Part shown: positions 1 to 64,000 of the stretch, one piece after another
Position numbering within the stretch: position 1 is the stretch's first letter
How the letters are laid out: every line of letters starts with the position of its first letter
Origin: Thalassia testudinum
Taxonomy: Eukaryota > Streptophyta > Magnoliopsida > Alismatales > Hydrocharitaceae
Direction: 5' to 3'
DNA: 64,000 nt
Assembly (NCBI GenBank): GCA_037157565.1
Contig: JAZHRO010000013.1
Span: 39,622,501 to 39,686,500 of the forward strand
Program-made: the position numbers and the translations under genes
Notes under the pieces: model-generated
Seen by the model: only the letters and a program-made list of their open reading frames with translations
What the model was told of the DNA's origin: nothing
Databases searched by the model: none

Positions 1-477
1 AGAGGCGTTTTTTTTTTTAAATCAATGGGGGAGGGTTTTATTATATTTTATTTGTTGGGTGGGTGTGCTTTAATTTGAGTGAGATAGAGAAGGAGGGAAG
101 ATTAGCAAGCGGGACGTGGAGGTTTTTTGTTTTTGATTTTTTTAAGCAACGGGGAGAGGTTAATTTGAGTGAGAAAGAGGGAGGATATCAGCGGAGAGGG
201 GCAGTGACAGCTGTCTCACGCCAACCCTCTTTTAGTGTATGTAATAGATTTTGGATGCATGAGAATTCTGAAAACATATTAATTGACTGATATTGTATAA
301 CCTGACCATGGATAGCAAAAATTAAATGGAAGATCAATACTAGAGCTAGTCCTCTCTTTTTATGCGTAAATTCTTCAATCTATCTTCGTTTATTAGACTC
401 GTTATTTTACTCAACTCAGATGCTAAGTAATTTAACCAAACTTTATTGTTTGCACAAATTAGCAAAATCTATCCTTG
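1..477. other. Unassigned AT-rich DNA
   Basis: I see no coding frame with family motifs and no repeat boundary here. Short open frames exist but have no recognisable domain. The window may start inside an older transposon remnant. Confidence 0.4.
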
Positions 478-645
478 GTGCCCGCCAGGTTATGATCTGA
501 TGGTGGGAATTCTTGACTTTGGCAGGAGAAATCAAGGTTCAAATCCCTGCCCATGCATTACTTAGAAGATTGCTATGTGGGGGATGGTAAATTCCTCCCC
601 AGTATGCTCAAATGTGATTCTGGATCATTAAAAGAAAGAAGGAAA
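478..645 (+). repeat. Possible tRNA-derived SINE fragment
   Basis: The stretch at 533-545 reads GGTTCAAATCC, one base from the RNA polymerase III B-box consensus. It lies about 45 bases downstream of a weak A-box-like GATCTGATGGTGG. This spacing and order are those of a tRNA-type internal promoter, as in plant SINEs. I see no clear target duplication and no oligo-A or oligo-T tail, so this is only a suggestion; a chance match is possible. Confidence 0.22.
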
Positions 646-1110
646 GAGCCTACAAGAGGACCATTGGGCCAACTAGCCCACCACTCGTTGAGCCTAGTTG
701 ATTGGCCGAATAACCACCAGAAGTTTTGATTTGGATGCATGCTAGAGGTTCTGGTCTAGATGCATGCCAGAGGTTCCGGTTGGATACCCACTAGAAGACT
801 TGACCTGGGAGTCCACCAAGGTACTTTACATGGGAGGCTGCTAAAGAACCCAACTTGGGTGATCACCAAGACAATCGGCTCGAAATCACTATGGCCAAGG
901 TTAGGGTAGCGCAACCTAACAAATGGCTAAGCGAACCTCCCTGATAGGCCATAGTGGATGGTTTAGCGAGTCAGGTAACATAGAACCATTAGGAAGACGA
1001 AATGATGCCGGAGGTCCCTCGAGGAACAGAAGAGTTGCTATCGAACAACGACCAAGGGAATGGTTACCCTATGTAATTGCGGTTCCTAAGCACCCTATCA
1101 ATAGCGTTGA
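646..1110. other. Unassigned repeat-like DNA
   Basis: A degenerate doublet GATGCATGCYAGAGGTTC (Y = C or T) occurs near 733 and 758, suggesting a short tandem repeat inside an old LTR or leader. No protein motif is visible. Confidence 0.3.
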
Positions 1111-1540
1111 ATTTTCTTTGTAAAAGGGTATTGAACCTTGAGCACTCGAAAAAACTGTAATACCTAACATAGTAGACATTTGAGGGTTAGATCCCCTTCA
1201 TAAACATACACCGCTACAGTGAAATTGGGTCACCAATTCTTGTATTTGTGGGATTGGTTGATGCTTCAACTGTTATTTCAAATTAGATCACTTGAGACCT
1301 AATTAGGATTAAAGGGCAATGTACAATTTTCTTTGTAAAAGGGCATTGAACCTTGAGCACTCGAAAAAACTGTAATACCTAACATAGTAGACATTTGAGG
1401 GTTAGATCCCCTTCATAAACATACACCGCTACAGTGAAATTGGGTCACCAATTCTTGTATTTGTGGGATTGGTTGATGCTTCAACTGTTATTTCAAATTA
1501 GATCACTTGAGACCTAATTAGGATTAAAGGGCAATGTACA
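1111..1540 (+). repeat. 215 bp direct tandem duplication, two copies
   Basis: Copy one is 1111-1325 and copy two is 1326-1540. Read side by side, they differ at one base that I can find (T at 1129 against C at 1344). The copies abut with no spacer. Near identity inside otherwise decayed DNA indicates a recent slippage or unequal-exchange event, or an assembly duplication. Confidence 0.9.
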
Positions 1541-2150
1541 TTCATTGTTTTCATTGTGAGAGTGTGAAATGTAATTCTTCCTTAAGGCTTTGGCATGGAA
1601 GTTTCTCCAATACTTCATACACAATGAAATCTCTCTCCTCTTTCCTCTGCAGTTTCTCTCTATTATAAAGGGATTTCCCACCTAAGTTGTTATGCCTTGT
1701 GGTTGTTCCTTATTATATATTGATCATGTGATTAATTCACAAGAGTCTAGCTAGCATCAAAGCTTGGCTATGCATGAATCTCTATCACCATATAGATGAT
1801 AATGAAGTTAGTGGTTGTGATAGTTTGATTGAATATTAACCTTGACTCACTGAAGGTCAAGATGAAGGTAATCCTCATTCAATAAGGGATGCTCAAAGCA
1901 TTGAAAGAAAAGGAGAGGTGCCATAGATATGCCATACTGCTATATATCATAAGCAATAGTTATCCATGCGTAGTGCAACAAAGGTTCATTAATAAAATAT
2001 CATCTTGATGTTTTTATTCTATTAGGAAATAGATTGTGGTTGAAAAGATCAAGGGATCTGGCTTTCTCAAACTCTTGCTTATCGTTGCTCTTCATACAAA
2101 AACCTAAGAGACTCTCACACACAGTAAAGGCAGAATAACCATAGAGGACA
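1541..2150 (+). other. Probable LTR tail and leader of an old copia element
   Basis: This region lies directly upstream of a copia-like coding remnant in the same orientation. It contains a TATA-like ATTATAAAGGG near 1661-1672 and pyrimidine-rich stretches usual in LTR promoters. I cannot find matching LTR ends or a primer site, so the assignment rests on position and composition only. Confidence 0.3.
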
Positions 2151-2379
2151 TCAACTCATCTTTACTCTGAAAGAATTTGTTGCATCATTAATGACAAATA
2201 TTGCCCCTAATGATGGGAAGGTTGAAGCCTTGAATGTCAAAGAAAAAATATGGAATAAAATTAAGCAAAAAAAAATAAAGAACAATAAGTAGAGTAAGTT
2301 TTGAAAGATTATTGGAAGCTCAACCATAAGAATAAGAGGGGTCAATCTAGAAAATCTATGGAAGGCACTACAAAGGTAA

Positions 2380-2835
2380 GTTTTTGAAAGTTGAATGTTA
2401 AGATTGGGTTGTGTTTTTGGCTATTGCTTCACACAAATTGAAAGATGGTTGTCTTCTAGACTCAAGTTGCAAATACTATGTCACACAACATTTATTTACT
2501 TTTTATGTACAAATGAATAGTATATTTTTAAGAAAAGGAAAAACAGAATAGCAAGTTGATTTTTGTGGCTAAATAGAGGACAAAGGAAACATTATACTAT
2601 GTCCACTTTACCTTTTAGGGGCCCTCACAAGTTCCATTGAAAGGTGGTACTAGATAGATATTGATCTTCAATTATGTCCATCCTAAGAAGGTCAAGATTC
2701 ATACAATTAGCTTCAAGAATGAAGTGTTCAAACACTTCAAGCAGTAAAATACACTTATTAGTAGGAAGATCACAAGGCTAAGGATCAAGACTAGGATTAA
2801 ACTATATTTCACATAATTTAATTATCTTTGCAAAG
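2380..2835 (+). pseudogene. Decayed Ty1/copia pol: protease to integrase core
   Basis: Reading the plus strand across several stops and frame changes gives a protease-like segment (near 2445-2510) in which a leucine-aspartate-serine-serine-cysteine stretch is followed by YYVTQH. That resembles the LDSGCSxHM-type active site of copia proteases, with the glycine replaced. Further on (about 2620-2830) come a GPSQVP-like segment, then KVKIHTISFKNEVFKHFKQ. These match in order the conserved GP-SxxG-YxxxFIDDxSRxxWVYxxKxKxEVFxxFK path of the copia integrase core. Protease and integrase pieces sit closer together than in an intact element, so sequence has been lost between them. The copy is clearly dead. 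Assignment to copia rests on motif order; the lineage within copia cannot be told. Confidence 0.55.
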
Positions 2836-2870
2836 ACAAATGCCTTATTAGTAGGGATGCAAGTTTTTGT

Positions 2871-3535
2871 GTCACGCCCCAAAACCCAAACCCCTAAGTG
2901 AGGGTCAGAGTCCGGAGAGATGAAAAAGAAAGAGGTGTCGGTTTATTTAATTCAAGTTGTACCTAGCTAAGTCAAGCTATAAAAGAGTTTCTTGTACAAC
3001 ATAAAATGGAAGATGATCGGACAAGAATGACACATAATTGATACAGGAAAATAGTAACAAAACATAAACTTGTTGTAAACCAAAGCATAAAATGTACCTG
3101 TCAACAGAGCTTGCAAAAACCTGTGCAGCGACAAATTCCGTACATCGACGACCCGTGATGACAACCTGAAAGTAAATCACAAAGTAGGGATGAGCCAATC
3201 AGCTCAACAGGGAACAATCATCTATTGTACCTCAACCAAACAGGATAGTATACAGTTTCATTTTCTAGCTAGTTCCTAACCCAAACCCACACTCTAGGTT
3301 CTACTTTCTCGAACCCTACCTGGCACGACCAATCACCTTGGTCCAGTAACCCATAAACAAGTTACCCAAGTTCTTCCCATGATTTGGTATAAAAACAAGT
3401 TACCCTCACTCGCCTCAATGATCAGATTCTTGGAATCATCCCTCTCTACTAGAGGAGATTGAGACACATCCTTTCCTTTGAATTCCAGCCTGATAGTCTT
3501 ACCTTGGTGAGGGGAGAGGCTAGCAGTTTGTTAAT
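2871..3535 (+). mobile_element. 5' part of a chromovirus-like LTR (J)
   Basis: The segment opens TGTCACGCCCCAAAACCC, the style of start seen in Tekay/Del chromovirus LTRs and similar to the TGTAACGACCC start of the B family at 60514. It carries about 0.66 kb of LTR-like DNA without coding potential. It ends where an inverse Athila-type LTR begins (3536). The rest of J was not found on the other side, so it is a truncated or interrupted fragment. Confidence 0.35.
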
Positions 3536-5407
3536 TGTTCAACGCACGAAATCAGTGTTTAAGATTGATACGTTATAGTATAGACCGAAATCACTCGTCA
3601 ACAAATACTATTTATAGCTTGAATTTAAATTCGAGGTCGAACACAGGGAGCAAGTATTGCATTCACGTACTAATCTCAATCAAAATATAAATGAGCACAA
3701 GAAATTGAGAAAAATATAGATTTTCAATGAATAATAACTTGTCACATTAAATATTCAATGAAGAATAACTACTCAAATGATATTTAATACTAAGCAAGAG
3801 TATATCATGAGTTTAATGAGGCAAAAGTATTTCTAAGACAAAATAATGGTGATTTGAATCACCAATTATTAGTTTAGATACATATATAATAATTACTTAA
3901 TGATCTAAATAATTACACAATGCCTCAAATAATGGTATTTATCATCAGACGTCAGGCATTTATCATCAGACGACTTAAGTTCAGCCCTGCTGTAGTGCTT
4001 CTTCTTCCTCCTTCCTTCTACTCTTCTTCTTCTTTTAGGTTCTTTTCTTCTCTCTTCTACACAGAGCCTTCCTTCTCTAGCCTTCTCTTTCTTCTTCTTG
4101 CACAAGGGCCTTCACAAGCTTCCCAGCGACTAAAAGTTGAGAGGTTGAGCTAAAGAGCAAAACCCCCCCTCTCTCTCACAGTTTACCTCTATTTCTCTTC
4201 TCTTTTCTCAAACCCAGGTGTAATCGGGTTAAAGGTCAGGCTATCGGATCCTAGGAAGTTGCCAGACCCGCGTGCGTGTGCACTGGTGAGGAGTGAGGGC
4301 ACGAGGAGGCGCATGTGTGGGGGACCTCACCCCCCCGTGTGCTTCAGGCAAAGAGCCAGCTTCACAAAATCATCTTATGGGCTGTCACATGCCTCTCCAT
4401 ACATGATGTGGGACTATAAGTCCCCTCCTTCTCTCGTGCACCTGCAGGTGAGGTTTTGGACCAATTGAAGCAGTTGTGGTTGATGTAGTGCCCAATTGAC
4501 TACCTGGGCATGATCCTGGAATGAGTCCGCAGGTTCTGGAGAGTGCACCTGGGGCATTTGTCACTAGAACATGAAGAACAGGGCCGAAGATGAGCAACGG
4601 TGGCAGAGTGATGTAAACACATTTACACTACTTAAAATGTCTATTTATGTATGTTCTTAAGCATAGGATTGCATTACATGCATCATCTTGCATTTAGAGT
4701 AGTTTGAATAAAATGGAGGTTAATTGTCTCCTTTTATGTGCTTCGATAGGGCAAACATTTTATCAAGGCCTCGGATCAAAGATCCAACCATATGGATGTG
4801 GTCAGGGCGACGATTGGAGTTCAACGACTCCAAGATCGCCCTAATCAGGCATCCGTAACATCAGATAGTGACCTGGGAACCCTAGAAGATCAAGGGCCAG
4901 GATGGTGTAAATCCACAATTTAGATGATAAATCTGACCGCACGGATGAATTCGGATTGACGATCACAGCCCAACGACACAAAAATCGAGTCAATCCAACA
5001 TCTGTGGCACCATCTACAACTTCCAGAAGATGGACGGCCAAGATAGCACCATGTGGCGCCATCTCAGCTGCCCAAACGGCCGCTTCATCTTGTGAAGGCC
5101 CTGCACCCGATCGCTCTCCTCCATTGGATCTTAATCCAACGGCTGTGGGCGATCGCATTTAAAAGCGCCCGCTTGACCATCCGTGCCCCATAGCACGGTG
5201 GTCAAGCGCGCTATTGCGAGCGCGTGGCGCGGGTTCGAGCCGTGGGGAGGGGCTGGAAGGCGCGGTGATTGGGCGCTGGTGGAGCGTCAGATGGAGATCG
5301 GACGGCCGCGCGCGCCCGATAGCGTCGACGCGCGATTGGACGCGCAATCAGACGCACAATCAGTCGTGAAGGCAGGCGTGCAGCGCGCGGGCGCAGACGC
5401 ATCTTAA

Positions 5408-5433
5408 GCCGTCCGATCTCGCGATCGGACGGC
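5408..5433. promoter_or_regulatory. U3 dyad, 11 bp arms
   Basis: Arms GCCGTCCGATC and GATCGGACGGC are separated by TCGC. The site lies about 175-200 bp upstream of the TATA box of solo LTR I. The same dyad with 13 bp arms occurs in the U3 of element D (51246-51274), which argues for a conserved LTR control site or hairpin. Confidence 0.6.
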
Positions 5434-5520
5434 TGAAAAGCGGTGGACGTGCGCAAGCCGTTGAGCGCGCTAGCAGGCGAAGAGGCGCCCGCTAGCCAGC
5501 CACGACGCCCACGTCGGGGC

Positions 5521-5548
5521 TTTAGTGACGGATTTATCCGTCACTAAA
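5521..5548. promoter_or_regulatory. Promoter-proximal hairpin
   Basis: Arms TTTAGTGACGGAT and ATCCGTCACTAAA are perfect over 13 bp with a two-base loop. The site lies about 60 bp upstream of the TATA box at 5607. A related hairpin with TTTAGCGAC arms sits just upstream of the TATA box in both LTRs of element D. It could be a regulatory dyad, or a tiny transposon-end remnant, since CACTA-type elements carry similar words. Confidence 0.6.
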
Positions 5549-5990
5549 GACCCCTCTTTTATTATTTTGAAGTTGTAATGTCCATTTTGGCCCCACTCCT
5601 TGCAACTATAAAAGGAGACCCCCTCCATACGAAATTCTCATCCCTTCTTTCTCCTCTCTACCCCTCCAAAGTTCAAAAGAAGCTTGTCCCACACCCGGGA
5701 TGCTTCTTGCGAGATAAAGTTCAATTTTTGTTTCCCTTCGGAAGTGGATCCCGCGACGATGACGGCGTGCTGCTCCGTTCCCGTTCTTCTGCTTCGTCCT
5801 GCTTCGTTCTCCTTCGTCCAGGCGTCGTCCCGTCCGGCTCATCCTCCAAGCAATCGTCGAGGAGGATAATTTCTCTCTCCCATTCTTATTTACAGATTTT
5901 CTAGTGTAGAATTTTCCTGCTTTATAGTGTAATTGATTTTCCGCTTTCTACTATAACTTTTATAAACAATTGAAATATTGAATGCATGTT

Positions 5991-6010
5991 CTCTCTCTCT
6001 CTCTCTCTCT
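5991..6010 (+). repeat. (CT)10 microsatellite
   Basis: A pure CT dinucleotide run within the transcribed part of solo LTR I. Confidence 0.9.
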
Positions 6011-6589
6011 ATTTCTTTTAGTCTGATAGCTCCATTGTAATTATATCGCCTTGCTTATCGAAAATCCTAAAAAAAATATAATTGCAAATATAGATCAACG
6101 TAGCCTCCCTGTGTTCGACCCGGAATTCTTTTCGGTATAAATTTTATTTGTTGAATACGAATTCGTCGCTTTCGAACTACAACGACAGGTTTTCCAAAAC
6201 CAAACACGTAAGCGTAGCATTCGAAAAAACGTTCAACACAGAGCTCTGGCGATAAACCTGAGAACATGAAATAAGGCCTTGCAGCCACATTAGAACATCT
6301 TAAAGGCTTCGCCTAGTCTTGTCGAAGGTGACGGTGGTGGTAGCATGTCGTGAAAGGGCGTGAAGTGGCTGGACAAAGGCGGAGATGGTTGCATGAAGAT
6401 GGGTTGTTTGGTGGTGTGATGGAGTGGGTAAAACTCTAAATAGGTTTAGGGCTTTTGTAGGTGGGAGTACGGCGATGTTTTTGGAAGTTGTAGCATGGAG
6501 TTTGGTGGATTGTAGTGGTGGCGCGGGCTCAGATTGATTAGGGGTGGCGCGGGCTCAGATTGTAGTGGTGGTGCGGGCCCCTAATTCTT

Positions 6590-7060
6590 GATCTCAAAGT
6601 TCTACTCCCAACCCTTAGCCAGATTAAGCCAATTTTATCTTTACTTAAAGCTCGAACACTAGAGATAAAATGCATTAGTGCTGGTCCTAGTCTTAGGTAC
6701 CGGTGTTGGCCACCCTCTTCACTCACCAGGCTGTGGAGTACCAGTACCAAAACTAAGCTTTACTACTAATTCTGTGCACCCACAGCATAGCCTCCAACAA
6801 GCCAGCCAGTACTGACACTAGACCTTAGTACCGATACTGGGCAATCCTATTACAATTTCCAACACAATTACTATCGGTACTAAACGCCGATGTTTGTGCC
6901 AGGCACCAACCACACCTTCCAAATGATCTAGCCCAAACTAGTACTGAGTATCAGTACTGGTTCCGGGCATCCATTGTCATGGTTACTGAACCCATCCAGT
7001 ATCGGTACGGGTCACTAAATCAGAATTGACTTAGGGCGAATGATCTCAAGAAAAGAATCC
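6590..7060 (-). promoter_or_regulatory. LTR-like region with AGTACT/GGTACC palindrome cluster
   Basis: Variants of AGTACTG, GGTACCG and AGTATCGG recur about ten times, for example near 6696, 6738, 6808, 6827, 6865, 6940, 6953 and 6998. There is no coding potential. On the minus strand it lies just downstream of the stop of the broken frame at 7165, so it may be the 3' LTR or 3' region of that older element. Boundaries were not found. Confidence 0.4.
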
Positions 7061-7396
7061 TCATTATGCTCAACGCGGTGTGATTGAGGAATGGGGCTTT
7101 GAATTGAATCCTTCATGAAATGACGATCTGAATCCACCATGTGAGCCCCAACAAAATCAAGTTCCTAAATTTTCAAGCCATCAAATGATTCATCGAATTC
7201 CTTAAACCTAGTCATCTCACTGAAATCGTGTGCTGCAAACTCAGGTGAGACTTTGCATAATAATTCTTTACCTTTAGAATCAAAGAATTCTAAATCCACA
7301 TTAATGTATGTCTCAAAATCATCAATCACTTTCTGATCCATGGAGACATATATTTCCTTGTTCCTGAAATGACCCGTTGCCTTTTTGGCCGGATAA

Positions 7397-7454
7397 GACG
7401 CCTGGAGTTTCGGTCAGACATCTGTCCAGATGTTTAGACACATGCCCGGACGAT
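7397..7454. promoter_or_regulatory. Phased GACGTC-like sites, LTR-end cluster of B1
   Basis: Degenerate hexamers at 7397, 7417, 7429, 7437 and 7449 fall on 20 and 12 bp steps. This cluster lies near the 3' end of the LTR in its own orientation and corresponds to the 63118-63155 cluster of B3. Confidence 0.5.
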
Positions 7455-7944
7455 TGAAAGTGAAATTTGCGTACGTCCCCTTTTCACTCTACTCGCGAGC
7501 GGCGCGCAGAGGTCTCTCTCTCCCCACACCCTCACCCCCTCAAAACCCTAGCTTACCCTATCTAAACCCCACTTCCCTTCTTCTCACCCCCTCACACCAC
7601 TCTCCAGCCACCATCACCACCTTCAGCGTCTCCCTCTTGTGGCCTTGGCGAGGGAGGACGTGAGTGACGAGAGAGGGGGCGAGCGAGGGAGAACGAGAGG
7701 GGGAAAGAGAGAAGAAGGAAGAGAGAGTGAAGGTTGGAGGACCTTCGGGAGCTTGGCGGAGCTCACACGACCGGCGGCGGGTGCACGCGCGAGGAGGAAG
7801 GGCTCGGGGAGACGACCTCCCAGCCCTCTGCAGCTGCTGAAGCTGCTACAGCGCGCTGTGGGCGACGTCGCAAGGAGAGAAGCATCGTGGAGCAGGTTCT
7901 GGTACTAGAAGTTTTCCAGTATCAGGCGTTTGGGTTATCATCCA

Positions 7945-8304
7945 GACAACTGGCGAGGCACCAGGACGTCCGGAGCTAAGGCCGGATGTCTGAAAGCGCA
8001 ATATCACAAGGTACGTACCTTCCTGTGTTGCTTTCCTCATGCAGAAGATTTCAGCGCAGGAGGTGTTGGGCTAAAATTGTGCCTGTGTTTTCATATGCAG
8101 GTAGAGGCTTTGGGAAGGCACGCGATACGCTTTCCCAAGTACTTTTGGACGTCTGACAGCATTGCCAGACGTCTGACGGTCCTTCTAGACGATTAGAAGG
8201 AGGTTGAGACGTCTGGAGCTGCCCCCAGACGATCACGGAGGGATCCAGTCGTCTGAGCATACCGCAGGAAACACAAGGTTAGATCTGACGTATTTTAAGA
8301 CGTC
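7945..8304. promoter_or_regulatory. Phased GACGTC array of B1
   Basis: Sites at 7945, 7965 and 7985 are 20 bp apart. Six consecutive sites at 8148, 8168, 8188, 8208, 8228 and 8248 (GACGTC, GACGTC, GACGAT, GACGTC, GACGAT, GTCGTC) are exactly 20 bp apart, and a further GACGTC lies at 8299. The 14 bp between cores vary while the period holds. Confidence 0.75.
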
Positions 8305-10304
8305 TGAGACTAGTCCCAGAATTATGATTTTGGTCAGCAACCGCGTTTTTGGCCCGTTTAAGGCTTAAACGGAATCAAATTTTTGAAAATGAAGTACTGT
8401 TGTTTTCCACTCGAGTTCCTCTACGTGTTCGTGTTGAGTATCTACTATTTTGACCTCATCTAATGTACATTGGTCACTGGTATAGGTTACCAGTCGGTGG
8501 CATGTTTGGGGCCCGCGGAGACGACGAGATCTGCAGCACAGGCCCCCATTCCTCCCGTGATACCCGGTAGAGTGGTTTATTGCAATTATTAAGATATGAA
8601 TAAAGAATATGTTTGCTTAGATTAAATTGATTGAACTCTAGGATGTGGAATGAACCCTATGGTAGAAATGTATGAGGATGATATGAAACTACTCTGGTTT
8701 ACTTGAAATGCATGTTGAAATACAAGCTGCCTACATGTAAATTGAATTGTGAAATCATAAGTTGCATGTTTATGATTGAGAACGGAATTATGATAACACA
8801 AGCTGCCTGTATGTGGATGAGGAACGAGTTATGAAACATGATTTGAATATGGATAAATGAGATGAATACTAGAATGAACCCTACGGGGAATTAGGAGTAG
8901 AACTCCTGTGTGTGAAAGGAATCTAGAACATAGACGAGAAGTGCGCTGGCCCTTATATATGCGGTACCAAGGAGAGTAACTGTCCCTTTTTAGTGTAGAG
9001 CGGAGCTAGCCTCCCTTGGGTTGAGATCCGGGGTTAGGATTGACCACTCTACATTGACTCCTGTTGGTCCTCGCATACGTGGTACCGAGGCGTGCTTCTA
9101 GTGTAGGGAGGGAGCTAGCCACCCCACGGGGCTCGGGGTTCAGGTAGCCACCCCACGGGGCTCGAGGTTTAGGTAGCCACCCTACACCGACTTTGTTAGG
9201 CCCTTTGGGCAAATCGAGGTAGTCGGACGAGGGTACGTGGACTATGGAGAGGGGAGACCCTTGTTTGGTTCTGAGGGGCGAGACCCCTATTCTAAGAGGG
9301 CAAGGCTCTATACTGTTCTGTGATGTACTTTGGGTATACCCGCTAAGGCAAACGACAGATCGCATGTTTGTGCGTGGTATCTACCTGTGCGCTTATCACG
9401 CGTGCCGTAGTCACCACTACGTCTCGACAGTGACCTTGGGGTGGTTGACTGGGTGTAGGACTACCACGGGGGACCCTCCCGTCCAGGAGAGCACCACGTG
9501 TACCTTCTACTCTATGGAAAGACTACAACCAAAATCGTTCCCACGAGAAACATGCAAGATCAAGAAATACCTAGATACTTTGAGAAATAAATGAATCAGA
9601 AACTCATAAATGAGATATATAGAAATGAGAAATAAACCTGTTGTTGTTTTTACTTTACTTACACTTAAACAATGTAAACACCACTCTATTCAGCATTCGC
9701 TGACTCTATTTTTTTTCGTAACCCTATTCAGGACCAATAGTTGGGCAGCTCGAGTTTCCAGCTGCAGAGGATGCTGGGCCCTGTCGAGCCTAACCATAGT
9801 CGTTCTTTCAGCTCCTTCATTTTTCTGCTGTTGTAGTGAGTAATAGACATATATTTTACTGTTCCTGTTACTTCTGTTTCCTTTTCGTTGTTGTTGTTGT
9901 TGTGGTGGCATGTACTAAGTTTTGAGACAGTTGTTATACTTTCCTTCATTGCTTCATTCTTTCCTTCTGCTTAGTTATATTGCATGTGTTAATGTGGTTT
10001 AGTTTCCTTCTTTTGGTTATTTCTCTTTGGATGACTAGGTCTTGGGATTAGTCGAGGCAGGTCGGTCTCAGGTCCTGTAGGGATTCGGGAACCGGGTTGA
10101 AATAGTTCCCTGGCTCAGAGATCTTAGGTGAGGAAATTAGTTCATCCTTATTTGCTTGCTCTATAACATTATGGTCAACCCTGGTCCCATAAAATGTGTC
10201 CCCCTGCAAGTGCTTGAGCGAATTTGGCATTGGCTCTCCTGACAAGGGTTCATCCTGGGAATCATCCCAAGATTGGACTAGAAATCCTCGGGCACCACCC
10301 AAAC

Positions 10305-12087
10305 TCTGTAGACCTCAACTACGTGATTATTATAATCCCGCAGTTGCCCAACCAATGCCTGTGGTACGTTATCCCAATAGGGGTCGTGCTGCTAAACTGA
10401 AGCCAAACATTATAGCACTCATTCCTCACTTCCATGGACTTGCTTCTGAGGACCCTTTTCAGTATTTAGAGGAGCTGAAGAATCTTGCCCAAACTTTGGA
10501 TCTGCAAGGACATGATCAGCACACGCTTTTAATGAAAATGTTCTCGTTTTCATTGAAAGATAAGGCAACCTTTTGGTTTCGAACACTTGCACGGACTACA
10601 CCTATAGATTCCTGGGCTTCTTTAAAACATGAGTTCTTAAAAAAGTATTTTCCTGTAGGCCGCACTAACGCCTTAAGGTGTGCCATCACTACATTCACTC
10701 AGAATTCAGGAGAACCAATGCACGAGGCTTGGGAGAGATTCCACGAGCTTCTGAGAAAATGTCACCACCATGGTGTCCCATGCTGGCAATAGGTCCAGAT
10801 CTTCTACCATGGGCTCCATGATGACACACGAAATTTTGTAGATGCCGCTTGTGGAGGCGATTTCCTATGTCGGGACGAGGACTCAGCCTTTGAGCTCTTT
10901 GAAGGATGGTCGAAAACTCTATTAATAATGCTTCAATGAGCATGTTTAATAGAAAGTCCTCACATTCCCACTCACATACTGGGGTACACGAAGCCCAATC
11001 CAGTAGCAAAGACTTAGAGATTGTGGCTAGTCAACTGGATAAAGTGGGCTTAATCGAGAAGAAAGTAGATGAAGTATGAAAATTTCTCTCAAAACCCTCG
11101 TCTTCTTCTTCTCAGTCACCAGCACAAAACACTTCTTCTCAGTTTCCCACAGGAAGGGAAACTGTGAATAACCTTTCTGTGACACAAACTGCATTACCGG
11201 ATTTTCCATTTCCACATCCTTCACCGGTTGGAGGAACCTTTGTTCCTCCCTTCACTGACTTCCCTGCACCTTCTGGAGTTTCGGAGGAGCTCCATGCTAT
11301 TCATAATGACTCTTTCGCATAAACCTACAACCCTAGATGGCGCAATCATCCAAATTTCTCGTGGTCGGGAAATTCACAGAGACCTCCTTTTCAACAACCT
11401 TCTGCACCACCACTGCACAACCTGATCTGAGCACCACCTCCACAATCACACGGATATCCACCGCGTGACTACCAGCAACCCAGGCCCACCCAATACTCTC
11501 AATCTGGGCCTACAAGAGATGACCAGTTGGGGCCTTTCATGAAAGCTCTTGCTGATATGCAACAACAGAATATTGCTATGCAGCAGAGACAAGATGCGAC
11601 CTTGGATGAGATGAGAGCCTAGCTATCACACTTGACGGAGTGCCATCAATCACATTCACTCCCATCTCAAGCACAACCCAACCCTAGGAACATACCTACT
11701 CCAAGGTATGTCCAACCTAGACCTGCAGTGCAAGACCAAGCACATGTCATTTCACAACCCTTGCACAACACTGAATTCTTCACTGACTCAAGTTCTTCTC
11801 TTGCACAAACACAACCACCTCTGCTACCTAGCACTGATTTACCATCTACCTCTAGGGCTGAACTAAATGCCATAGTCACTAGGACTGGTAAAAGTACACT
11901 AGATCCATCTCTTCCAACATCTACCACTTCTAGTTCCGCTCCTCCACTTCCGACTTCTCCTCTACCTTGGACTGAACCTCTTATCACCACTCCTGTACCT
12001 TTTCCTGAAGCTTTAAAGAAGAAGGAGAAAGGAAAGAAAAAGACCTGTGTGGCACCTGAGGAGGATTTGCTTAAGCTCTTTGAGTAA
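10305..12087 (+). pseudogene. gag: G1 gag (degenerate), Athila/Tat-type Ty3/gypsy
   Basis: Encodes the structural capsid/nucleocapsid polyprotein of a retrotransposon. A capsid-like part (about 10310-10790) contains LRDYYNP, an HFHG...EDPFQYLEEL segment, FSLKDKATFWF and FLKKYFPVGRTNALR, all of which align with gag of element D. The frame is broken by TAG at 10790-10792, a shift near 10900 and further stops near 11078, 11320, 11428 and 11622. A proline/serine-rich linker follows (11630-12010), then a lysine-rich patch and the stop at 12085. There is no upstream LTR or primer site; the 5' end is missing at about 10305. From 10900 on, gag shares the frame of pol, as in single-polyprotein Athila/Tat elements. 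Confidence 0.85.
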
Positions 12088-13000
12088 GTCTACATAAACA
12101 TCCCCTTGTTGGATGCAATCCGCCACATTCCTCTTTACGCTAAGTTTTTAAAAGACCTATGCACACCTAAGCGTAAAGCAAGAATTCAAAAAGGGAGTAG
12201 TCCAATAATCCTCTTGGAACAAGCTAGTTCCATCATCTCTAGTACCCTCCCAACTAAGATGAAAGACCAAGGCACCCCTCTCTTATCCTACATGATAGGT
12301 AACACCACATTTAATAGAGCACTACTTGACCTAGGTGCTTCCATCAATCTTATCCCAACCTCTCTCCTAACACATTTTGAGGTTGGCAATTTGAAGCCAA
12401 CCGAGGTGTCCCTGCAATTAGCTGATAGATCAGTTAAGACACCTCAGGGAGTGTTAGAAGATGTCATAGTGCGGGTCAAGGATTTTTACTTTCCTGTAGA
12501 CTTTATAGTCCTTGACATGGAAGTACCTGAAGATATCCAGAACACACCTATCATTTTAGGAAGAGCTTTCTTGGCTACGGCCAAGGCAAACATCAATTGT
12601 GAGGAGGGCCTTATAGAATTGAAGTTCGGAGATCAAAAAATAAAGATTGATATTTTTCAGGCCCAAAGAGGACCGACCTATAGTTTAATTGAAGAAATCT
12701 TTTCTCTGGATTCTTTGGACCGGTTGGTTGAGGATACCTTAATCGATTCATTAAATTTAGAACCTCAACACTCTTTGGACTCTGACTTGACTTCCACTGA
12801 GATACCGAATTTAGAGACTGAGGACCTACCTCCTATTCCTTTAGTATCTCTAGGATCTCCAGAAACTTTCACACCTGCTCCTTCTGATCTTGTGCCTGTT
12901 GAACTCAAACCTCTTCCTGACTCTCTCAAATATGTTTTCTTAGGACCTGATCAGACCTATCCGGTGATTATTAACTCTTCCTTATCATCTGATCAATAAT
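12088..13000 (+). pseudogene. pol: G1 protease region
   Basis: Aspartic protease domain that would cut the Gag-Pol polyprotein. The active-site signature is DLGASINLIP (near 12328-12357), the plant Athila/Tat form of the retroviral DTG motif. VIVRVKDFYFPVDFIVLDME and the flap-like IILGRAFLATAKA follow. It is preceded by the gag-end signature LCTPKRK. The frame is the same as the rest of pol and ends at a TAA near 12997. With upstream stops and no start of its own it cannot be expressed as a full polyprotein. Confidence 0.85.
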
Positions 13001-13935
13001 CATGACTCTTATCTGTCCTAAGAGCACATAGACAGGCTATAGGATGGAACCTTTCTGACCTAACTGGCATCAGTCCTTCTTATTGCACACATAGGATTTT
13101 CACTGAAGAAGGATCTAGACCTACTAGACATCCCCAGCGTAGATTGAACTCTACATTACAGGAGGTGGTAAAAAGTGAAATGATTAAGTGGTTAGACAAT
13201 GGAATTATCTTCCCAATTTCTGACAGCAGATGGGTAAGTCCTGTTCAGGTTGTGCCAAAGAAGGCCGGACTTACCATCATCACCACTAATTCTGGAGAAG
13301 TCATCCCTACACGTATTGCTAGTTCGTGGCGAGTATGTATAGATTACCAAAAACTCAACCAAGCCACGAAGAAAGATCATTTCCCTTTGCCCTTCATTGA
13401 TCAGATACTGGAAAGACTGGCGGGGAATATATTTTTCTGCTTTTTGGATGGCTATTTAGGATATAATTAGGTGGCAATTCACCCCGATGATCAGGAGGAA
13501 ACAACATTCACCTGCCCCTACGGAACCTTTGCATTCTATAGGATGCCTTTTGGATTGTGCAACTCACCTGCTACATTTCAGCGGTGTATGTTTGCAATCT
13601 TTTCCGACTTAGTAGGTGATTGCTTAGAAGTCTTCATGGATGACTTCTCGTTCTTCGGGAGCACATTTGATGCATGCTTAGACCACCTGACTAAGGTCCT
13701 GCAAAGATGCATAAATGTGAATCTGGTACTTTCCTGGGAGAAATCTCATTTCATGGTAACAGAAGGACTAGTATTAGGTCAGCTTGTCTCTGAGAGAGGA
13801 ATTGAGGTTGACCGCGCGAAGGTAAAGTTGATTTCTGAATTACCACTACCTTCATCAGTTAAGCAAATTAGATCTTTTCTCGGGCATGTTGGTTTTTATC
13901 ACCGCTTTATAGCGGATTTCTCGAAAATAGCCTGA
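13001..13935 (+). pseudogene. pol: G1 reverse transcriptase
   Basis: RNA-dependent DNA polymerase domain. Visible in order: WVSPVQVVPKKAG, WRVCIDYQKLNQATKKDHFPLPF (fingers/palm), FCFLDGYLGYN (catalytic aspartate block), YRMPFGLCNSPATFQRCM, and VFMDDFSFFG at about 13630-13660 as the xMDD catalytic pair, then the FLGHVGFYHRFI thumb/connection. In-frame stops near 12999, 13470 (in the YN-x-VAI stretch, where element D has Q) and 13935 inactivate it. Residue conservation around all catalytic blocks is otherwise good, so decay came after amplification. Confidence 0.9.
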
Positions 13936-14397
13936 CCTCTCACTACTCTCCTCTCTAAAGATGTACACTTCCAGATCTCTGACGAGTGTGTTCGTGCCTA
14001 TACGACACTTCGTGATCTGGTTACCAAGGCACCCATACTGCAACCCCCGAATTGGTCTCACCCTTTTGAGATCATGTGTGATGCCTCTAATTATGCAGTA
14101 GGAGCTGTCCTTGGTCAAAAATTGAACGGGAAACCCACAGTAATCTATTATTCTATCAAGACCTTAGATGAAGCCCATAGGAATTACACCGTCACGGAAA
14201 AGGAATTACTAGCTGTAGTATTTGCACTGGAGAAATTCAGACCTTATCTTTTAGGATCCCACATTATAGTCTACACTGACCACACGGCAATTCGACATCT
14301 TCTCGCCAATAAGGACATGAAATCTCGTCTGATTAGATGGATCCTGCTTTTATAGGAAATTGATTTAGAGATTCGTGATAAGGCTGGAAAGCAGAAT
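13936..14397 (+). pseudogene. pol: G1 RNase H domain
   Basis: Degrades RNA in the RNA-DNA hybrid during reverse transcription. Motifs: [16 protein letters not shown] (first catalytic aspartate), [19 protein letters not shown] (glutamate), [14 protein letters not shown] (aspartate) and the trailing [12 protein letters not shown] (final aspartate) that runs into the next segment. One stop at 14353-14355 replaces the residue before [10 protein letters not shown]. Same frame as reverse transcriptase and integrase. Confidence 0.88.
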
Positions 14398-15822
14398 GTG
14401 GTAGCTGACCACTTATCCCGCCTTCCTTCTGAAGCGATTTCTCCTTCTTCACCCATTTCTGACCACTTCCCTGACGAGCAATTACTGGTCATTCATTCTG
14501 ATCTTCCCTGGTATGGTGACATTGTCAACTACCTGGCTTCTAGAATCCTCCCCACTGATTGGGTTCGACATCAAAAAGACAGACTTAGATCCGAGGACAA
14601 GCACTATTACTGGGAAGAACCCGGGCGTTTCAAGCATTCCAAAGACCAGATCTTTAGGAAGTGTGTTCCAGATAAGGAGATTAGAAGCATCTTATCGTTC
14701 TACCATGACCAGGCGTGCGGCGGTCACTTCTCTGGCAAAAAGACTGCTGCAAAGATTTTGCAGAGCGATTTTTATTGGCCCACAATCTTTAAAGATGCAC
14801 GCGAATATAGCAGGGCATGTTCACGCTGTCAGTCTCTTAGCAGTATTGGCCGCCGAGACATGATGCCCTTGAATCCGATCATGGTGTGCGAAATCTTTGA
14901 CATTTGGGGCATTGACTTCATGGGACCTTTTCCTAAATCTTATGGCTTCGAGTATATATTGTTGGCAGTTGAGTATGTTTCGAAATGGATTGAAGCCATC
15001 CCCTCGAGGACTAATGATCATAGAGTTGTGACACAATTCGTTCAAGATTTTATCTTCTCTAGATTTGGGGTACCAAAAGCCATCATTAGTGATGGAGGGT
15101 CTTATTTTAGAAACACACATTTTCAGTCCCTACTTCAAAAGTATGGGGTGTCACATAGGATAGCTACACCATGTCACCTTCAAACCAATGGACTTGTTGA
15201 ATTGTCCAATCGGGAGATCAAGAAGATTTTACAGACTACCATCCGTCCAGATAGAAAGCATTGGTCTTCCCACCTTTCTAATGCGTTGTGGGCATATAGG
15301 ACAGCTCACAAAACCCCTTTAGGCATGTCTCCTTTTAGACTTGTGTACGGGAAACACTGTCATCTTCCCGTAGAACTAGAGCACAAAGCTTATTGGGCCA
15401 TCAGAAAGTGTAACTTTGACCTAGAGAAGGTCGGTGATCTTAGGAAATTGCAAATTTCTGAGTTTGATGAGTTAAGGAATGAATCTTATGAAAGCTCAAG
15501 GATTTATAAGGATAAACTTAAGGCCTTCCATGACCGTCACATTCTTAGGAAATCATTTCACCCTGGTCAAAAAGTCCTTCTCTTCGACTCTAGACTAAAA
15601 CTCTTTCCTAGGAAATTAAGATCAAAATGGACTGGACCTTTCAAAATCTTAAGAATATTTGACAATGGAGTCATTGAGATCACTGAAATTGACAAATCTG
15701 AACCTTTTACTGTAAATGGTCAAAGACTAAAACCTTTCATTGAGCCGCATGATCTCAGACTTGTCAATTCCACCATTTTGCTCCTACATTTTGAACTACC
15801 ATCCAAGTTTTCGCCTAGTTGA
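14398..15822 (+). pseudogene. pol: G1 integrase, long open segment of 474 codons
   Basis: Inserts the cDNA into the genome. The HHCC zinc-binding part is visible as HDQACGGHF (14704-14730) followed by CSRCQSL. The catalytic triad is D in WGIDFMGPFP (about 14908), D in ISDGGSYF (about 15090) and E in VELSNREIKK (about 15199), with exactly 35 residues between the last two (D35E). The C-terminal part has WAYRTAHKTPLGMSPFRLVYGK, FDSRLKLFPRKLRSKWTGPFKI (GPY/F-like) and ends LPSKFSPS. No chromodomain is visible, which fits Athila/Tat rather than a chromovirus. The segment is open but lies inside a dead polyprotein. Confidence 0.92.
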
Positions 15823-17367
15823 AGGCGTTAAACTTAGCAAAGCCTATCCATGTATATAACTGTTTTTCACCTTTCTTACTTTAGCTTTCATTTGCATTAG
15901 GTGTCTACTCTTGCATTTTGAGCATACTTTCATTGACACACATGTCATGCATTTCACTTCCTAGCCCGACTGTTCACTCTGATCCTAGATCAGACTTAAA
16001 ATCATCCACACAAAGATTTTATCTCCTCATTCCGACTTCCTTCCATCACTCAGTCTAGGATAGTGAAAAGCAGAGCATGCATTTGCATTCACCCTATTCA
16101 TTCAATGAGGACATTACAATATTTAAGCATGAGGGGGGGTAAATGGTTAACCATTTAAACTAAAATACAATTGTAGACACACCAATAGTGTGTATATATA
16201 TATATGCTAAAAAAAAGAAATCCAAAAATACAATAAGGGACATGCACTTTATTGTCAAGGGAGTACATTAATTTTAAGGAGAAAGGGAGAAAAAGATGAA
16301 AAGTGTTTAACTATGATCTTCTAGCTGAAAATAAATTTAGAATAAGTGTCTATGGACATTCAACCGTTACTGGTTTGACTTGCCGGGCCATAATAGCTTG
16401 ATACAAGCTTGGGCTTAATACACTTTAAGCCTTGACAAGATAGACCACAGTCTCTCCTAACTTTAGGACATTTTCTTGTACCTGAGTCACCAGTACAGGA
16501 TTCGTTGATTTGCTTTGACTTAGGAGTCTAAGTAACCTTGGCTTACACTACACAATATCAGGAAAGACCACTTGAACCTAAACTTCAACCCTTGTGTTCA
16601 TAGGGAAGGTGGAGTCGTTACCTGTACGTGCAGGTAGACTCTTTGTCCTAATCTTTAGTCTTGTGTCTAGGAGAAACTCTTTCCACAAAAAAATTCACCC
16701 ACTAAATACAGTGCGCTCTACCAAATAAGTTCCGGAGACATACAGATCCAAAAAAAAAAAAAGGAGTTCTTGCAAAAAGTCAAGTATGTTCTCCAAATTC
16801 TGGAAATACAATTGTTCCACCAAAAATGTTTTCAGGGTTCAAAACAAATACCCTATTTGTCCACCAAAAGTTCTCTGAGCCACAAACACAATAAGGGTTG
16901 GGTTTAAATAGTCATCAATTCTTGAGAGTCATCCGAAAACATGAGCTGAAGTTAGGACCAACCTGGACTTAAAAAGAAGTGAAACCCCGGGAGTGAGCTT
17001 TAAAATTCACTTAGTTAGTCCTGACTTATCACAAAGCACAGCCATAACCTCATAGCATTCTGAGTCTCTGTAAAACCCCCTGAGTCCTGGAATTCGACTT
17101 AAGGTTTAAATATCAAGAGTCCTTGTTGGTTGAGAGATGGTCTATGTCATTTAAGTCTCGAGTTCTGGTAGGTTATCCTTAGTAATAAGGTTCTCACAAT
17201 GTCCAAAACACAGTTGGTTTATTGAAAAAAATCTTTCAGCCTGAAGATCATCATCAAACACTTAAAATTTTTGAAAGAGGAAAAAGATATCTCTTCACAC
17301 TTACCTTGCTGATACTCAAATTGCCTTACACTTCAACGAATTGTTTGCTAAGGGACTAGCAAAACGT
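15823..17367 (+). other. G1 3' non-coding domain with internal polypurine tract
   Basis: About 1.55 kb between integrase and the 3' LTR without an open frame; there is no env-like gene. At 16122-16139 a TTTAAGCATGAGGGGGGG tract follows CAATGAGGACATTACAA. The same arrangement recurs in D (inverse, 43625-43644) and G2 (inverse, 30470-30484). The inverse counterpart in G2 is 29156-30782. A (TA)n run lies at about 16193-16204. Confidence 0.75.
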
Positions 17368-17380
17368 AAGCATGGGGGTA
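17368..17380 (+). promoter_or_regulatory. G1 polypurine tract next to 3' LTR
   Basis: AAGCATGGGGGTA lies directly before the LTR start TGATGAG at 17381. This is where plus-strand DNA synthesis would be primed. The same motif abuts the LTR in element D (inverse, 42430-42442) and, slightly changed, in G2 (inverse, 29144-29155). Confidence 0.85.
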
Positions 17381-18760
17381 TGATGAGTGGCTACTCATCA
17401 TGGCTAAAAAGCTGAAGTTAAGCTAGACACTGAGTAAAACAACATCAAATTAATAGATAAAAAGGGTTAAGTGTGGGAATTAAAGAAAAAGACCTAAAAC
17501 CTTTACTCTGTGTTAAAACTTCAAAATTAGGTCACAAAATGAGATATTCTGAAAGCAAAGTACAAATGATGATCTATGCGTCAATTGAACACAAAAATAA
17601 GTTTGAAAGGCCAAATCAGAAGTATAATTAATGTCTTAAATGTTTAATTAAGCACATATAAAAATTTGAAGGCATTAGGACATCATTTAGGCTATGAAAT
17701 AGGTAGTTTACACTAGGTCCTTCATGCACTACACTCTTGCCCTTAAAAATTCCTCTTTGGACCTACTTGTAAGCCGCAGGGACCCTTTTGAAAGGCTGCA
17801 GGGTCCTTCCTGTTGTAATTCTTTTCACTTATGGGCCTGCACGCAAATCTTCTACCCTTTCGCGCAAGGGTCTGTCTGCAATTTTCCCATTATTTCAGAG
17901 AACGGCCTGCTGCTCTTCGCACGCATTGTAGCCCGTGAAGAACACAGCCGATCTCGGCCGTCCGTTGCTTCTCACGATTCTGACTTGTGGTTAGACTTGA
18001 ATGGAAGCTTCGCGCGATTCGGCGCATGCGATCACCCCTTTCCCCAGATCTCATTTGACGGTCAGATTTTGAGAATAGCTCACCACGTTCTCCGCTCCTC
18101 TCATCCTCGCCGCCAGTTACCTCTTCGATTATCCTCACCCGCGCGGTGATCTCAGCCACTGAGTATGCTACTTAAGCACCTCAGTGGTGTCGCGCGCAGG
18201 GGATCGCTCCCTCCTACATCTCTTAGCGATCGTTCGTCCACTCCAGTTCCTCCTCCCCATTTAGCCTCTGATTTCACAGCAACCGGCTGTGAAATTGTCA
18301 CCTTCTCTCGACCTCCTCGTCGCTAAGGACTTCGTAGCACCTGAGGACTGCTGGTGCTAGAGCACCACGATCATTTGTTTTGATGATAACAAAACACGTG
18401 TTATTTAACATTTGCAATTTGAGTCCTAGATTTCAGGTCAATTGCAAATGAAGACGTGTTTAGACGGAACTCGAGCTCGCATCCAGAACGGATTGGAGGA
18501 GCTTAATGAAGAACAGAGGAGGTTCGCGTGGAGCGACAGATTGAAGATAGAAGACAAGAAGAATAGGATAGATTCTTTTTAATCCTTTCTTATATCTCTT
18601 GTCTTTATTTTCTTGCTCTTTTTATTTTCCTTAGAATATTATGTTAAAGATCCTCAAAGAACCCTAACAGTAGTCCTATGAACACCGGCACAACCCTAGG
18701 ATACTTAGGTTTTCTGTAGAATACTTAGAAAACCAATATAGGGTTCAAACAGCACTTCCA

Positions 18761-19297
18761 GACGTCTAATTCCAAAATCAGACGTCTGATAAAGTATTTT
18801 AAGATGTCTGACTGTTGTTTCAGACGTCTGATAACTGTTAGGCTGGACGTACTTAGTTCTGTCTGATGAAATCAGACGTCCAGACCTTAGACCAGACGTC
18901 TTAGGAGACATCTGATGACTTTGCCTGAAGTCCAATTAGTGGACCGTTGGCTGGCTTAGCATACACTCAAGATATGACCGTTAGAGCCTTATCAGACGTC
19001 CATAGGACTGACCAGACGTCTGATAATTGACCGTTTTGCCTCGGCTGACCCAAAATCTCTTCTCAGAGATTTTCTAGCCGTTGCAACGGTTGGAAAATCC
19101 ATTCCGTAGGAAAAGTTGGTTTCCAGACGTCCGGGCATAGTGCCATACGTCCTGTATGTCGTCTGATCAACTTGAACAAAAACCCTGTTTAGATCTGATT
19201 CAAGTCAGGAAGAAACCCGCATAGAATCAGACGTCTGACATCTTAATCAGACGTCTTAAAGTGGCCTTCCAAACGTCTGATGCCAGAGTTAGACGTC
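18761..19297. promoter_or_regulatory. Phased GACGTC array in U3 of A1
   Basis: Eleven exact GACGTC sites start at 18761, 18781, 18823, 18875, 18895, 18995, 19015, 19126, 19230, 19250 and 19292. Degenerate ones lie at 18803, 18907, 18927, 19146, 19158 and 19272. Spacings of 20 dominate, with 12 or 22 between pairs. Most cores are inside the ten-base palindrome CAGACGTCTG. The array ends about 115 bp upstream of the TATA box, the place of an LTR enhancer. GACGTC is the C-box type core bound by plant bZIP proteins. Confidence 0.85.
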
Positions 19298-19410
19298 TAA
19301 TTACCCTGTCAAGTGTAATCATTGTCCTGATTTCGGCCTGATTCTCTTGGGCTTTGTTCCCAACGGCTATACAACCTTTCCTAAGCCTTCCAAAGCCTTC
19401 TTAAGGCCTC

Positions 19411-19419
19411 TATAAATAG
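19411..19419 (+). promoter_or_regulatory. TATA box of A1
   Basis: TATAAATAG is followed by purine-rich sequence and the R-U5 part. The same box is found in the A2 copy at 56368-56376. Confidence 0.7.
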
Positions 19420-21469
19420 AGGGGAGCCTTTACACACCAAGACACACCTAGAGAGACCAAGATACACAAGAAATAATTTGTATTACACTTTCCACTCTCT
19501 TGTGTCCTAGCTAGCTCTTGCTCTCCAAGCTCAAGCACCATTCTCTTGAGAGCATCAAGCTGTTGCGCACCTGCTCTCCCGCAGTAGTTCACGAGAGCGA
19601 AGTTGCGCCGTCGCGTGGCTCACGCACCACGTTATCGTCGACGCACTCCTTGCAAAGGGGAGTTTCCTAAATCCTATAGAAGCTTAGGTTTATTACTTTG
19701 TGTACTTTGTGCGATTGCCTTTCTGTGTGATTGTTTATTGCTTTATATTATTTCCTCATATTATTACGTCACCCCTCCTGGTAGAGCCCGGGAAATCTTC
19801 AAGACCCTAGAGCCTCACTAGCAGACTCCTCTCTCTGCTGGAGTCATCTTCCTCCCTTCTTCCTCCTTAGCCACCGGCTAAGGACGCACAGGCCCCATTC
19901 TTCCTGTTAGAATAGATTTATAATTCTGCAGATTAGTTGTAGCTGTAGTTAAGTAGGTTTAGAGTAGAATTAATGTAATTGGTAGTGTTTGATATTGCTG
20001 TTAGGGTAAAGTAGCTGTAGTAGTAGAATTAGGCTTTAAATTCTCCCCTCTCCTCCTCTGATCATTCCAGATCAGAGGGGAAGGTTTCACATAGCCATGA
20101 TTTCAAATTCTCTCCCTCTCCATATTTTCATATTCACTTTTTATTTCCACGATCTGTTTCTCGCATTCCACCCATACACACTGACCCAATGTCAGATCTG
20201 ATTGGTTTTTAACCTCAGATCTGATATTGGCGTCAAAAAGCACTTAAGGGGCTTCCCATTCACCTCACTCTTGGTCACAAAAGCCCCTGGTTTGAGTTGA
20301 AATTATCAATTTGTCAGATTTCTCTTTAATTTGGATTTCAAGGATTTTTCATTCAATTGGGTTTTAACTGTTTGATCTGACAAATTGAATAAATTCTGAT
20401 TTGAGTTCATTGTTGGCAAGGAGTCTGAGATGTTTTCTGATGTCAGAATTCATCTCAGAAGAACCATATTCAGAGCTGGTTTGATGAAGTTTTTAATGCA
20501 CTGAATGCAAGTCAGAACTAAGGAGAATCACTGTAGTGATTTGAAGCTTGATCTTGCATTCATGAGTTTGTTTTGAATGGATGTTTTGGTGATTTCCAAA
20601 CCTAAGGAGTTCTCAATACTCCTTAAGGTTTCAGAAACTGGGATTTGAACTAGGGATTTCAATTGACTGAATTAACTCTTTCTTCATGCTGTCTAGAGCA
20701 TTAAGAAGAGTTAAATCAGTGTCTTTTGTTGATTTAATCTGATGTGAAGTTTTTGATAAGGGTTTTTGCATTTGAATTGGTTCAGTTTTTTTTTTTTTAA
20801 TGAGAGTGAGACCCTTATCAGATGAAAGATTGAGAGAGAATTTTTGTTTTTGTTTGGATTTATGATTTTTTTTAATCCCAGTGGTCACAGTAAAGTGCTG
20901 CATTTTGCAGCTACATTCCCCTTCTTTCCCTACTCATATTTTATCCCAAATGGACTATCTGCAGCAGCAGTTAGACCATCTAGAATTAGATCTGAGCTGA
21001 CGAAGGGTTTATCTGTAGAATCAGTGCTACTGCAGCTGTCTAGCTGTTTTAATTTTTAGCAGACTAAATCTAATGTAATACCCTGTACAATGTGCTTTGA
21101 ATTGTAGCTAACACACAGAAATTTTGATTCCCTTATAAACACAAACTTTCCTGTTAGATAATTGCTCTTTCATTTCTATGAATGCTTGTTTTCAATTCTT
21201 TCAAGTGTTGTTAGCTAGTTTAACTGAACTTAACTGTCCAAACATGATTTAGAATGGGAAACTAAGCTGAGGACTATTTTAAAATTGGTAAACACCTCCT
21301 AAATCACATGCTGTATGAAAATGAGGCATTCATGAAACTTGATAAAAAGAGTTAAACTTAAAAAGACATTAAACATGCCTCTTTCTCTCCTCAGCCAACT
21401 CTTCCCTTCTCATCTCCTATTTCTGTAAAAGTTATAAAAACAATAAAAAGTAAAAAGCCCCCAAAAGAA

Positions 21470-21472
<3 letters not shown>

Positions 21473-21507
<35 letters not shown>
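21473..21507 (+). repeat. (AT)n microsatellite
   Basis: A pure AT run of about 17 units in the AT-rich part of the G1 LTR. Confidence 0.9.
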
Positions 21508-21508
<1 letters not shown>

Positions 21509-22919
21509 CTCTGTATATTAAGTATACCCCTATAGACATAAGCTCTATATCAGGCTATATATGTAAATAGGCAATATATATATATAAACTGTATAACTAA
21601 CTCTGTAAATATATTGTATACTGTAAATTAGGTATCTGATTTAGTTCAGACAGTATGTTCATTAATAATATAACTATCTATAAATTAAACTAATTTATAT
21701 GTATTATTAGACCAACTAAATCAGTAGATAGTATAAACAAGGAAATTAAACTATAAAACTGTATATATCTATGCATATGTAGATTATAAGTAAATAAAAT
21801 CCTGTACCTTAATTTAATCCTTTATACATAATAAATAATGAATTTATTAAGTTAATGGCTAAGTTGTTAAATTAAATTAGATAAATTAGTAATTTAGAGT
21901 TATAATTAAGTTAATTGAATCTGTATACTTAGACTAATATACCTTAAGTAATTTAAACTAATTGAATAATATTTATACCTGATTATATTATTTTAACTTA
22001 ATTTATAAGCAAAACGGTCAAAACTGCTATTTAAATATGAATAACACAGAAATTTATTCGGGAAAATATAATAAAAATGTCTACAAGATACTTATACACG
22101 TATTCTAACTCTGTATAAGGTCAATTAGACCATATAGAAGCTAATTTATAAGTAATTAAACGATAAAACACCAAAATCAGTGTGTAAAAATAGTATACTT
22201 TAGCGAATTTATTTATATAGTAAATCTAATTAAAATTTTAAATTAATTGAATAATTGTATAGTAGTATGTAAATACTTCATTTTCCATAATTTATTTTTA
22301 TTTTTAAATAAATTTTGGCCCTCGAATTGAGGGCCAAAATCTATTTCAGCATACAGCTGCGCACGTTTTTTCAGTGCAGATGTGGTGCTCAAATAGCGCC
22401 ACATCGTGCGCTGCAAAATGCGCGCAGCAGTATAAGTCGAATTCCTTCCTATGCAGCGTAGTCATCACGGGCGCCGAGTGCCCGACACAACTTACGCTAC
22501 ATACCGAGCATGCATTCTGACATTTGATTCTGGGGCTGGGGGCCCAGTAAGGTGTGTGTGTGCGGGGGCTGAGAAGGCCCTGAGCTGAGTTTGATAAAAC
22601 GTAATTAAGCAGCCTAATGAGAATTAGGACGTGCTTAGTAGAGGTTTGGTCCCACCCTCTGTATACTGGGTATCCCTCGAAAAGCGTGCCCGCAAATTAA
22701 ACACATTTTCAATTAATTAAAGAGAGCCAATGACGATAGTTAATTGCCTCTACACCGTAGTTTGTGAAATCTATTAAGGCAGAATTAAAACAAAGAAGAA
22801 GAAGAATAACAGAAGAACATTAGTGTGGAGTAAGAGAGAGAGAGAAGATGTACATACGAAGGTGAATACAAATACAAGAGAAATATAAATACATATATGT
22901 ATACGTAGTATACAATGCT

Positions 22920-23247
22920 CTGCTTCTTTTTTCTCTGATTTCTTCTTCTTCTCTTCTTCTCTTGCCTTCCTTCTTCTGATTTCTTCTTCTTCTCTTCTTC
23001 ACAGACTCTTCGAATGTTGTGGCTCTTCTTCTCTTTCTCTTCTTTATCTCTGCTTCTCTCCTTCACGCAGAGGGGGAAGGGGTCTCAAATTTGGCTAAGT
23101 GTTGAGCCAATGCTCCAGGGAGCAAAAACCTCCCCTGCCCCGCGCAAGCTCTCCTCTATTTCTCTCCTTGGGTTTCCTTCTTTCTTTCGCCTTCACAAGG
23201 CCATGCACAGTACCAGGTTATCAGGTATTCGGACCTAGAGCGCACTC
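22920..23247 (-). repeat. Oligo-pyrimidine R-U5-like block
   Basis: TTCTTCTTC-type tracts are followed by a GC-richer stretch with CACAAGGCCATGCACAG. It matches the character and order of 4000-4260 in E1 and of the inverse of 51980-52110 in F. The small lysine/arginine-rich frames on its minus strand are low-complexity by-products, not genes. Confidence 0.45.
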
Positions 23248-24462
23248 GGGTCAAGGGTCACCGGCGTGGCATAGTGACCGAGGAGTGTACAAGGCTTAAG
23301 CAGGTGGTGATGGTGATGATGGTTGAATCGTAATGGAATCCATTGTACGATCATCCACGGTTCATATAAAAAGAAATGTCGTTGTTGTTGTAGTATATGT
23401 CAGAAATATAAACCATTATCACGATCATTTTATTTATTTACCTAATTTTTACTAGTTTATTCCAGGTCATTCACTGGGAGGCAATTATTGATATACATCA
23501 CTCTCTAGGTCCAAAATTATTCTTTAATTCCAAAAAAAAATTTTATATCCAATAAAAAATGAATGAATGTATGCTTAATTTAATTATGCACAAAGAATCA
23601 ATTAAAATGCTTGCAAAAATTAATTACAAACAAGCATCAAACACTTCATATCGGGTCAAGGGTTACCGGCGTGGTGTAGTGACCGAGGAGTGTACAAGGC
23701 TTAAGCGGGTGGTGATGGTGATGATGGTTGAATCATAATGGAATCCATTGTACGATCATCCATGGTTCATATAAAAAAGAAATGTCGTTGTTGTTATAGC
23801 ATATGTCAAAAATATAAACCATTATCAGGATCATTTTATTTAATTACCTAATTTTTACTAGTTTATTCCAGGTCGTTCACTGGGAGGCAGTTATTGATAT
23901 ACATCACTCTCTAGGTCCAAAACTATTCTTTAATTCCAAAAATAAATTTTATATCCAATAAAGAATGAACGAATGTATGCTTGATTTAATTATGCACAAA
24001 GAATCAATTAAAATGCTTGCAAAAATTAATTACAAACAAGCATCAAACACTTCATATCGGGTCAAGGGTCACTGGCGTGGTGTAGTGACCGAGGAGTGTA
24101 CAAGGCTTAAGCGGGTGGTGATGGTGATGATGGTTGAATCGTAATGGAATCCATTGTACGATCATCCACGGTTCATATAAAAAAGAAATGTCGTTGTTGT
24201 TATAGTATATGTCAGAAATATAAACCATTATCATGATCATTTTATTTACTTACCTAATTTTTACTAGTTTATTCCAAGTCGTTCACTAGGAGGTAATTAT
24301 TGATATACATCACTCTCTAAGGCCAAAATTATTCTTTAATTACAAAAAGAAATTTTATATCCAATAAAGAATGAATGAATGTATGCTTGATTTAATTATG
24401 CACAAAGAATCAATTAAAATGCTTGTAAAAATTAATTACAAACAAGCATCAAACACTTCATA
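23248..24462 (-). repeat. Three tandem copies of a 405 bp unit
   Basis: Units start near 23251, 23656 and 24062 (periods 405 and 406). Each contains TCAAGGGT, a GGTGATGGTGATGATGG stretch, GTCGTTGTTGTT and a GTTCACTGGGAGGC-like segment. They are highly similar but not identical. A single diverged inverse copy lies at about 55560-55715, next to a primer-site-like sequence, so the unit is the tail part of the LTR and was amplified in G2 only. Confidence 0.88.
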
Positions 24463-24695
24463 ACTATACTCTAAACTATCTACTTATAAGTTATACTGTC
24501 AATACTTTCATTTATATACCATACTAACTAATAATACACACTCTACTTACTTAACTTCACATGTTAACATATACAGTAACAGATATAAACGTCGCTGGAC
24601 CCCAGAAAAACTATATACAAACTTTAAGAAGGAAACAAGGGTCTATAGTGACATTTATTTTACCTACGGTGACATTTTATTTTGTCAGTAAAAGT

Positions 24696-24702
24696 ATGAA
24701 GT

Positions 24703-24737
<35 letters not shown>

Positions 24738-24740
24738 GTA
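24696..24740 (+). repeat. (TA)n then (TATG)n microsatellite
   Basis: ATAT repeats pass into GTAT repeats inside the G2 LTR. The nearby 128-codon frame is low complexity and not regarded as a gene. Confidence 0.8.
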
Positions 24741-27700
24741 TATAACTATACTACGTATATATATACATTATTTGTCTTATACATATTTATTTATAAATAC
24801 TATCTCTACGGATTTCCGTTATGCATATACACTTACTCCTCTCTCACTCTTCAAATCTTCTCAGTGTTTCTTCTTCTTCTCTTCTTAATTTTTCTCTTCG
24901 TTTCAACACTTAGGCATTCTTTAGTTTTCATTCTTCTCTGTGTTTAAAGTGTCATTAGGGCTCTTAACAAAAATGTGTTTAATTTGCGGGCACACTTTTC
25001 GAGGGATACACAGCACCCAGAGACTAGGTGGGACCAGACCTCTACTAAGCGCACCCTAATTGCTTAATTAGGCCACTTAATCATATGTTTTTGCGCTCAT
25101 TCGGGCTTAACCAAGTCCTCGCATACACAGGCCCCTTGCCCCACACACATAGAATGTTCACAATGTTCAGAGTATAGGATGATCGGTTGTTCGGGCGCCC
25201 GACACCCATGACGAATGATCGTCCTATAACACAAAAACAACATATAGAGTTGTGGACTCCCGGCAACAACTGATGTGGCGCTATCTGAGCGTCATATCTG
25301 CGCTGGAATTGAGCTGCGACTGTGTAGAGTTAAGGATTTTGGCCCACAATTCGAGGGCCATAATTTATTATAAAATAAAAATAAATTTTGGAAAAATAAA
25401 GTATTTACATAATACTACTTAATTGTACAATTAATTTATATTTTTAATTATATTTACTGTATAAATAAATTAGCTAAAGTATACAGTTTATACATACTTA
25501 ATTTTAGGTTTTGTTCCTTAATTACGTATAAATTAGTTATTATATAGTCTAATTGACCTTATACAGAATTAGTAACTATGTTACAGTATTTAATATATAT
25601 TTTTATTGTATTTTACAAGCTTTATTTCTAATTTATTTTCAATTAAATAGCATACTTTTAGACTATTTTATTTGTAATTTGAGTTTAAATAATATAAACA
25701 TTATAAACATACTTAAATTAGGTTAATTTACTTAAAATATAGTAGTATAACTAAATAGTATCAGTTAACTTAGTTTTAACTTAAACTACTAATTTATTTT
25801 AATTTAATCTAATAACTTAACTATTAACTTAATAAATTAAGTATTTATTCTGTAGATATAATTAAATTAAGGTACAGGGTTTAATATGTTTATAATATAC
25901 ATATAATTACATATATATAGCATTATAACTTAATATGGCTGTTTATAGTGTTTATTACTTTATATATCTTATTGTACATATACATTAGTTTACTTAATAA
26001 TTAGTTATATAATTTAGTTACATACAGTACAATCTAACGTAAATACTTAAATTATATACTACAATATATACACGAGTTATTTATATTATATATATGTATA
26101 ATTTACATTATAGCTAAGTAGGCTTATTAAATAGCTTAAATATATGCCTATATTCATATTATACAAGGGATTTTTAGCATTTTTAGACTTATTTCACTTT
26201 TTATGGTTTTTATATATGTGTTAGAAATAGGAGATGAGAAGGGAAGAAGTAGACGAGGAGAAAGAATTGTTTTTGGTCCTTTTCAACTTTAGTTCATTTT
26301 ATTTAATTTCATGGCATACAGAATCGTCGACTGACAAATTATACCAAGTCAAAGGGTCTGATTACCATGAAACTTGGTACAGGTGTAAAGAAATACCTAA
26401 TCTTCAATCAGACAGGTTTATTTTATTTTTTTAGATTTTTTATATGACTTTTATTTAAATCTAAAGTTCACACATTCTAGGCCTTTTAAAGGTTTCCTAA
26501 AGTGTGTTAAGGCCTAGAATGGATCCTAAGGGGTCTAAAAGGCAGTCAACTGCCTTAACAGTCCTAACACAACATATGGACAAACATGGATTACAATTAG
26601 TTAAAACAGTGATCAGTTGGGTTTATTAACTAGTTGACAAAAGATTCATTTAGAAGAATGCAAGCATCCAAAGGATATGAAAAGAGTTCATTTAGTTTAC
26701 AGGAAAGCTTGTACAGAAGTTGAATAAAACTTTCTAAAACAGGCAACTATTTAAAACCTAAACTAATGTCCATATGGTTTATTCAGATCTAGAGGTCTTC
26801 TGAAACAGCAGAAGCAAATCTCAGCAGAAGCTGCAACATATATCAGTATAAGCTCCTGAACCTGACCCAATCATCCAACCAAATCCTTCTTCAGACATCT
26901 TAACTGCTGCTGCAATTAATTCATCTAAAGAGGAACAGGTTTACAGCAGGAAAAGGGGCTAATTCCAACTTGTATCTCCTAATTTAACTCTTTATATCCC
27001 AGATCAGGTCATGGACAACCTGATCAGGGATTTAGAAGAGCTAATCCAGGGAACACTTGGATGGAATTAAGGGGGATGGAATGTAGCTACTTCTGCAGCA
27101 AATTGCTATACATTTGGGATTTAAAGACAAAATCAAAAATCACTCTAAAGAAAAACTTTGACAAGGATTTATGTTCTCAGAAAAATCACTCATGAATACA
27201 ATTCAAACCCAAAATCCCTTGCCAATAAAATCTCATCATTCAAAATTGAAAGAGATTTGATCTAGCTCTTTCTATTGCTATAGACAGCATGTAAAAGGAG
27301 TTAGATTAGTCTAATTAAAATCTAAACTTAAATCCCAGATACCTGAAACCTTAAGGAGTATTGAGAACTCCTTAGGTTGAAAATCAGAGTTCTATTTTGC
27401 AAACAACTCAAGAATATAGGATAGAACCTCAAATCACCAAAGTGATTTTCCTTAGCTCTAGCATGTATTCAAAACATTAAAATCCTCATGAAAATCTAGA
27501 TCAGATTATGGCTCACCTGAGGTGAATTCTAACTTCAAAACCACCTAAGATTCCTAGCCAAACAATGAATCCAATCAAAGATATCTCAATTTTCTAGATC
27601 AAAACATTCAAAACCCAAAATGAAAAAAAATCCTTGAAATATGAATCCGTAAAAGATCTGGCAAACAGATTTGATTTTGAAATTCAAATTAGGGGCTTTG

Positions 27701-29143
27701 TGACAAAACATGAGCTGAGTGAGAGCCCCTAAAAATAAGTGTTGACGCTAATCTCTGATTTGAGGTTGTAAACCAATTAGATCTGAGATTAAGTCTAACA
27801 AGTGGGTGTGTATGCGAGAAAAATTGAGGAAATTAGAAGTGAAATGACAGTACGTAGAGGGAGAAAAAAAAACATGAGCAATGATTGGGGGAAATCATCC
27901 CCTCTGATCTGGGATGAGTAGAGGAGGTGAGAGGGGGAAGAAAACTCATCTAAATCTACTCCTAATACTATTCTAACATGCACAGCAGATCAAAACAAAT
28001 TCTATATCTAATTCTATTGCTAATCTATCTAACTAACACTAAAGCTAACTACAAAATAGTAAAGCTATTATAAAAGGAAGAATGGGACGTATGGGTCCTT
28101 AGCCGGTGACTAAGGAGGAAGAAGGGAGGGAGGTGAGCTCCAACGGAGTGAAAAGCCTGCAAGCGAGGCTTCAGGGTCGTCCTCAGGTGCTATGAGGTCC
28201 TTAGCGATGAGGAGGGTCAGAGAGAAGTCGAGGATTTCACAGCTGGTGGCTGTGAAATCAAGGATTTAATGAAGAGAGGAAACTAGAGTGGAGGAACGAT
28301 CACTAAGAGAGTAGGAGAGAGCGATCCCCTCTGTGTGCGACCACTGAGGTGCTTAAATAGCAATCTCAGTGGCTCAGATCACCACGCGAGTGAAGATAGA
28401 CGTCGAGGGCACCGGCAGCAAGGATGAGAGGAGAGGAGCGTGTGAGCTGCTAATTTGAAATCTGACCGTAAGATAGGATCTGGGGGGTTGCGTGAGCATA
28501 CGCGCCCCTTCGCGTGAAGCTTCGATTCATATCGAGCCGCAGATCAAGATCAAAGGACGATGGACAATTGAGATGCCCCGAGTTCTTCGCACGCACAGTG
28601 CGTGCAAAGAGGCTCTAGGTAGCCGACCTCTAAAGGGCAAATTGCAGGGAGGTCCTTCTGTGAAGGGGTAGAACATTTATAGGTAGGCCCATAAGTGGTA
28701 AAGAATGATAGGTGAACGGACCCTAAGGGCTTTCAAAGAGGTCCCTGTAGGTTATAAATAGGTCCGGGAAAGTTTTCTGAAGAAGGACATGTGATGCATA
28801 AAGGACCTAAATGTAAATTCTAAGTTTCAAGGCCTTAATGATGTCCAAATGCCTTCAAGTTTTTATATGTGTTTAATTGAACATTTGAGAAGTTAATTAT
28901 ACTTTTGATTTGGACTTTTAAACTTGTTTGTGTGTTCAATTAACACTTGGATCACCATTTGACCTTTTTCTCAAGAATATCTCGTTTTATGACCAAATTA
29001 TGCAATTTTAACACAGAATTAAGGTTTTTAGTCTTTTTCTTTGATTCCCATACTTAACCCTTTTTATGTGTTAATTTGATATTGTTTAACCCAGTTTCTA
29101 GCTTAACTTTAGCATTTTAGAGATAATGAGTAGCCACTCATCA

Positions 29144-29155
29144 TACCCCCATCTT
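29144..29155 (-). promoter_or_regulatory. G2 polypurine tract
   Basis: On the minus strand AAGATGGGGGTA directly precedes the LTR start at 29143. It has one base change relative to G1 (17368-17380). Confidence 0.75.
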
Positions 29156-30782
29156 AGCTTTTGCTAGTCCCTTAGCAAACAATTCATTAAAGTGCAAAGC
29201 AATTTAAGTATCAGCAAGGTAAGTGTGATGAGATATCTTTTATTCTTTTCATTTTTCTCAAAGTTTTAAGTGTTTGAAGATGATCTTTAAGCTGAAAGAT
29301 TTTCTGATAAACCAACTGTGTTTATGTTTAGACATTGTGAGAACCATATTACTGAGGAAGACTGACCAGAACTCAAGACTTAAATGACATAGACCATCTC
29401 TCAACTAACACGGACTCTTGATATTTAAACCTTAAGTCGAATTCCAGGACTTAGGAGGTTTTACGGAGACTCAGAATGCTATGAGGTTATGGTTGTGCAT
29501 TGTGATAAGTCAGGATTAACCAGGTGAATAATAAAACTCAATCCCGGAGTTTCACCTCTTTTTAAGTCCAGGTTGGTCCTAACTTCAGCTCATCTTTTCG
29601 GATGACTTTCAAGAAATGACGAGTTCTCAAACCCAACTCTTATTGTGTTTGTGGCTCAAAGAATTTTTGGTGGAAGAGCAGGGTATTTGTATTGAACCCA
29701 GAAAATATTTTTGGTGGAGCATTTTGTATTTGTTGACTTGGGGAACATACTTGACTTATTAAAAAGAACATTTTTTTTAGTATATCTCCGACAACTTTAT
29801 TTGGTAGAGAGCACCTTATTTGGTGGGTAAGTTTTTTTTTTTTTTGGTGGAAAGAGCTTCTCCTAGACACAAGACTAAAGGTTAAGGCAAAGAGTCTACC
29901 TGCATGTACAGGTAAGGACTCCACCTTCCCTAATGAACACTAGGGTTGAATTTCAAGTTCAAATGATTTTTCTTAACATTGTGTAGTGTAAGCCAAGGTT
30001 ACTTAAACTCCTAAGTCAAAGTAAGCCAGAGAATCCTATACTGGTGACTCAGGTACAAGAATATGTCCTAAAGTTAGGAGAGATTGTGGTCTATCTTGTC
30101 AAAGCTCAAAGTATATTAAGCCAAAGCTTGAATTAAGCTATAGTGGCCCGGCAAGTCAAACCAGCAAAGGTTGAATGTCCATAAACACTTATTCTATTTT
30201 TGTTTTTAACTAGATCATAATTAAACACTTATATTTCTTCTTTTAAAGCTTCTTCTCTCTCCTTAGAAATTTCTTTGGATTTCTCCCTTGACAATAAAGT
30301 GCATGTCCCTTATTGTATTTTTCGAGTTTTTGTGTTTTGCCTTTTTTTTTTGCCTTTGTATCTCCTTTTCAAAATTTTTCAATTTTTTGATGTTTTTGAT
30401 AGTACTATAATTGCATTTGTATTAGTGTGTCTATAATTGCATTTCAGTTGAATGGTTCACCATTTACAATCCCCCATGCTTAAATGTTACAATGTCCTCA
30501 TTGAATGATGGGGTGGATGCAAATGCATGCTTTGCTTTTCACTATCCTAAACTGGGTGATGAAAGGAAGTTGGAATGAGGAGATAAAATCTCTGTGCGGA
30601 CAATTTCAAGTCTAATATAAGATCAGAGTGGAAAGTCGGGTTAGGAAGTGAAATGCATGATATATGTGTCAATAGAAGTATTCTAAAAATGCAAAGGTAG
30701 ACACCAAATGCAAATAAAGGTAGAAATAAAAAATGTGAAAAACAGCTATATACAAGGACAGGTTTTACTAAGTTTAATGCCT
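29156..30782 (-). other. G2 3' non-coding domain with internal polypurine tract
   Basis: The inverse of the G1 domain 15823-17367. The internal tract (inverse of 30470-30484) again follows an ATGAGGACATTGTAACA-like word. No coding frame with family motifs is visible. Confidence 0.7.
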
Positions 30783-31960
30783 TCAGCTAGGTGTAAACCC
30801 AGTCAGTAATTCAAAATGTAGGAGCGAAATGGTGGAATTGACAAGTCTGAGATCATGTGGCTCAATGAAAGGTTTTATTCTTTGTCCATTGATGGTAAAA
30901 AGTTCAGATTTGTCAATTTCAGTGATCTCAACGGCTCCGTTGTCAAAGATTCTCATGAATTTGAAGGGTCCAGTCCATTTGGATCTTAGTTTCCCTGGAA
31001 AGAATTTTAGTCTAGAGTCGAAGAGAAGGACTTTTTGACCAAGGTGAAATGATTTCCTATGAATGCGACGGTCATGAAAGGCCTTAAATTTATCCTTATA
31101 AATCCTTGAGCTTTCATAAGATTCATTCCTTAACTCATCTAGCTCGGAAATTTGTAATTTTCTATGATCACCGGCCTTCTCTAGGTCCAAGTTACATTTT
31201 CTGATGGCCCAATAGGCTTTATGCTCAAGTTCTACGTGAAGATGGCAGTGTTTCCCATACACAAGTCTAAAAAGAGACATGCCTAATGGGATTTTGTGAG
31301 CTGTCCTATATGCCCACAACGCATCAGAAAGGCGGGAAGACCAATCCTTTCTATCTGGTCAGATGGTAGTTTATAAAATCTTCTTGATCTCCCGGTTGGA
31401 TAATTCAGCAAGTCCATTGGTTTGAAGGTGATATGGTGTAGCAATCCTATGTGACACCCCATACTTTTGAAGTAGGGACTGAAAATGTGTGTTTCTAAAA
31501 TGAGACCCTCCATCACTAATGATGGTTTTTGGTACCCCAAATCTAAAGAAGATGAAATCTTGAACAAATTGTGTCACAACTCTATGATTATTAGTCCTCG
31601 AGGGGAAGGCTTCTATCTATTTAGAAACATACTCAACTGCTAACAAGATATACTCGAAGCCACAAGATTTAGGAAAAGGTCCCAAGAAGTCAATGCCCCA
31701 AATGTCAAAGATTTCGCACACTATGATCGGACTCAAGGGCATCATGTCCCGGTGGCCAATACTGCCGAGAGACTGATAGCGTGAACATGCCTTATATTCA
31801 TGTGCATCTTTAAAGATTGTGGGCCAATAAAAATCACTCTGCAAAATCTTTGCAGCAATCTTTTTGACAGAGAAATGACCTCCGCACGCCTGGTCATGGC
31901 AGAACGACAAGATGCTTTCTATCTCTTTATCAAGGACACACTTCCTAAGAATCTAGTCTT
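30783..31960 (-). pseudogene. pol: G2 integrase (decayed)
   Basis: The minus strand keeps HDQACGGHFSVKKIAAK, CSRYQSL (second cysteine of the zinc pair replaced by tyrosine), WGIDFLGPFP, ISDGGSHF, AELSNREIKK and WAYRTAHKIPLGMSLFRLVYGK. It then continues to the C-terminal KLRSKWTGPFKF and LLTGFTPS. All pieces lie in one frame. Stops interrupt it near 31617 (W in G1 to TAG), 31371 and 31350. Overall protein similarity to G1 integrase is high, so G1 and G2 are copies of one family. Confidence 0.88.
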
Positions 31961-32293
31961 TACAGTGTTTGAAAAGCTATGGTTCTTCCCAGTAATAGTG
32001 CTTGGCCTCGGATCTAAATCTGTCTTTTTGATGTCGGACCCAATCAATGGGGACGATTCTAGAAGCTAGGTAGTTGACAATGTCAGCATACCAAAGAAGA
32101 TCAGAATGAATGACCAGTAATTGCTCGTAAGGGAAGTGGTCAAAAATAGGCAAAGAAGGAGAAATCGCTTCAGAAGGAAGGCGAGATAAGTGGTCAGCTA
32201 CCACATTCTGCTTTCTAGCCTTATCACGAATCTCTAAATCAAATTCCTGCAAAAGTAGGATCCATCTAATCAGACGAGATTTCACGTCCTTCT
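31961..32293 (-). pseudogene. pol: G2 RNase H end and linker, cut at 32293
   Basis: Contains [20 protein letters not shown] and [18 protein letters not shown] in the same frame as the integrase. Upstream (higher coordinates) the frame stops abruptly within the segment that in G1 reads [18 protein letters not shown] begins instead. Gag, protease and reverse transcriptase of G2 are absent from the window. Confidence 0.8.
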
Positions 32294-35200
32294 TGTCCTC
32301 CCTGTGTACGACACTCGGATTCAAATCCGTTTCTATATTTAAAATCGACGTAGCGAACGTGAGCTACAACGACAAGGAGATCGTTGGACGTCGAGGAGCA
32401 ATTCAGCCAAGAAAGAGGAGAGGAATTGGAGGTGTTTCTAGCTAAATTTGAGCGTGGGAGGAACGGCCAGATCTCGATGTCTTTTTATAGGCCATCAAAG
32501 GGCGATTAGAGCTTGGGAAGCAAGCCTCCCAAGCTTAGAAGGTCACAGCAGTTGGAAACCCAATTTTCAAATGATTCGTATTAGGATTTGGGCAAGACTT
32601 GGAGCCCAAGATGTAGCTCAAATGGAAGGCAACTTCGTCAAGAATCTAGATATCTATTTTAGGACTGATTGACTGAGAATCGAGTGAGAAATCCTTGGTT
32701 GATCTCAACGGTGAAGCTCAAAGTTGCCCTTATGGCTCCAGGGACCTACTTACAAAGACGATGACGATGTTAGGGCCCTTTTTATAAGGATTTTGAAAGT
32801 TAAGGGCATATATGTGATCAGACAGGGCCACGTTGCAAACTAGGTCAACACAATCTCAGATTGGGCCCAAATTTTTGTACAAACCTAATTTGGACCTAAG
32901 GAATCCAATGGTGAAATTTGATTTTGATTTTGATCATGTTTGACTGGATAATTTATGTAAACATTCAAATTAGGTAAATATCTGTCTCAGACTCTATTTT
33001 GGGTCAAGACGGGTTACGATGGCCAAATTGAAACTTCCAAACCCTAGAGAATATTTTTTATATGAATTTTAGAGGGTTTAGGTAAATTTTATCTTGATTA
33101 TAACCTCAAGTAATTAAGAAGGTCTGTTTTTAGGGTTTCAAAAGTCATTTAATTCTCAAAACATGCATAAATCCTTTTCTATCTGCTCTAACCCACTTGT
33201 TAGACTTTTAGGATCATTTGACCCTTAATTAACCACTGAAAAAACACGTGGTTATACTACATTCAAGATATGATGGTAAAATTACAGTTTTAACCCTGAT
33301 TTCTTGTCTTTCTCTCAAAATGATTATGTAATGAATTACAGTCCTCTAGCGATTATGTAGAAGCATTTACTAACTTAATCAGATCAAATTGAGCTAGTTA
33401 TGACTCATGATGGTGTTCCCATCAGTTAGAACATGAGTTCCAAGCCTTATAATAATTAGACAAACATACTAGAGCATCAAGAATAAGCAATGTAACCATC
33501 CACACATCAATATGAATTAGATTCAACATCAGATTATCCTCTAAACATTAAATTGACGATCAAAATATCACTTATACTGAATTCAACACTTAGAATTACT
33601 GACAAAGAGTTTAAACACACTTTTAAAATGCTTTCAGTTCGCATTAAAGTAAATCCAGGTACATGAATTCTTGTTAAGTGTAAATCTAACATCAAACTAT
33701 CTCTAAGACTCAGTGAACCTTCAATAAAAGCATGGCTTGGTCAGAAATTGCATGTGAACATGTCAGTAGGTCCTGTCTGTCTGAAATACGGCTACCACCA
33801 TCCAAGATAAGAATCAGACCATCACAGGCCTATTTTATGTATTGCATGACTGCTTAAAAGTCTAAGAAATGAATCCATAGCTGTCACATTTTAGAAGCTC
33901 ATAATAAATCTCATATTAGCCTAAATTTCCATTAAGAAGCCATGATTAATCACCCATGTTGGTCAGTTCAGCATAAGGTAGCTACTACTAACAAAAGATG
34001 AATTAGACCATCTCATTCTAATTTAAAATCTCAATTCTTCATTAAAACATCTTTACAATCTCAAGAATCATTATGAATCACATTTGAACATTAACCAAAA
34101 CCTCAACACACTAATTTAATGGCTGGAACTCATAAATCCCATTAGAACTGGATAATAAAGCCAATAAATCTCTGATCGCACCCAATGCAGAAAAAAAAAA
34201 CTCATTCCAAGTCATTGCAATTACTCCTTGAATGACTTACAACTTACACAGATCAATTCAATGCTCATTGAGTATCAGAAAACCTTCATTGATCCTACTA
34301 TTCTCGCTATAGGTAGCAAAAAAGATAGAACAACTCAGGTACTCAGATCAACTTCAAAACATTTAGTTCTCATTATTAGGTGTCGCATTCATTTAGAAAA
34401 GCAACTGGAACTCAATGAAACTCATATCACAACATTATCAACCTTGAAAACCCTAATTTAATCTATTGCTTAAGCTATAGACAACTTGAAAGAATAAATC
34501 AAATTAGAACGTAAAATCAACTCAATATCAATCTCAGATCTTCTTTAACATCATTCAAACCTACTCAAACTCTCACATATCCAATCGAAAATAAATCAAT
34601 ATCCATTTGAGCTGTTGCCTAGGTGGGCTATTCATACGTGATTGCCATAGTACTTTGGTCGCTCTAGATTCCTGCACACCACTGATTGGTGTTCAGGGAT
34701 CTATTGAGATCCTAAAGGAATCCTTGGGTCATTGCAAAGGCCTAGATTCATTGCATCAAATCTCATTGGCCCCTACTATCAGGCGAAGAAGGAAAACAAT
34801 ATCAAACATAAAATTGGGCATGAGTGATCTATTCAATAAAAATCAAATCAAATGTGCTCAAACCAATTGCAATCAAACCAATTTAAGTTCGATAAACTCA
34901 ATTCGCATAATTAGAATGAATTGAAACCCAATTGAAGCTGAAATCCATCGATCAATGTTGAAACCATTCCATGCTCAATAAATTGATTGATCTTCAATTT
35001 AAACAAGGGGGAGGGCTGTCGTGGTCATTTGAAGTGAATGGTAAGGCTTGGAAGCTACTAAGCTTCATGTCTTATGGTAGCAATGGCAAAGGGGCGATCC
35101 AATGATCAAAACGGTGAGGGACTTCAAAGAAGGTGATTGTGGAGTGATGAGGGAGAGTAATGGAGTGTAATGAAGGTGTGAATAAACCTCTCTGACCAGG

Positions 35201-38200
35201 ATTGATCGGAGAGGGTAGATTGAGAGAGACCTAAGGTCTAAATCTGATCTACTCTTAATGCTAAGCACTCAACTCACGAATTACAATCTATTCTATCTAA
35301 ATTACACTAGAAAGTGATAAATATAATCTATAAAAGCATAAATTCTTTCTAAGCAAATGAATGGGATCTGAGGGAAAAAACATAGCTGGTGGCTAACGGC
35401 GAAGAAGGTAAGGGAGATCTCCAGCAGAGGAAAAGCCAAGTAGTGGAGCTTCTGAGTAGCCTTCAGGAGTTAGGATATCTGTAGCGGCGAGGATCGAATG
35501 GGAAGGGGCAATGCCGCCTCTGTCACAAGAAGCAAGAGTGAAGAGGAAGAAGAAGCTAGAAAGGAAGAAAATCAACCCAAGAAATGTAGTAGGGGAGCGA
35601 CCTCATGTGCAGTGGACTGTGAATGTGTATATATAGGCACTCGAGCTCAAGAGTGACTGGAAATCGAAGGTGGCCCATAAGGTAGCAACGGCTATGGAGG
35701 GAGATGGGGTATGCAGGAAATTTTCAGAATGAATCACAGCTGCTACATGTGATCTAGATGCGCAATCGTGTGTACACCGACGTTGGCCGATTCGGTGGAG
35801 ATCCATTATTGATCAGAAGGGGAAAGGATCAGACTATAGTTGTAGCTCGTGTCCAATGCGAGTGAACAGTAGCTAAGGAGACTACATCAGGTGTGTTGGG
35901 CATTTTGCACTGAAGCCCAAGGATGAATTAGTGTTAAAAGTATAAGAAAACCCATATGTGAGTAGAATAGTAACCATTTAGTCCATGATGGCTTACTACA
36001 TGGTCCCTGTGATTTGCTATAGAGTCCCATGTTGTTGCAAAGGCACTACGATCATTAATTTTGATAATAACAAAATACTTGTAATTTAACATTTACATTG
36101 AGTTTATGAGTTTCAGGAAATTGCAAATGCGTACAAGTGTGAAGGAGCTTAAGCTCACATCCATGGTGGATTGGAGGAGTTTGCTGGAGGAGAAGAAGCT
36201 TCGCGTGGAGTGAGAGGTTGAAGAAAAGACAAGAAGAATAGGATAGATGTTCTTTTGTCTTGTACTCTATATTTGTTATTTTTGTTCCTTGCTCTTTTAC
36301 TTTTTCTAGATTATATGTTAAAGAGCCTCAAAGTAACAAAACTATAGTCCTAGGAACACCTACACAAACCTAGGATACTTAGGCTATTCATAAAGAACCT
36401 AGAAAGCCAAAATAAGCATCAGATAGCCTGATCAGACATTTGATCTTAGACTTTAAGGCATATAACTGTTTGATCAAACGTCCAAACACTTAGGCTGGAC
36501 CTAGTGCTTTCTGTCTGTTAATTTTAGATGACCAACTCTTAGTGCAGATGTCTTAGAAGATGTCTGATGAACTTTCCAGTCATCCAACTAAAGGTCTGTT
36601 TGCTTGTTGATGAGGTGTGCCTCATCATAACTAAAAAGCAGAAGTTAAGCTAGAAACTAGGTTAAAGACTATTGTATTAACACATGAAAAGGGTTAAGCA
36701 TGGAAAATAATAAAAAAGACCTAAAACATCAAATTTATGTTAAAAATGCAAAATTAGGTCATTAAATGAGGTAACATATTCATTATTGCAAAATGATGAT
36801 TCATTTGTAAATTGAATAAATATTTGAGTTCAAAAGTTCAAATCAAAAGCACAATTAACTTCCTTAATGTTCAATTAAGCTTAAATAAAAACTTGGTTGC
36901 ATTTGGACATCATTAGGGCCTTGCATTTATGGTTTCTCACTTAGGTCCTTAAGCCATATACATAACATTCATAAAAAAACCTTCCAAGGACCACTTTGTA
37001 AATCATAGGGACCTATTTGAAAACACTTAGGGACTGCTCTAAATTAGTTCCTCACCACTTATGAGCCTCGCTACAAAAATTCTACCCCTTCGCCACTTTG
37101 GGTTTCCCTGCAATTACACCCTTAGACCTACAGCTGCGCAAATGCACTGTAGTGCCCGATGAACACACTACATCCCAGCCATTCGCTCCTTGCTCTCTTG
37201 ATCCTGTGGCTCTGATCCTTTCAAAACCTCACGCGTTTTGACACGTGTAGTCACCTCCTACCCTAGATCCCATCCAACGGCTGTAATTTGGATTGGAACT
37301 TCGCGTGCCTCTCTCCCTTCATTGCAACCGCCCATAACCTAGGTGCTTAATCGCACCACTATGGTTAGCACAATCACTACCTTGCTTACTTAAGGAGCTC
37401 CCTGAGCTCCCGTGCACGCTAGTCGCTCCCTCCTTCTAAGTGGTTCCCATCGTCCATGCCCTCAGCTTCCTTACCTCCTTTCTTCAATGGTCGGTGACAG
37501 AGACCACTACTCTCCCTCCTTCAATCTTTGCCTGCCGATCGGCCAACGGATCTTGGACAAGTTCATCAGCTGAAGGCTCTCCTCCCCTTCCATCGTCATC
37601 AGCCGTCAAGTGGTGACCTTGGACAACTTCTTCCCTAAGATAGATTTCTCGCTTTGTTAGATGGAATTTCCTACTTTTTAGACTAACTGTAGTGTTAGTT
37701 AGAGTAATTTAGGAGCAAATTAGATGTTAGAAATAAAAATTCTGACGATGGATTAGTTTAGTTAAGAGTAGATTAGTGTAGATCCATTCCACCCTCTCAG
37801 ATCAATTCATATCAGAGAGGTGTTTTTCCACCTCCATTTCAACACACACAGCTTCCTCATCATCTCATCGTCACATTCATTTTTCTCCCTCGATGTTTTA
37901 CTCTATATTTCATCCTTCCCATCGAAGTTGAATTGGATCTAAAATACACAAATTTCTAGACCCAATTCACGCTAAAGTCCATCTAGGGGGTCCTCTCATC
38001 CACTTTAGATGTTCACAAGAACCCATGATTTGATTTCGAATTGAAATTAGTTGGCTTGATGACTTGAATTTGGATTTCATGCAGAATCGCAAGATTTTGA
38101 ATCATTTTTGCATTAAATTGTTTTAAGAAAGCAAATTAAAGTATCTTCATGCACTTGGATCATTTGTAATGAATCTGAGATGATTTAATGTAATTTTATT

Positions 38201-39922
38201 CCTTAGATGAGTTGTACCTCATTTGAGTATAATTCACTTATTTTTTGAATGATTGGTTTTTAATTGAGATGCTAAAGCTAAGGAGAATCACCACAATGAT
38301 TTGAGGCTTTAGCACTATATTGAATCTGATTCTATTACTGAACTAGCCTTTGATGAGTTTTCAAGGCAAATCAGGGTTGAAAGACTCCTTTGCAACAGTT
38401 TGGAATGGGTTATCCTCTCATCATGAGTTTTCTGAGAACTGGATTTTCAGATTTCCAAAGTGCAATGTTTTTCATGATTTCAATGCATGAGTTGAGTTCA
38501 ATCTGAATTTTAAGATGGATAAATTAAAAGGACAGATCTGAATATGACAGTCCGACATTGAGTCAAATTGGATCATGAATTTGGTTTGATCATGCTACTG
38601 TCCAGCTACTAAATGCATGGTTAAGGATCTGCTAAGATGGCAGCAGTGGCTAGAATTGTGATTTAAGGCATCTAATTGCTAAAGATAATGCCTGATCTAA
38701 AACAGCAGCAGCTGTTGCTGCTGAGTTTCAGCTACGGTTATAAAGCTTCTACTGTCAGCCACTGTTTTGGCAAAGTTGGAGTCCGATCTGGGACTTCCGG
38801 CTGAGTTTTTGGAGTTGAAGGAGCTGATCTATTGTGCAGTGCTATGTATATATTGTACAAGCATTCATGTACCTTTATTTGGTTAAAATTTAATTAGGAT
38901 TGCTTATAACCTTATTTGAAACTTCTTTGCCAGCTACTTTTATTTGTATAATCTATCTTAATGATATTGTCATGATCAGCCATATCTAGCTTTAATTAGT
39001 CATAATCCATTGATAAGTGCTTGCTTCTACATAACCGCCAAAGAGCCGTAATTCACTACATATCCTTTCTAAGAGATTAACATAAAACCAGGGTTAAATC
39101 TGCAGTTTTAATAGTATAACCTAAATGTAAAGCAATCACGGGTTTTTCTAGGGTTTAATTAGAGGTAAAATGTTTATAAATGTCCAATAAGAGGGTCCAT
39201 ACAGAACGAAACGAGTTTTCACACATTTCAAGAATTAATAGACATCTAAAACCCTAAAAACAGACCCACTTAATTAACTGAGGTTTTGATCAGGATAAAA
39301 TGCATCTAGACTTTCTAAAAATCATATAAAAATATTCTATAAGGTTTGGTACCCTTGATTTGACCATCTGAATCCAATTTGCCCTAAAATAGAGTCTTAA
39401 ACATACAGTAGCCTTAATTTGGGTTTCTGTGTAAATTATCCTATCAAACTTGGTCAAAACAAAAATTTGAATTCACCATTAGATTTCTTAGGTCCAAATT
39501 AGGGTTTTACCAAAATTTGGACTCAATCAGAGATCACCTTGACTTAGTCTACATTTCAATCCAGTCTGACTCTTTTCTCTCACATATATGCCCCTAACTT
39601 TTGAAATCCTTGCAAAGAGCCCCCTAACTTCATCGTCTTCTTCATAAATATGTTCCCGCCACCTTCAGAATCCTAAACCCATCACCGGAGACCTTCAATC
39701 ATAGATTACTCCTTGTTTTTGAGGCCAAACCCTTCCAAAATTAGAAAAATCCTTCCAAAATTGGAAGGAAGATTCATGAAGAGTTGCCCTTCAATCTCAT
39801 AAAAGCCTTGCCTTCCAATTCTCGCCCTAGGGTTCATGCGAACTCTTGAAAGTTTCTAAGTCTATTCCATGATTTTTGAGCTTTCAAGCTTGGTTTCCAA
39901 GCTTGAAGCTCAACTCTAGGCC

Positions 39923-39931
39923 TATAAAAAG
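39923..39931 (+). promoter_or_regulatory. TATA box of LTR F
   Basis: TATAAAAAG within GGCCTATAAAAAGACC. The same box with the same flank is in LTR H (inverse, 32481-32489), so the promoter core is shared between the two LTR variants. Confidence 0.65.
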
Positions 39932-41058
39932 ACCTTGAATGCAAACATTACTTCCTCAACTTGGTTTGGATCGGAATACCCCTTTCTTCTCCTCTCTCCA
40001 ACCAATTCCTTCGCAAGCTCCAGCGAGCTCCATCAACTCCCTTCTTCACCGGCCATCACGAACAATAGCCGACCGGTTTCTCGTCCTCAAGCTCCTCCGC
40101 GTCTTACAATACCAGCAGCCACCATCCTCCCCTCTCTTCCTCGCCATTCTCCCTCATTGAAGGCACTTCAAACCACGACGCTAGCCACACCATACCTGAT
40201 GTCCCTTCTGCCCTTTCATCCGTTAGAGTAGATTAGCTAGGTTTCTTTCTCCCAATACTATCTTTCTCTTTATTTAAAACCCAAAAATTAGCCCTCAACG
40301 CCACCGCACGCCACCTTCGTCTCCACCTCAGGCGACATCTCCGGCGAGTCCGCCCCACCTCCAGAAGCCACCAAACGACTAGCCACCTACTCCATAACCT
40401 CCACCACATCATCACGAATAAAAACCCAAACCTATTCCACCCAATTGGCCACCCAAACCCTTCACCGAATGACCCATCGTCCACACCTCATCTCCACCTT
40501 CATCAGACCACATCACGCCCAAACTCTTCACGCAGGCACTGCCACCACACACATTAGCACTTAGCGAAGCTAAAGGCCGTGTTGATGATTTTCAAGTATC
40601 GTCGTCCACCGTTGCGACTGTCATCATCTCTGGCCTCATCTTTAGTCCTCTAGCCACATAGCTTCCAAACAACACACCCAGAAGATGCGCCTTCATTCCA
40701 GGCATCTTCACAGGTCCTTGATTGAAGGCATCAACCTCATTACCTACCTCAATTGAAAGCATCATCACAGCAGCAGACGCACGCGAGGATGCCGTGGGAT
40801 TAGTCCCACATCAATGGGAGAAGATCGCTTGGCAACGCATATATTATTTTTCTGCATACGACATACCGCCTCAAGACCATGGGGGTGAGGTCCCCTTCAC
40901 CCGCACTCACCCGACCTGCCTAAGTCCTCACTCCTCGCTCATCAACCACTGCCAGTGAGCCTGTACCCGGTTACAGTGCATGTCTGAATACCCAATTAGC
41001 CTAGATTTGAGAGAAAGAGGAGGAGGAAAGAAAGAGAGAGCGAGGGAGGGGTGGGTTT

Positions 41059-42429
41059 TGACATGCCTTCGTGCGTGTGTGTTAAGAGGTGTCATTATAG
41101 TTGCACTTGATACGTCGATTTTAAAGGAAGTAAACGGAGGTGAGTCCGAGTGTCGATCTCAAGGAGGCGTGGAAATTGGATTTTGTTTACCACTTGTCAC
41201 GAAAAAGGCGGAGTTTTGCTTGCAAAAGAGACGATTTTGAAAAGCGAGAGATAGAGAGAGAGTTTAGGGTTAGAAAGCTCTTGGTTTTGATCATGTACTT
41301 TAAACAAAAATTAAAATGGCAACTAAATGGAAAATAATTTCATTAAACATGCATTCATAGTTCATGGTTTACAACATTAAATACATGCTTCAACAAAAGT
41401 AAATGAAAGCTTAAAAGAGAGAGAGAGAGAGGTAGAGAGAGAGTGGAGAGCGACGAGGCAGCCACGGCGGTGGAGGAGGCTCCGTCGGCAGCTCGTCGTC
41501 TCCGGCGATTACAAGAGTGCCTAAAACTAGCTAGGAGAGGAGTGGAGTAGTTGCAAGTGGGAGAGGATGCCTTGAATGGTCGTAGAAGGGGGTTTAAATA
41601 GAGTTAAGGGCCTCCAAAAAGAAGAATGTGCTTTAGCGACATCTAGAACATCGCTAAAACCGCTTCCATATACGTTGGTGAAGCCCTCCTACCGCCGGTC
41701 AGTTGCCCGCCCCTCTCTCTCTCCAAGCGCGATCCGTGGACGTTGAACGAGAGCCGTTCGATCAAAGATCGGACGGCTCGGATCCTCCCGCGCCCGCACT
41801 GAGATCGCGCCTCTGGTGCACGCGCGCGTTTTCGCCCGGTGTGCGCGCGTGCGTGGGCGCTCGGGAGCTATCATCGCGCCGCGTGGCACGATCCTGGCCG
41901 CCCACTGCTGATCGGGCGGCCCAATTTTGCCGCGTCCTTCGCTCGCGCTTGATTTCCGCTCCGCGCGATTCGAACGCGCGTTGCGCCACGCCCGCGCTTT
42001 GTCGCGGCGACCGCGGGCGAGTGCGTTGATTTCTGCCGTTCGATCGAAGATCAACGGCCGAGATTCGTCCTTGGATGGCTTGAGGGTGTCCGAGCGGTGG
42101 GGCCGAGGCGACGTGGCGCTTTATGGGCCGTTGATCTCCAGATCAACGGTCAGAATTTCTTGGGCCCATTGTGGGAGTTCCGGATGTCGGATTTGGCCGA
42201 TCTTGAGTCCGTTGGACTCCGTTCATCGTTCTGAATCCATCCGTGCAGTCCGATTGCTCATCTGGGGCCTGCTTTGACACATGCTTTACACAAATGGCCA
42301 TTAATGCAATTTATAAGCAATCTTGGTACTTGATGCATGCAATGCTCCTATTCTACTTTATGTTGTGCCTTTTATTCTAAAGATGGGCCATATTCAACCT
42401 AATTACTACCCCCTTGCGTGGTGTTATCA
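41059..42429 (-). repeat. D 3' LTR (1371 bp)
   Basis: The plus strand reads TGACATGCC... to ...GTTATCA; in element orientation it starts TGATAACACC. It contains the TATA-like TATTTAAAC (inverse of 41592-41600), the TTTAGCGA hairpin (41632-41658) and dyads GAGCCGTTCGATC/GATCGGACGGCTC (41751-41779) and CCGTTGATCT/AGATCAACGG (42128-42149). Relative to the 5' LTR it has an extra stretch around 41898-41925 and lacks one around 41975. Confidence 0.92.
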
Positions 42430-42444
42430 TACCCCCATGCTTAC
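42430..42444 (-). promoter_or_regulatory. D polypurine tract
   Basis: On the minus strand GTAAGCATGGGGGTA abuts the LTR start at 42429. It is identical in its core to G1. Confidence 0.85.
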
Positions 42445-43690
42445 TCCTTGATAGTCCCTAGCAATGTTTATTCTAGCCTTTCTTTCTTTGGAGAATTCAA
42501 GAAGTAATTACTTAGGCACTTCGTTACTCGTCAATAAGAGGAAATATACGAAGATCTTAATCTACAAAGACTAAGCAACGCCCGGGTGTCTTCCAAAATA
42601 CGAATCGCCCGAATCCTTACTTTGTATATATAACTATACATATGTATACGTATATATCTATATATGTCTTTTTAGAATTTTCGGAATTCAGTGTGGGTTG
42701 GTAACTTTTTACGGCTACCCAACCCACCCAAAACTCGGTCAAAACCCTAAGTGCTAAGCATCTTGGTGTGAATGTTGTGATAGACCCACTTAACGGTAAT
42801 TGAGACAGACTTCGAGTTTCTACGCCCCTAGGTGACCGAAAAAGAAAATAAATTTTTGCCTGAAGGTGTATTTGTTCGATTGGTAGCTTTCTCCCTACGT
42901 TCATTTTACTTGGGGTCAACACAAGGATTTTCCAGTGAATATCTCCCCGGCTTGTACTACTTCCCCGCTTCGTCCTTAGGTGTTTTGGTCTTTTTTGTGC
43001 AATTATTGAGCTGGGCTCTGGACAACCGACCAATGGGTTGTTACCCACGATCACTTGCCAGCCATACTTGTGCGATGAAGTGTGGTTTATTTTCTTTTCT
43101 TTCTTTTTTTTTGTTTTTTTTTAGGTGGCTTCCCTAATCTCAAATGTACCTAGAGGCAGCGAAAAAGAAATGGCCTGTGGCTGGGTTCTGGACAACCTGC
43201 CAATGGGCAGTTACCCACGACAATTTGCCAGCCATACCACCCTAGAGAGTTCATTAGCTACCCAATTTCTGTCAAAATCTCCGAGAAGTGAGTCTGTGCA
43301 AAAATGTGTGTAGATGCTTAGACTCAAAGTTTTCCAGAGTTAGAGGGTGAGTTGATAAGTCGTATACTTATTACCTTATTTATTAGGTGGATTAGAATAT
43401 CTTAAAGTTGAAAGGATTCGCCGCTAAATCCATATTTTAATGGACACCAGGGCTGATTAAGCTTGAAGGCCTGAAAAGTCTAAGTGTTTAAGTTCTTTTT
43501 GTATTATTTTCCACTATTGACAAGTTTCTAATGCCTAAGTTTTTCTTCCTAAATTCAATTTTTTTTTTTAATCAATTAATTTATTCATTCAGACTAATTA
43601 ATTAAGCTCAGGATTATGCAATTTACCATCCCCCCCATGCTTAAGTTGGACAATGTCCTCATTGGCAGATGCATGGATGCAGAAGCTTTC
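42445..43690 (-). other. D 3' non-coding domain with internal polypurine tract
   Basis: About 1.25 kb between the integrase and the LTR. A second purine tract (inverse of 43625-43644: CTTAAGCATGGGGGGGATGG) follows a CAATGAGGACATTGTCC word. A pair of GGACAAC...CCAATGGG...TTACCCACGA blocks near 43019-43050 and 43189-43220 forms an internal repeat about 170 bp apart. There is no convincing reading frame. Confidence 0.75.
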
Positions 43691-45060
43691 AAAAAGATAG
43701 TACCTGAGTGACGTAAACTACCAGATCAGTCTAAATCAGCTGGGTTGCCTCCAGCTGGGCGGTGCTTGGTGTCAGCCCTCGACAAGGGTGACACTTTCCT
43801 TGGGGGGTACCTGGGCCAGGAAATGCTTCAATCTTTAACCATTGACTGTAAAGGTGTGCCCGGTATTAAGATCGGCGATTTCGACTGCCCCATTGGAATA
43901 GGGCTTGACCACCCGAAATGGTCCTATCCATTTGGACCTAAGTTTCCCTGGGAAGAGTTTCAAGCGTGCATCAAATAGCCAGACTTGTTGGTTTGGCTCA
44001 AAGGTTTTCCTATGAATGAGTCGGTCGTGGACGGCTTTCATTTTCTCCTTATATAGCCGACTATTGTCGAAGGCGTCCCGACGAATTTCTTCAAGCTCAG
44101 ATAATTGAAGAGTCCTTTGTGCACCAGCTAACTGGGGATCCATGTTACATTGCTTAACAGCCCAGTAAGCCTGGTGTTCCAATTCGACAGGGAGATGGCA
44201 AGCTTTGCCAAAGACCAAGCGGTAAGGTGACATGCCTATCGGGGTCTTAAAAGCGGTCCTGTATGCCCACAGGGCATCATCAAGTCATGTGGACCAGTCT
44301 TTCCTGTCAGGTCTCACAGTCTTCTGTAAAATGTTCTTGATTTGTCTGTTTGAGACCTCAGTCTGCCCATTTGTTTGTGAATGATACGGGGTGGCAATGC
44401 GGTGGTTTACCCCGTATTTTCTAAGTAGGGCACGGAACTGGGAATGGATAAAATGGCTTCCACCATCACTGATCATGGCCTTGGGTATTCCAAACCGGGA
44501 AAAGATGTTCTTCTTTACAAAGTCCATGACCGTCTTGTGATCGCATCGTCGAGTGGCGACGGCTTCAATCCATTTGGAAACATAGTCTACCGAGACCAGG
44601 ATATACTCGAAGCCGTTGGATGGTGGAAAGGGGTCCATAAAATCGATACCCCAAACATCGAAAATTTCGACAATCAAAATGGGCTGAAGGGGCATCATAT
44701 CTTTTTTGGTCATTGTCCCTAGTGTTTGGCATCGTGAGCAAGTCTTGGCAAAGATGTGTGCATCCTTGAATAGGGACGGCCAATAAAATCCAGACTGTAA
44801 AACTTTTGCAGCTGTTTTCTTGCCAGAGAAATGGCCGCCACACGCTTGGTCATGACAAAAGGAAAGCACACTCTGAACTTCATCTTCGGGGAGGCACCTC
44901 CTGATGATCTGATCAGCACAGAGGCGAAACAGCATGGGATCATCCCAAAAATAGTGCTTGGCCTCAGCCAAGAACCTGTCCCGTTGCTGTCTGGACCAGC
45001 TGTGCGGGGTTTATCCTATAACCAGGTAGTTGATATAGTCAGCATACCATGGCATTTTCT
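43691..45060 (-). pseudogene. pol: D integrase
   Basis: Zinc-binding HDQACGGHFSGKK and CSRCQTL (about 44850-44720), catalytic D in WGIDFMDPFP (44650), D in ISDGGSHF (44470) and E in TEVSNRQIKN (44360). The C-terminal part has [42 protein letters not shown] and HTFTVNG. All lie in one frame with reverse transcriptase. Stops occur near 45015, at about 44284 and at 43835, where VNG is followed by TAA in place of the glutamine kept in G1. The usual GP pair after IDFM is DP here, a possible missense change. Confidence 0.92.
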
Positions 45061-45640
45061 TGTCTTGCACGGCTAGGATGTGTTCATCAGGGAAGGTATC
45101 AGATAGAGGTAGGGAGGGTCCAATGTGGTCTGGATGAAGTCTTGACAGGTGGTCAGCCACCACATTTTTCGATCCGGCCTTGTCTCAGATTTCCAGGTCA
45201 AATTCCTGCAAAAGCAGGATCCATCTGATGAGCCTGGGTTTTGCGTCCTTTTTGGCCAACAGGTGCCGGATGGCTGAATGGTCGGTGTAGATAGTCACGT
45301 GGGATCCCAGCAAGTATGATCGAAATTTTTCCAGTCCAAAGACTACAGCGAGCAACTCTTTTTCTGTGACCGTATAATTACGTTGGGCCTCGTCCAACGT
45401 TTTGCTCGCGTAGTAGATCACCACGGGCTTCTTGTGTTGCCTTTGTCCCAGGACAGCGCCTATGGCAAAATCTGATGCGTCACACATAATCTCAAAATCC
45501 TGGGACCAGTCTGGGGGTTGAAGTATAGGTGTGGTGGAGACTAAGTCCCGGAGGGTATGATAAGCCTGGATGCAATCAGGAGACATGTGGAAAGTGGCGT
45601 CGTTGGCTAGAAGGTCGGTCAAGGGTTTGGAAAGTTTGGA
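45061..45640 (-). pseudogene. pol: D RNase H domain
   Basis: Contains [66 protein letters not shown] and [10 protein letters not shown], the four catalytic acidic positions of retroelement RNase H. A TGA at about 45182 stands where G1 has the arginine of LEIRDKA. Confidence 0.9.
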
Positions 45641-46560
45641 AAAGTCTTTGATGAACCTTCAGTAGAAGCCAACATGTCCTAGGAAAGAGCGAATCTGTCG
45701 GACCGAACTAGGTGGAGGAAGTTTGGAAATTAAATCAACCTTAGCTCGATCTACCTCGATGCCCCTATGCGAAACGATGTGTCCGAGGACAATTCCTTCT
45801 TGAACCATAAAATGGCTCTTTTCTCAACTTAACACCAAGTTAACCTCGATACATCGTTTCAGGATTTTCTCCAAGTTGCTCAAACAATGGTCGAATGAAT
45901 TCCCGAATACAGAGAAATCATCCATAAAGACCTCCAAGTATTCACCCACCATTTCTGAAAAAATGGCTAGCATGCAACGCTGGAAGGTCGCGGGTGCGTT
46001 GCATAACCCGAACGGCATTCGACGGAATGCAAACGTGCCATACGGGCAAGTGAATGTGGTCTTTTCCTGATCTTCCGGAGCAATTGCGACTTGGTTATAT
46101 CCTGAATATCCATCCAGGAAGCAAAAATACTTCTACCCTGCCAATCTTTCAAGGATTTGGTCAATGAATGGCAAGGGGAAGTGGTCCTTCTTAGTGGCTT
46201 CATTAAGCTTCCTATAATCAATACACACCCGCCATGCGGTGGTGGTGCGGGTGGGGATGGATTCGCCATGATCATTTGTGACAACGGTGAGCCCAGCCTT
46301 CTTTGGAACCACTTGAGTGGGGCTCACCCAGGGGCTATCAGAGATGGGGTAGATGATGTCGGCGTCGAGTCACTTGATAATTTCTTTTTTAACGACCTCC
46401 CGCATGTTAGGGTTTAACCGTCTCTGCATCTGGCGGGAAGGTCGGGCCCCGTCTTCCAGGTAAATCTTGTGGGTGCAATAGGTGGGGCTAATTCCTCTTA
46501 GATCTGAGATGGTCCAACCAATGGCGGCCCGATGTTCTGAAAGAGTTGCAGTCAACCTTA
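45641..46560 (-). pseudogene. pol: D reverse transcriptase
   Basis: Motifs in order: SPTQVVPKKAGLTVV, WRVCIDYRKLNEATKKDHFPLPF, RRMPFGLCNAPATFQRCM, VFMDDFSVFG (catalytic MDD, about 45935) and the IRSFLGHVGFY thumb. Stops are at 46370-46372 and 45824-45826 (both TGA where the family has tryptophan), near 46133 (TAG) and near 45665 (TGA). Apart from these the domain is intact. Confidence 0.92.
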
Positions 46561-47530
46561 GTTCCTGATCCTTGGTTAGATGGGAATTAATAATCACTGG
46601 GAAGGTCTGGCCAGGTCCCAAGAAGACGTACTTGAGATTCTCGGGCAATGGTTTAAGTTCAGGTGCGGGTGGGACCACAGTCGATGGGAATGGAAAGGGC
46701 GGTAGTTGATCAACATCGATTTCTTCAAATGGTGTCATGTGATGATACTCAGCCTTACAGAGGTCCACAGGTAATGATGGTGACGGGTCAGAACTACGGG
46801 TTTGGTGGTCTGAGACAGAACTGAGGGTAAGGCATTCCTCGATTAAAGTTTCCACGGGATCATGTTCCTCAATGTAATCACAATCAAAAGACTTTGTTGC
46901 CCGGAAGATATCCAATTGCATTTTCCTGTCTCCGAAGGCGATTTCCATACATCCCGGGTCGCAATCGCTGTTTGCTTTAGCCGTAGCTAAGAAAGGTCTG
47001 CCTAAGATTATGGGTGCATTCTGTAACTTTTCAGGGACTTCCATGTCGAGCACCAAAAAGTCGACTGGGAAATAGAAGTCCTTGACCCGTACAATCACGT
47101 CCTCGACAACCCCCTTCGGGGTTTTCACTGATCTATCCGCCAGCTGGATGGTGACAGGGGTTGGTGCCAGCTCCCCAAAACCAAATTGGTGGTACAAGGT
47201 TGTGGGAATTAGGTTGATAGAAGCACCTAGGTCCGGGAGCGCTCTATCAAATGTCATGTCCCCGATGTTGCAGGAAATCAGGGGCGTTCCTGGGTCAGTT
47301 CGTTTGAGTGGAAGGTTGCTTGATATCACGGAACTGGCTTGCTCAGAGAGTACAACCTTCCTAGATGCTTGAGGTCTCGGCTTACGCTTGGGTGTACAAG
47401 CATCCTTTAAGAACTTGGTGTAAGCGGGGAAGTGTTTGACAGCTTCTAGAAGCGGAATATTAATCTGTACTTGTTTAAAAATTTCCATCAGCTCCTCAAT
47501 TTCCACAGTATTCTTTTTTCTCTTGATTGT
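46561..47530 (-). pseudogene. pol: D protease region
   Basis: The gag-end signature ACTPKRKPR is followed by the active-site DLGASINLIP (about 47234-47205), then GVVEDVIVRVKDFYFPVDF and IILGRPFLATAKA. It ends at a poorly conserved acidic linker and LKPLPENLKYVFLG, the usual bridge into reverse transcriptase. The segment is open without stops. G1 has leucine before DLGA, while D has proline. Confidence 0.9.
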
Positions 47531-49340
47531 TTCCAAGGCCTCAGGATAGGGTGTCTGAATTGGTTCCATGTCTGGGTCCTTGGTTGGTGCTTCTTCTAAG
47601 TCGGGTATCTCAGCAGGTAAAGTCTCGGGGAGAGTCGGCCATTTGGGATCCTGGGTTTTGGTGCCGCTTCTCAAGGTCACCGCATTCGCAGAGGCATTGG
47701 GGCCATGGGGTGATCCTTGAGAAGACGAGGATGAAGAAGCGCCAAACCCAGGAGGTGTTTGTGGGGCTGGCTGGACCATATGAGCCTGCCCGGGGTTGCC
47801 TTGGAACCCTTGCGAATTGGGGCCTCTGTTAATTATGTTTCGCGGGTTCGGTTGCGGTTGGGAAGGTAGAGATCCTTGCTGTTTACAGTCCAAGAGTTGG
47901 CTTAACTGTCCCTTTACCAAGGCCATTTCTTCCTAATGTTTTTGGTTCATGTCAGCCATCATCTTTATTAGGGTGTCCATTTGGTTTTGTGGGGGAGGGG
48001 CCGCCCTATTCTGGTTATATTGGGGTCTAACTGGTGGTCCTTGCTGATAGGGGGGCAAGTGTGGCTGTTGGTTTGGCCTGGGCTAATTTTGGAATTGCGG
48101 TGGTTTCTGGTTTGTCCAACCAAAGTTGGGGTGATTACGCCAGCCAGTGTTGTAAGTGTTGGAGAAAGGGTCAGGTTTTGCATATCCTTGGACGGCTTGC
48201 ACATCTTCTAGAATAGCCGATGTTGATGAAGAAGGAAAGGAGTAATCAAGGGTCGAGGGAGCAAAGGTCCCTCCCTGGAACGTGGTTGGGGGTTGTTCCA
48301 GGTTCAGTTGGGTGAAGGGTTGGACCAGGTCGACATTATGTGCTCCCTTTTCTAGAGAGAAAGTCTGCAAGGGGTTCCTGGTCTGGTTTAGAAGCTCATC
48401 AATCTTCTTGTCCACCAATTCCACTCGATCCAACTTTTTGGCAATGATGTCCATGTCAACCATTCCAGAATTTGCTTGCACCTCATAAATCCTGCCACGG
48501 GGTTGACTGGACCTGTTAAACTGGTTCATGGAGGCATTGTTGAGCGAATTCTCGCTCATAGACTCAAAGACCTCAAACGCGCTCTCCTCGTCTTTGTTTA
48601 GGAAGTTTCCCCCGCATGAGGCATCGACGAAGTTCCGTAGGTTGCTGTCCAGACCGTGGTAGAAGATCTGGGCCAATTGCCACCTTGGAACTTCGTGGTG
48701 TGGGCATTTCCTCAAAAGTTCATTGAATCTTTCCCACGCCTCATGAAATTGTTCCCTACACTGGAGTGAAGGTAGTGATAGCTCTTCTGAGGGCATTGGT
48801 CTTTCCTATGGGGAAGAATTTCTTTAAAAATGCATGCCTCAGTTCTTCCCAGGTGGCGATGGGTCTACCTAGGGTTCTAAGCCAATGAGAAGCCTTGTCT
48901 CTTAATGAGAAAGGGAACATCTTGATTAGAATAATGTCATGGCTAATGTTCCTCGGTTTTACTGTTCTTGCTATGCGATCAAGATCTTCTAGGTGCTGAA
49001 AGGGGTCTTCATTTGAGCTTCCATGAAAGTGGCTCTGGATTAGACTTAATACATTAGGTTTTAGCTCAAAATCGTCTCCACCTTCGGGGATCCTAAGGTG
49101 TGGCTCGTCTCTAATGGCAGAAGGGTTATAGAAATCACGGAGGGGTCTTGGCTGGTCCTGAAATGGTGGTAAATCAAGTGGTGGTTGTTCTTGTGGGTTC
49201 TGTAACCGTTGTATGGCTTGCATGATGGTGTGGATTTGTTGTTGCTGAAGCCGATGGTTAGCATTGATTTGAGCCTGGATGATAGCCATAGCATCTGGTG
49301 GGGGTTGATCTTCAGCCTCATCTACCCTAGGTTCAGCCAT
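47531..49340 (-). pseudogene. gag: D gag
   Basis: Likely start is the ATG at 49338-49340 (MAEPRVDEAED). A glutamine-rich coiled-coil-like N-terminus (INANHRLQQQQIHTIMQ) precedes the capsid segment LRDFYNP, EDPFQHLEDL, FSLRDKASHWLRTLG and FLKKFFPIGKTNALRRAITTF. A one-base frameshift near 48760-48790 moves the reading to the pol frame, then FHEAWERFNELLRKC, FVDASCGGNF and a Pro/Gln-rich tail follow. Two TAG codons near 48083 and 47930 sit where glutamine would fit. No CCHC knuckle is visible, as is usual for this lineage. Confidence 0.9.
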
Positions 49341-50523
49341 GTTTTCAACAGAATTACGTCGCCTAGATTCCTGCCCCAAAACACACAATTCGGGATGCAG
49401 TGAGCGCCTCCCGTGCATACACTAGAGAAGAACAGGAGGGGATGCGGAGGGCGACAGATGCGAGAAATGTGTTTCAATCAAGCACGCAAGCCTAATCCTT
49501 ATAGTGTATTCCTTAGGAGACCTAGAAATCTCACAAAGAGTGATTAAGTCCGTAAGCACTGGACTCCCCTTCTCAAGGCTAATCTGGCCAGGTTGATTAC
49601 GAGGGGATTGCAGGGAAGGTTCTTCCTTTGGCTTGCGCCTCCGGTTCCATAGACCCCACAACCACGGTCGTTTGACACTGCCCCGTAGCCTAGTCACCAG
49701 ATTCTACCAAGGGAATGAAAGCCAAGTGCCTAGCAGACAAAACCTCACCTTTTGAGACTTAACTCAGTCCTGCCTAGGGCACGTCTACTCAGTTTTAAAG
49801 GGCTAGGATAGTGCTTGTGCTTAGGGTGATGTGATGAGGCGTTGATTGGGGTGATGCCTCTTAATTTTCCACTTTCAAAGTGTGTGCTTCTAGCAAAACA
49901 TGATTTTCAAGCAAGGATTTGTTAAGATATAGTGTCTTTTAGTGTTTCATCCTTACTTGAGTACTTTTTAGGGTTGACGTGTCTTAATATTTTCAAACAA
50001 GTTTCAGTGGGCACGTCAAGTTCTGCACACAACTTAGTGAAAGTAGATTTCCTTTTATTTTGTAGAGGCTCTAAAACCCTAGTGTACTCATCCTGATAAT
50101 CGTGCAGCTTCTATTAGATGAGTCAGTTTTAGGGTTGAGTGGTGCGGCCCAACTCAACTCACGGTGGCTTCGCAAACACCACTCAAGAGAAAAAGAAAAG
50201 AACACTCCAAGAATTTATTCAGCATATTAGAGTGTACATTTTTTGTAGGGTGATGTGTTAAGAATGTGGGTCAAGCAATCATTCACCACGCCAATTTTTT
50301 TCAGTTTTTATGATTTTTTTAGCTTTTTCACGCAAGCAAACAATGAGCGAGAGGGTACTCACTTTCGGTCCTCGAGGTGCCTACTCCCTTGCTACCGTCG
50401 TGGAATGCGTCGCTTCGCCATCCATGCGCCGAATTCCTGCAACCGTCAAGTAAAAAGGAAAATAGGGCATTAAATGATGTAAGAATGAATGTGGAATGGA
50501 GGTGATAAAACAAATCGGTTGCC
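49341..50523 (-). other. D leader (5' untranslated region)
   Basis: About 1.2 kb between the primer site and the gag start, with no conserved frame. This is where packaging and splice signals would be expected; none can be pointed to with confidence. Confidence 0.65.
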
Positions 50524-50541
50524 TCCCCGGCAACGGCGCCA
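50524..50541 (-). promoter_or_regulatory. D primer binding site, tRNA-Asp type
   Basis: The minus strand reads TGGCGCCGTTGCCGGGGA, a full 18-base complement to the 3' end of plant tRNA-Asp. It lies five bases inside the 5' LTR edge (50547). This primer is typical of Athila-type elements. Confidence 0.93.
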
Positions 50542-51126
50542 AAAACTAACGTGCCTTCGTGCGTGTGTGTTAAGAGGTGTCGTTATAGTTGCACTTGATA
50601 CGTCGATTTTAAAAGAAGTAAACGGAGGTGAGTCCGAGTGTCGATCTCAGGGAGGCGTGGAAATCGGATTTTGTTTACCACTTGTTGTCACGAAAAAGGC
50701 AGAGTTTTGCTTGCGAAAGAGACGGTTTTGAAAAGCGAGAGATAGAGAGAGAGTTTAGGGTTAGAAAGCTCTTGGTTTTGATCATGCACTTTAAACAGAA
50801 ATTAAAATGGCAACTAAATGGAAAATAATTTCATTAAACATGCATTCATAGTTCATGGTTTACAACATTAAATACATGCTTCAACAAAAGTAAATGAAAG
50901 CTTAAAAGAGAGAGAGAGAGAGAGAGGTAGAGAGAGAGTGGAGAGCGACGAGGCAGCCACGGCGGTGGAGGAGTCTCCGTCGGCGGCTCGTCGTCTCCGG
51001 CGATTACAAGAGTGCCTAAAACTAGCTAGGAGAGGAGTGGAGTAGTTGCAAGTGGGAGAGGATGCCTTGAATGGTGGTAGAAGGGGGTTTAAATAGAGTT
51101 AAGGGCCTCCAAAAAGAAGAATGTGC

Positions 51127-51153
51127 TTTAGCGACATCTAGAACGTCGCTAAA
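51127..51153. promoter_or_regulatory. D promoter-proximal hairpin
   Basis: Arms TTTAGCGAC and GTCGCTAAA enclose ATCTAGAAC. The counterpart in the 3' LTR (41632-41658) keeps eight paired bases. It sits about 35 bp from the TATA-like box and resembles the hairpin of solo LTR I. Confidence 0.6.
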
Positions 51154-51245
51154 ACTGCTTCCATATACGTCGGTGAAGCCCTCCCACCGCCGGTCAACTG
51201 CCCGCCCCTCTCTCTCTCCAAGCGCGATCCGTGGACGTTGAACGA

Positions 51246-51274
51246 GAGCCGTCCGATCAAAGATCGGACGGCTC
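51246..51274. promoter_or_regulatory. D U3 dyad, 13 bp arms
   Basis: GAGCCGTCCGATC and GATCGGACGGCTC are separated by AAA. In the 3' LTR one base differs (C to T). A related dyad is found in solo LTR I at 5408-5433. Confidence 0.6.
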
Positions 51275-52617
51275 AGATCCTCCCGCGCCCGCGCTGAGAG
51301 CGCGCCTCTAGTGCGCGCGCGCGTTTCCGCCCGAAGTGCGCGCGCGCGTGGGCGCTCGGGAGCTGTCATCGCGCCGCGTGACGCGATCCTGGCCCAATTT
51401 TGCCGCGTCCTTCGCTCGCGCTTGATTTCCGCTCCGCGCGATTCGAACGTGCGTCGCTGCGATGCGGGCGTGCGCGCTAGCCGTTGCGCCACGCCTGCGC
51501 TTTGTCGCGGCGACCGCGGGCGAGCGCGCGGATTTCGGCCGTTCGATCGAAGATCAACGGCCGAGATTCATCCTTGGATGGCTTGAGGGCGTCCGAGCGG
51601 TGGGGCCGAGGTGACGTGGTGCTTTATGGGCCGTTGATCTCCAGATCAACGGTCAGAATTTCTTGGGCCCATTGTGGGAGTTCCGGATGTCGGATTTGGC
51701 CGATCTTGAGTCCGTTGGACTCCGTTCGTCGTTCTGAATCCATCCGTGCAGTCCGATTGCTCATCTGGGGCCTGCTTTCACACATGCTTTACACAAATGG
51801 CCATTAATGCAATTTATAAGTAATCTTGGTACTTGATGCATGCAATGCTCCTATTCTACTTTATGTTGTGCCTTTTATTCTAAAGATGGGCCATATTCAA
51901 CCTAATTACGACCCCCTTGCGTGGTGTTATCAGGTTTTGCTCCTGTAAGCATTGTGCGACACTTAGTCGCTGCAGAGAGTTGGTATCCCTTGTGCTCTGT
52001 GAACAAAAAGAAGAGGCTCTGAAGGTAGGCATAAGAAAGGAGAGCTGAAGAGGCTAAAGAGAAGAGGAAAGGCTAAAGGAAGAAAGAAGAAGTAGGAGCT
52101 GAAGAGAAGAAGAGGAAAAGAAAAGGCTCTCTAAGAGCACTATAGCAGGTGACATTTAAGTCATCTGCTCCAAGGAGCCGACATCTGGTAACCCACTGAG
52201 CAGCACTGTGGATTTATTTGTGGACATATAAGTGGTTCTGGTTACTATTCATTTATTTAATATATTTGAGTAATTGATATATATGTGCTTAAGCTAATAA
52301 CTGGTGATCTAAATCACCATTATTTTGTCTTAAATCTCTTTTGTCATATTTAATTCTTGAAGTACTCATGCTTGTCATTGAATATCATATTTGAGTAGTT
52401 ATCATTCATTGAATATCATTATTGAGTTGAATTCTTGTGCTCATATATATATTCATTTCGATTAGAATGTGAATTACAATACTTACTTCCTGTGTTTGAC
52501 CTCGAACTTCATTTTTAGATATACAAGTTATAAATTGTATTTGTTGAAAGAGCTATTTAGGAGATTTTACTACAATGAAGCATATCTAAACTCCTAGCTA
52601 ACACGCCATCAATATTT

Positions 52618-52635
52618 TGGTGCCGTTGTCGCGGA
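52618..52635 (+). promoter_or_regulatory. F primer binding site, tRNA-Asp type
   Basis: TGGTGCCGTTGTCGCGGA differs from the D primer site at a few bases and follows the LTR end CATCA (52611) after a short spacer. It fixes the plus orientation of F and the right edge of its LTR. Confidence 0.75.
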
Positions 52636-53789
52636 GCAACGTGTAATTCACCACTATTCTTTATTTTATTTAATTATATCTGAGCACTAACTTGTCCTAT
52701 TTGTTTCTTGTCATTTTGTGAAGTACTTCACGAGGCGAACCTTCGCGTAATTCAACCACTCTAGCGTAGGTAACTTTTTTGTTCTTCCCTAATCAACCTT
52801 CTAATCTTGGGAAGATAAAAAAGGAAACAAATCAATTAGGAACTACATGCCTTATTTTCTTAGTAAATCATTAAAGAGGCAAGTTTCCTGATTTGTAAAA
52901 AAAAAAATTCATATCTGAATGAAGCTTGAGGCGATTCTATTTAGAGATTCCCTACCCAAATTGCCTGTACCTATTAGGGACTACGCTTAATTTCTAAATC
53001 ACTTTAGGCAACACACTTCTTACTTAAAGCCTAAGGTGAACATTTTAAGATCAAATTGGGCTTGGAATAGAGCCAATTAGGGTTTTCAACATTAGGGTTT
53101 GAAGTGTTAATACACATTTACCTGCATTAAAGAGAATTAACCCATCTGCATTTGTGTGCTACCCATATCCTTGGTGGAAAATATCTAATCAAGAAAAAAT
53201 CGTAAAATCAGGCTCTAATTTCAATTGAACCTTAAAAATTGTGGACCTAATAACCTGAGAGTCAATTCAAGGTGATTTCTGGATCTTGACCTAGATTTTA
53301 TTCTCCATCTTTTAGGGCAGGTCAGGTGAAGTTGACCTATATTGTGAGTCAATCAACTTCTAATCAAGTGAAATTTAAGGTACTAATTAAGCTAAAATTG
53401 GTGGACTTAAGGTCTCAACTTCGTACATTCCGGTCTACTTGGAACTGCAGTGACAAGGAAGGTCGGTTGGGGGAAACCCTGAAACATGTGCGTACGCTCT
53501 ACCGTGTAGGAGTCTTTTCGGGGCTCTCCCTTCCTTACTGCCCATGTATTTCTCAGGTGTGTGGATTTCTGATTCAGAGGTATTATCCGCCTCGAAACAG
53601 CCTTAGTCATCCAAAAATCTTTGGGTGCCTTGATTGGATACAATTCATATCCAGTCCCACATCTTTTCTTTGGAGCACACACATAGGAAGGTCCTTAGGG
53701 TTTTAACCTAATGGGCCTCATTAGATCTTTTTAGGAATTTCTTTCAGGTCTAATCAGTTCCAATCTAATCCTGAGTTTGATTCTAAATC
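52636..53789 (+). other. F leader and unassigned internal DNA
   Basis: AT-rich leader follows the primer site. From about 52850 to 53330 there is loose inverse similarity to the LTR H/F stretch near 39450-39600, for example the ATCACCTTGA word. A 126-codon frame at 53326-53706 shows no family motif and is probably fortuitous. No gag remnant of F is recognisable. Confidence 0.35.
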
Positions 53790-54143
53790 TTGATTCGACC
53801 ACTTGATTCAAAAATGCAACCTGACATGTTAGGAAAAGTGATTAGGAAACCTGTGTCCAAAATGACCATTAAAGAAAAAATGATTGAGGATGCTTATAAA
53901 CACCATGAGGAAAATTTTAATAGGGACATTCAGGATAAATTCAAGAAAACAATGAAACACATTTTGGACCGTATGGAGATAATATGGACACGAATAAACC
54001 ACGGTTCAACCCAGGATGATCTCGTAGCAGAACACATTGAATTGATGAAATTACACAAAAACGATTATCTGCAATATTGGTCAAATCCTTCAGTTCCGGA
54101 AGACCTCCAGAATTTTTTGGAAACTAATTTATACTGTAATTAG
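53790..54143 (+). CDS. Small open frame of unknown function (117 codons)
   Basis: The predicted product is rich in lysine, glutamate and aspartate, with an amphipathic, probably helical middle (KKTMKHILDRMEIIWTRINH) and a tryptophan near the end (YLQYWSNPSVPEDL). It has no membrane span, signal peptide or zinc motif. Composition looks coding-like compared with the neighbouring AT-rich DNA. The frame ends at TAG just where similarity to the G-type LTR module begins. It may be the tail of an accessory retrotransposon frame or a captured gene piece; I do not recognise it. Its own promoter is not evident. Confidence 0.3.
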   Translation: MIRPLDSKMQPDMLGKVIRKPVSKMTIKEKMIEDAYKHHEENFNRDIQDKFKKTMKHILDRMEIIWTRINHGSTQDDLVAEHIELMKLHKNDYLQYWSNPSVPEDLQNFLETNLYCN

Positions 54144-54908
54144 TAAATTAAACTCTAATTTAACTTGTAAAAACTATAGACTTTAGCTAATTTAATTATA
54201 TAATAAACTAACTTAATTTTGTAAAGTAACTACATAGTTATGTAACCCTATGTAAAGGCTTTAAAATTCCATAATTTATTTTTAATTTATAATAAATTAT
54301 GGCTCTCAAATAGAGGCCCAAAATCATCAATTCAAGACAACATCCAACGCACAGCTGCATCGCCTATGGGCGCTTGTATAGCACCATATTGGAAGCTTGC
54401 GAGCAGACAACACACCATATTAATGTTTTGTGTTTCTTCTCTGCCCAGTTGTCATGGCGCCAGGCTCCTACATACACATTACCATTCCTCCTCTGATACA
54501 TGATATGAGAATATGAGACTTTAGTGTGCAATGCGTGGGCCGGCGACCATGCACTGTGCGTGGGTTTGTGTAGGCCCAATAACGAGCTATAAACCGATTA
54601 AAATGCACCTAATGAGAACTAGGGTGGCCCTAGTAGAGGTCTGGACCCACCCAGAAATGGGTGTTGTGTATCCCTCGAAAAGGCCGCCCGCCCACTAAAA
54701 ATCAATTTTTGGTTAAAAAAAAAATCAGACCGAGCTTCTGAACCGGCCATTAGAGAAGAGAGAAGCGAAGGCTGAATGCGACTAAGTGTTAGCTCTCTAT
54801 GTGCCTGTTCCTTAGTGTGATGTGTGTTGTGTTTGTGTGTAGTGAGTTGAGTGTGTGTTGTGTGCATGAGTGTGTATATAAGTACTATGAGCGTTTGTAT
54901 ATATGTAC

Positions 54909-54945
<37 letters not shown>

Positions 54946-55803
54946 AAGTATATAGTGCATATAATAAGTATATGTATATAAGTAATATATAATGTGTAAA
55001 TAAATAAATTATGTATACTGTAATAGTATAGATGTTGGGTATATAGAGTAGGCTTGTTTGAGCTCTTATATGTATATATATAATACTAAGGGCTTTAGTG
55101 ACGGATACATCTCTCACTGTATGTATATATGTATGTTAGTATAAGTAGTTTTTGCCTTAGGTAGTGTAAATATGTTACTAAGGCTACACTGACGTTTATA
55201 TTTGTCACTGTACATAGGATTATATATTAGTATAGATAATAACTTTTGCCTTATGGATATAGTTTACTAAGGTTTTAGCGACACTTATATATGTTACTAT
55301 AGATGTCAATATGTTATAATGAGTTAGTATAGTAAATATTATTAACTATTTTTGTACTTACACTTCGGTTTTAACTATATTAATTGTATATAACTAACAT
55401 TGAGTAGTCATACATAGTTTTTAATGCTTGTGTATGTTCATTTGTTTTCAAGCATTGTAATGTGTTTTAATTCATTCTTTTGTACATAATTAACCAAAAT
55501 TTTTTATTCATTGATTCTTTCATTTACTGTTGTAAATAAAATCAACATTTCCTAAATTAAAGAATGTTTTTAGACCTAGAGAGAGATGTATCTCAATAAC
55601 TGTCTCCCAGTGAATAACCTGGAATAAACCAATAAAAATTAACTATATAAACAAAATTGACGTATACTACAACAACATTTAAAACCCTTTTTAATGCGAA
55701 CCGGTCGTCGTGTAAATAATGTTTTGACGCCGTTGCGGAGGATAAAAACCCGTCAACATCTCTTTATTGTGATTATTTGACGAATGTCACAGAAAATTGA
55801 TTA
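54144..55803 (+). mobile_element. G-type LTR 3' part with primer-site-like sequence
   Basis: From 54250 to 54700 it matches the GC-rich module of the G1 LTR (22300-22700), including a block near 54281-54311, then CTAATGAGAACTAGGG and TATCCCTCGAAAAGG. From 55560 to 55715 it matches the inverse of the 405 bp units at 23248-24462, in single copy. At 55725-55741 TGACGCCGTTGCGGAGG resembles a decayed tRNA-Asp primer site. About 60 bases follow before solo LTR A2 resumes. It shares no LTR body with F, so the F complex contains pieces of two LTR variants. Confidence 0.5.
54909..54945 (+). repeat. (AT)n(GT)n microsatellite
   Basis: An AT run passes into about ten GT units. The frames over it encode only low-complexity peptide. 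Confidence 0.9.
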
Positions 55804-55879
55804 CTTGTCAGACCTAATCTTAGAGGATTAACCTTTAATCTGACCTATATTTACTTTTAGGCATCCGTAGTGTATCCTA

Positions 55880-56244
55880 GACGTCTGATAAATAGACGTT
55901 AGGCTCAATACATCCCCAAATCACTTTTGTCAGTGATTATAGCCATTTAAGCCTCGAGAAATCCATTCCCGTAGTGACTTGTGTTTTCATACGTCCAGAC
56001 TTTGTGTCAGATGTCCGACCTATCGTCTGACCAACAAGACCTAGAAATTTGTTTAGGTCTAGACAAAAATTGGAAAGGAACTCATCTAGAATTAGACGTC
56101 TGATTTTAAGTCTAAACGTCTTAAAAGACATCTTCAGACGTCTGTTCTAATGTAACACCATCCAATTGATCCACCCTTCTAGATCAGACATCTAATAATA
56201 AAACTAGACGATGACCCAGACATCTGATAGTAGATTCAGATGTC
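55880..56244. promoter_or_regulatory. Phased GACGTC array in U3 of A2
   Basis: Sites at 55991/56011, 56095/56115, 56127/56137 and 56187/56207/56219/56239 show steps of 20, 20, 10 and 20-12-20. Many cores are decayed to GACATC, GATGTC or AACGTC, yet the register is kept. The array ends about 125 bp upstream of the TATA box at 56368. Confidence 0.7.
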
Positions 56245-57301
56245 CGATAACCCTATTAGAATCATAAATAGCCCTGATTTCGGCCTGATTTTCCTTGGGA
56301 TATTTCCCAATGGCTAGAGAAGCCTTCCAACGGTTAGAAGAGGCTTCTAAACCCTTCTTAAGACCTTTATAAATAGAGAACACCATTCCTAAGCCAAGAC
56401 ACACCAGGCAATACTACTTTCCACTCCTTTTGTGTCTAAAAGAAGAGAGATCAAAGAGAACTGCTTTTGCTCTCAAAGCCCCCAATCTTAGAGCACCGAT
56501 ACTCTGCCGAGATCCCACCTATGCACTTCCTACTAAGGGGAGATTCTTACCTATAGTAGCATAACATCATACTTACTTTGTGGCTCTATAGGTGCTTGTT
56601 GTTATTTTTGTTTGTTGTTGGTTGGGTATTCATTTTGCAAATTCACGTCCCCTTCGTGGGACAAAATACTCGTCGTGAAGAGTGTAAGTAGTATGCTTAT
56701 AAGAGAGTAAGTCACCCTCATTTAAGTGACTTCTTATAGGATTTGATCGATTTGGTCAATCAGGAAATCCTAAGTAGAGAGGCTTAGGTGGTGGTTTTTA
56801 CCCGATTTTGGGTTTCCACCTAAAAATCCTTTGTGCTTTGTGAGATTATTTTTTTTGTGTGATTGTTATTTATCTTTGCGCATTTTATTTTACATCACGC
56901 GAATCTCACCCACTCCATAAGAAACCCACATCCCTGACCTCTTTTAAGTAAATAAAATGTAAAATCATAAGGACCTAGATGTAAACCACTAAATGCAAGG
57001 CCCTAATGAGGCCAAAATGTAATGAAGTTTTCGTAGTATAATAATTGAATATATTAGAAGTTAATCACACAATTGATTTGTAATTTCAAGCTCAAATTTG
57101 TATTCAAGTGGCATTCAGATCATATTTAATAGAAAATCTCAAAATAAAGACCTAATTATGCAATTTTAACACAGAATTAATGTTTTAGATCATTTTCCTT
57201 AATTCCCATAATTAACCCTCTTATTGTACTAATTTGATAATGATTAACTTAGTTGCTAGACTAACTGTGGCATTTTAACTATGATGAGGCACACCTCATC
57301 A

Positions 57302-58294
57302 AGGCCGGTAGATGTGGAGAAGGAGATGGTGAAGAAACTTCATGCGAAACTTCGCACGATGAAGAGGAAGAGAAACCCTCTTCCAATTGCAGCGGAAGAG
57401 TAGTCGACGAAGGTGGAAGAAGAGCTCCAAGGTCTTCATCGTTAGTGGCTTCAAGGAAGGGGGAGGAGAGGTAATGCACCAAGAACTTGACAAATCTTCC
57501 CATTGGACCTCAGCAGAGCTTTATAACTCCTCGCGCTGCTTGGAAAAGGCCGGAGGTTATGGGATCTGATCATCGAATTTCCCAATCGACAACAAGGACG
57601 ACGAGAGGTGTGGTTGGTGGTCAATGCGTGCAAGGAGGTCGCCAATGCTTGCGAGATCACATGTTGATCAACTCTTCCAAGCTTAGTGAGATCTAATAGC
57701 TGTCACCTCGAGTTCTTCGCAGTCAACAATATGGTCATCAGCCATTGTTGAAGAAAAGGCACTGGAGGTGGGGAAGAAGGTCACGAGGGACTCTTTGCAA
57801 GGAAAATTGAAAGTTAAGGGGGTCTTTGCAAGGAAATCGGGAATTTTGGGGCTAAATTGCAACCTTGGTCAAGATGAAGTCCAAAGGAATTCAAATTTTT
57901 ATCCTAAAGTTTGATCAATCAACTTACGTTTTGATCCAAAATATATCAAATATCCACGTAGATCTCTATTTAAGGTAAAAATAAGTTTCTTTCATCAAAT
58001 TGATTGTTCGAAATCTTATGAAATATTTTTAGATGAGTTTTAGAATATTTAGATTACATTTATTTTCATCAAAATCCTTTTAATTGAAGTAAAGTTGAAA
58101 TTAAGGTTTTTAATTAAGAATTAGCATTCAATTTGAATGAAAGTCCTAAATTACTCAATATCAACCACTTCTTGGAAATTTAAGCTTATTTGACCTTTAA
58201 TTAATCATAGTTTCACCCTTTAGTTATTCTGCATTTATATTTGTCAGTTAAAATAGCAGAATAATCCCAATTTAGCGTAATTTCTCTTAATTTA
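57302..58294 (-). other. LTR-like debris flanking H and B2
   Basis: The part 57760-58294 loosely matches the H/F LTR body in inverse orientation, for example GGAAAATTGAAAGTTAAGGGGGTC against 32790-32810. Small frames at 57300-57600 lack motifs. It continues past B2 at 63417. Confidence 0.4.
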
Positions 58295-58734
58295 TGAAAC
58301 GACCCTTTCAAAGGGCCATTTTGATTTTTTTTCCAAACTTTAGGGGCCTTATCATAATTCTACACACCAAAAGGTTCCGTGCGGAATATGTTAGTCCTTA
58401 AGGGGTTTGATGCAAAAAAACCCCCACCATGCCCCTACACCATACCCCTCCACGCCCATGCTTCCCCCCCCCCCCCCCATCCCCATACACCTCCCCCAAA
58501 CCTCTCCCCATTCCCACTCCACCATACCTCTCCCCATCCTTCACCACCCATAAAACCCCCCCTCCTCCATTTTGCTCTCCACTAGAGCAGCCGAGAGGGA
58601 GAAGGAGAGGTAGAGCGGGGAGCAGGAGGAGATCAGAGGAGAAGGTCGTGCGTGCAAAGAACCTGCAAGGGGGAGACTGAGGCAAAAAGGAAGCTCGCGA
58701 GGATGTTCTGCGGAGTCATTTTTTCGTAGATTTA

Positions 58735-59042
58735 GATGTCTGCAATACTTGTTAGACGTCTAGAGGGACGTCTGGGGTGGACTCCGGATGTCTGGAAAGC
58801 ACGCAGAGTGCTAAGGTGCCAAAGACATTGGGAAGGTGCATTGGTGCGACATTTGAGGGACTTTAGAACATCGGGGAGCATCGTCATATGTCCGACTACT
58901 CTCCCAGACAACTAGGAGTAGTGCCAGATGTCTAGAGACACCCTCAAACGATGGTAAAGAGTTCTAGATGTCTGAAAAAGATGCAGAAAGCAAGGTGAGA
59001 TCCCGCGCTCATTTAAGACGTCTGGGTCTCTCCCCAGACGTC
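58735..59042. promoter_or_regulatory. Phased GACGTC array of B2
   Basis: A 20-12-20 quartet (58735, 58755, 58767, 58787), a triplet at 20 bp (58927, 58947, 58967) and a pair (59017, 59037). Several cores have decayed to GATGTC or AACGAT but keep position. Confidence 0.75.
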
Positions 59043-62000
59043 TGATTTTGGTCAGGATGCGTGTTTTTGGGTCGATTCAGGGCCCAAACGGAGTTGATTT
59101 TTCGTGAACCAAATATTGTTAGTTTTCCTTCAGAATTCTCTACGTGTTAATATAGTGTTTACACTATTTTGAGCTCGTTTGACATATTGGTCAACAATAT
59201 AGGTCTCCAGTCCGTAGTTTACACGGGACCAGCAGAGTCGTCAAGATCCACCATTCGAGCCCCCATAACACCCGTATACTCTAGTAGAGTGGTCATCTCT
59301 ACTTATGTGGTTTGAATTAGAAAAATGCACGTTAACTTAGAAATATCCGATTGAAACGTAGGTTATGGATGAACCCTAGGACTAAGAATGTGAATGATTT
59401 ATTTTCAGTGATTGAAATCTGAGAATGCATGTTATTAAACTCCATACTGTGATAACTAATATATTTAAATGATGAGATGATCGCTTATTCTATAAATGAT
59501 AATTGCTTATCTTGTAAATTCACGAGCTACCTGTTATATGAACAAGAAACCAAACTGCGAGACAGGTACATGCTAAGTACTATGCATGAACCGTACAGGG
59601 AACTAGGAAAGGAATCATAGTACGGTAATATGGATATTCGATGTATGATTGGAATCGTTATCTACAGGTATGTTGGTTGGTTGTTTAGACTTGGACATGA
59701 GAAGTGAGTTGGCCCTCGTGTACGTGGTACCGAGGAGAGCAACTATGCCATTAGTGTAGGGGGAGCTAGCTATCCCTTAGGTTGGAACCCGTGGGATTAG
59801 GATTGGTCACCCTACACCGACTCCTGTTAGGTCCACTGGGCAAAGCAGGATAGTTGGGCAAGGGTACGTAGATTGTTGAGGGGTGAGGCCCTATTTTGTT
59901 CTGTGTTGTACGTTTGGGCATACCCACTAGCAGAAAGGGCCGATCACCTGCCAGTGCGGAGTAACTACCCGTGAGTTTGTCACGCATGCCGTAGTCACTG
60001 CTACGTCGCAACCATGACCCTGGGGTGCTAGACCGAGTGTAGGACTACCATGGGGTACTCTCTCAGCCAGGAGAGTGTCACGTGTACATCCTGCATCGCG
60101 AGAAAACTGCAATCAAGATCGTTCCCTTAGGGAACAAGTGGATTAAGAAATGTTGTGGACCCTTACTAGAAATCAAATCAGAAACGCATAAATGATTTAA
60201 ATGAAAAATAGATAATAATACATAACTGGATATTATATTACTAGTTAGCTGCTTGTTCCTTTATGTTTAATTGCATGTAAATAACATATACACCACTCTA
60301 CTCAGCATTAGCTGACCACAGATATATGTAACTTATTCAGGATAGGGAGTTGAGTAGCCAGCACCATCGGCTGCAGAGGGTGCTGGGCACAGTCGAGCCC
60401 AGCCATAGTTGTACCTTCGTTATTTCCGTTTCAGAGGCTTCTTTCTATTGTTAGTGAGTGTTTTTAGCATGTAGTGTAGGTCTCTGTTATATCTCTAGAT
60501 TGTGATGACTATTTGTAACGACCCGAGTCCCTACGAGACACGAGAATCGGACCGACTCGACTAAACCCAAGACCTGGTCGTTCAACGAGGAAGTAACCAA
60601 AAGAGCAGTAAAATAAACCACATTCAACATGAATATAACTAACAGTAAGAAAATACAGCAGTAAGGAAAGAAACTACTACAGTATGTACCACCACAACAG
60701 TAGAACAACATTCATAACATAATATGAACTGCAGGTAAAGAAAAGTACAGCGGAAACAAGAACTACTCACTACAGTGGAACCAAAAAGAGGTACAAGAGA
60801 ACAGTGGTAACTCTACTGGACCTTACTCAGCCCAGCGTCCTCTGCAGCCGCTGACCCTGGCTGCTCAACACCTGGTCCTGAAAGGTAACGAGTGTAACAC
60901 GTCAGCAAAACGCTAAGTAGAGTGACAGCTAAACTAAAGCAACAGTAAAGTGTACAGTAGCTGTTTTAATTTTCTTTCTTCCTTTATTTACATCTTTCTA
61001 TTGTTTCACAATTTATCTATTTCTCAGATCCTTCACTTGATCTCGAATGTTCCTCGTGGGAACGATCTTGATTGCATTCTTTTCCGAACAGTAGAAGTAG
61101 CACGTGGTACTCTCCTGGCCGGGAGAGTCCCCCGTGGTGATCCTACTCTCAGTCAACCACCCCAAGGTCACTGACAGACGTAACGGTGACTACGGCACGC
61201 GCGGTAAACGCACGGGTAGCTAACCCGCACTGGCATGCGGTCAGTCGTTTCCGTTAACGGGTGCACCCAAAGTACAGCACGGAACCAGTACAGGGCAGAG
61301 CCCTCTCAGTAACAGGGGTCCAACCGCTCCACAGTAACCAAACAGGGGCCTTGCCCCTCAACAGTCCGCGCACCCTCACCTGACTACCCTGGTTTGCCCC
61401 AGTGGGCCTAACAAGTTGGTGTAGGAGGCTAGCAAAACCCCGGGGCCCGTGGGGTAGCTAGTACCCCTCTACACTAGTAGCTTTCCTCGGTACTACGTAC
61501 ACGGGGGCCAGCAAGTCGGTACAGAGTAGCCAGTCCTAACCCCGGGTCCCTGGGGCGGCTGGCTCCGCTCTGCACTAAATAGGGGGACAGTCGCTCTCCT
61601 TGGTACTCCGTACTCAAGGGCCATCTCACTTCCCCAATTCTATTCCATTCACTTTCCAGGAGTTCTACTCCTAATTTCCCGTAGGGTTCCAGCTCTTTTA
61701 ACTCAGAACATCCAGGTTTCACTTTCCAGTTTCACGTTCTTACAATCCATATTCTCAATCACGTTTATTTATTCATAACAGGCAGCTGTTAATTCAATTC
61801 ACAGGCAGCTATTATTTCCTTTCCACATTTTCCAAGACTGCAGTATTTATACATTCCACTAGTTTTTCCATCCTAGGATTCATGCCATATCCTAGGATCT
61901 ATCATACAGTCTAGTTTTCCAACCCTAGGATTCATGCAACACCTTAGGATCTACCATTCAATCTATTTCTCATTCCTAGGATTCATGAAATGTCCTAGGT

Positions 62001-62288
62001 TCTATTATGGTTTCATAATTTAACAGATTATACTTAAAGCCACTCTACCGGTTACAACAGGCGAACTGGGGGAGTGGTCGGGAATCCTACGTGCCTCCGC
62101 AACCCCCGAGACTGCAACGGAACGGGATCCTATCACAAGGATCAAACACAAGAAATTTCTCAAAACAGTATACAGCTACTGTAGACAGGTAGAGGATGTA
62201 ATTCCGAAAAGAAAGCAACTCGAAACGCAAAAAACGGAACCCGAACGGGCCCTAAACGGGTCGAAAACGACGAAACAGTGCAAAATCA

Positions 62289-62681
62289 GACGTCTGGAAC
62301 TTATTCCAGACGTCTCAAAAAGTGGATCAGGGGTTACCTTGCTCTGCGTGGTCTCTCAGACGTCCAGAAGCCTACGGGGGCATCTGGCCTAGTTCCCAGA
62401 CGTCCGATGGTCACTCCGAACGACTGTAAGTCTCTCCAATCGTCTGGCACCGCAGCCAGATGTCTGATTCGCGTTGGATGTGAATCTCAGAACCTGCGCG
62501 TACCATCTCTCTCTCTTAGTACGGTCAGTCGAAGAAAAGGAAGGAGACGGAAATAACTCACCTTTCAGACGTCGGGACAGTCTTCCAGACGTCGTGCCCG
62601 TCGTCTGGCTATCAGCCCAGACGTCTGATTCTAGAAAAGTTTCCAGAACCAGGGCGCAACTCGCCCTCCGCTCGCGACGTC
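62289..62681. promoter_or_regulatory. Phased GACGTC array in U3 of B3
   Basis: Exact cores at 62289, 62309, 62359, 62399, 62568, 62588, 62620 and 62676. With the decayed sites 62379, 62419, 62439 and 62459 a six-member run at exactly 20 bp is seen (62359-62459). The group 62568/62588/62600/62620 forms a 20-12-20 quartet. Confidence 0.85.
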
Positions 62682-62941
62682 CGGCCACGCCGCGTGTGCT
62701 CTGCCTGCTGCTTGAGCTGCAGCAGGCCTGCCACGCCTCCCCACGTTTGTTGCGCCCCCGCCGACCGGCTCCCGTTGCCCCGGCAGGCTCAAGCCTTCAC
62801 GGCCGACGCCTCCTCCCCCGCGCAACACCTCCTCCCGCACCTGCCGCGGCTGTCTCCGCCTCCACTCACTCGTGCTCGCTCTCGCGCACCGACTGGAAGG
62901 AGAAGAGGGAGGGGGCGGAGGTGACGGGAGTGAGGGGGAGG

Positions 62942-62963
62942 GCGTGGCCTTTTAAGGCCACGC
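62942..62963. promoter_or_regulatory. Palindromic TATA-like box of B3
   Basis: GCGTGGCCTT, TT, AAGGCCACGC: ten-base perfect arms around a TTTTAA centre, at the place where a TATA box would be expected between U3 and the transcribed part. It is not conserved in B1. Confidence 0.4.
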
Positions 62964-63117
62964 GAGGAGGAGAGAGAGCAGGACAAGGTGGTCTGCGGCT
63001 GTAGGAGAGAGGGAAAAAGAGAGAGAGAGAGCGTTTGCAGATCTGCGCGCTCAGGCGCGCAGACAAAACCGTTGGTGCCAAAAATAACCGATTTTCAGAT
63101 GTCTGGAAGTGGTTCCA

Positions 63118-63155
63118 GACGTCTGGTCAGACGTCTGGGTCACTTCCCAGACGTC
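63118..63155. promoter_or_regulatory. GACGTC cluster at the 3' end of B3
   Basis: Exact cores at 63118, 63130 and 63150 (steps 12 and 20), each within CAGACGTCTG or near it. They lie downstream of the TATA-like box, so they would be present in the 5' end of the transcript. Confidence 0.7.
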
Positions 63156-63416
63156 TTAAAATACGTCTGAAGCGCGCGTTCGTAACACTATTTCTGTAAT
63201 CGTACTTTTCCCCTTGTGGCATGTAGCACATTGGGATTTTTATCCTATTTTTTCATTACTACCTATTATTTATTCTCTTCTTTGTTACATTGCATGTGTG
63301 GTTGTGGAATGATTGTGCATTTGGTTACTTCTCGTTGGATGACTGGGTCTTGGGGTTAGTCGAAGCGAGTTGTTCCCAGGTTCCACGAGAGGCCAGGTTC
63401 GAGTCATAACAATTTA

Positions 63417-64000
63417 GCCCTGATTAAATTATATATCCTTTAATGTGTCAATTAGGTGAAATTATCTTTGGAATTTGATTAAATTAAGTTAGATACAGAG
63501 GATGATGATGTTACCATCACTGCTCTAACTGGAGTAGTCTAACAGGGGCACCAACTACAACACACCTGCATCAACAAAAGCATGCTTTCAAAACTCTCTA
63601 TATGTAATCTACAATGTACATCAATTAATTAATTAAACTAATTGATGACAACATATAATTTTGTGAGGAAACAAAAGTTAATCAGGACGTGCAAAAGATG
63701 CGTATAACCTTTACTGTGCATCACATTACTTGTTTCACTTGAGATTACTCATTTATTTTCTAGAAAATAGCATCTAAAGTTTATTGTCTAACCATTTATG
63801 GTTCCCATTGAATTATTAGATTTAGATCTTAACTCCAAGAATATATTCCTAAGATTAACTAGGAAAAACTCACAAGGAACCCAAATTTCTCATGTCCAAG
63901 TTAGAAAGGAGTAGCCTATAATGGTTATAACCCACAAATCACTTTCGTAGGTTTTGAATGCAACATTTTGGGTTGTTAAAGAAACTATAACCTCCCAAAG
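63417..64000. other. Continuation of the B2 target DNA
   Basis: AT-rich DNA with no coding motif. It was contiguous with 58289 before the B2 insertion. No gene or further repeat edge is seen up to the end of the window. Confidence 0.5.

Follow-up and report, generated by a model that had tools for sequence, protein, structure and literature searches.

Paired GACGTC palindromes at a constant distance of 20 bp in copia and gypsy LTRs of Thalassia testudinum

The LTR of a Thalassia testudinum retrotransposon family, here called A1, carries an ordered array of 16 palindromic sites arranged as eight pairs, the two members of each pair lying 20 bp apart. The array occupies positions 18761 to 19297 (no strand assigned) of the 64,000-nucleotide stretch of contig JAZHRO010000013.1 that was analysed, hereafter the window, and its sites have a consensus of roughly (T/C)CAGACGTCTG(G/A). 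We confirm the observation made in the initial annotation of this DNA, find it stronger than first stated, and show that it reaches beyond the A1 family: pairs at lag 20 occur also in a pol-bearing copia element and in the LTRs of a chromodomain-type Ty3/gypsy family.

Results

Sites, pairs and gaps of the array in the window

The eleven exact GACGTC hexamers that the initial annotation had reported are all present, at 18761, 18781, 18823, 18875, 18895, 18995, 19015, 19126, 19230, 19250 and 19292. Over the whole window GACGTC was counted 38 times, whereas dinucleotide shuffles gave 5.2 on average (maximum 13 among 100 shuffles). The eight pairs at 20 bp were likewise recovered (18761/18781, 18803/18823, 18875/18895, 18907/18927, 18995/19015, 19126/19146, 19230/19250 and 19272/19292). 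Both sites are exact in four of the eight pairs, and the remaining four, which have one or two decayed sites each, still keep to the lattice, as had been claimed. The positions decayed in the window are GACGTC in most relatives, as judged from an alignment of 29 arrays. The further claim that neighbouring pairs are separated by 12 or 22 bp held for three of the seven gaps, but not for the others, which measure 52, 68, 111 and 84 bp. The 68-bp gap of the window is 69 bp in 28 of the 29 copies, and is the sole inter-pair gap that varies. A four-site module with lags of 20, 12 and 20 bp lies at 18875 to 18932 (no strand assigned), and this pattern recurs in gypsy LTRs. The sites span 412 to 948 bp into the A1 LTR, and a TATA box, TATAAATA, was read directly at 19411 to 19418 on the + strand, 113 bp past the last site of the array.

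The A1 family

The A1 LTR of the window (18349 to ~19797, + strand) is single and incomplete. It was delimited by homology to 20 loci and by the LTR starts; its right end is approximate, and ~280 bp found in relatives are absent after ~19701. It sits in an older gypsy element, which is uninterrupted at that point in an inverted copy. Judged against this inverted copy the insertion lies between 18348 and 19803, and no clean target-site duplication was seen at the window copy of A1. The two copies of the host element, of which one is split by the A1 LTR (14307-18348 plus 19803-20779, versus 32295-27199), are 74-90% identical by stretch. Elsewhere in the window a 406-bp unit is repeated three times in tandem (23246-24462, ~95% identical), and a 215-bp unit is present in two near-identical tandem copies (1110-1539).

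A 561-bp array query was compared with the 4.26-Gb assembly. The first look passed 7181 candidates, of which 40 were scored, and all 40 matched with 94-100% identity over at least 559 bases. The family sample consisted of 20 fetched stretches with A1 copies. Full A1 LTRs start with TGTTGG and measure about 1.72-1.75 kb. In the eight elements with both LTRs, these were 97.3-99.2% identical to each other. All eight have 5-bp target duplications, a tRNA-Met-type primer site, TTGGTATCAGAGC (given also as TTGGTATCAGAGCAGGT), a AAAAAGGGGG-type polypurine tract at the 3′ LTR junction, and a second polypurine tract, AGGGGGAGG, upstream of the junction tract. An inverted repeat around the 3′ LTR junction, TCATCATCAAAA / TTTTGATGATAA, was read by eye. 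The internal part measures about 1.5-2.1 kb, which leaves no room for pol. One A1 internal frame was scanned, a long open frame inside locus L009, and it carries a copia-type gag domain (PF14223, E 6.6e-26). Among the best 120 of 123 protein matches to the A1 gag frame, the named ones were mostly from plants (Citrus, Ananas, Cucumis, Colocasia and others). Because of its target duplications, primer site, polypurine tracts, short inside and copia-type gag, we classify A1 as a short Sirevirus-type Ty1/copia family, an assignment made from LTR features and gag rather than from a pol tree.

Preferential integration of A1 beside existing arrays was considered and rejected: 7 of 19 insertions lie within 500 bp of a site and 11 of 19 within 1000 bp, compared with 26% and 43% of random points in the window, so that no clear enrichment was apparent (L027 was left out of this count, and L013 lacked a right end).

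Sites are preserved and spacers vary among A1 copies

For the alignment, 29 arrays from 20 loci were used, with the window counted as one locus and both LTRs of an element often included; the copies are closely related and so do not count as independent. GACGTC stands at each of the 16 positions in 23-29 of the 29 aligned copies, and the distance within a pair is 20 bp in 29 of 29 arrays for all eight pairs. At non-CpG bases the copies diverge from the majority least in the sites (0.0104) and most in the spacers (0.0797), with 0.0339 elsewhere (permutation p 0.00025 for sites and for spacers, each versus elsewhere). The initial annotation had named an origin by simple tandem duplication, with conserved spacers, as a finding that would speak against an ordered array. 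In one intact array the central spacer bases of the eight pairs are identical at a rate of 0.262, which is the chance level (28 comparisons). Since the spacers of different pairs are alike only at chance level, a recent tandem duplication does not account for the regular spacing.

We then separated variants confined to one locus (private) from those present at three or more loci (shared), two-locus variants being left out. The ratio of shared to private non-CpG variants was 1:18 in the sites, 19:20 in the spacers and 33:93 in the rest (sites versus rest, p 0.046; spacers versus rest, p 0.011; sites versus spacers, p 0.001). Private changes, which arise after insertion, do hit the sites, whereas shared ones, which are carried by transposing copies, hardly do so. 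This split is the pattern expected if selection keeps the sites in copies that transpose. The CpG bases count against such a reading: those in the sites are no better preserved than those outside (0.0385 versus 0.0219), and the CpG columns showed 17 private and 3 shared variants in the sites and 7 and 0, respectively, elsewhere. In the within-pair spacers, for their part, shared variants are more frequent than elsewhere in the array (19:20 versus 33:93, p 0.011), which could mean diversifying change.

The 20-bp pair is the unit of arrays outside A1

Spacing was also analyzed in the window and the surroundings of A1 copies (~191 kb) after A1 LTRs had been masked with 400 bp on each side, which left 190,967 bases; these are not a random sample of the genome. 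A site was defined as CAGACGTCTG with up to 2 mismatches, and 203 matches were found. The peak at lag 20 that the initial annotation had expected for the family was also present outside it: 61 pairs have this lag, 0 have lag 19 and 1 has lag 21. Lag 32 was observed 22 times and lag 40 18 times. When the sites were shifted by up to 10 bp in 2000 runs, no lag ever gathered more than 12 pairs. Among exact matches to the 64 six-base palindromes, GACGTC peaked at 16 (lag 20) and TATATA and ATATAT at 35 each (lag 12), with at most 6 for any other; the best of these, CCTAGG, peaked at 6 at lag 52. A general palindrome property of the genome was therefore rejected, a strong lag peak being confined, of the 64 words, to GACGTC and the words of TA microsatellites.

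The 80 pairs outside A1 had been chosen on the core alone, and they have a common extended consensus around that core. Exact GACGTC words without a partner (no mate at 20 bp with up to 2 mismatches) numbered 22, compared with 17.7 expected by chance, and the consensus of their flanks was almost nil. Clustering of exact sites under a strict similarity rule gave 10 groups, of which 7 contained a lag-20 pair, two of these being parts of one gypsy LTR. With relaxed sites and a loose rule, 5 of 6 groups contained such a pair, one of them weak; the weak group, at locus L024, has three sites with lags of 13 and 7. A repeat block at 2482-2909 of this locus proved to be a TA microsatellite. Distances between sites favour a period of ~10.2 bp (6 arrays; 4 of 300 block-jitter runs were as good). 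The unit of the array is supported to be the 20-bp pair. The initial annotation had interpreted the array as an ordered enhancer for a dimeric factor. The ordered array with the pair as its unit stands, by its flank consensus, by sites less variable than the spacers and by its place upstream of the TATA box in the LTR; the enhancer and the factor are treated below as parts of a putative mechanism.

Paired sites in gypsy and other copia elements

A single gypsy LTR with paired sites was delimited at 60514 to 63187 on the - strand, flanked on both sides by CTATT (60509-60513 and 63188-63192). It has a module with lags of 20, 12, 20 and 12 bp near the LTR 5′ end (63096 to 63169, - strand), and a second array at 62287 to 62627 (- strand), in which 10 sites with up to 2 mismatches include 4 pairs at lag 20. 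With its position ~560-900 bp from the LTR 5′ end, this second array is not necessarily upstream of the start site. Short direct repeats surround a CCTAGG palindrome in the same LTR (61859-61987). A truncated LTR of this gypsy family is found at 7395 to 10100 (+ strand, right end approximate), with arrays at 7395-7516 and 7821-8306. Homology among its copies ends at 10089-10110 in 11 of 12 hits, and a gypsy gag (PF03732) starts at 10193 on the same strand. The family was identified in L009, where a chromodomain pol is followed by the LTR junction: the end of gypsy pol with its chromodomain (PF00385, E 7.2e-6, just above the cut-off) is at 131-838, the gypsy LTR begins at 927, and a 20, 12, 20 module begins at 955. 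A1 elements are nested in gypsy LTRs, as at this locus.

The window has three further arrays. That at 58733 to 59044 (+ strand; 8 sites, 3 lag-20 pairs) groups by similarity with the gypsy-family arrays and is assigned with them to that LTR family. That at 55878 to 56246 (+ strand; 7 sites, 1 lag-20 pair) lies in an LTR-like stretch with a promoter region similar to the one of A1, the surroundings of the A1 TATA box being also recognisable in this diverged LTR at 55.7-56.7 kb. The 5′ part of an LTR at 36030 to 36566 (+ strand), ~75-78% identical to A1 LTRs, retains a largely decayed array of 3 sites with no lag-20 pair. The array is not in every gypsy LTR, for no GACGTC was found in the LTR-like direct repeats around gypsy domains at 41061-42429 and 50549-51932. 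The gypsy element that these repeats bound (41061-51932, - strand) has LTR-like direct repeats 93% identical to each other.

A copia element on the minus strand of L019 encodes gag-pre-integrase, integrase, SH3 and RVT_2 domains; its frames are broken and an A1 LTR is inserted in it. Its arrays are at 8614-9208, past a primer-site-like sequence, and at 676-1188, just after pol, the latter with 12 sites. We take this element for a probable Sirevirus. When the window was compared with itself at E 1e-8, the A1 array matched none of the gypsy arrays.

Discussion

The A1 array as a variant of the RM boxes

Palindromic boxes upstream of the TATA box have been known in Sireviruses since 2010. Bousios et al. 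(2010) described palindromic repeated-motif (RM) boxes in 13 Sireviruses, with at least 8 copies in each, upstream of the TATA box (PMC2829016). The boxes start 200-400 bp into the LTR and extend for 300-500 bp, they have a CGG-CCG core in 12 of the 13 elements, Tnd-1 being the exception, and they were absent from the other Ty1/copia elements compared, among which they were called Sirevirus-specific (PMC2829016). In the part of that report considered here, no single factor that binds RM boxes had been found, and promoter tests were asked for. The A1 array is alike in having many palindromes in the first half of the LTR of a Sirevirus-type element, with TATAAATA 113 bp downstream of the last site. 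It agrees with the RM boxes in copy number and position, its 16 sites from 412 to 948 bp reaching slightly beyond the published ranges. The RM boxes also include Usier GTCGGACGTCCGAC, which likewise holds GACGTC. In L019 further boxes lie past pol, on the side of the 3′ LTR, and may correspond to the RM boxes described upstream of ENV in ENV-bearing Sireviruses. However, the A1 core, AGACGTCT / CAGACGTCTG, lacks the CGG-CCG signature, the A1 boxes are paired at 20 bp whereas neither pairing nor constant spacing enters the RM-box description in the sections of the paper used here, and the A1-type box occurs also in chromodomain gypsy LTRs and is not confined to Sireviruses. Since CGG-CCG is also missing in one of the 13 published elements, we take the A1 array, as judged from its sequence and from those sections, to be a variant of the RM-box kind with another core, rather than a standard member. 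New features, to judge from the open-access literature, are the absence of CGG-CCG from the core, the pair at 20 bp as the unit, and the presence of the box in gypsy LTRs.

Other systems share single aspects with the array. The target motifs of the VANC proteins of Arabidopsis VANDAL elements are also short, clustered and non-coding, and present in an unrelated element; but, in the parts of that work drawn on here, VANDALs are DNA transposons, their motifs are built up as tandem repeats and the element-encoded binder is known (PMC5735166), whereas the A1 and gypsy arrays are in retrotransposon LTRs. In the open-access literature we found no relevant report of GACGTC palindromes in retrotransposon LTRs, no report from a plant element of CAGACGTCTG (titles and abstract starts), and no report that links the C-box or bZIP proteins with LTR palindromes. 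A Genome Research study of 2016 (26:226, cited in PMC5311732) is said to describe, in maize families, LTR palindromes that are located in the regulatory part and between which the sequence changes rapidly. A1 is alike in both respects, and its palindromes differ from those of maize.

The usual bZIP palindrome is TGACGTCA. The array shares with the plant bZIP C-box the GACGTC with its ACGT core, but the A1 flanks give AGACGTCT instead. To our knowledge obligate pairing at 20 bp is not a known bZIP rule. A bZIP protein is a possible reader of the sites, as a prediction from the sequence.

Proposed mechanism and alternative explanations

From the geometry, the conservation, the place in LTRs and the occurrence in two superfamilies we infer protein binding, its cooperativity, an effect on transcription or silencing and the nature of the protein. 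We consider it slightly more probable than not that the array consists of paired sites for a dimeric DNA-binding protein, acting in cis in the LTR and read most simply by a host factor. Each palindrome of 10-12 bp would be the site of a symmetric protein dimer, and two sites 20 bp apart would make up the functional unit. As 20 bp is close to two helical turns, the two dimers would lie on roughly the same face of the DNA, where they would probably bind cooperatively. As it lies upstream of the TATA box in A1, the array may control transcription or silencing: eight such units could bring the protein to the LTR, with the result that transcription is raised or silencing kept off. A host factor would be the simplest reader because a pol-bearing copia element, the short A1 and a chromodomain gypsy family all have the paired site.

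The initial annotation had offered RNA stems as an alternative to a protein site. If the palindromes acted as nucleic-acid hairpins, pairs or array ends would fold in the RNA and feed small-RNA production. Transcription does cover the U3 of the 3′ LTR, and the LTR palindromes of maize Sireviruses are described as hotspots of sRNA mapping in the relevant part of one report (PMC5311732). Five arrays folded at z -2.8 to -5.7 relative to controls in which the exact-site 10-mers were fixed and the background was dinucleotide-shuffled, and one array gave z -3.0 with 14-mers fixed and -2.1 with further half-site words fixed; the first spacer base had a weak excess of complementarity (p 0.02). But complementarity specific to the pair was not significant over five spacer positions (p 0.13), and the paired sites showed 12 compensatory double changes, against 8.6 expected (p 0.13), so that selection for base pairing between the sites of a pair was not supported. 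Nor does a hairpin need a constant distance of 20 bp together with a freely varying spacer. What is left of the RNA-stem proposal is the greater stability of the arrays, by 2 to 6 standard deviations over controls; it is the weaker reading, and we regard it as improbable. The constant distance, the free spacer and the preserved site are better accounted for by a protein on double-stranded DNA than by pairing in RNA.

An element-encoded anti-silencing protein of the VANC type could also bind the array, the short A1 and the gypsy LTRs then exploiting that protein. According to the portions of the study cited, the short motifs that VANC21 and VANC6 recognise are clustered in non-coding regions, and AT9TSD1, which is unrelated to VANDAL, has VANC6 motifs as well (PMC5735166); A1, moreover, has a full array yet no room for pol. 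No candidate for an element-encoded protein was identified in Pfam domain scans of chosen open frames, however, and the A1 array bears no sign of the tandem origin through which the VANDAL motifs were built up in those same portions (PMC5735166). We judge this explanation quite unlikely. That the sites are methylation landmarks, whose regular spacing favours or impedes the methylation machinery of the host, is very unlikely: CAGACGTCTG does contain one CG and two CHG sites and the inter-site distances are near multiples of 10 bp, but individual copies have lost CpGs of their sites (17 private CpG variants among 34 columns), and CG and CHG content alone demands no single fixed word. A neutral lattice left by tandem duplication or slippage would account for the regular distances, but it is already disfavoured and, in our estimate, scarcely credible, given spacer identity at chance level, sites preserved while spacers vary, and the same geometry in unrelated LTRs. 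A further alternative concerns origin and not function. The array may have been captured between a gypsy LTR and a Sirevirus by recombination, in which case its presence in both would reflect common descent and not a common factor. The 20, 12, 20 module common to A1 and gypsy and the A1 insertions nested in gypsy LTRs (e.g., L009) are in its favour, whereas the self-comparison of the window at E 1e-8 left the A1 array and the gypsy arrays unmatched, so any common origin would be old, with the sites alone kept. Such a capture is a less likely but real possibility, and it is compatible with paired sites for a dimeric protein, the two not being exclusive.

With a little less than even confidence, we extend the paired-site explanation to both superfamilies: two unrelated superfamilies in one genome would use the same cis code (the 20-bp CAGACGTCTG pair and the 20, 12, 20 modules), read by one cooperative protein, either host- or element-encoded, that controls transcription or escape from silencing. 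The code would have arisen twice or been swapped, and selection would have kept it while the sequence between the sites turned over. The constant geometry of the pair, kept in the relatives of A1 and in gypsy LTRs, narrows the question to a protein with a preference for two CAGACGTCTG sites at this distance. Should both superfamilies be read by one protein, two large classes of transposable elements in a multi-gigabase genome would have a control point in common.
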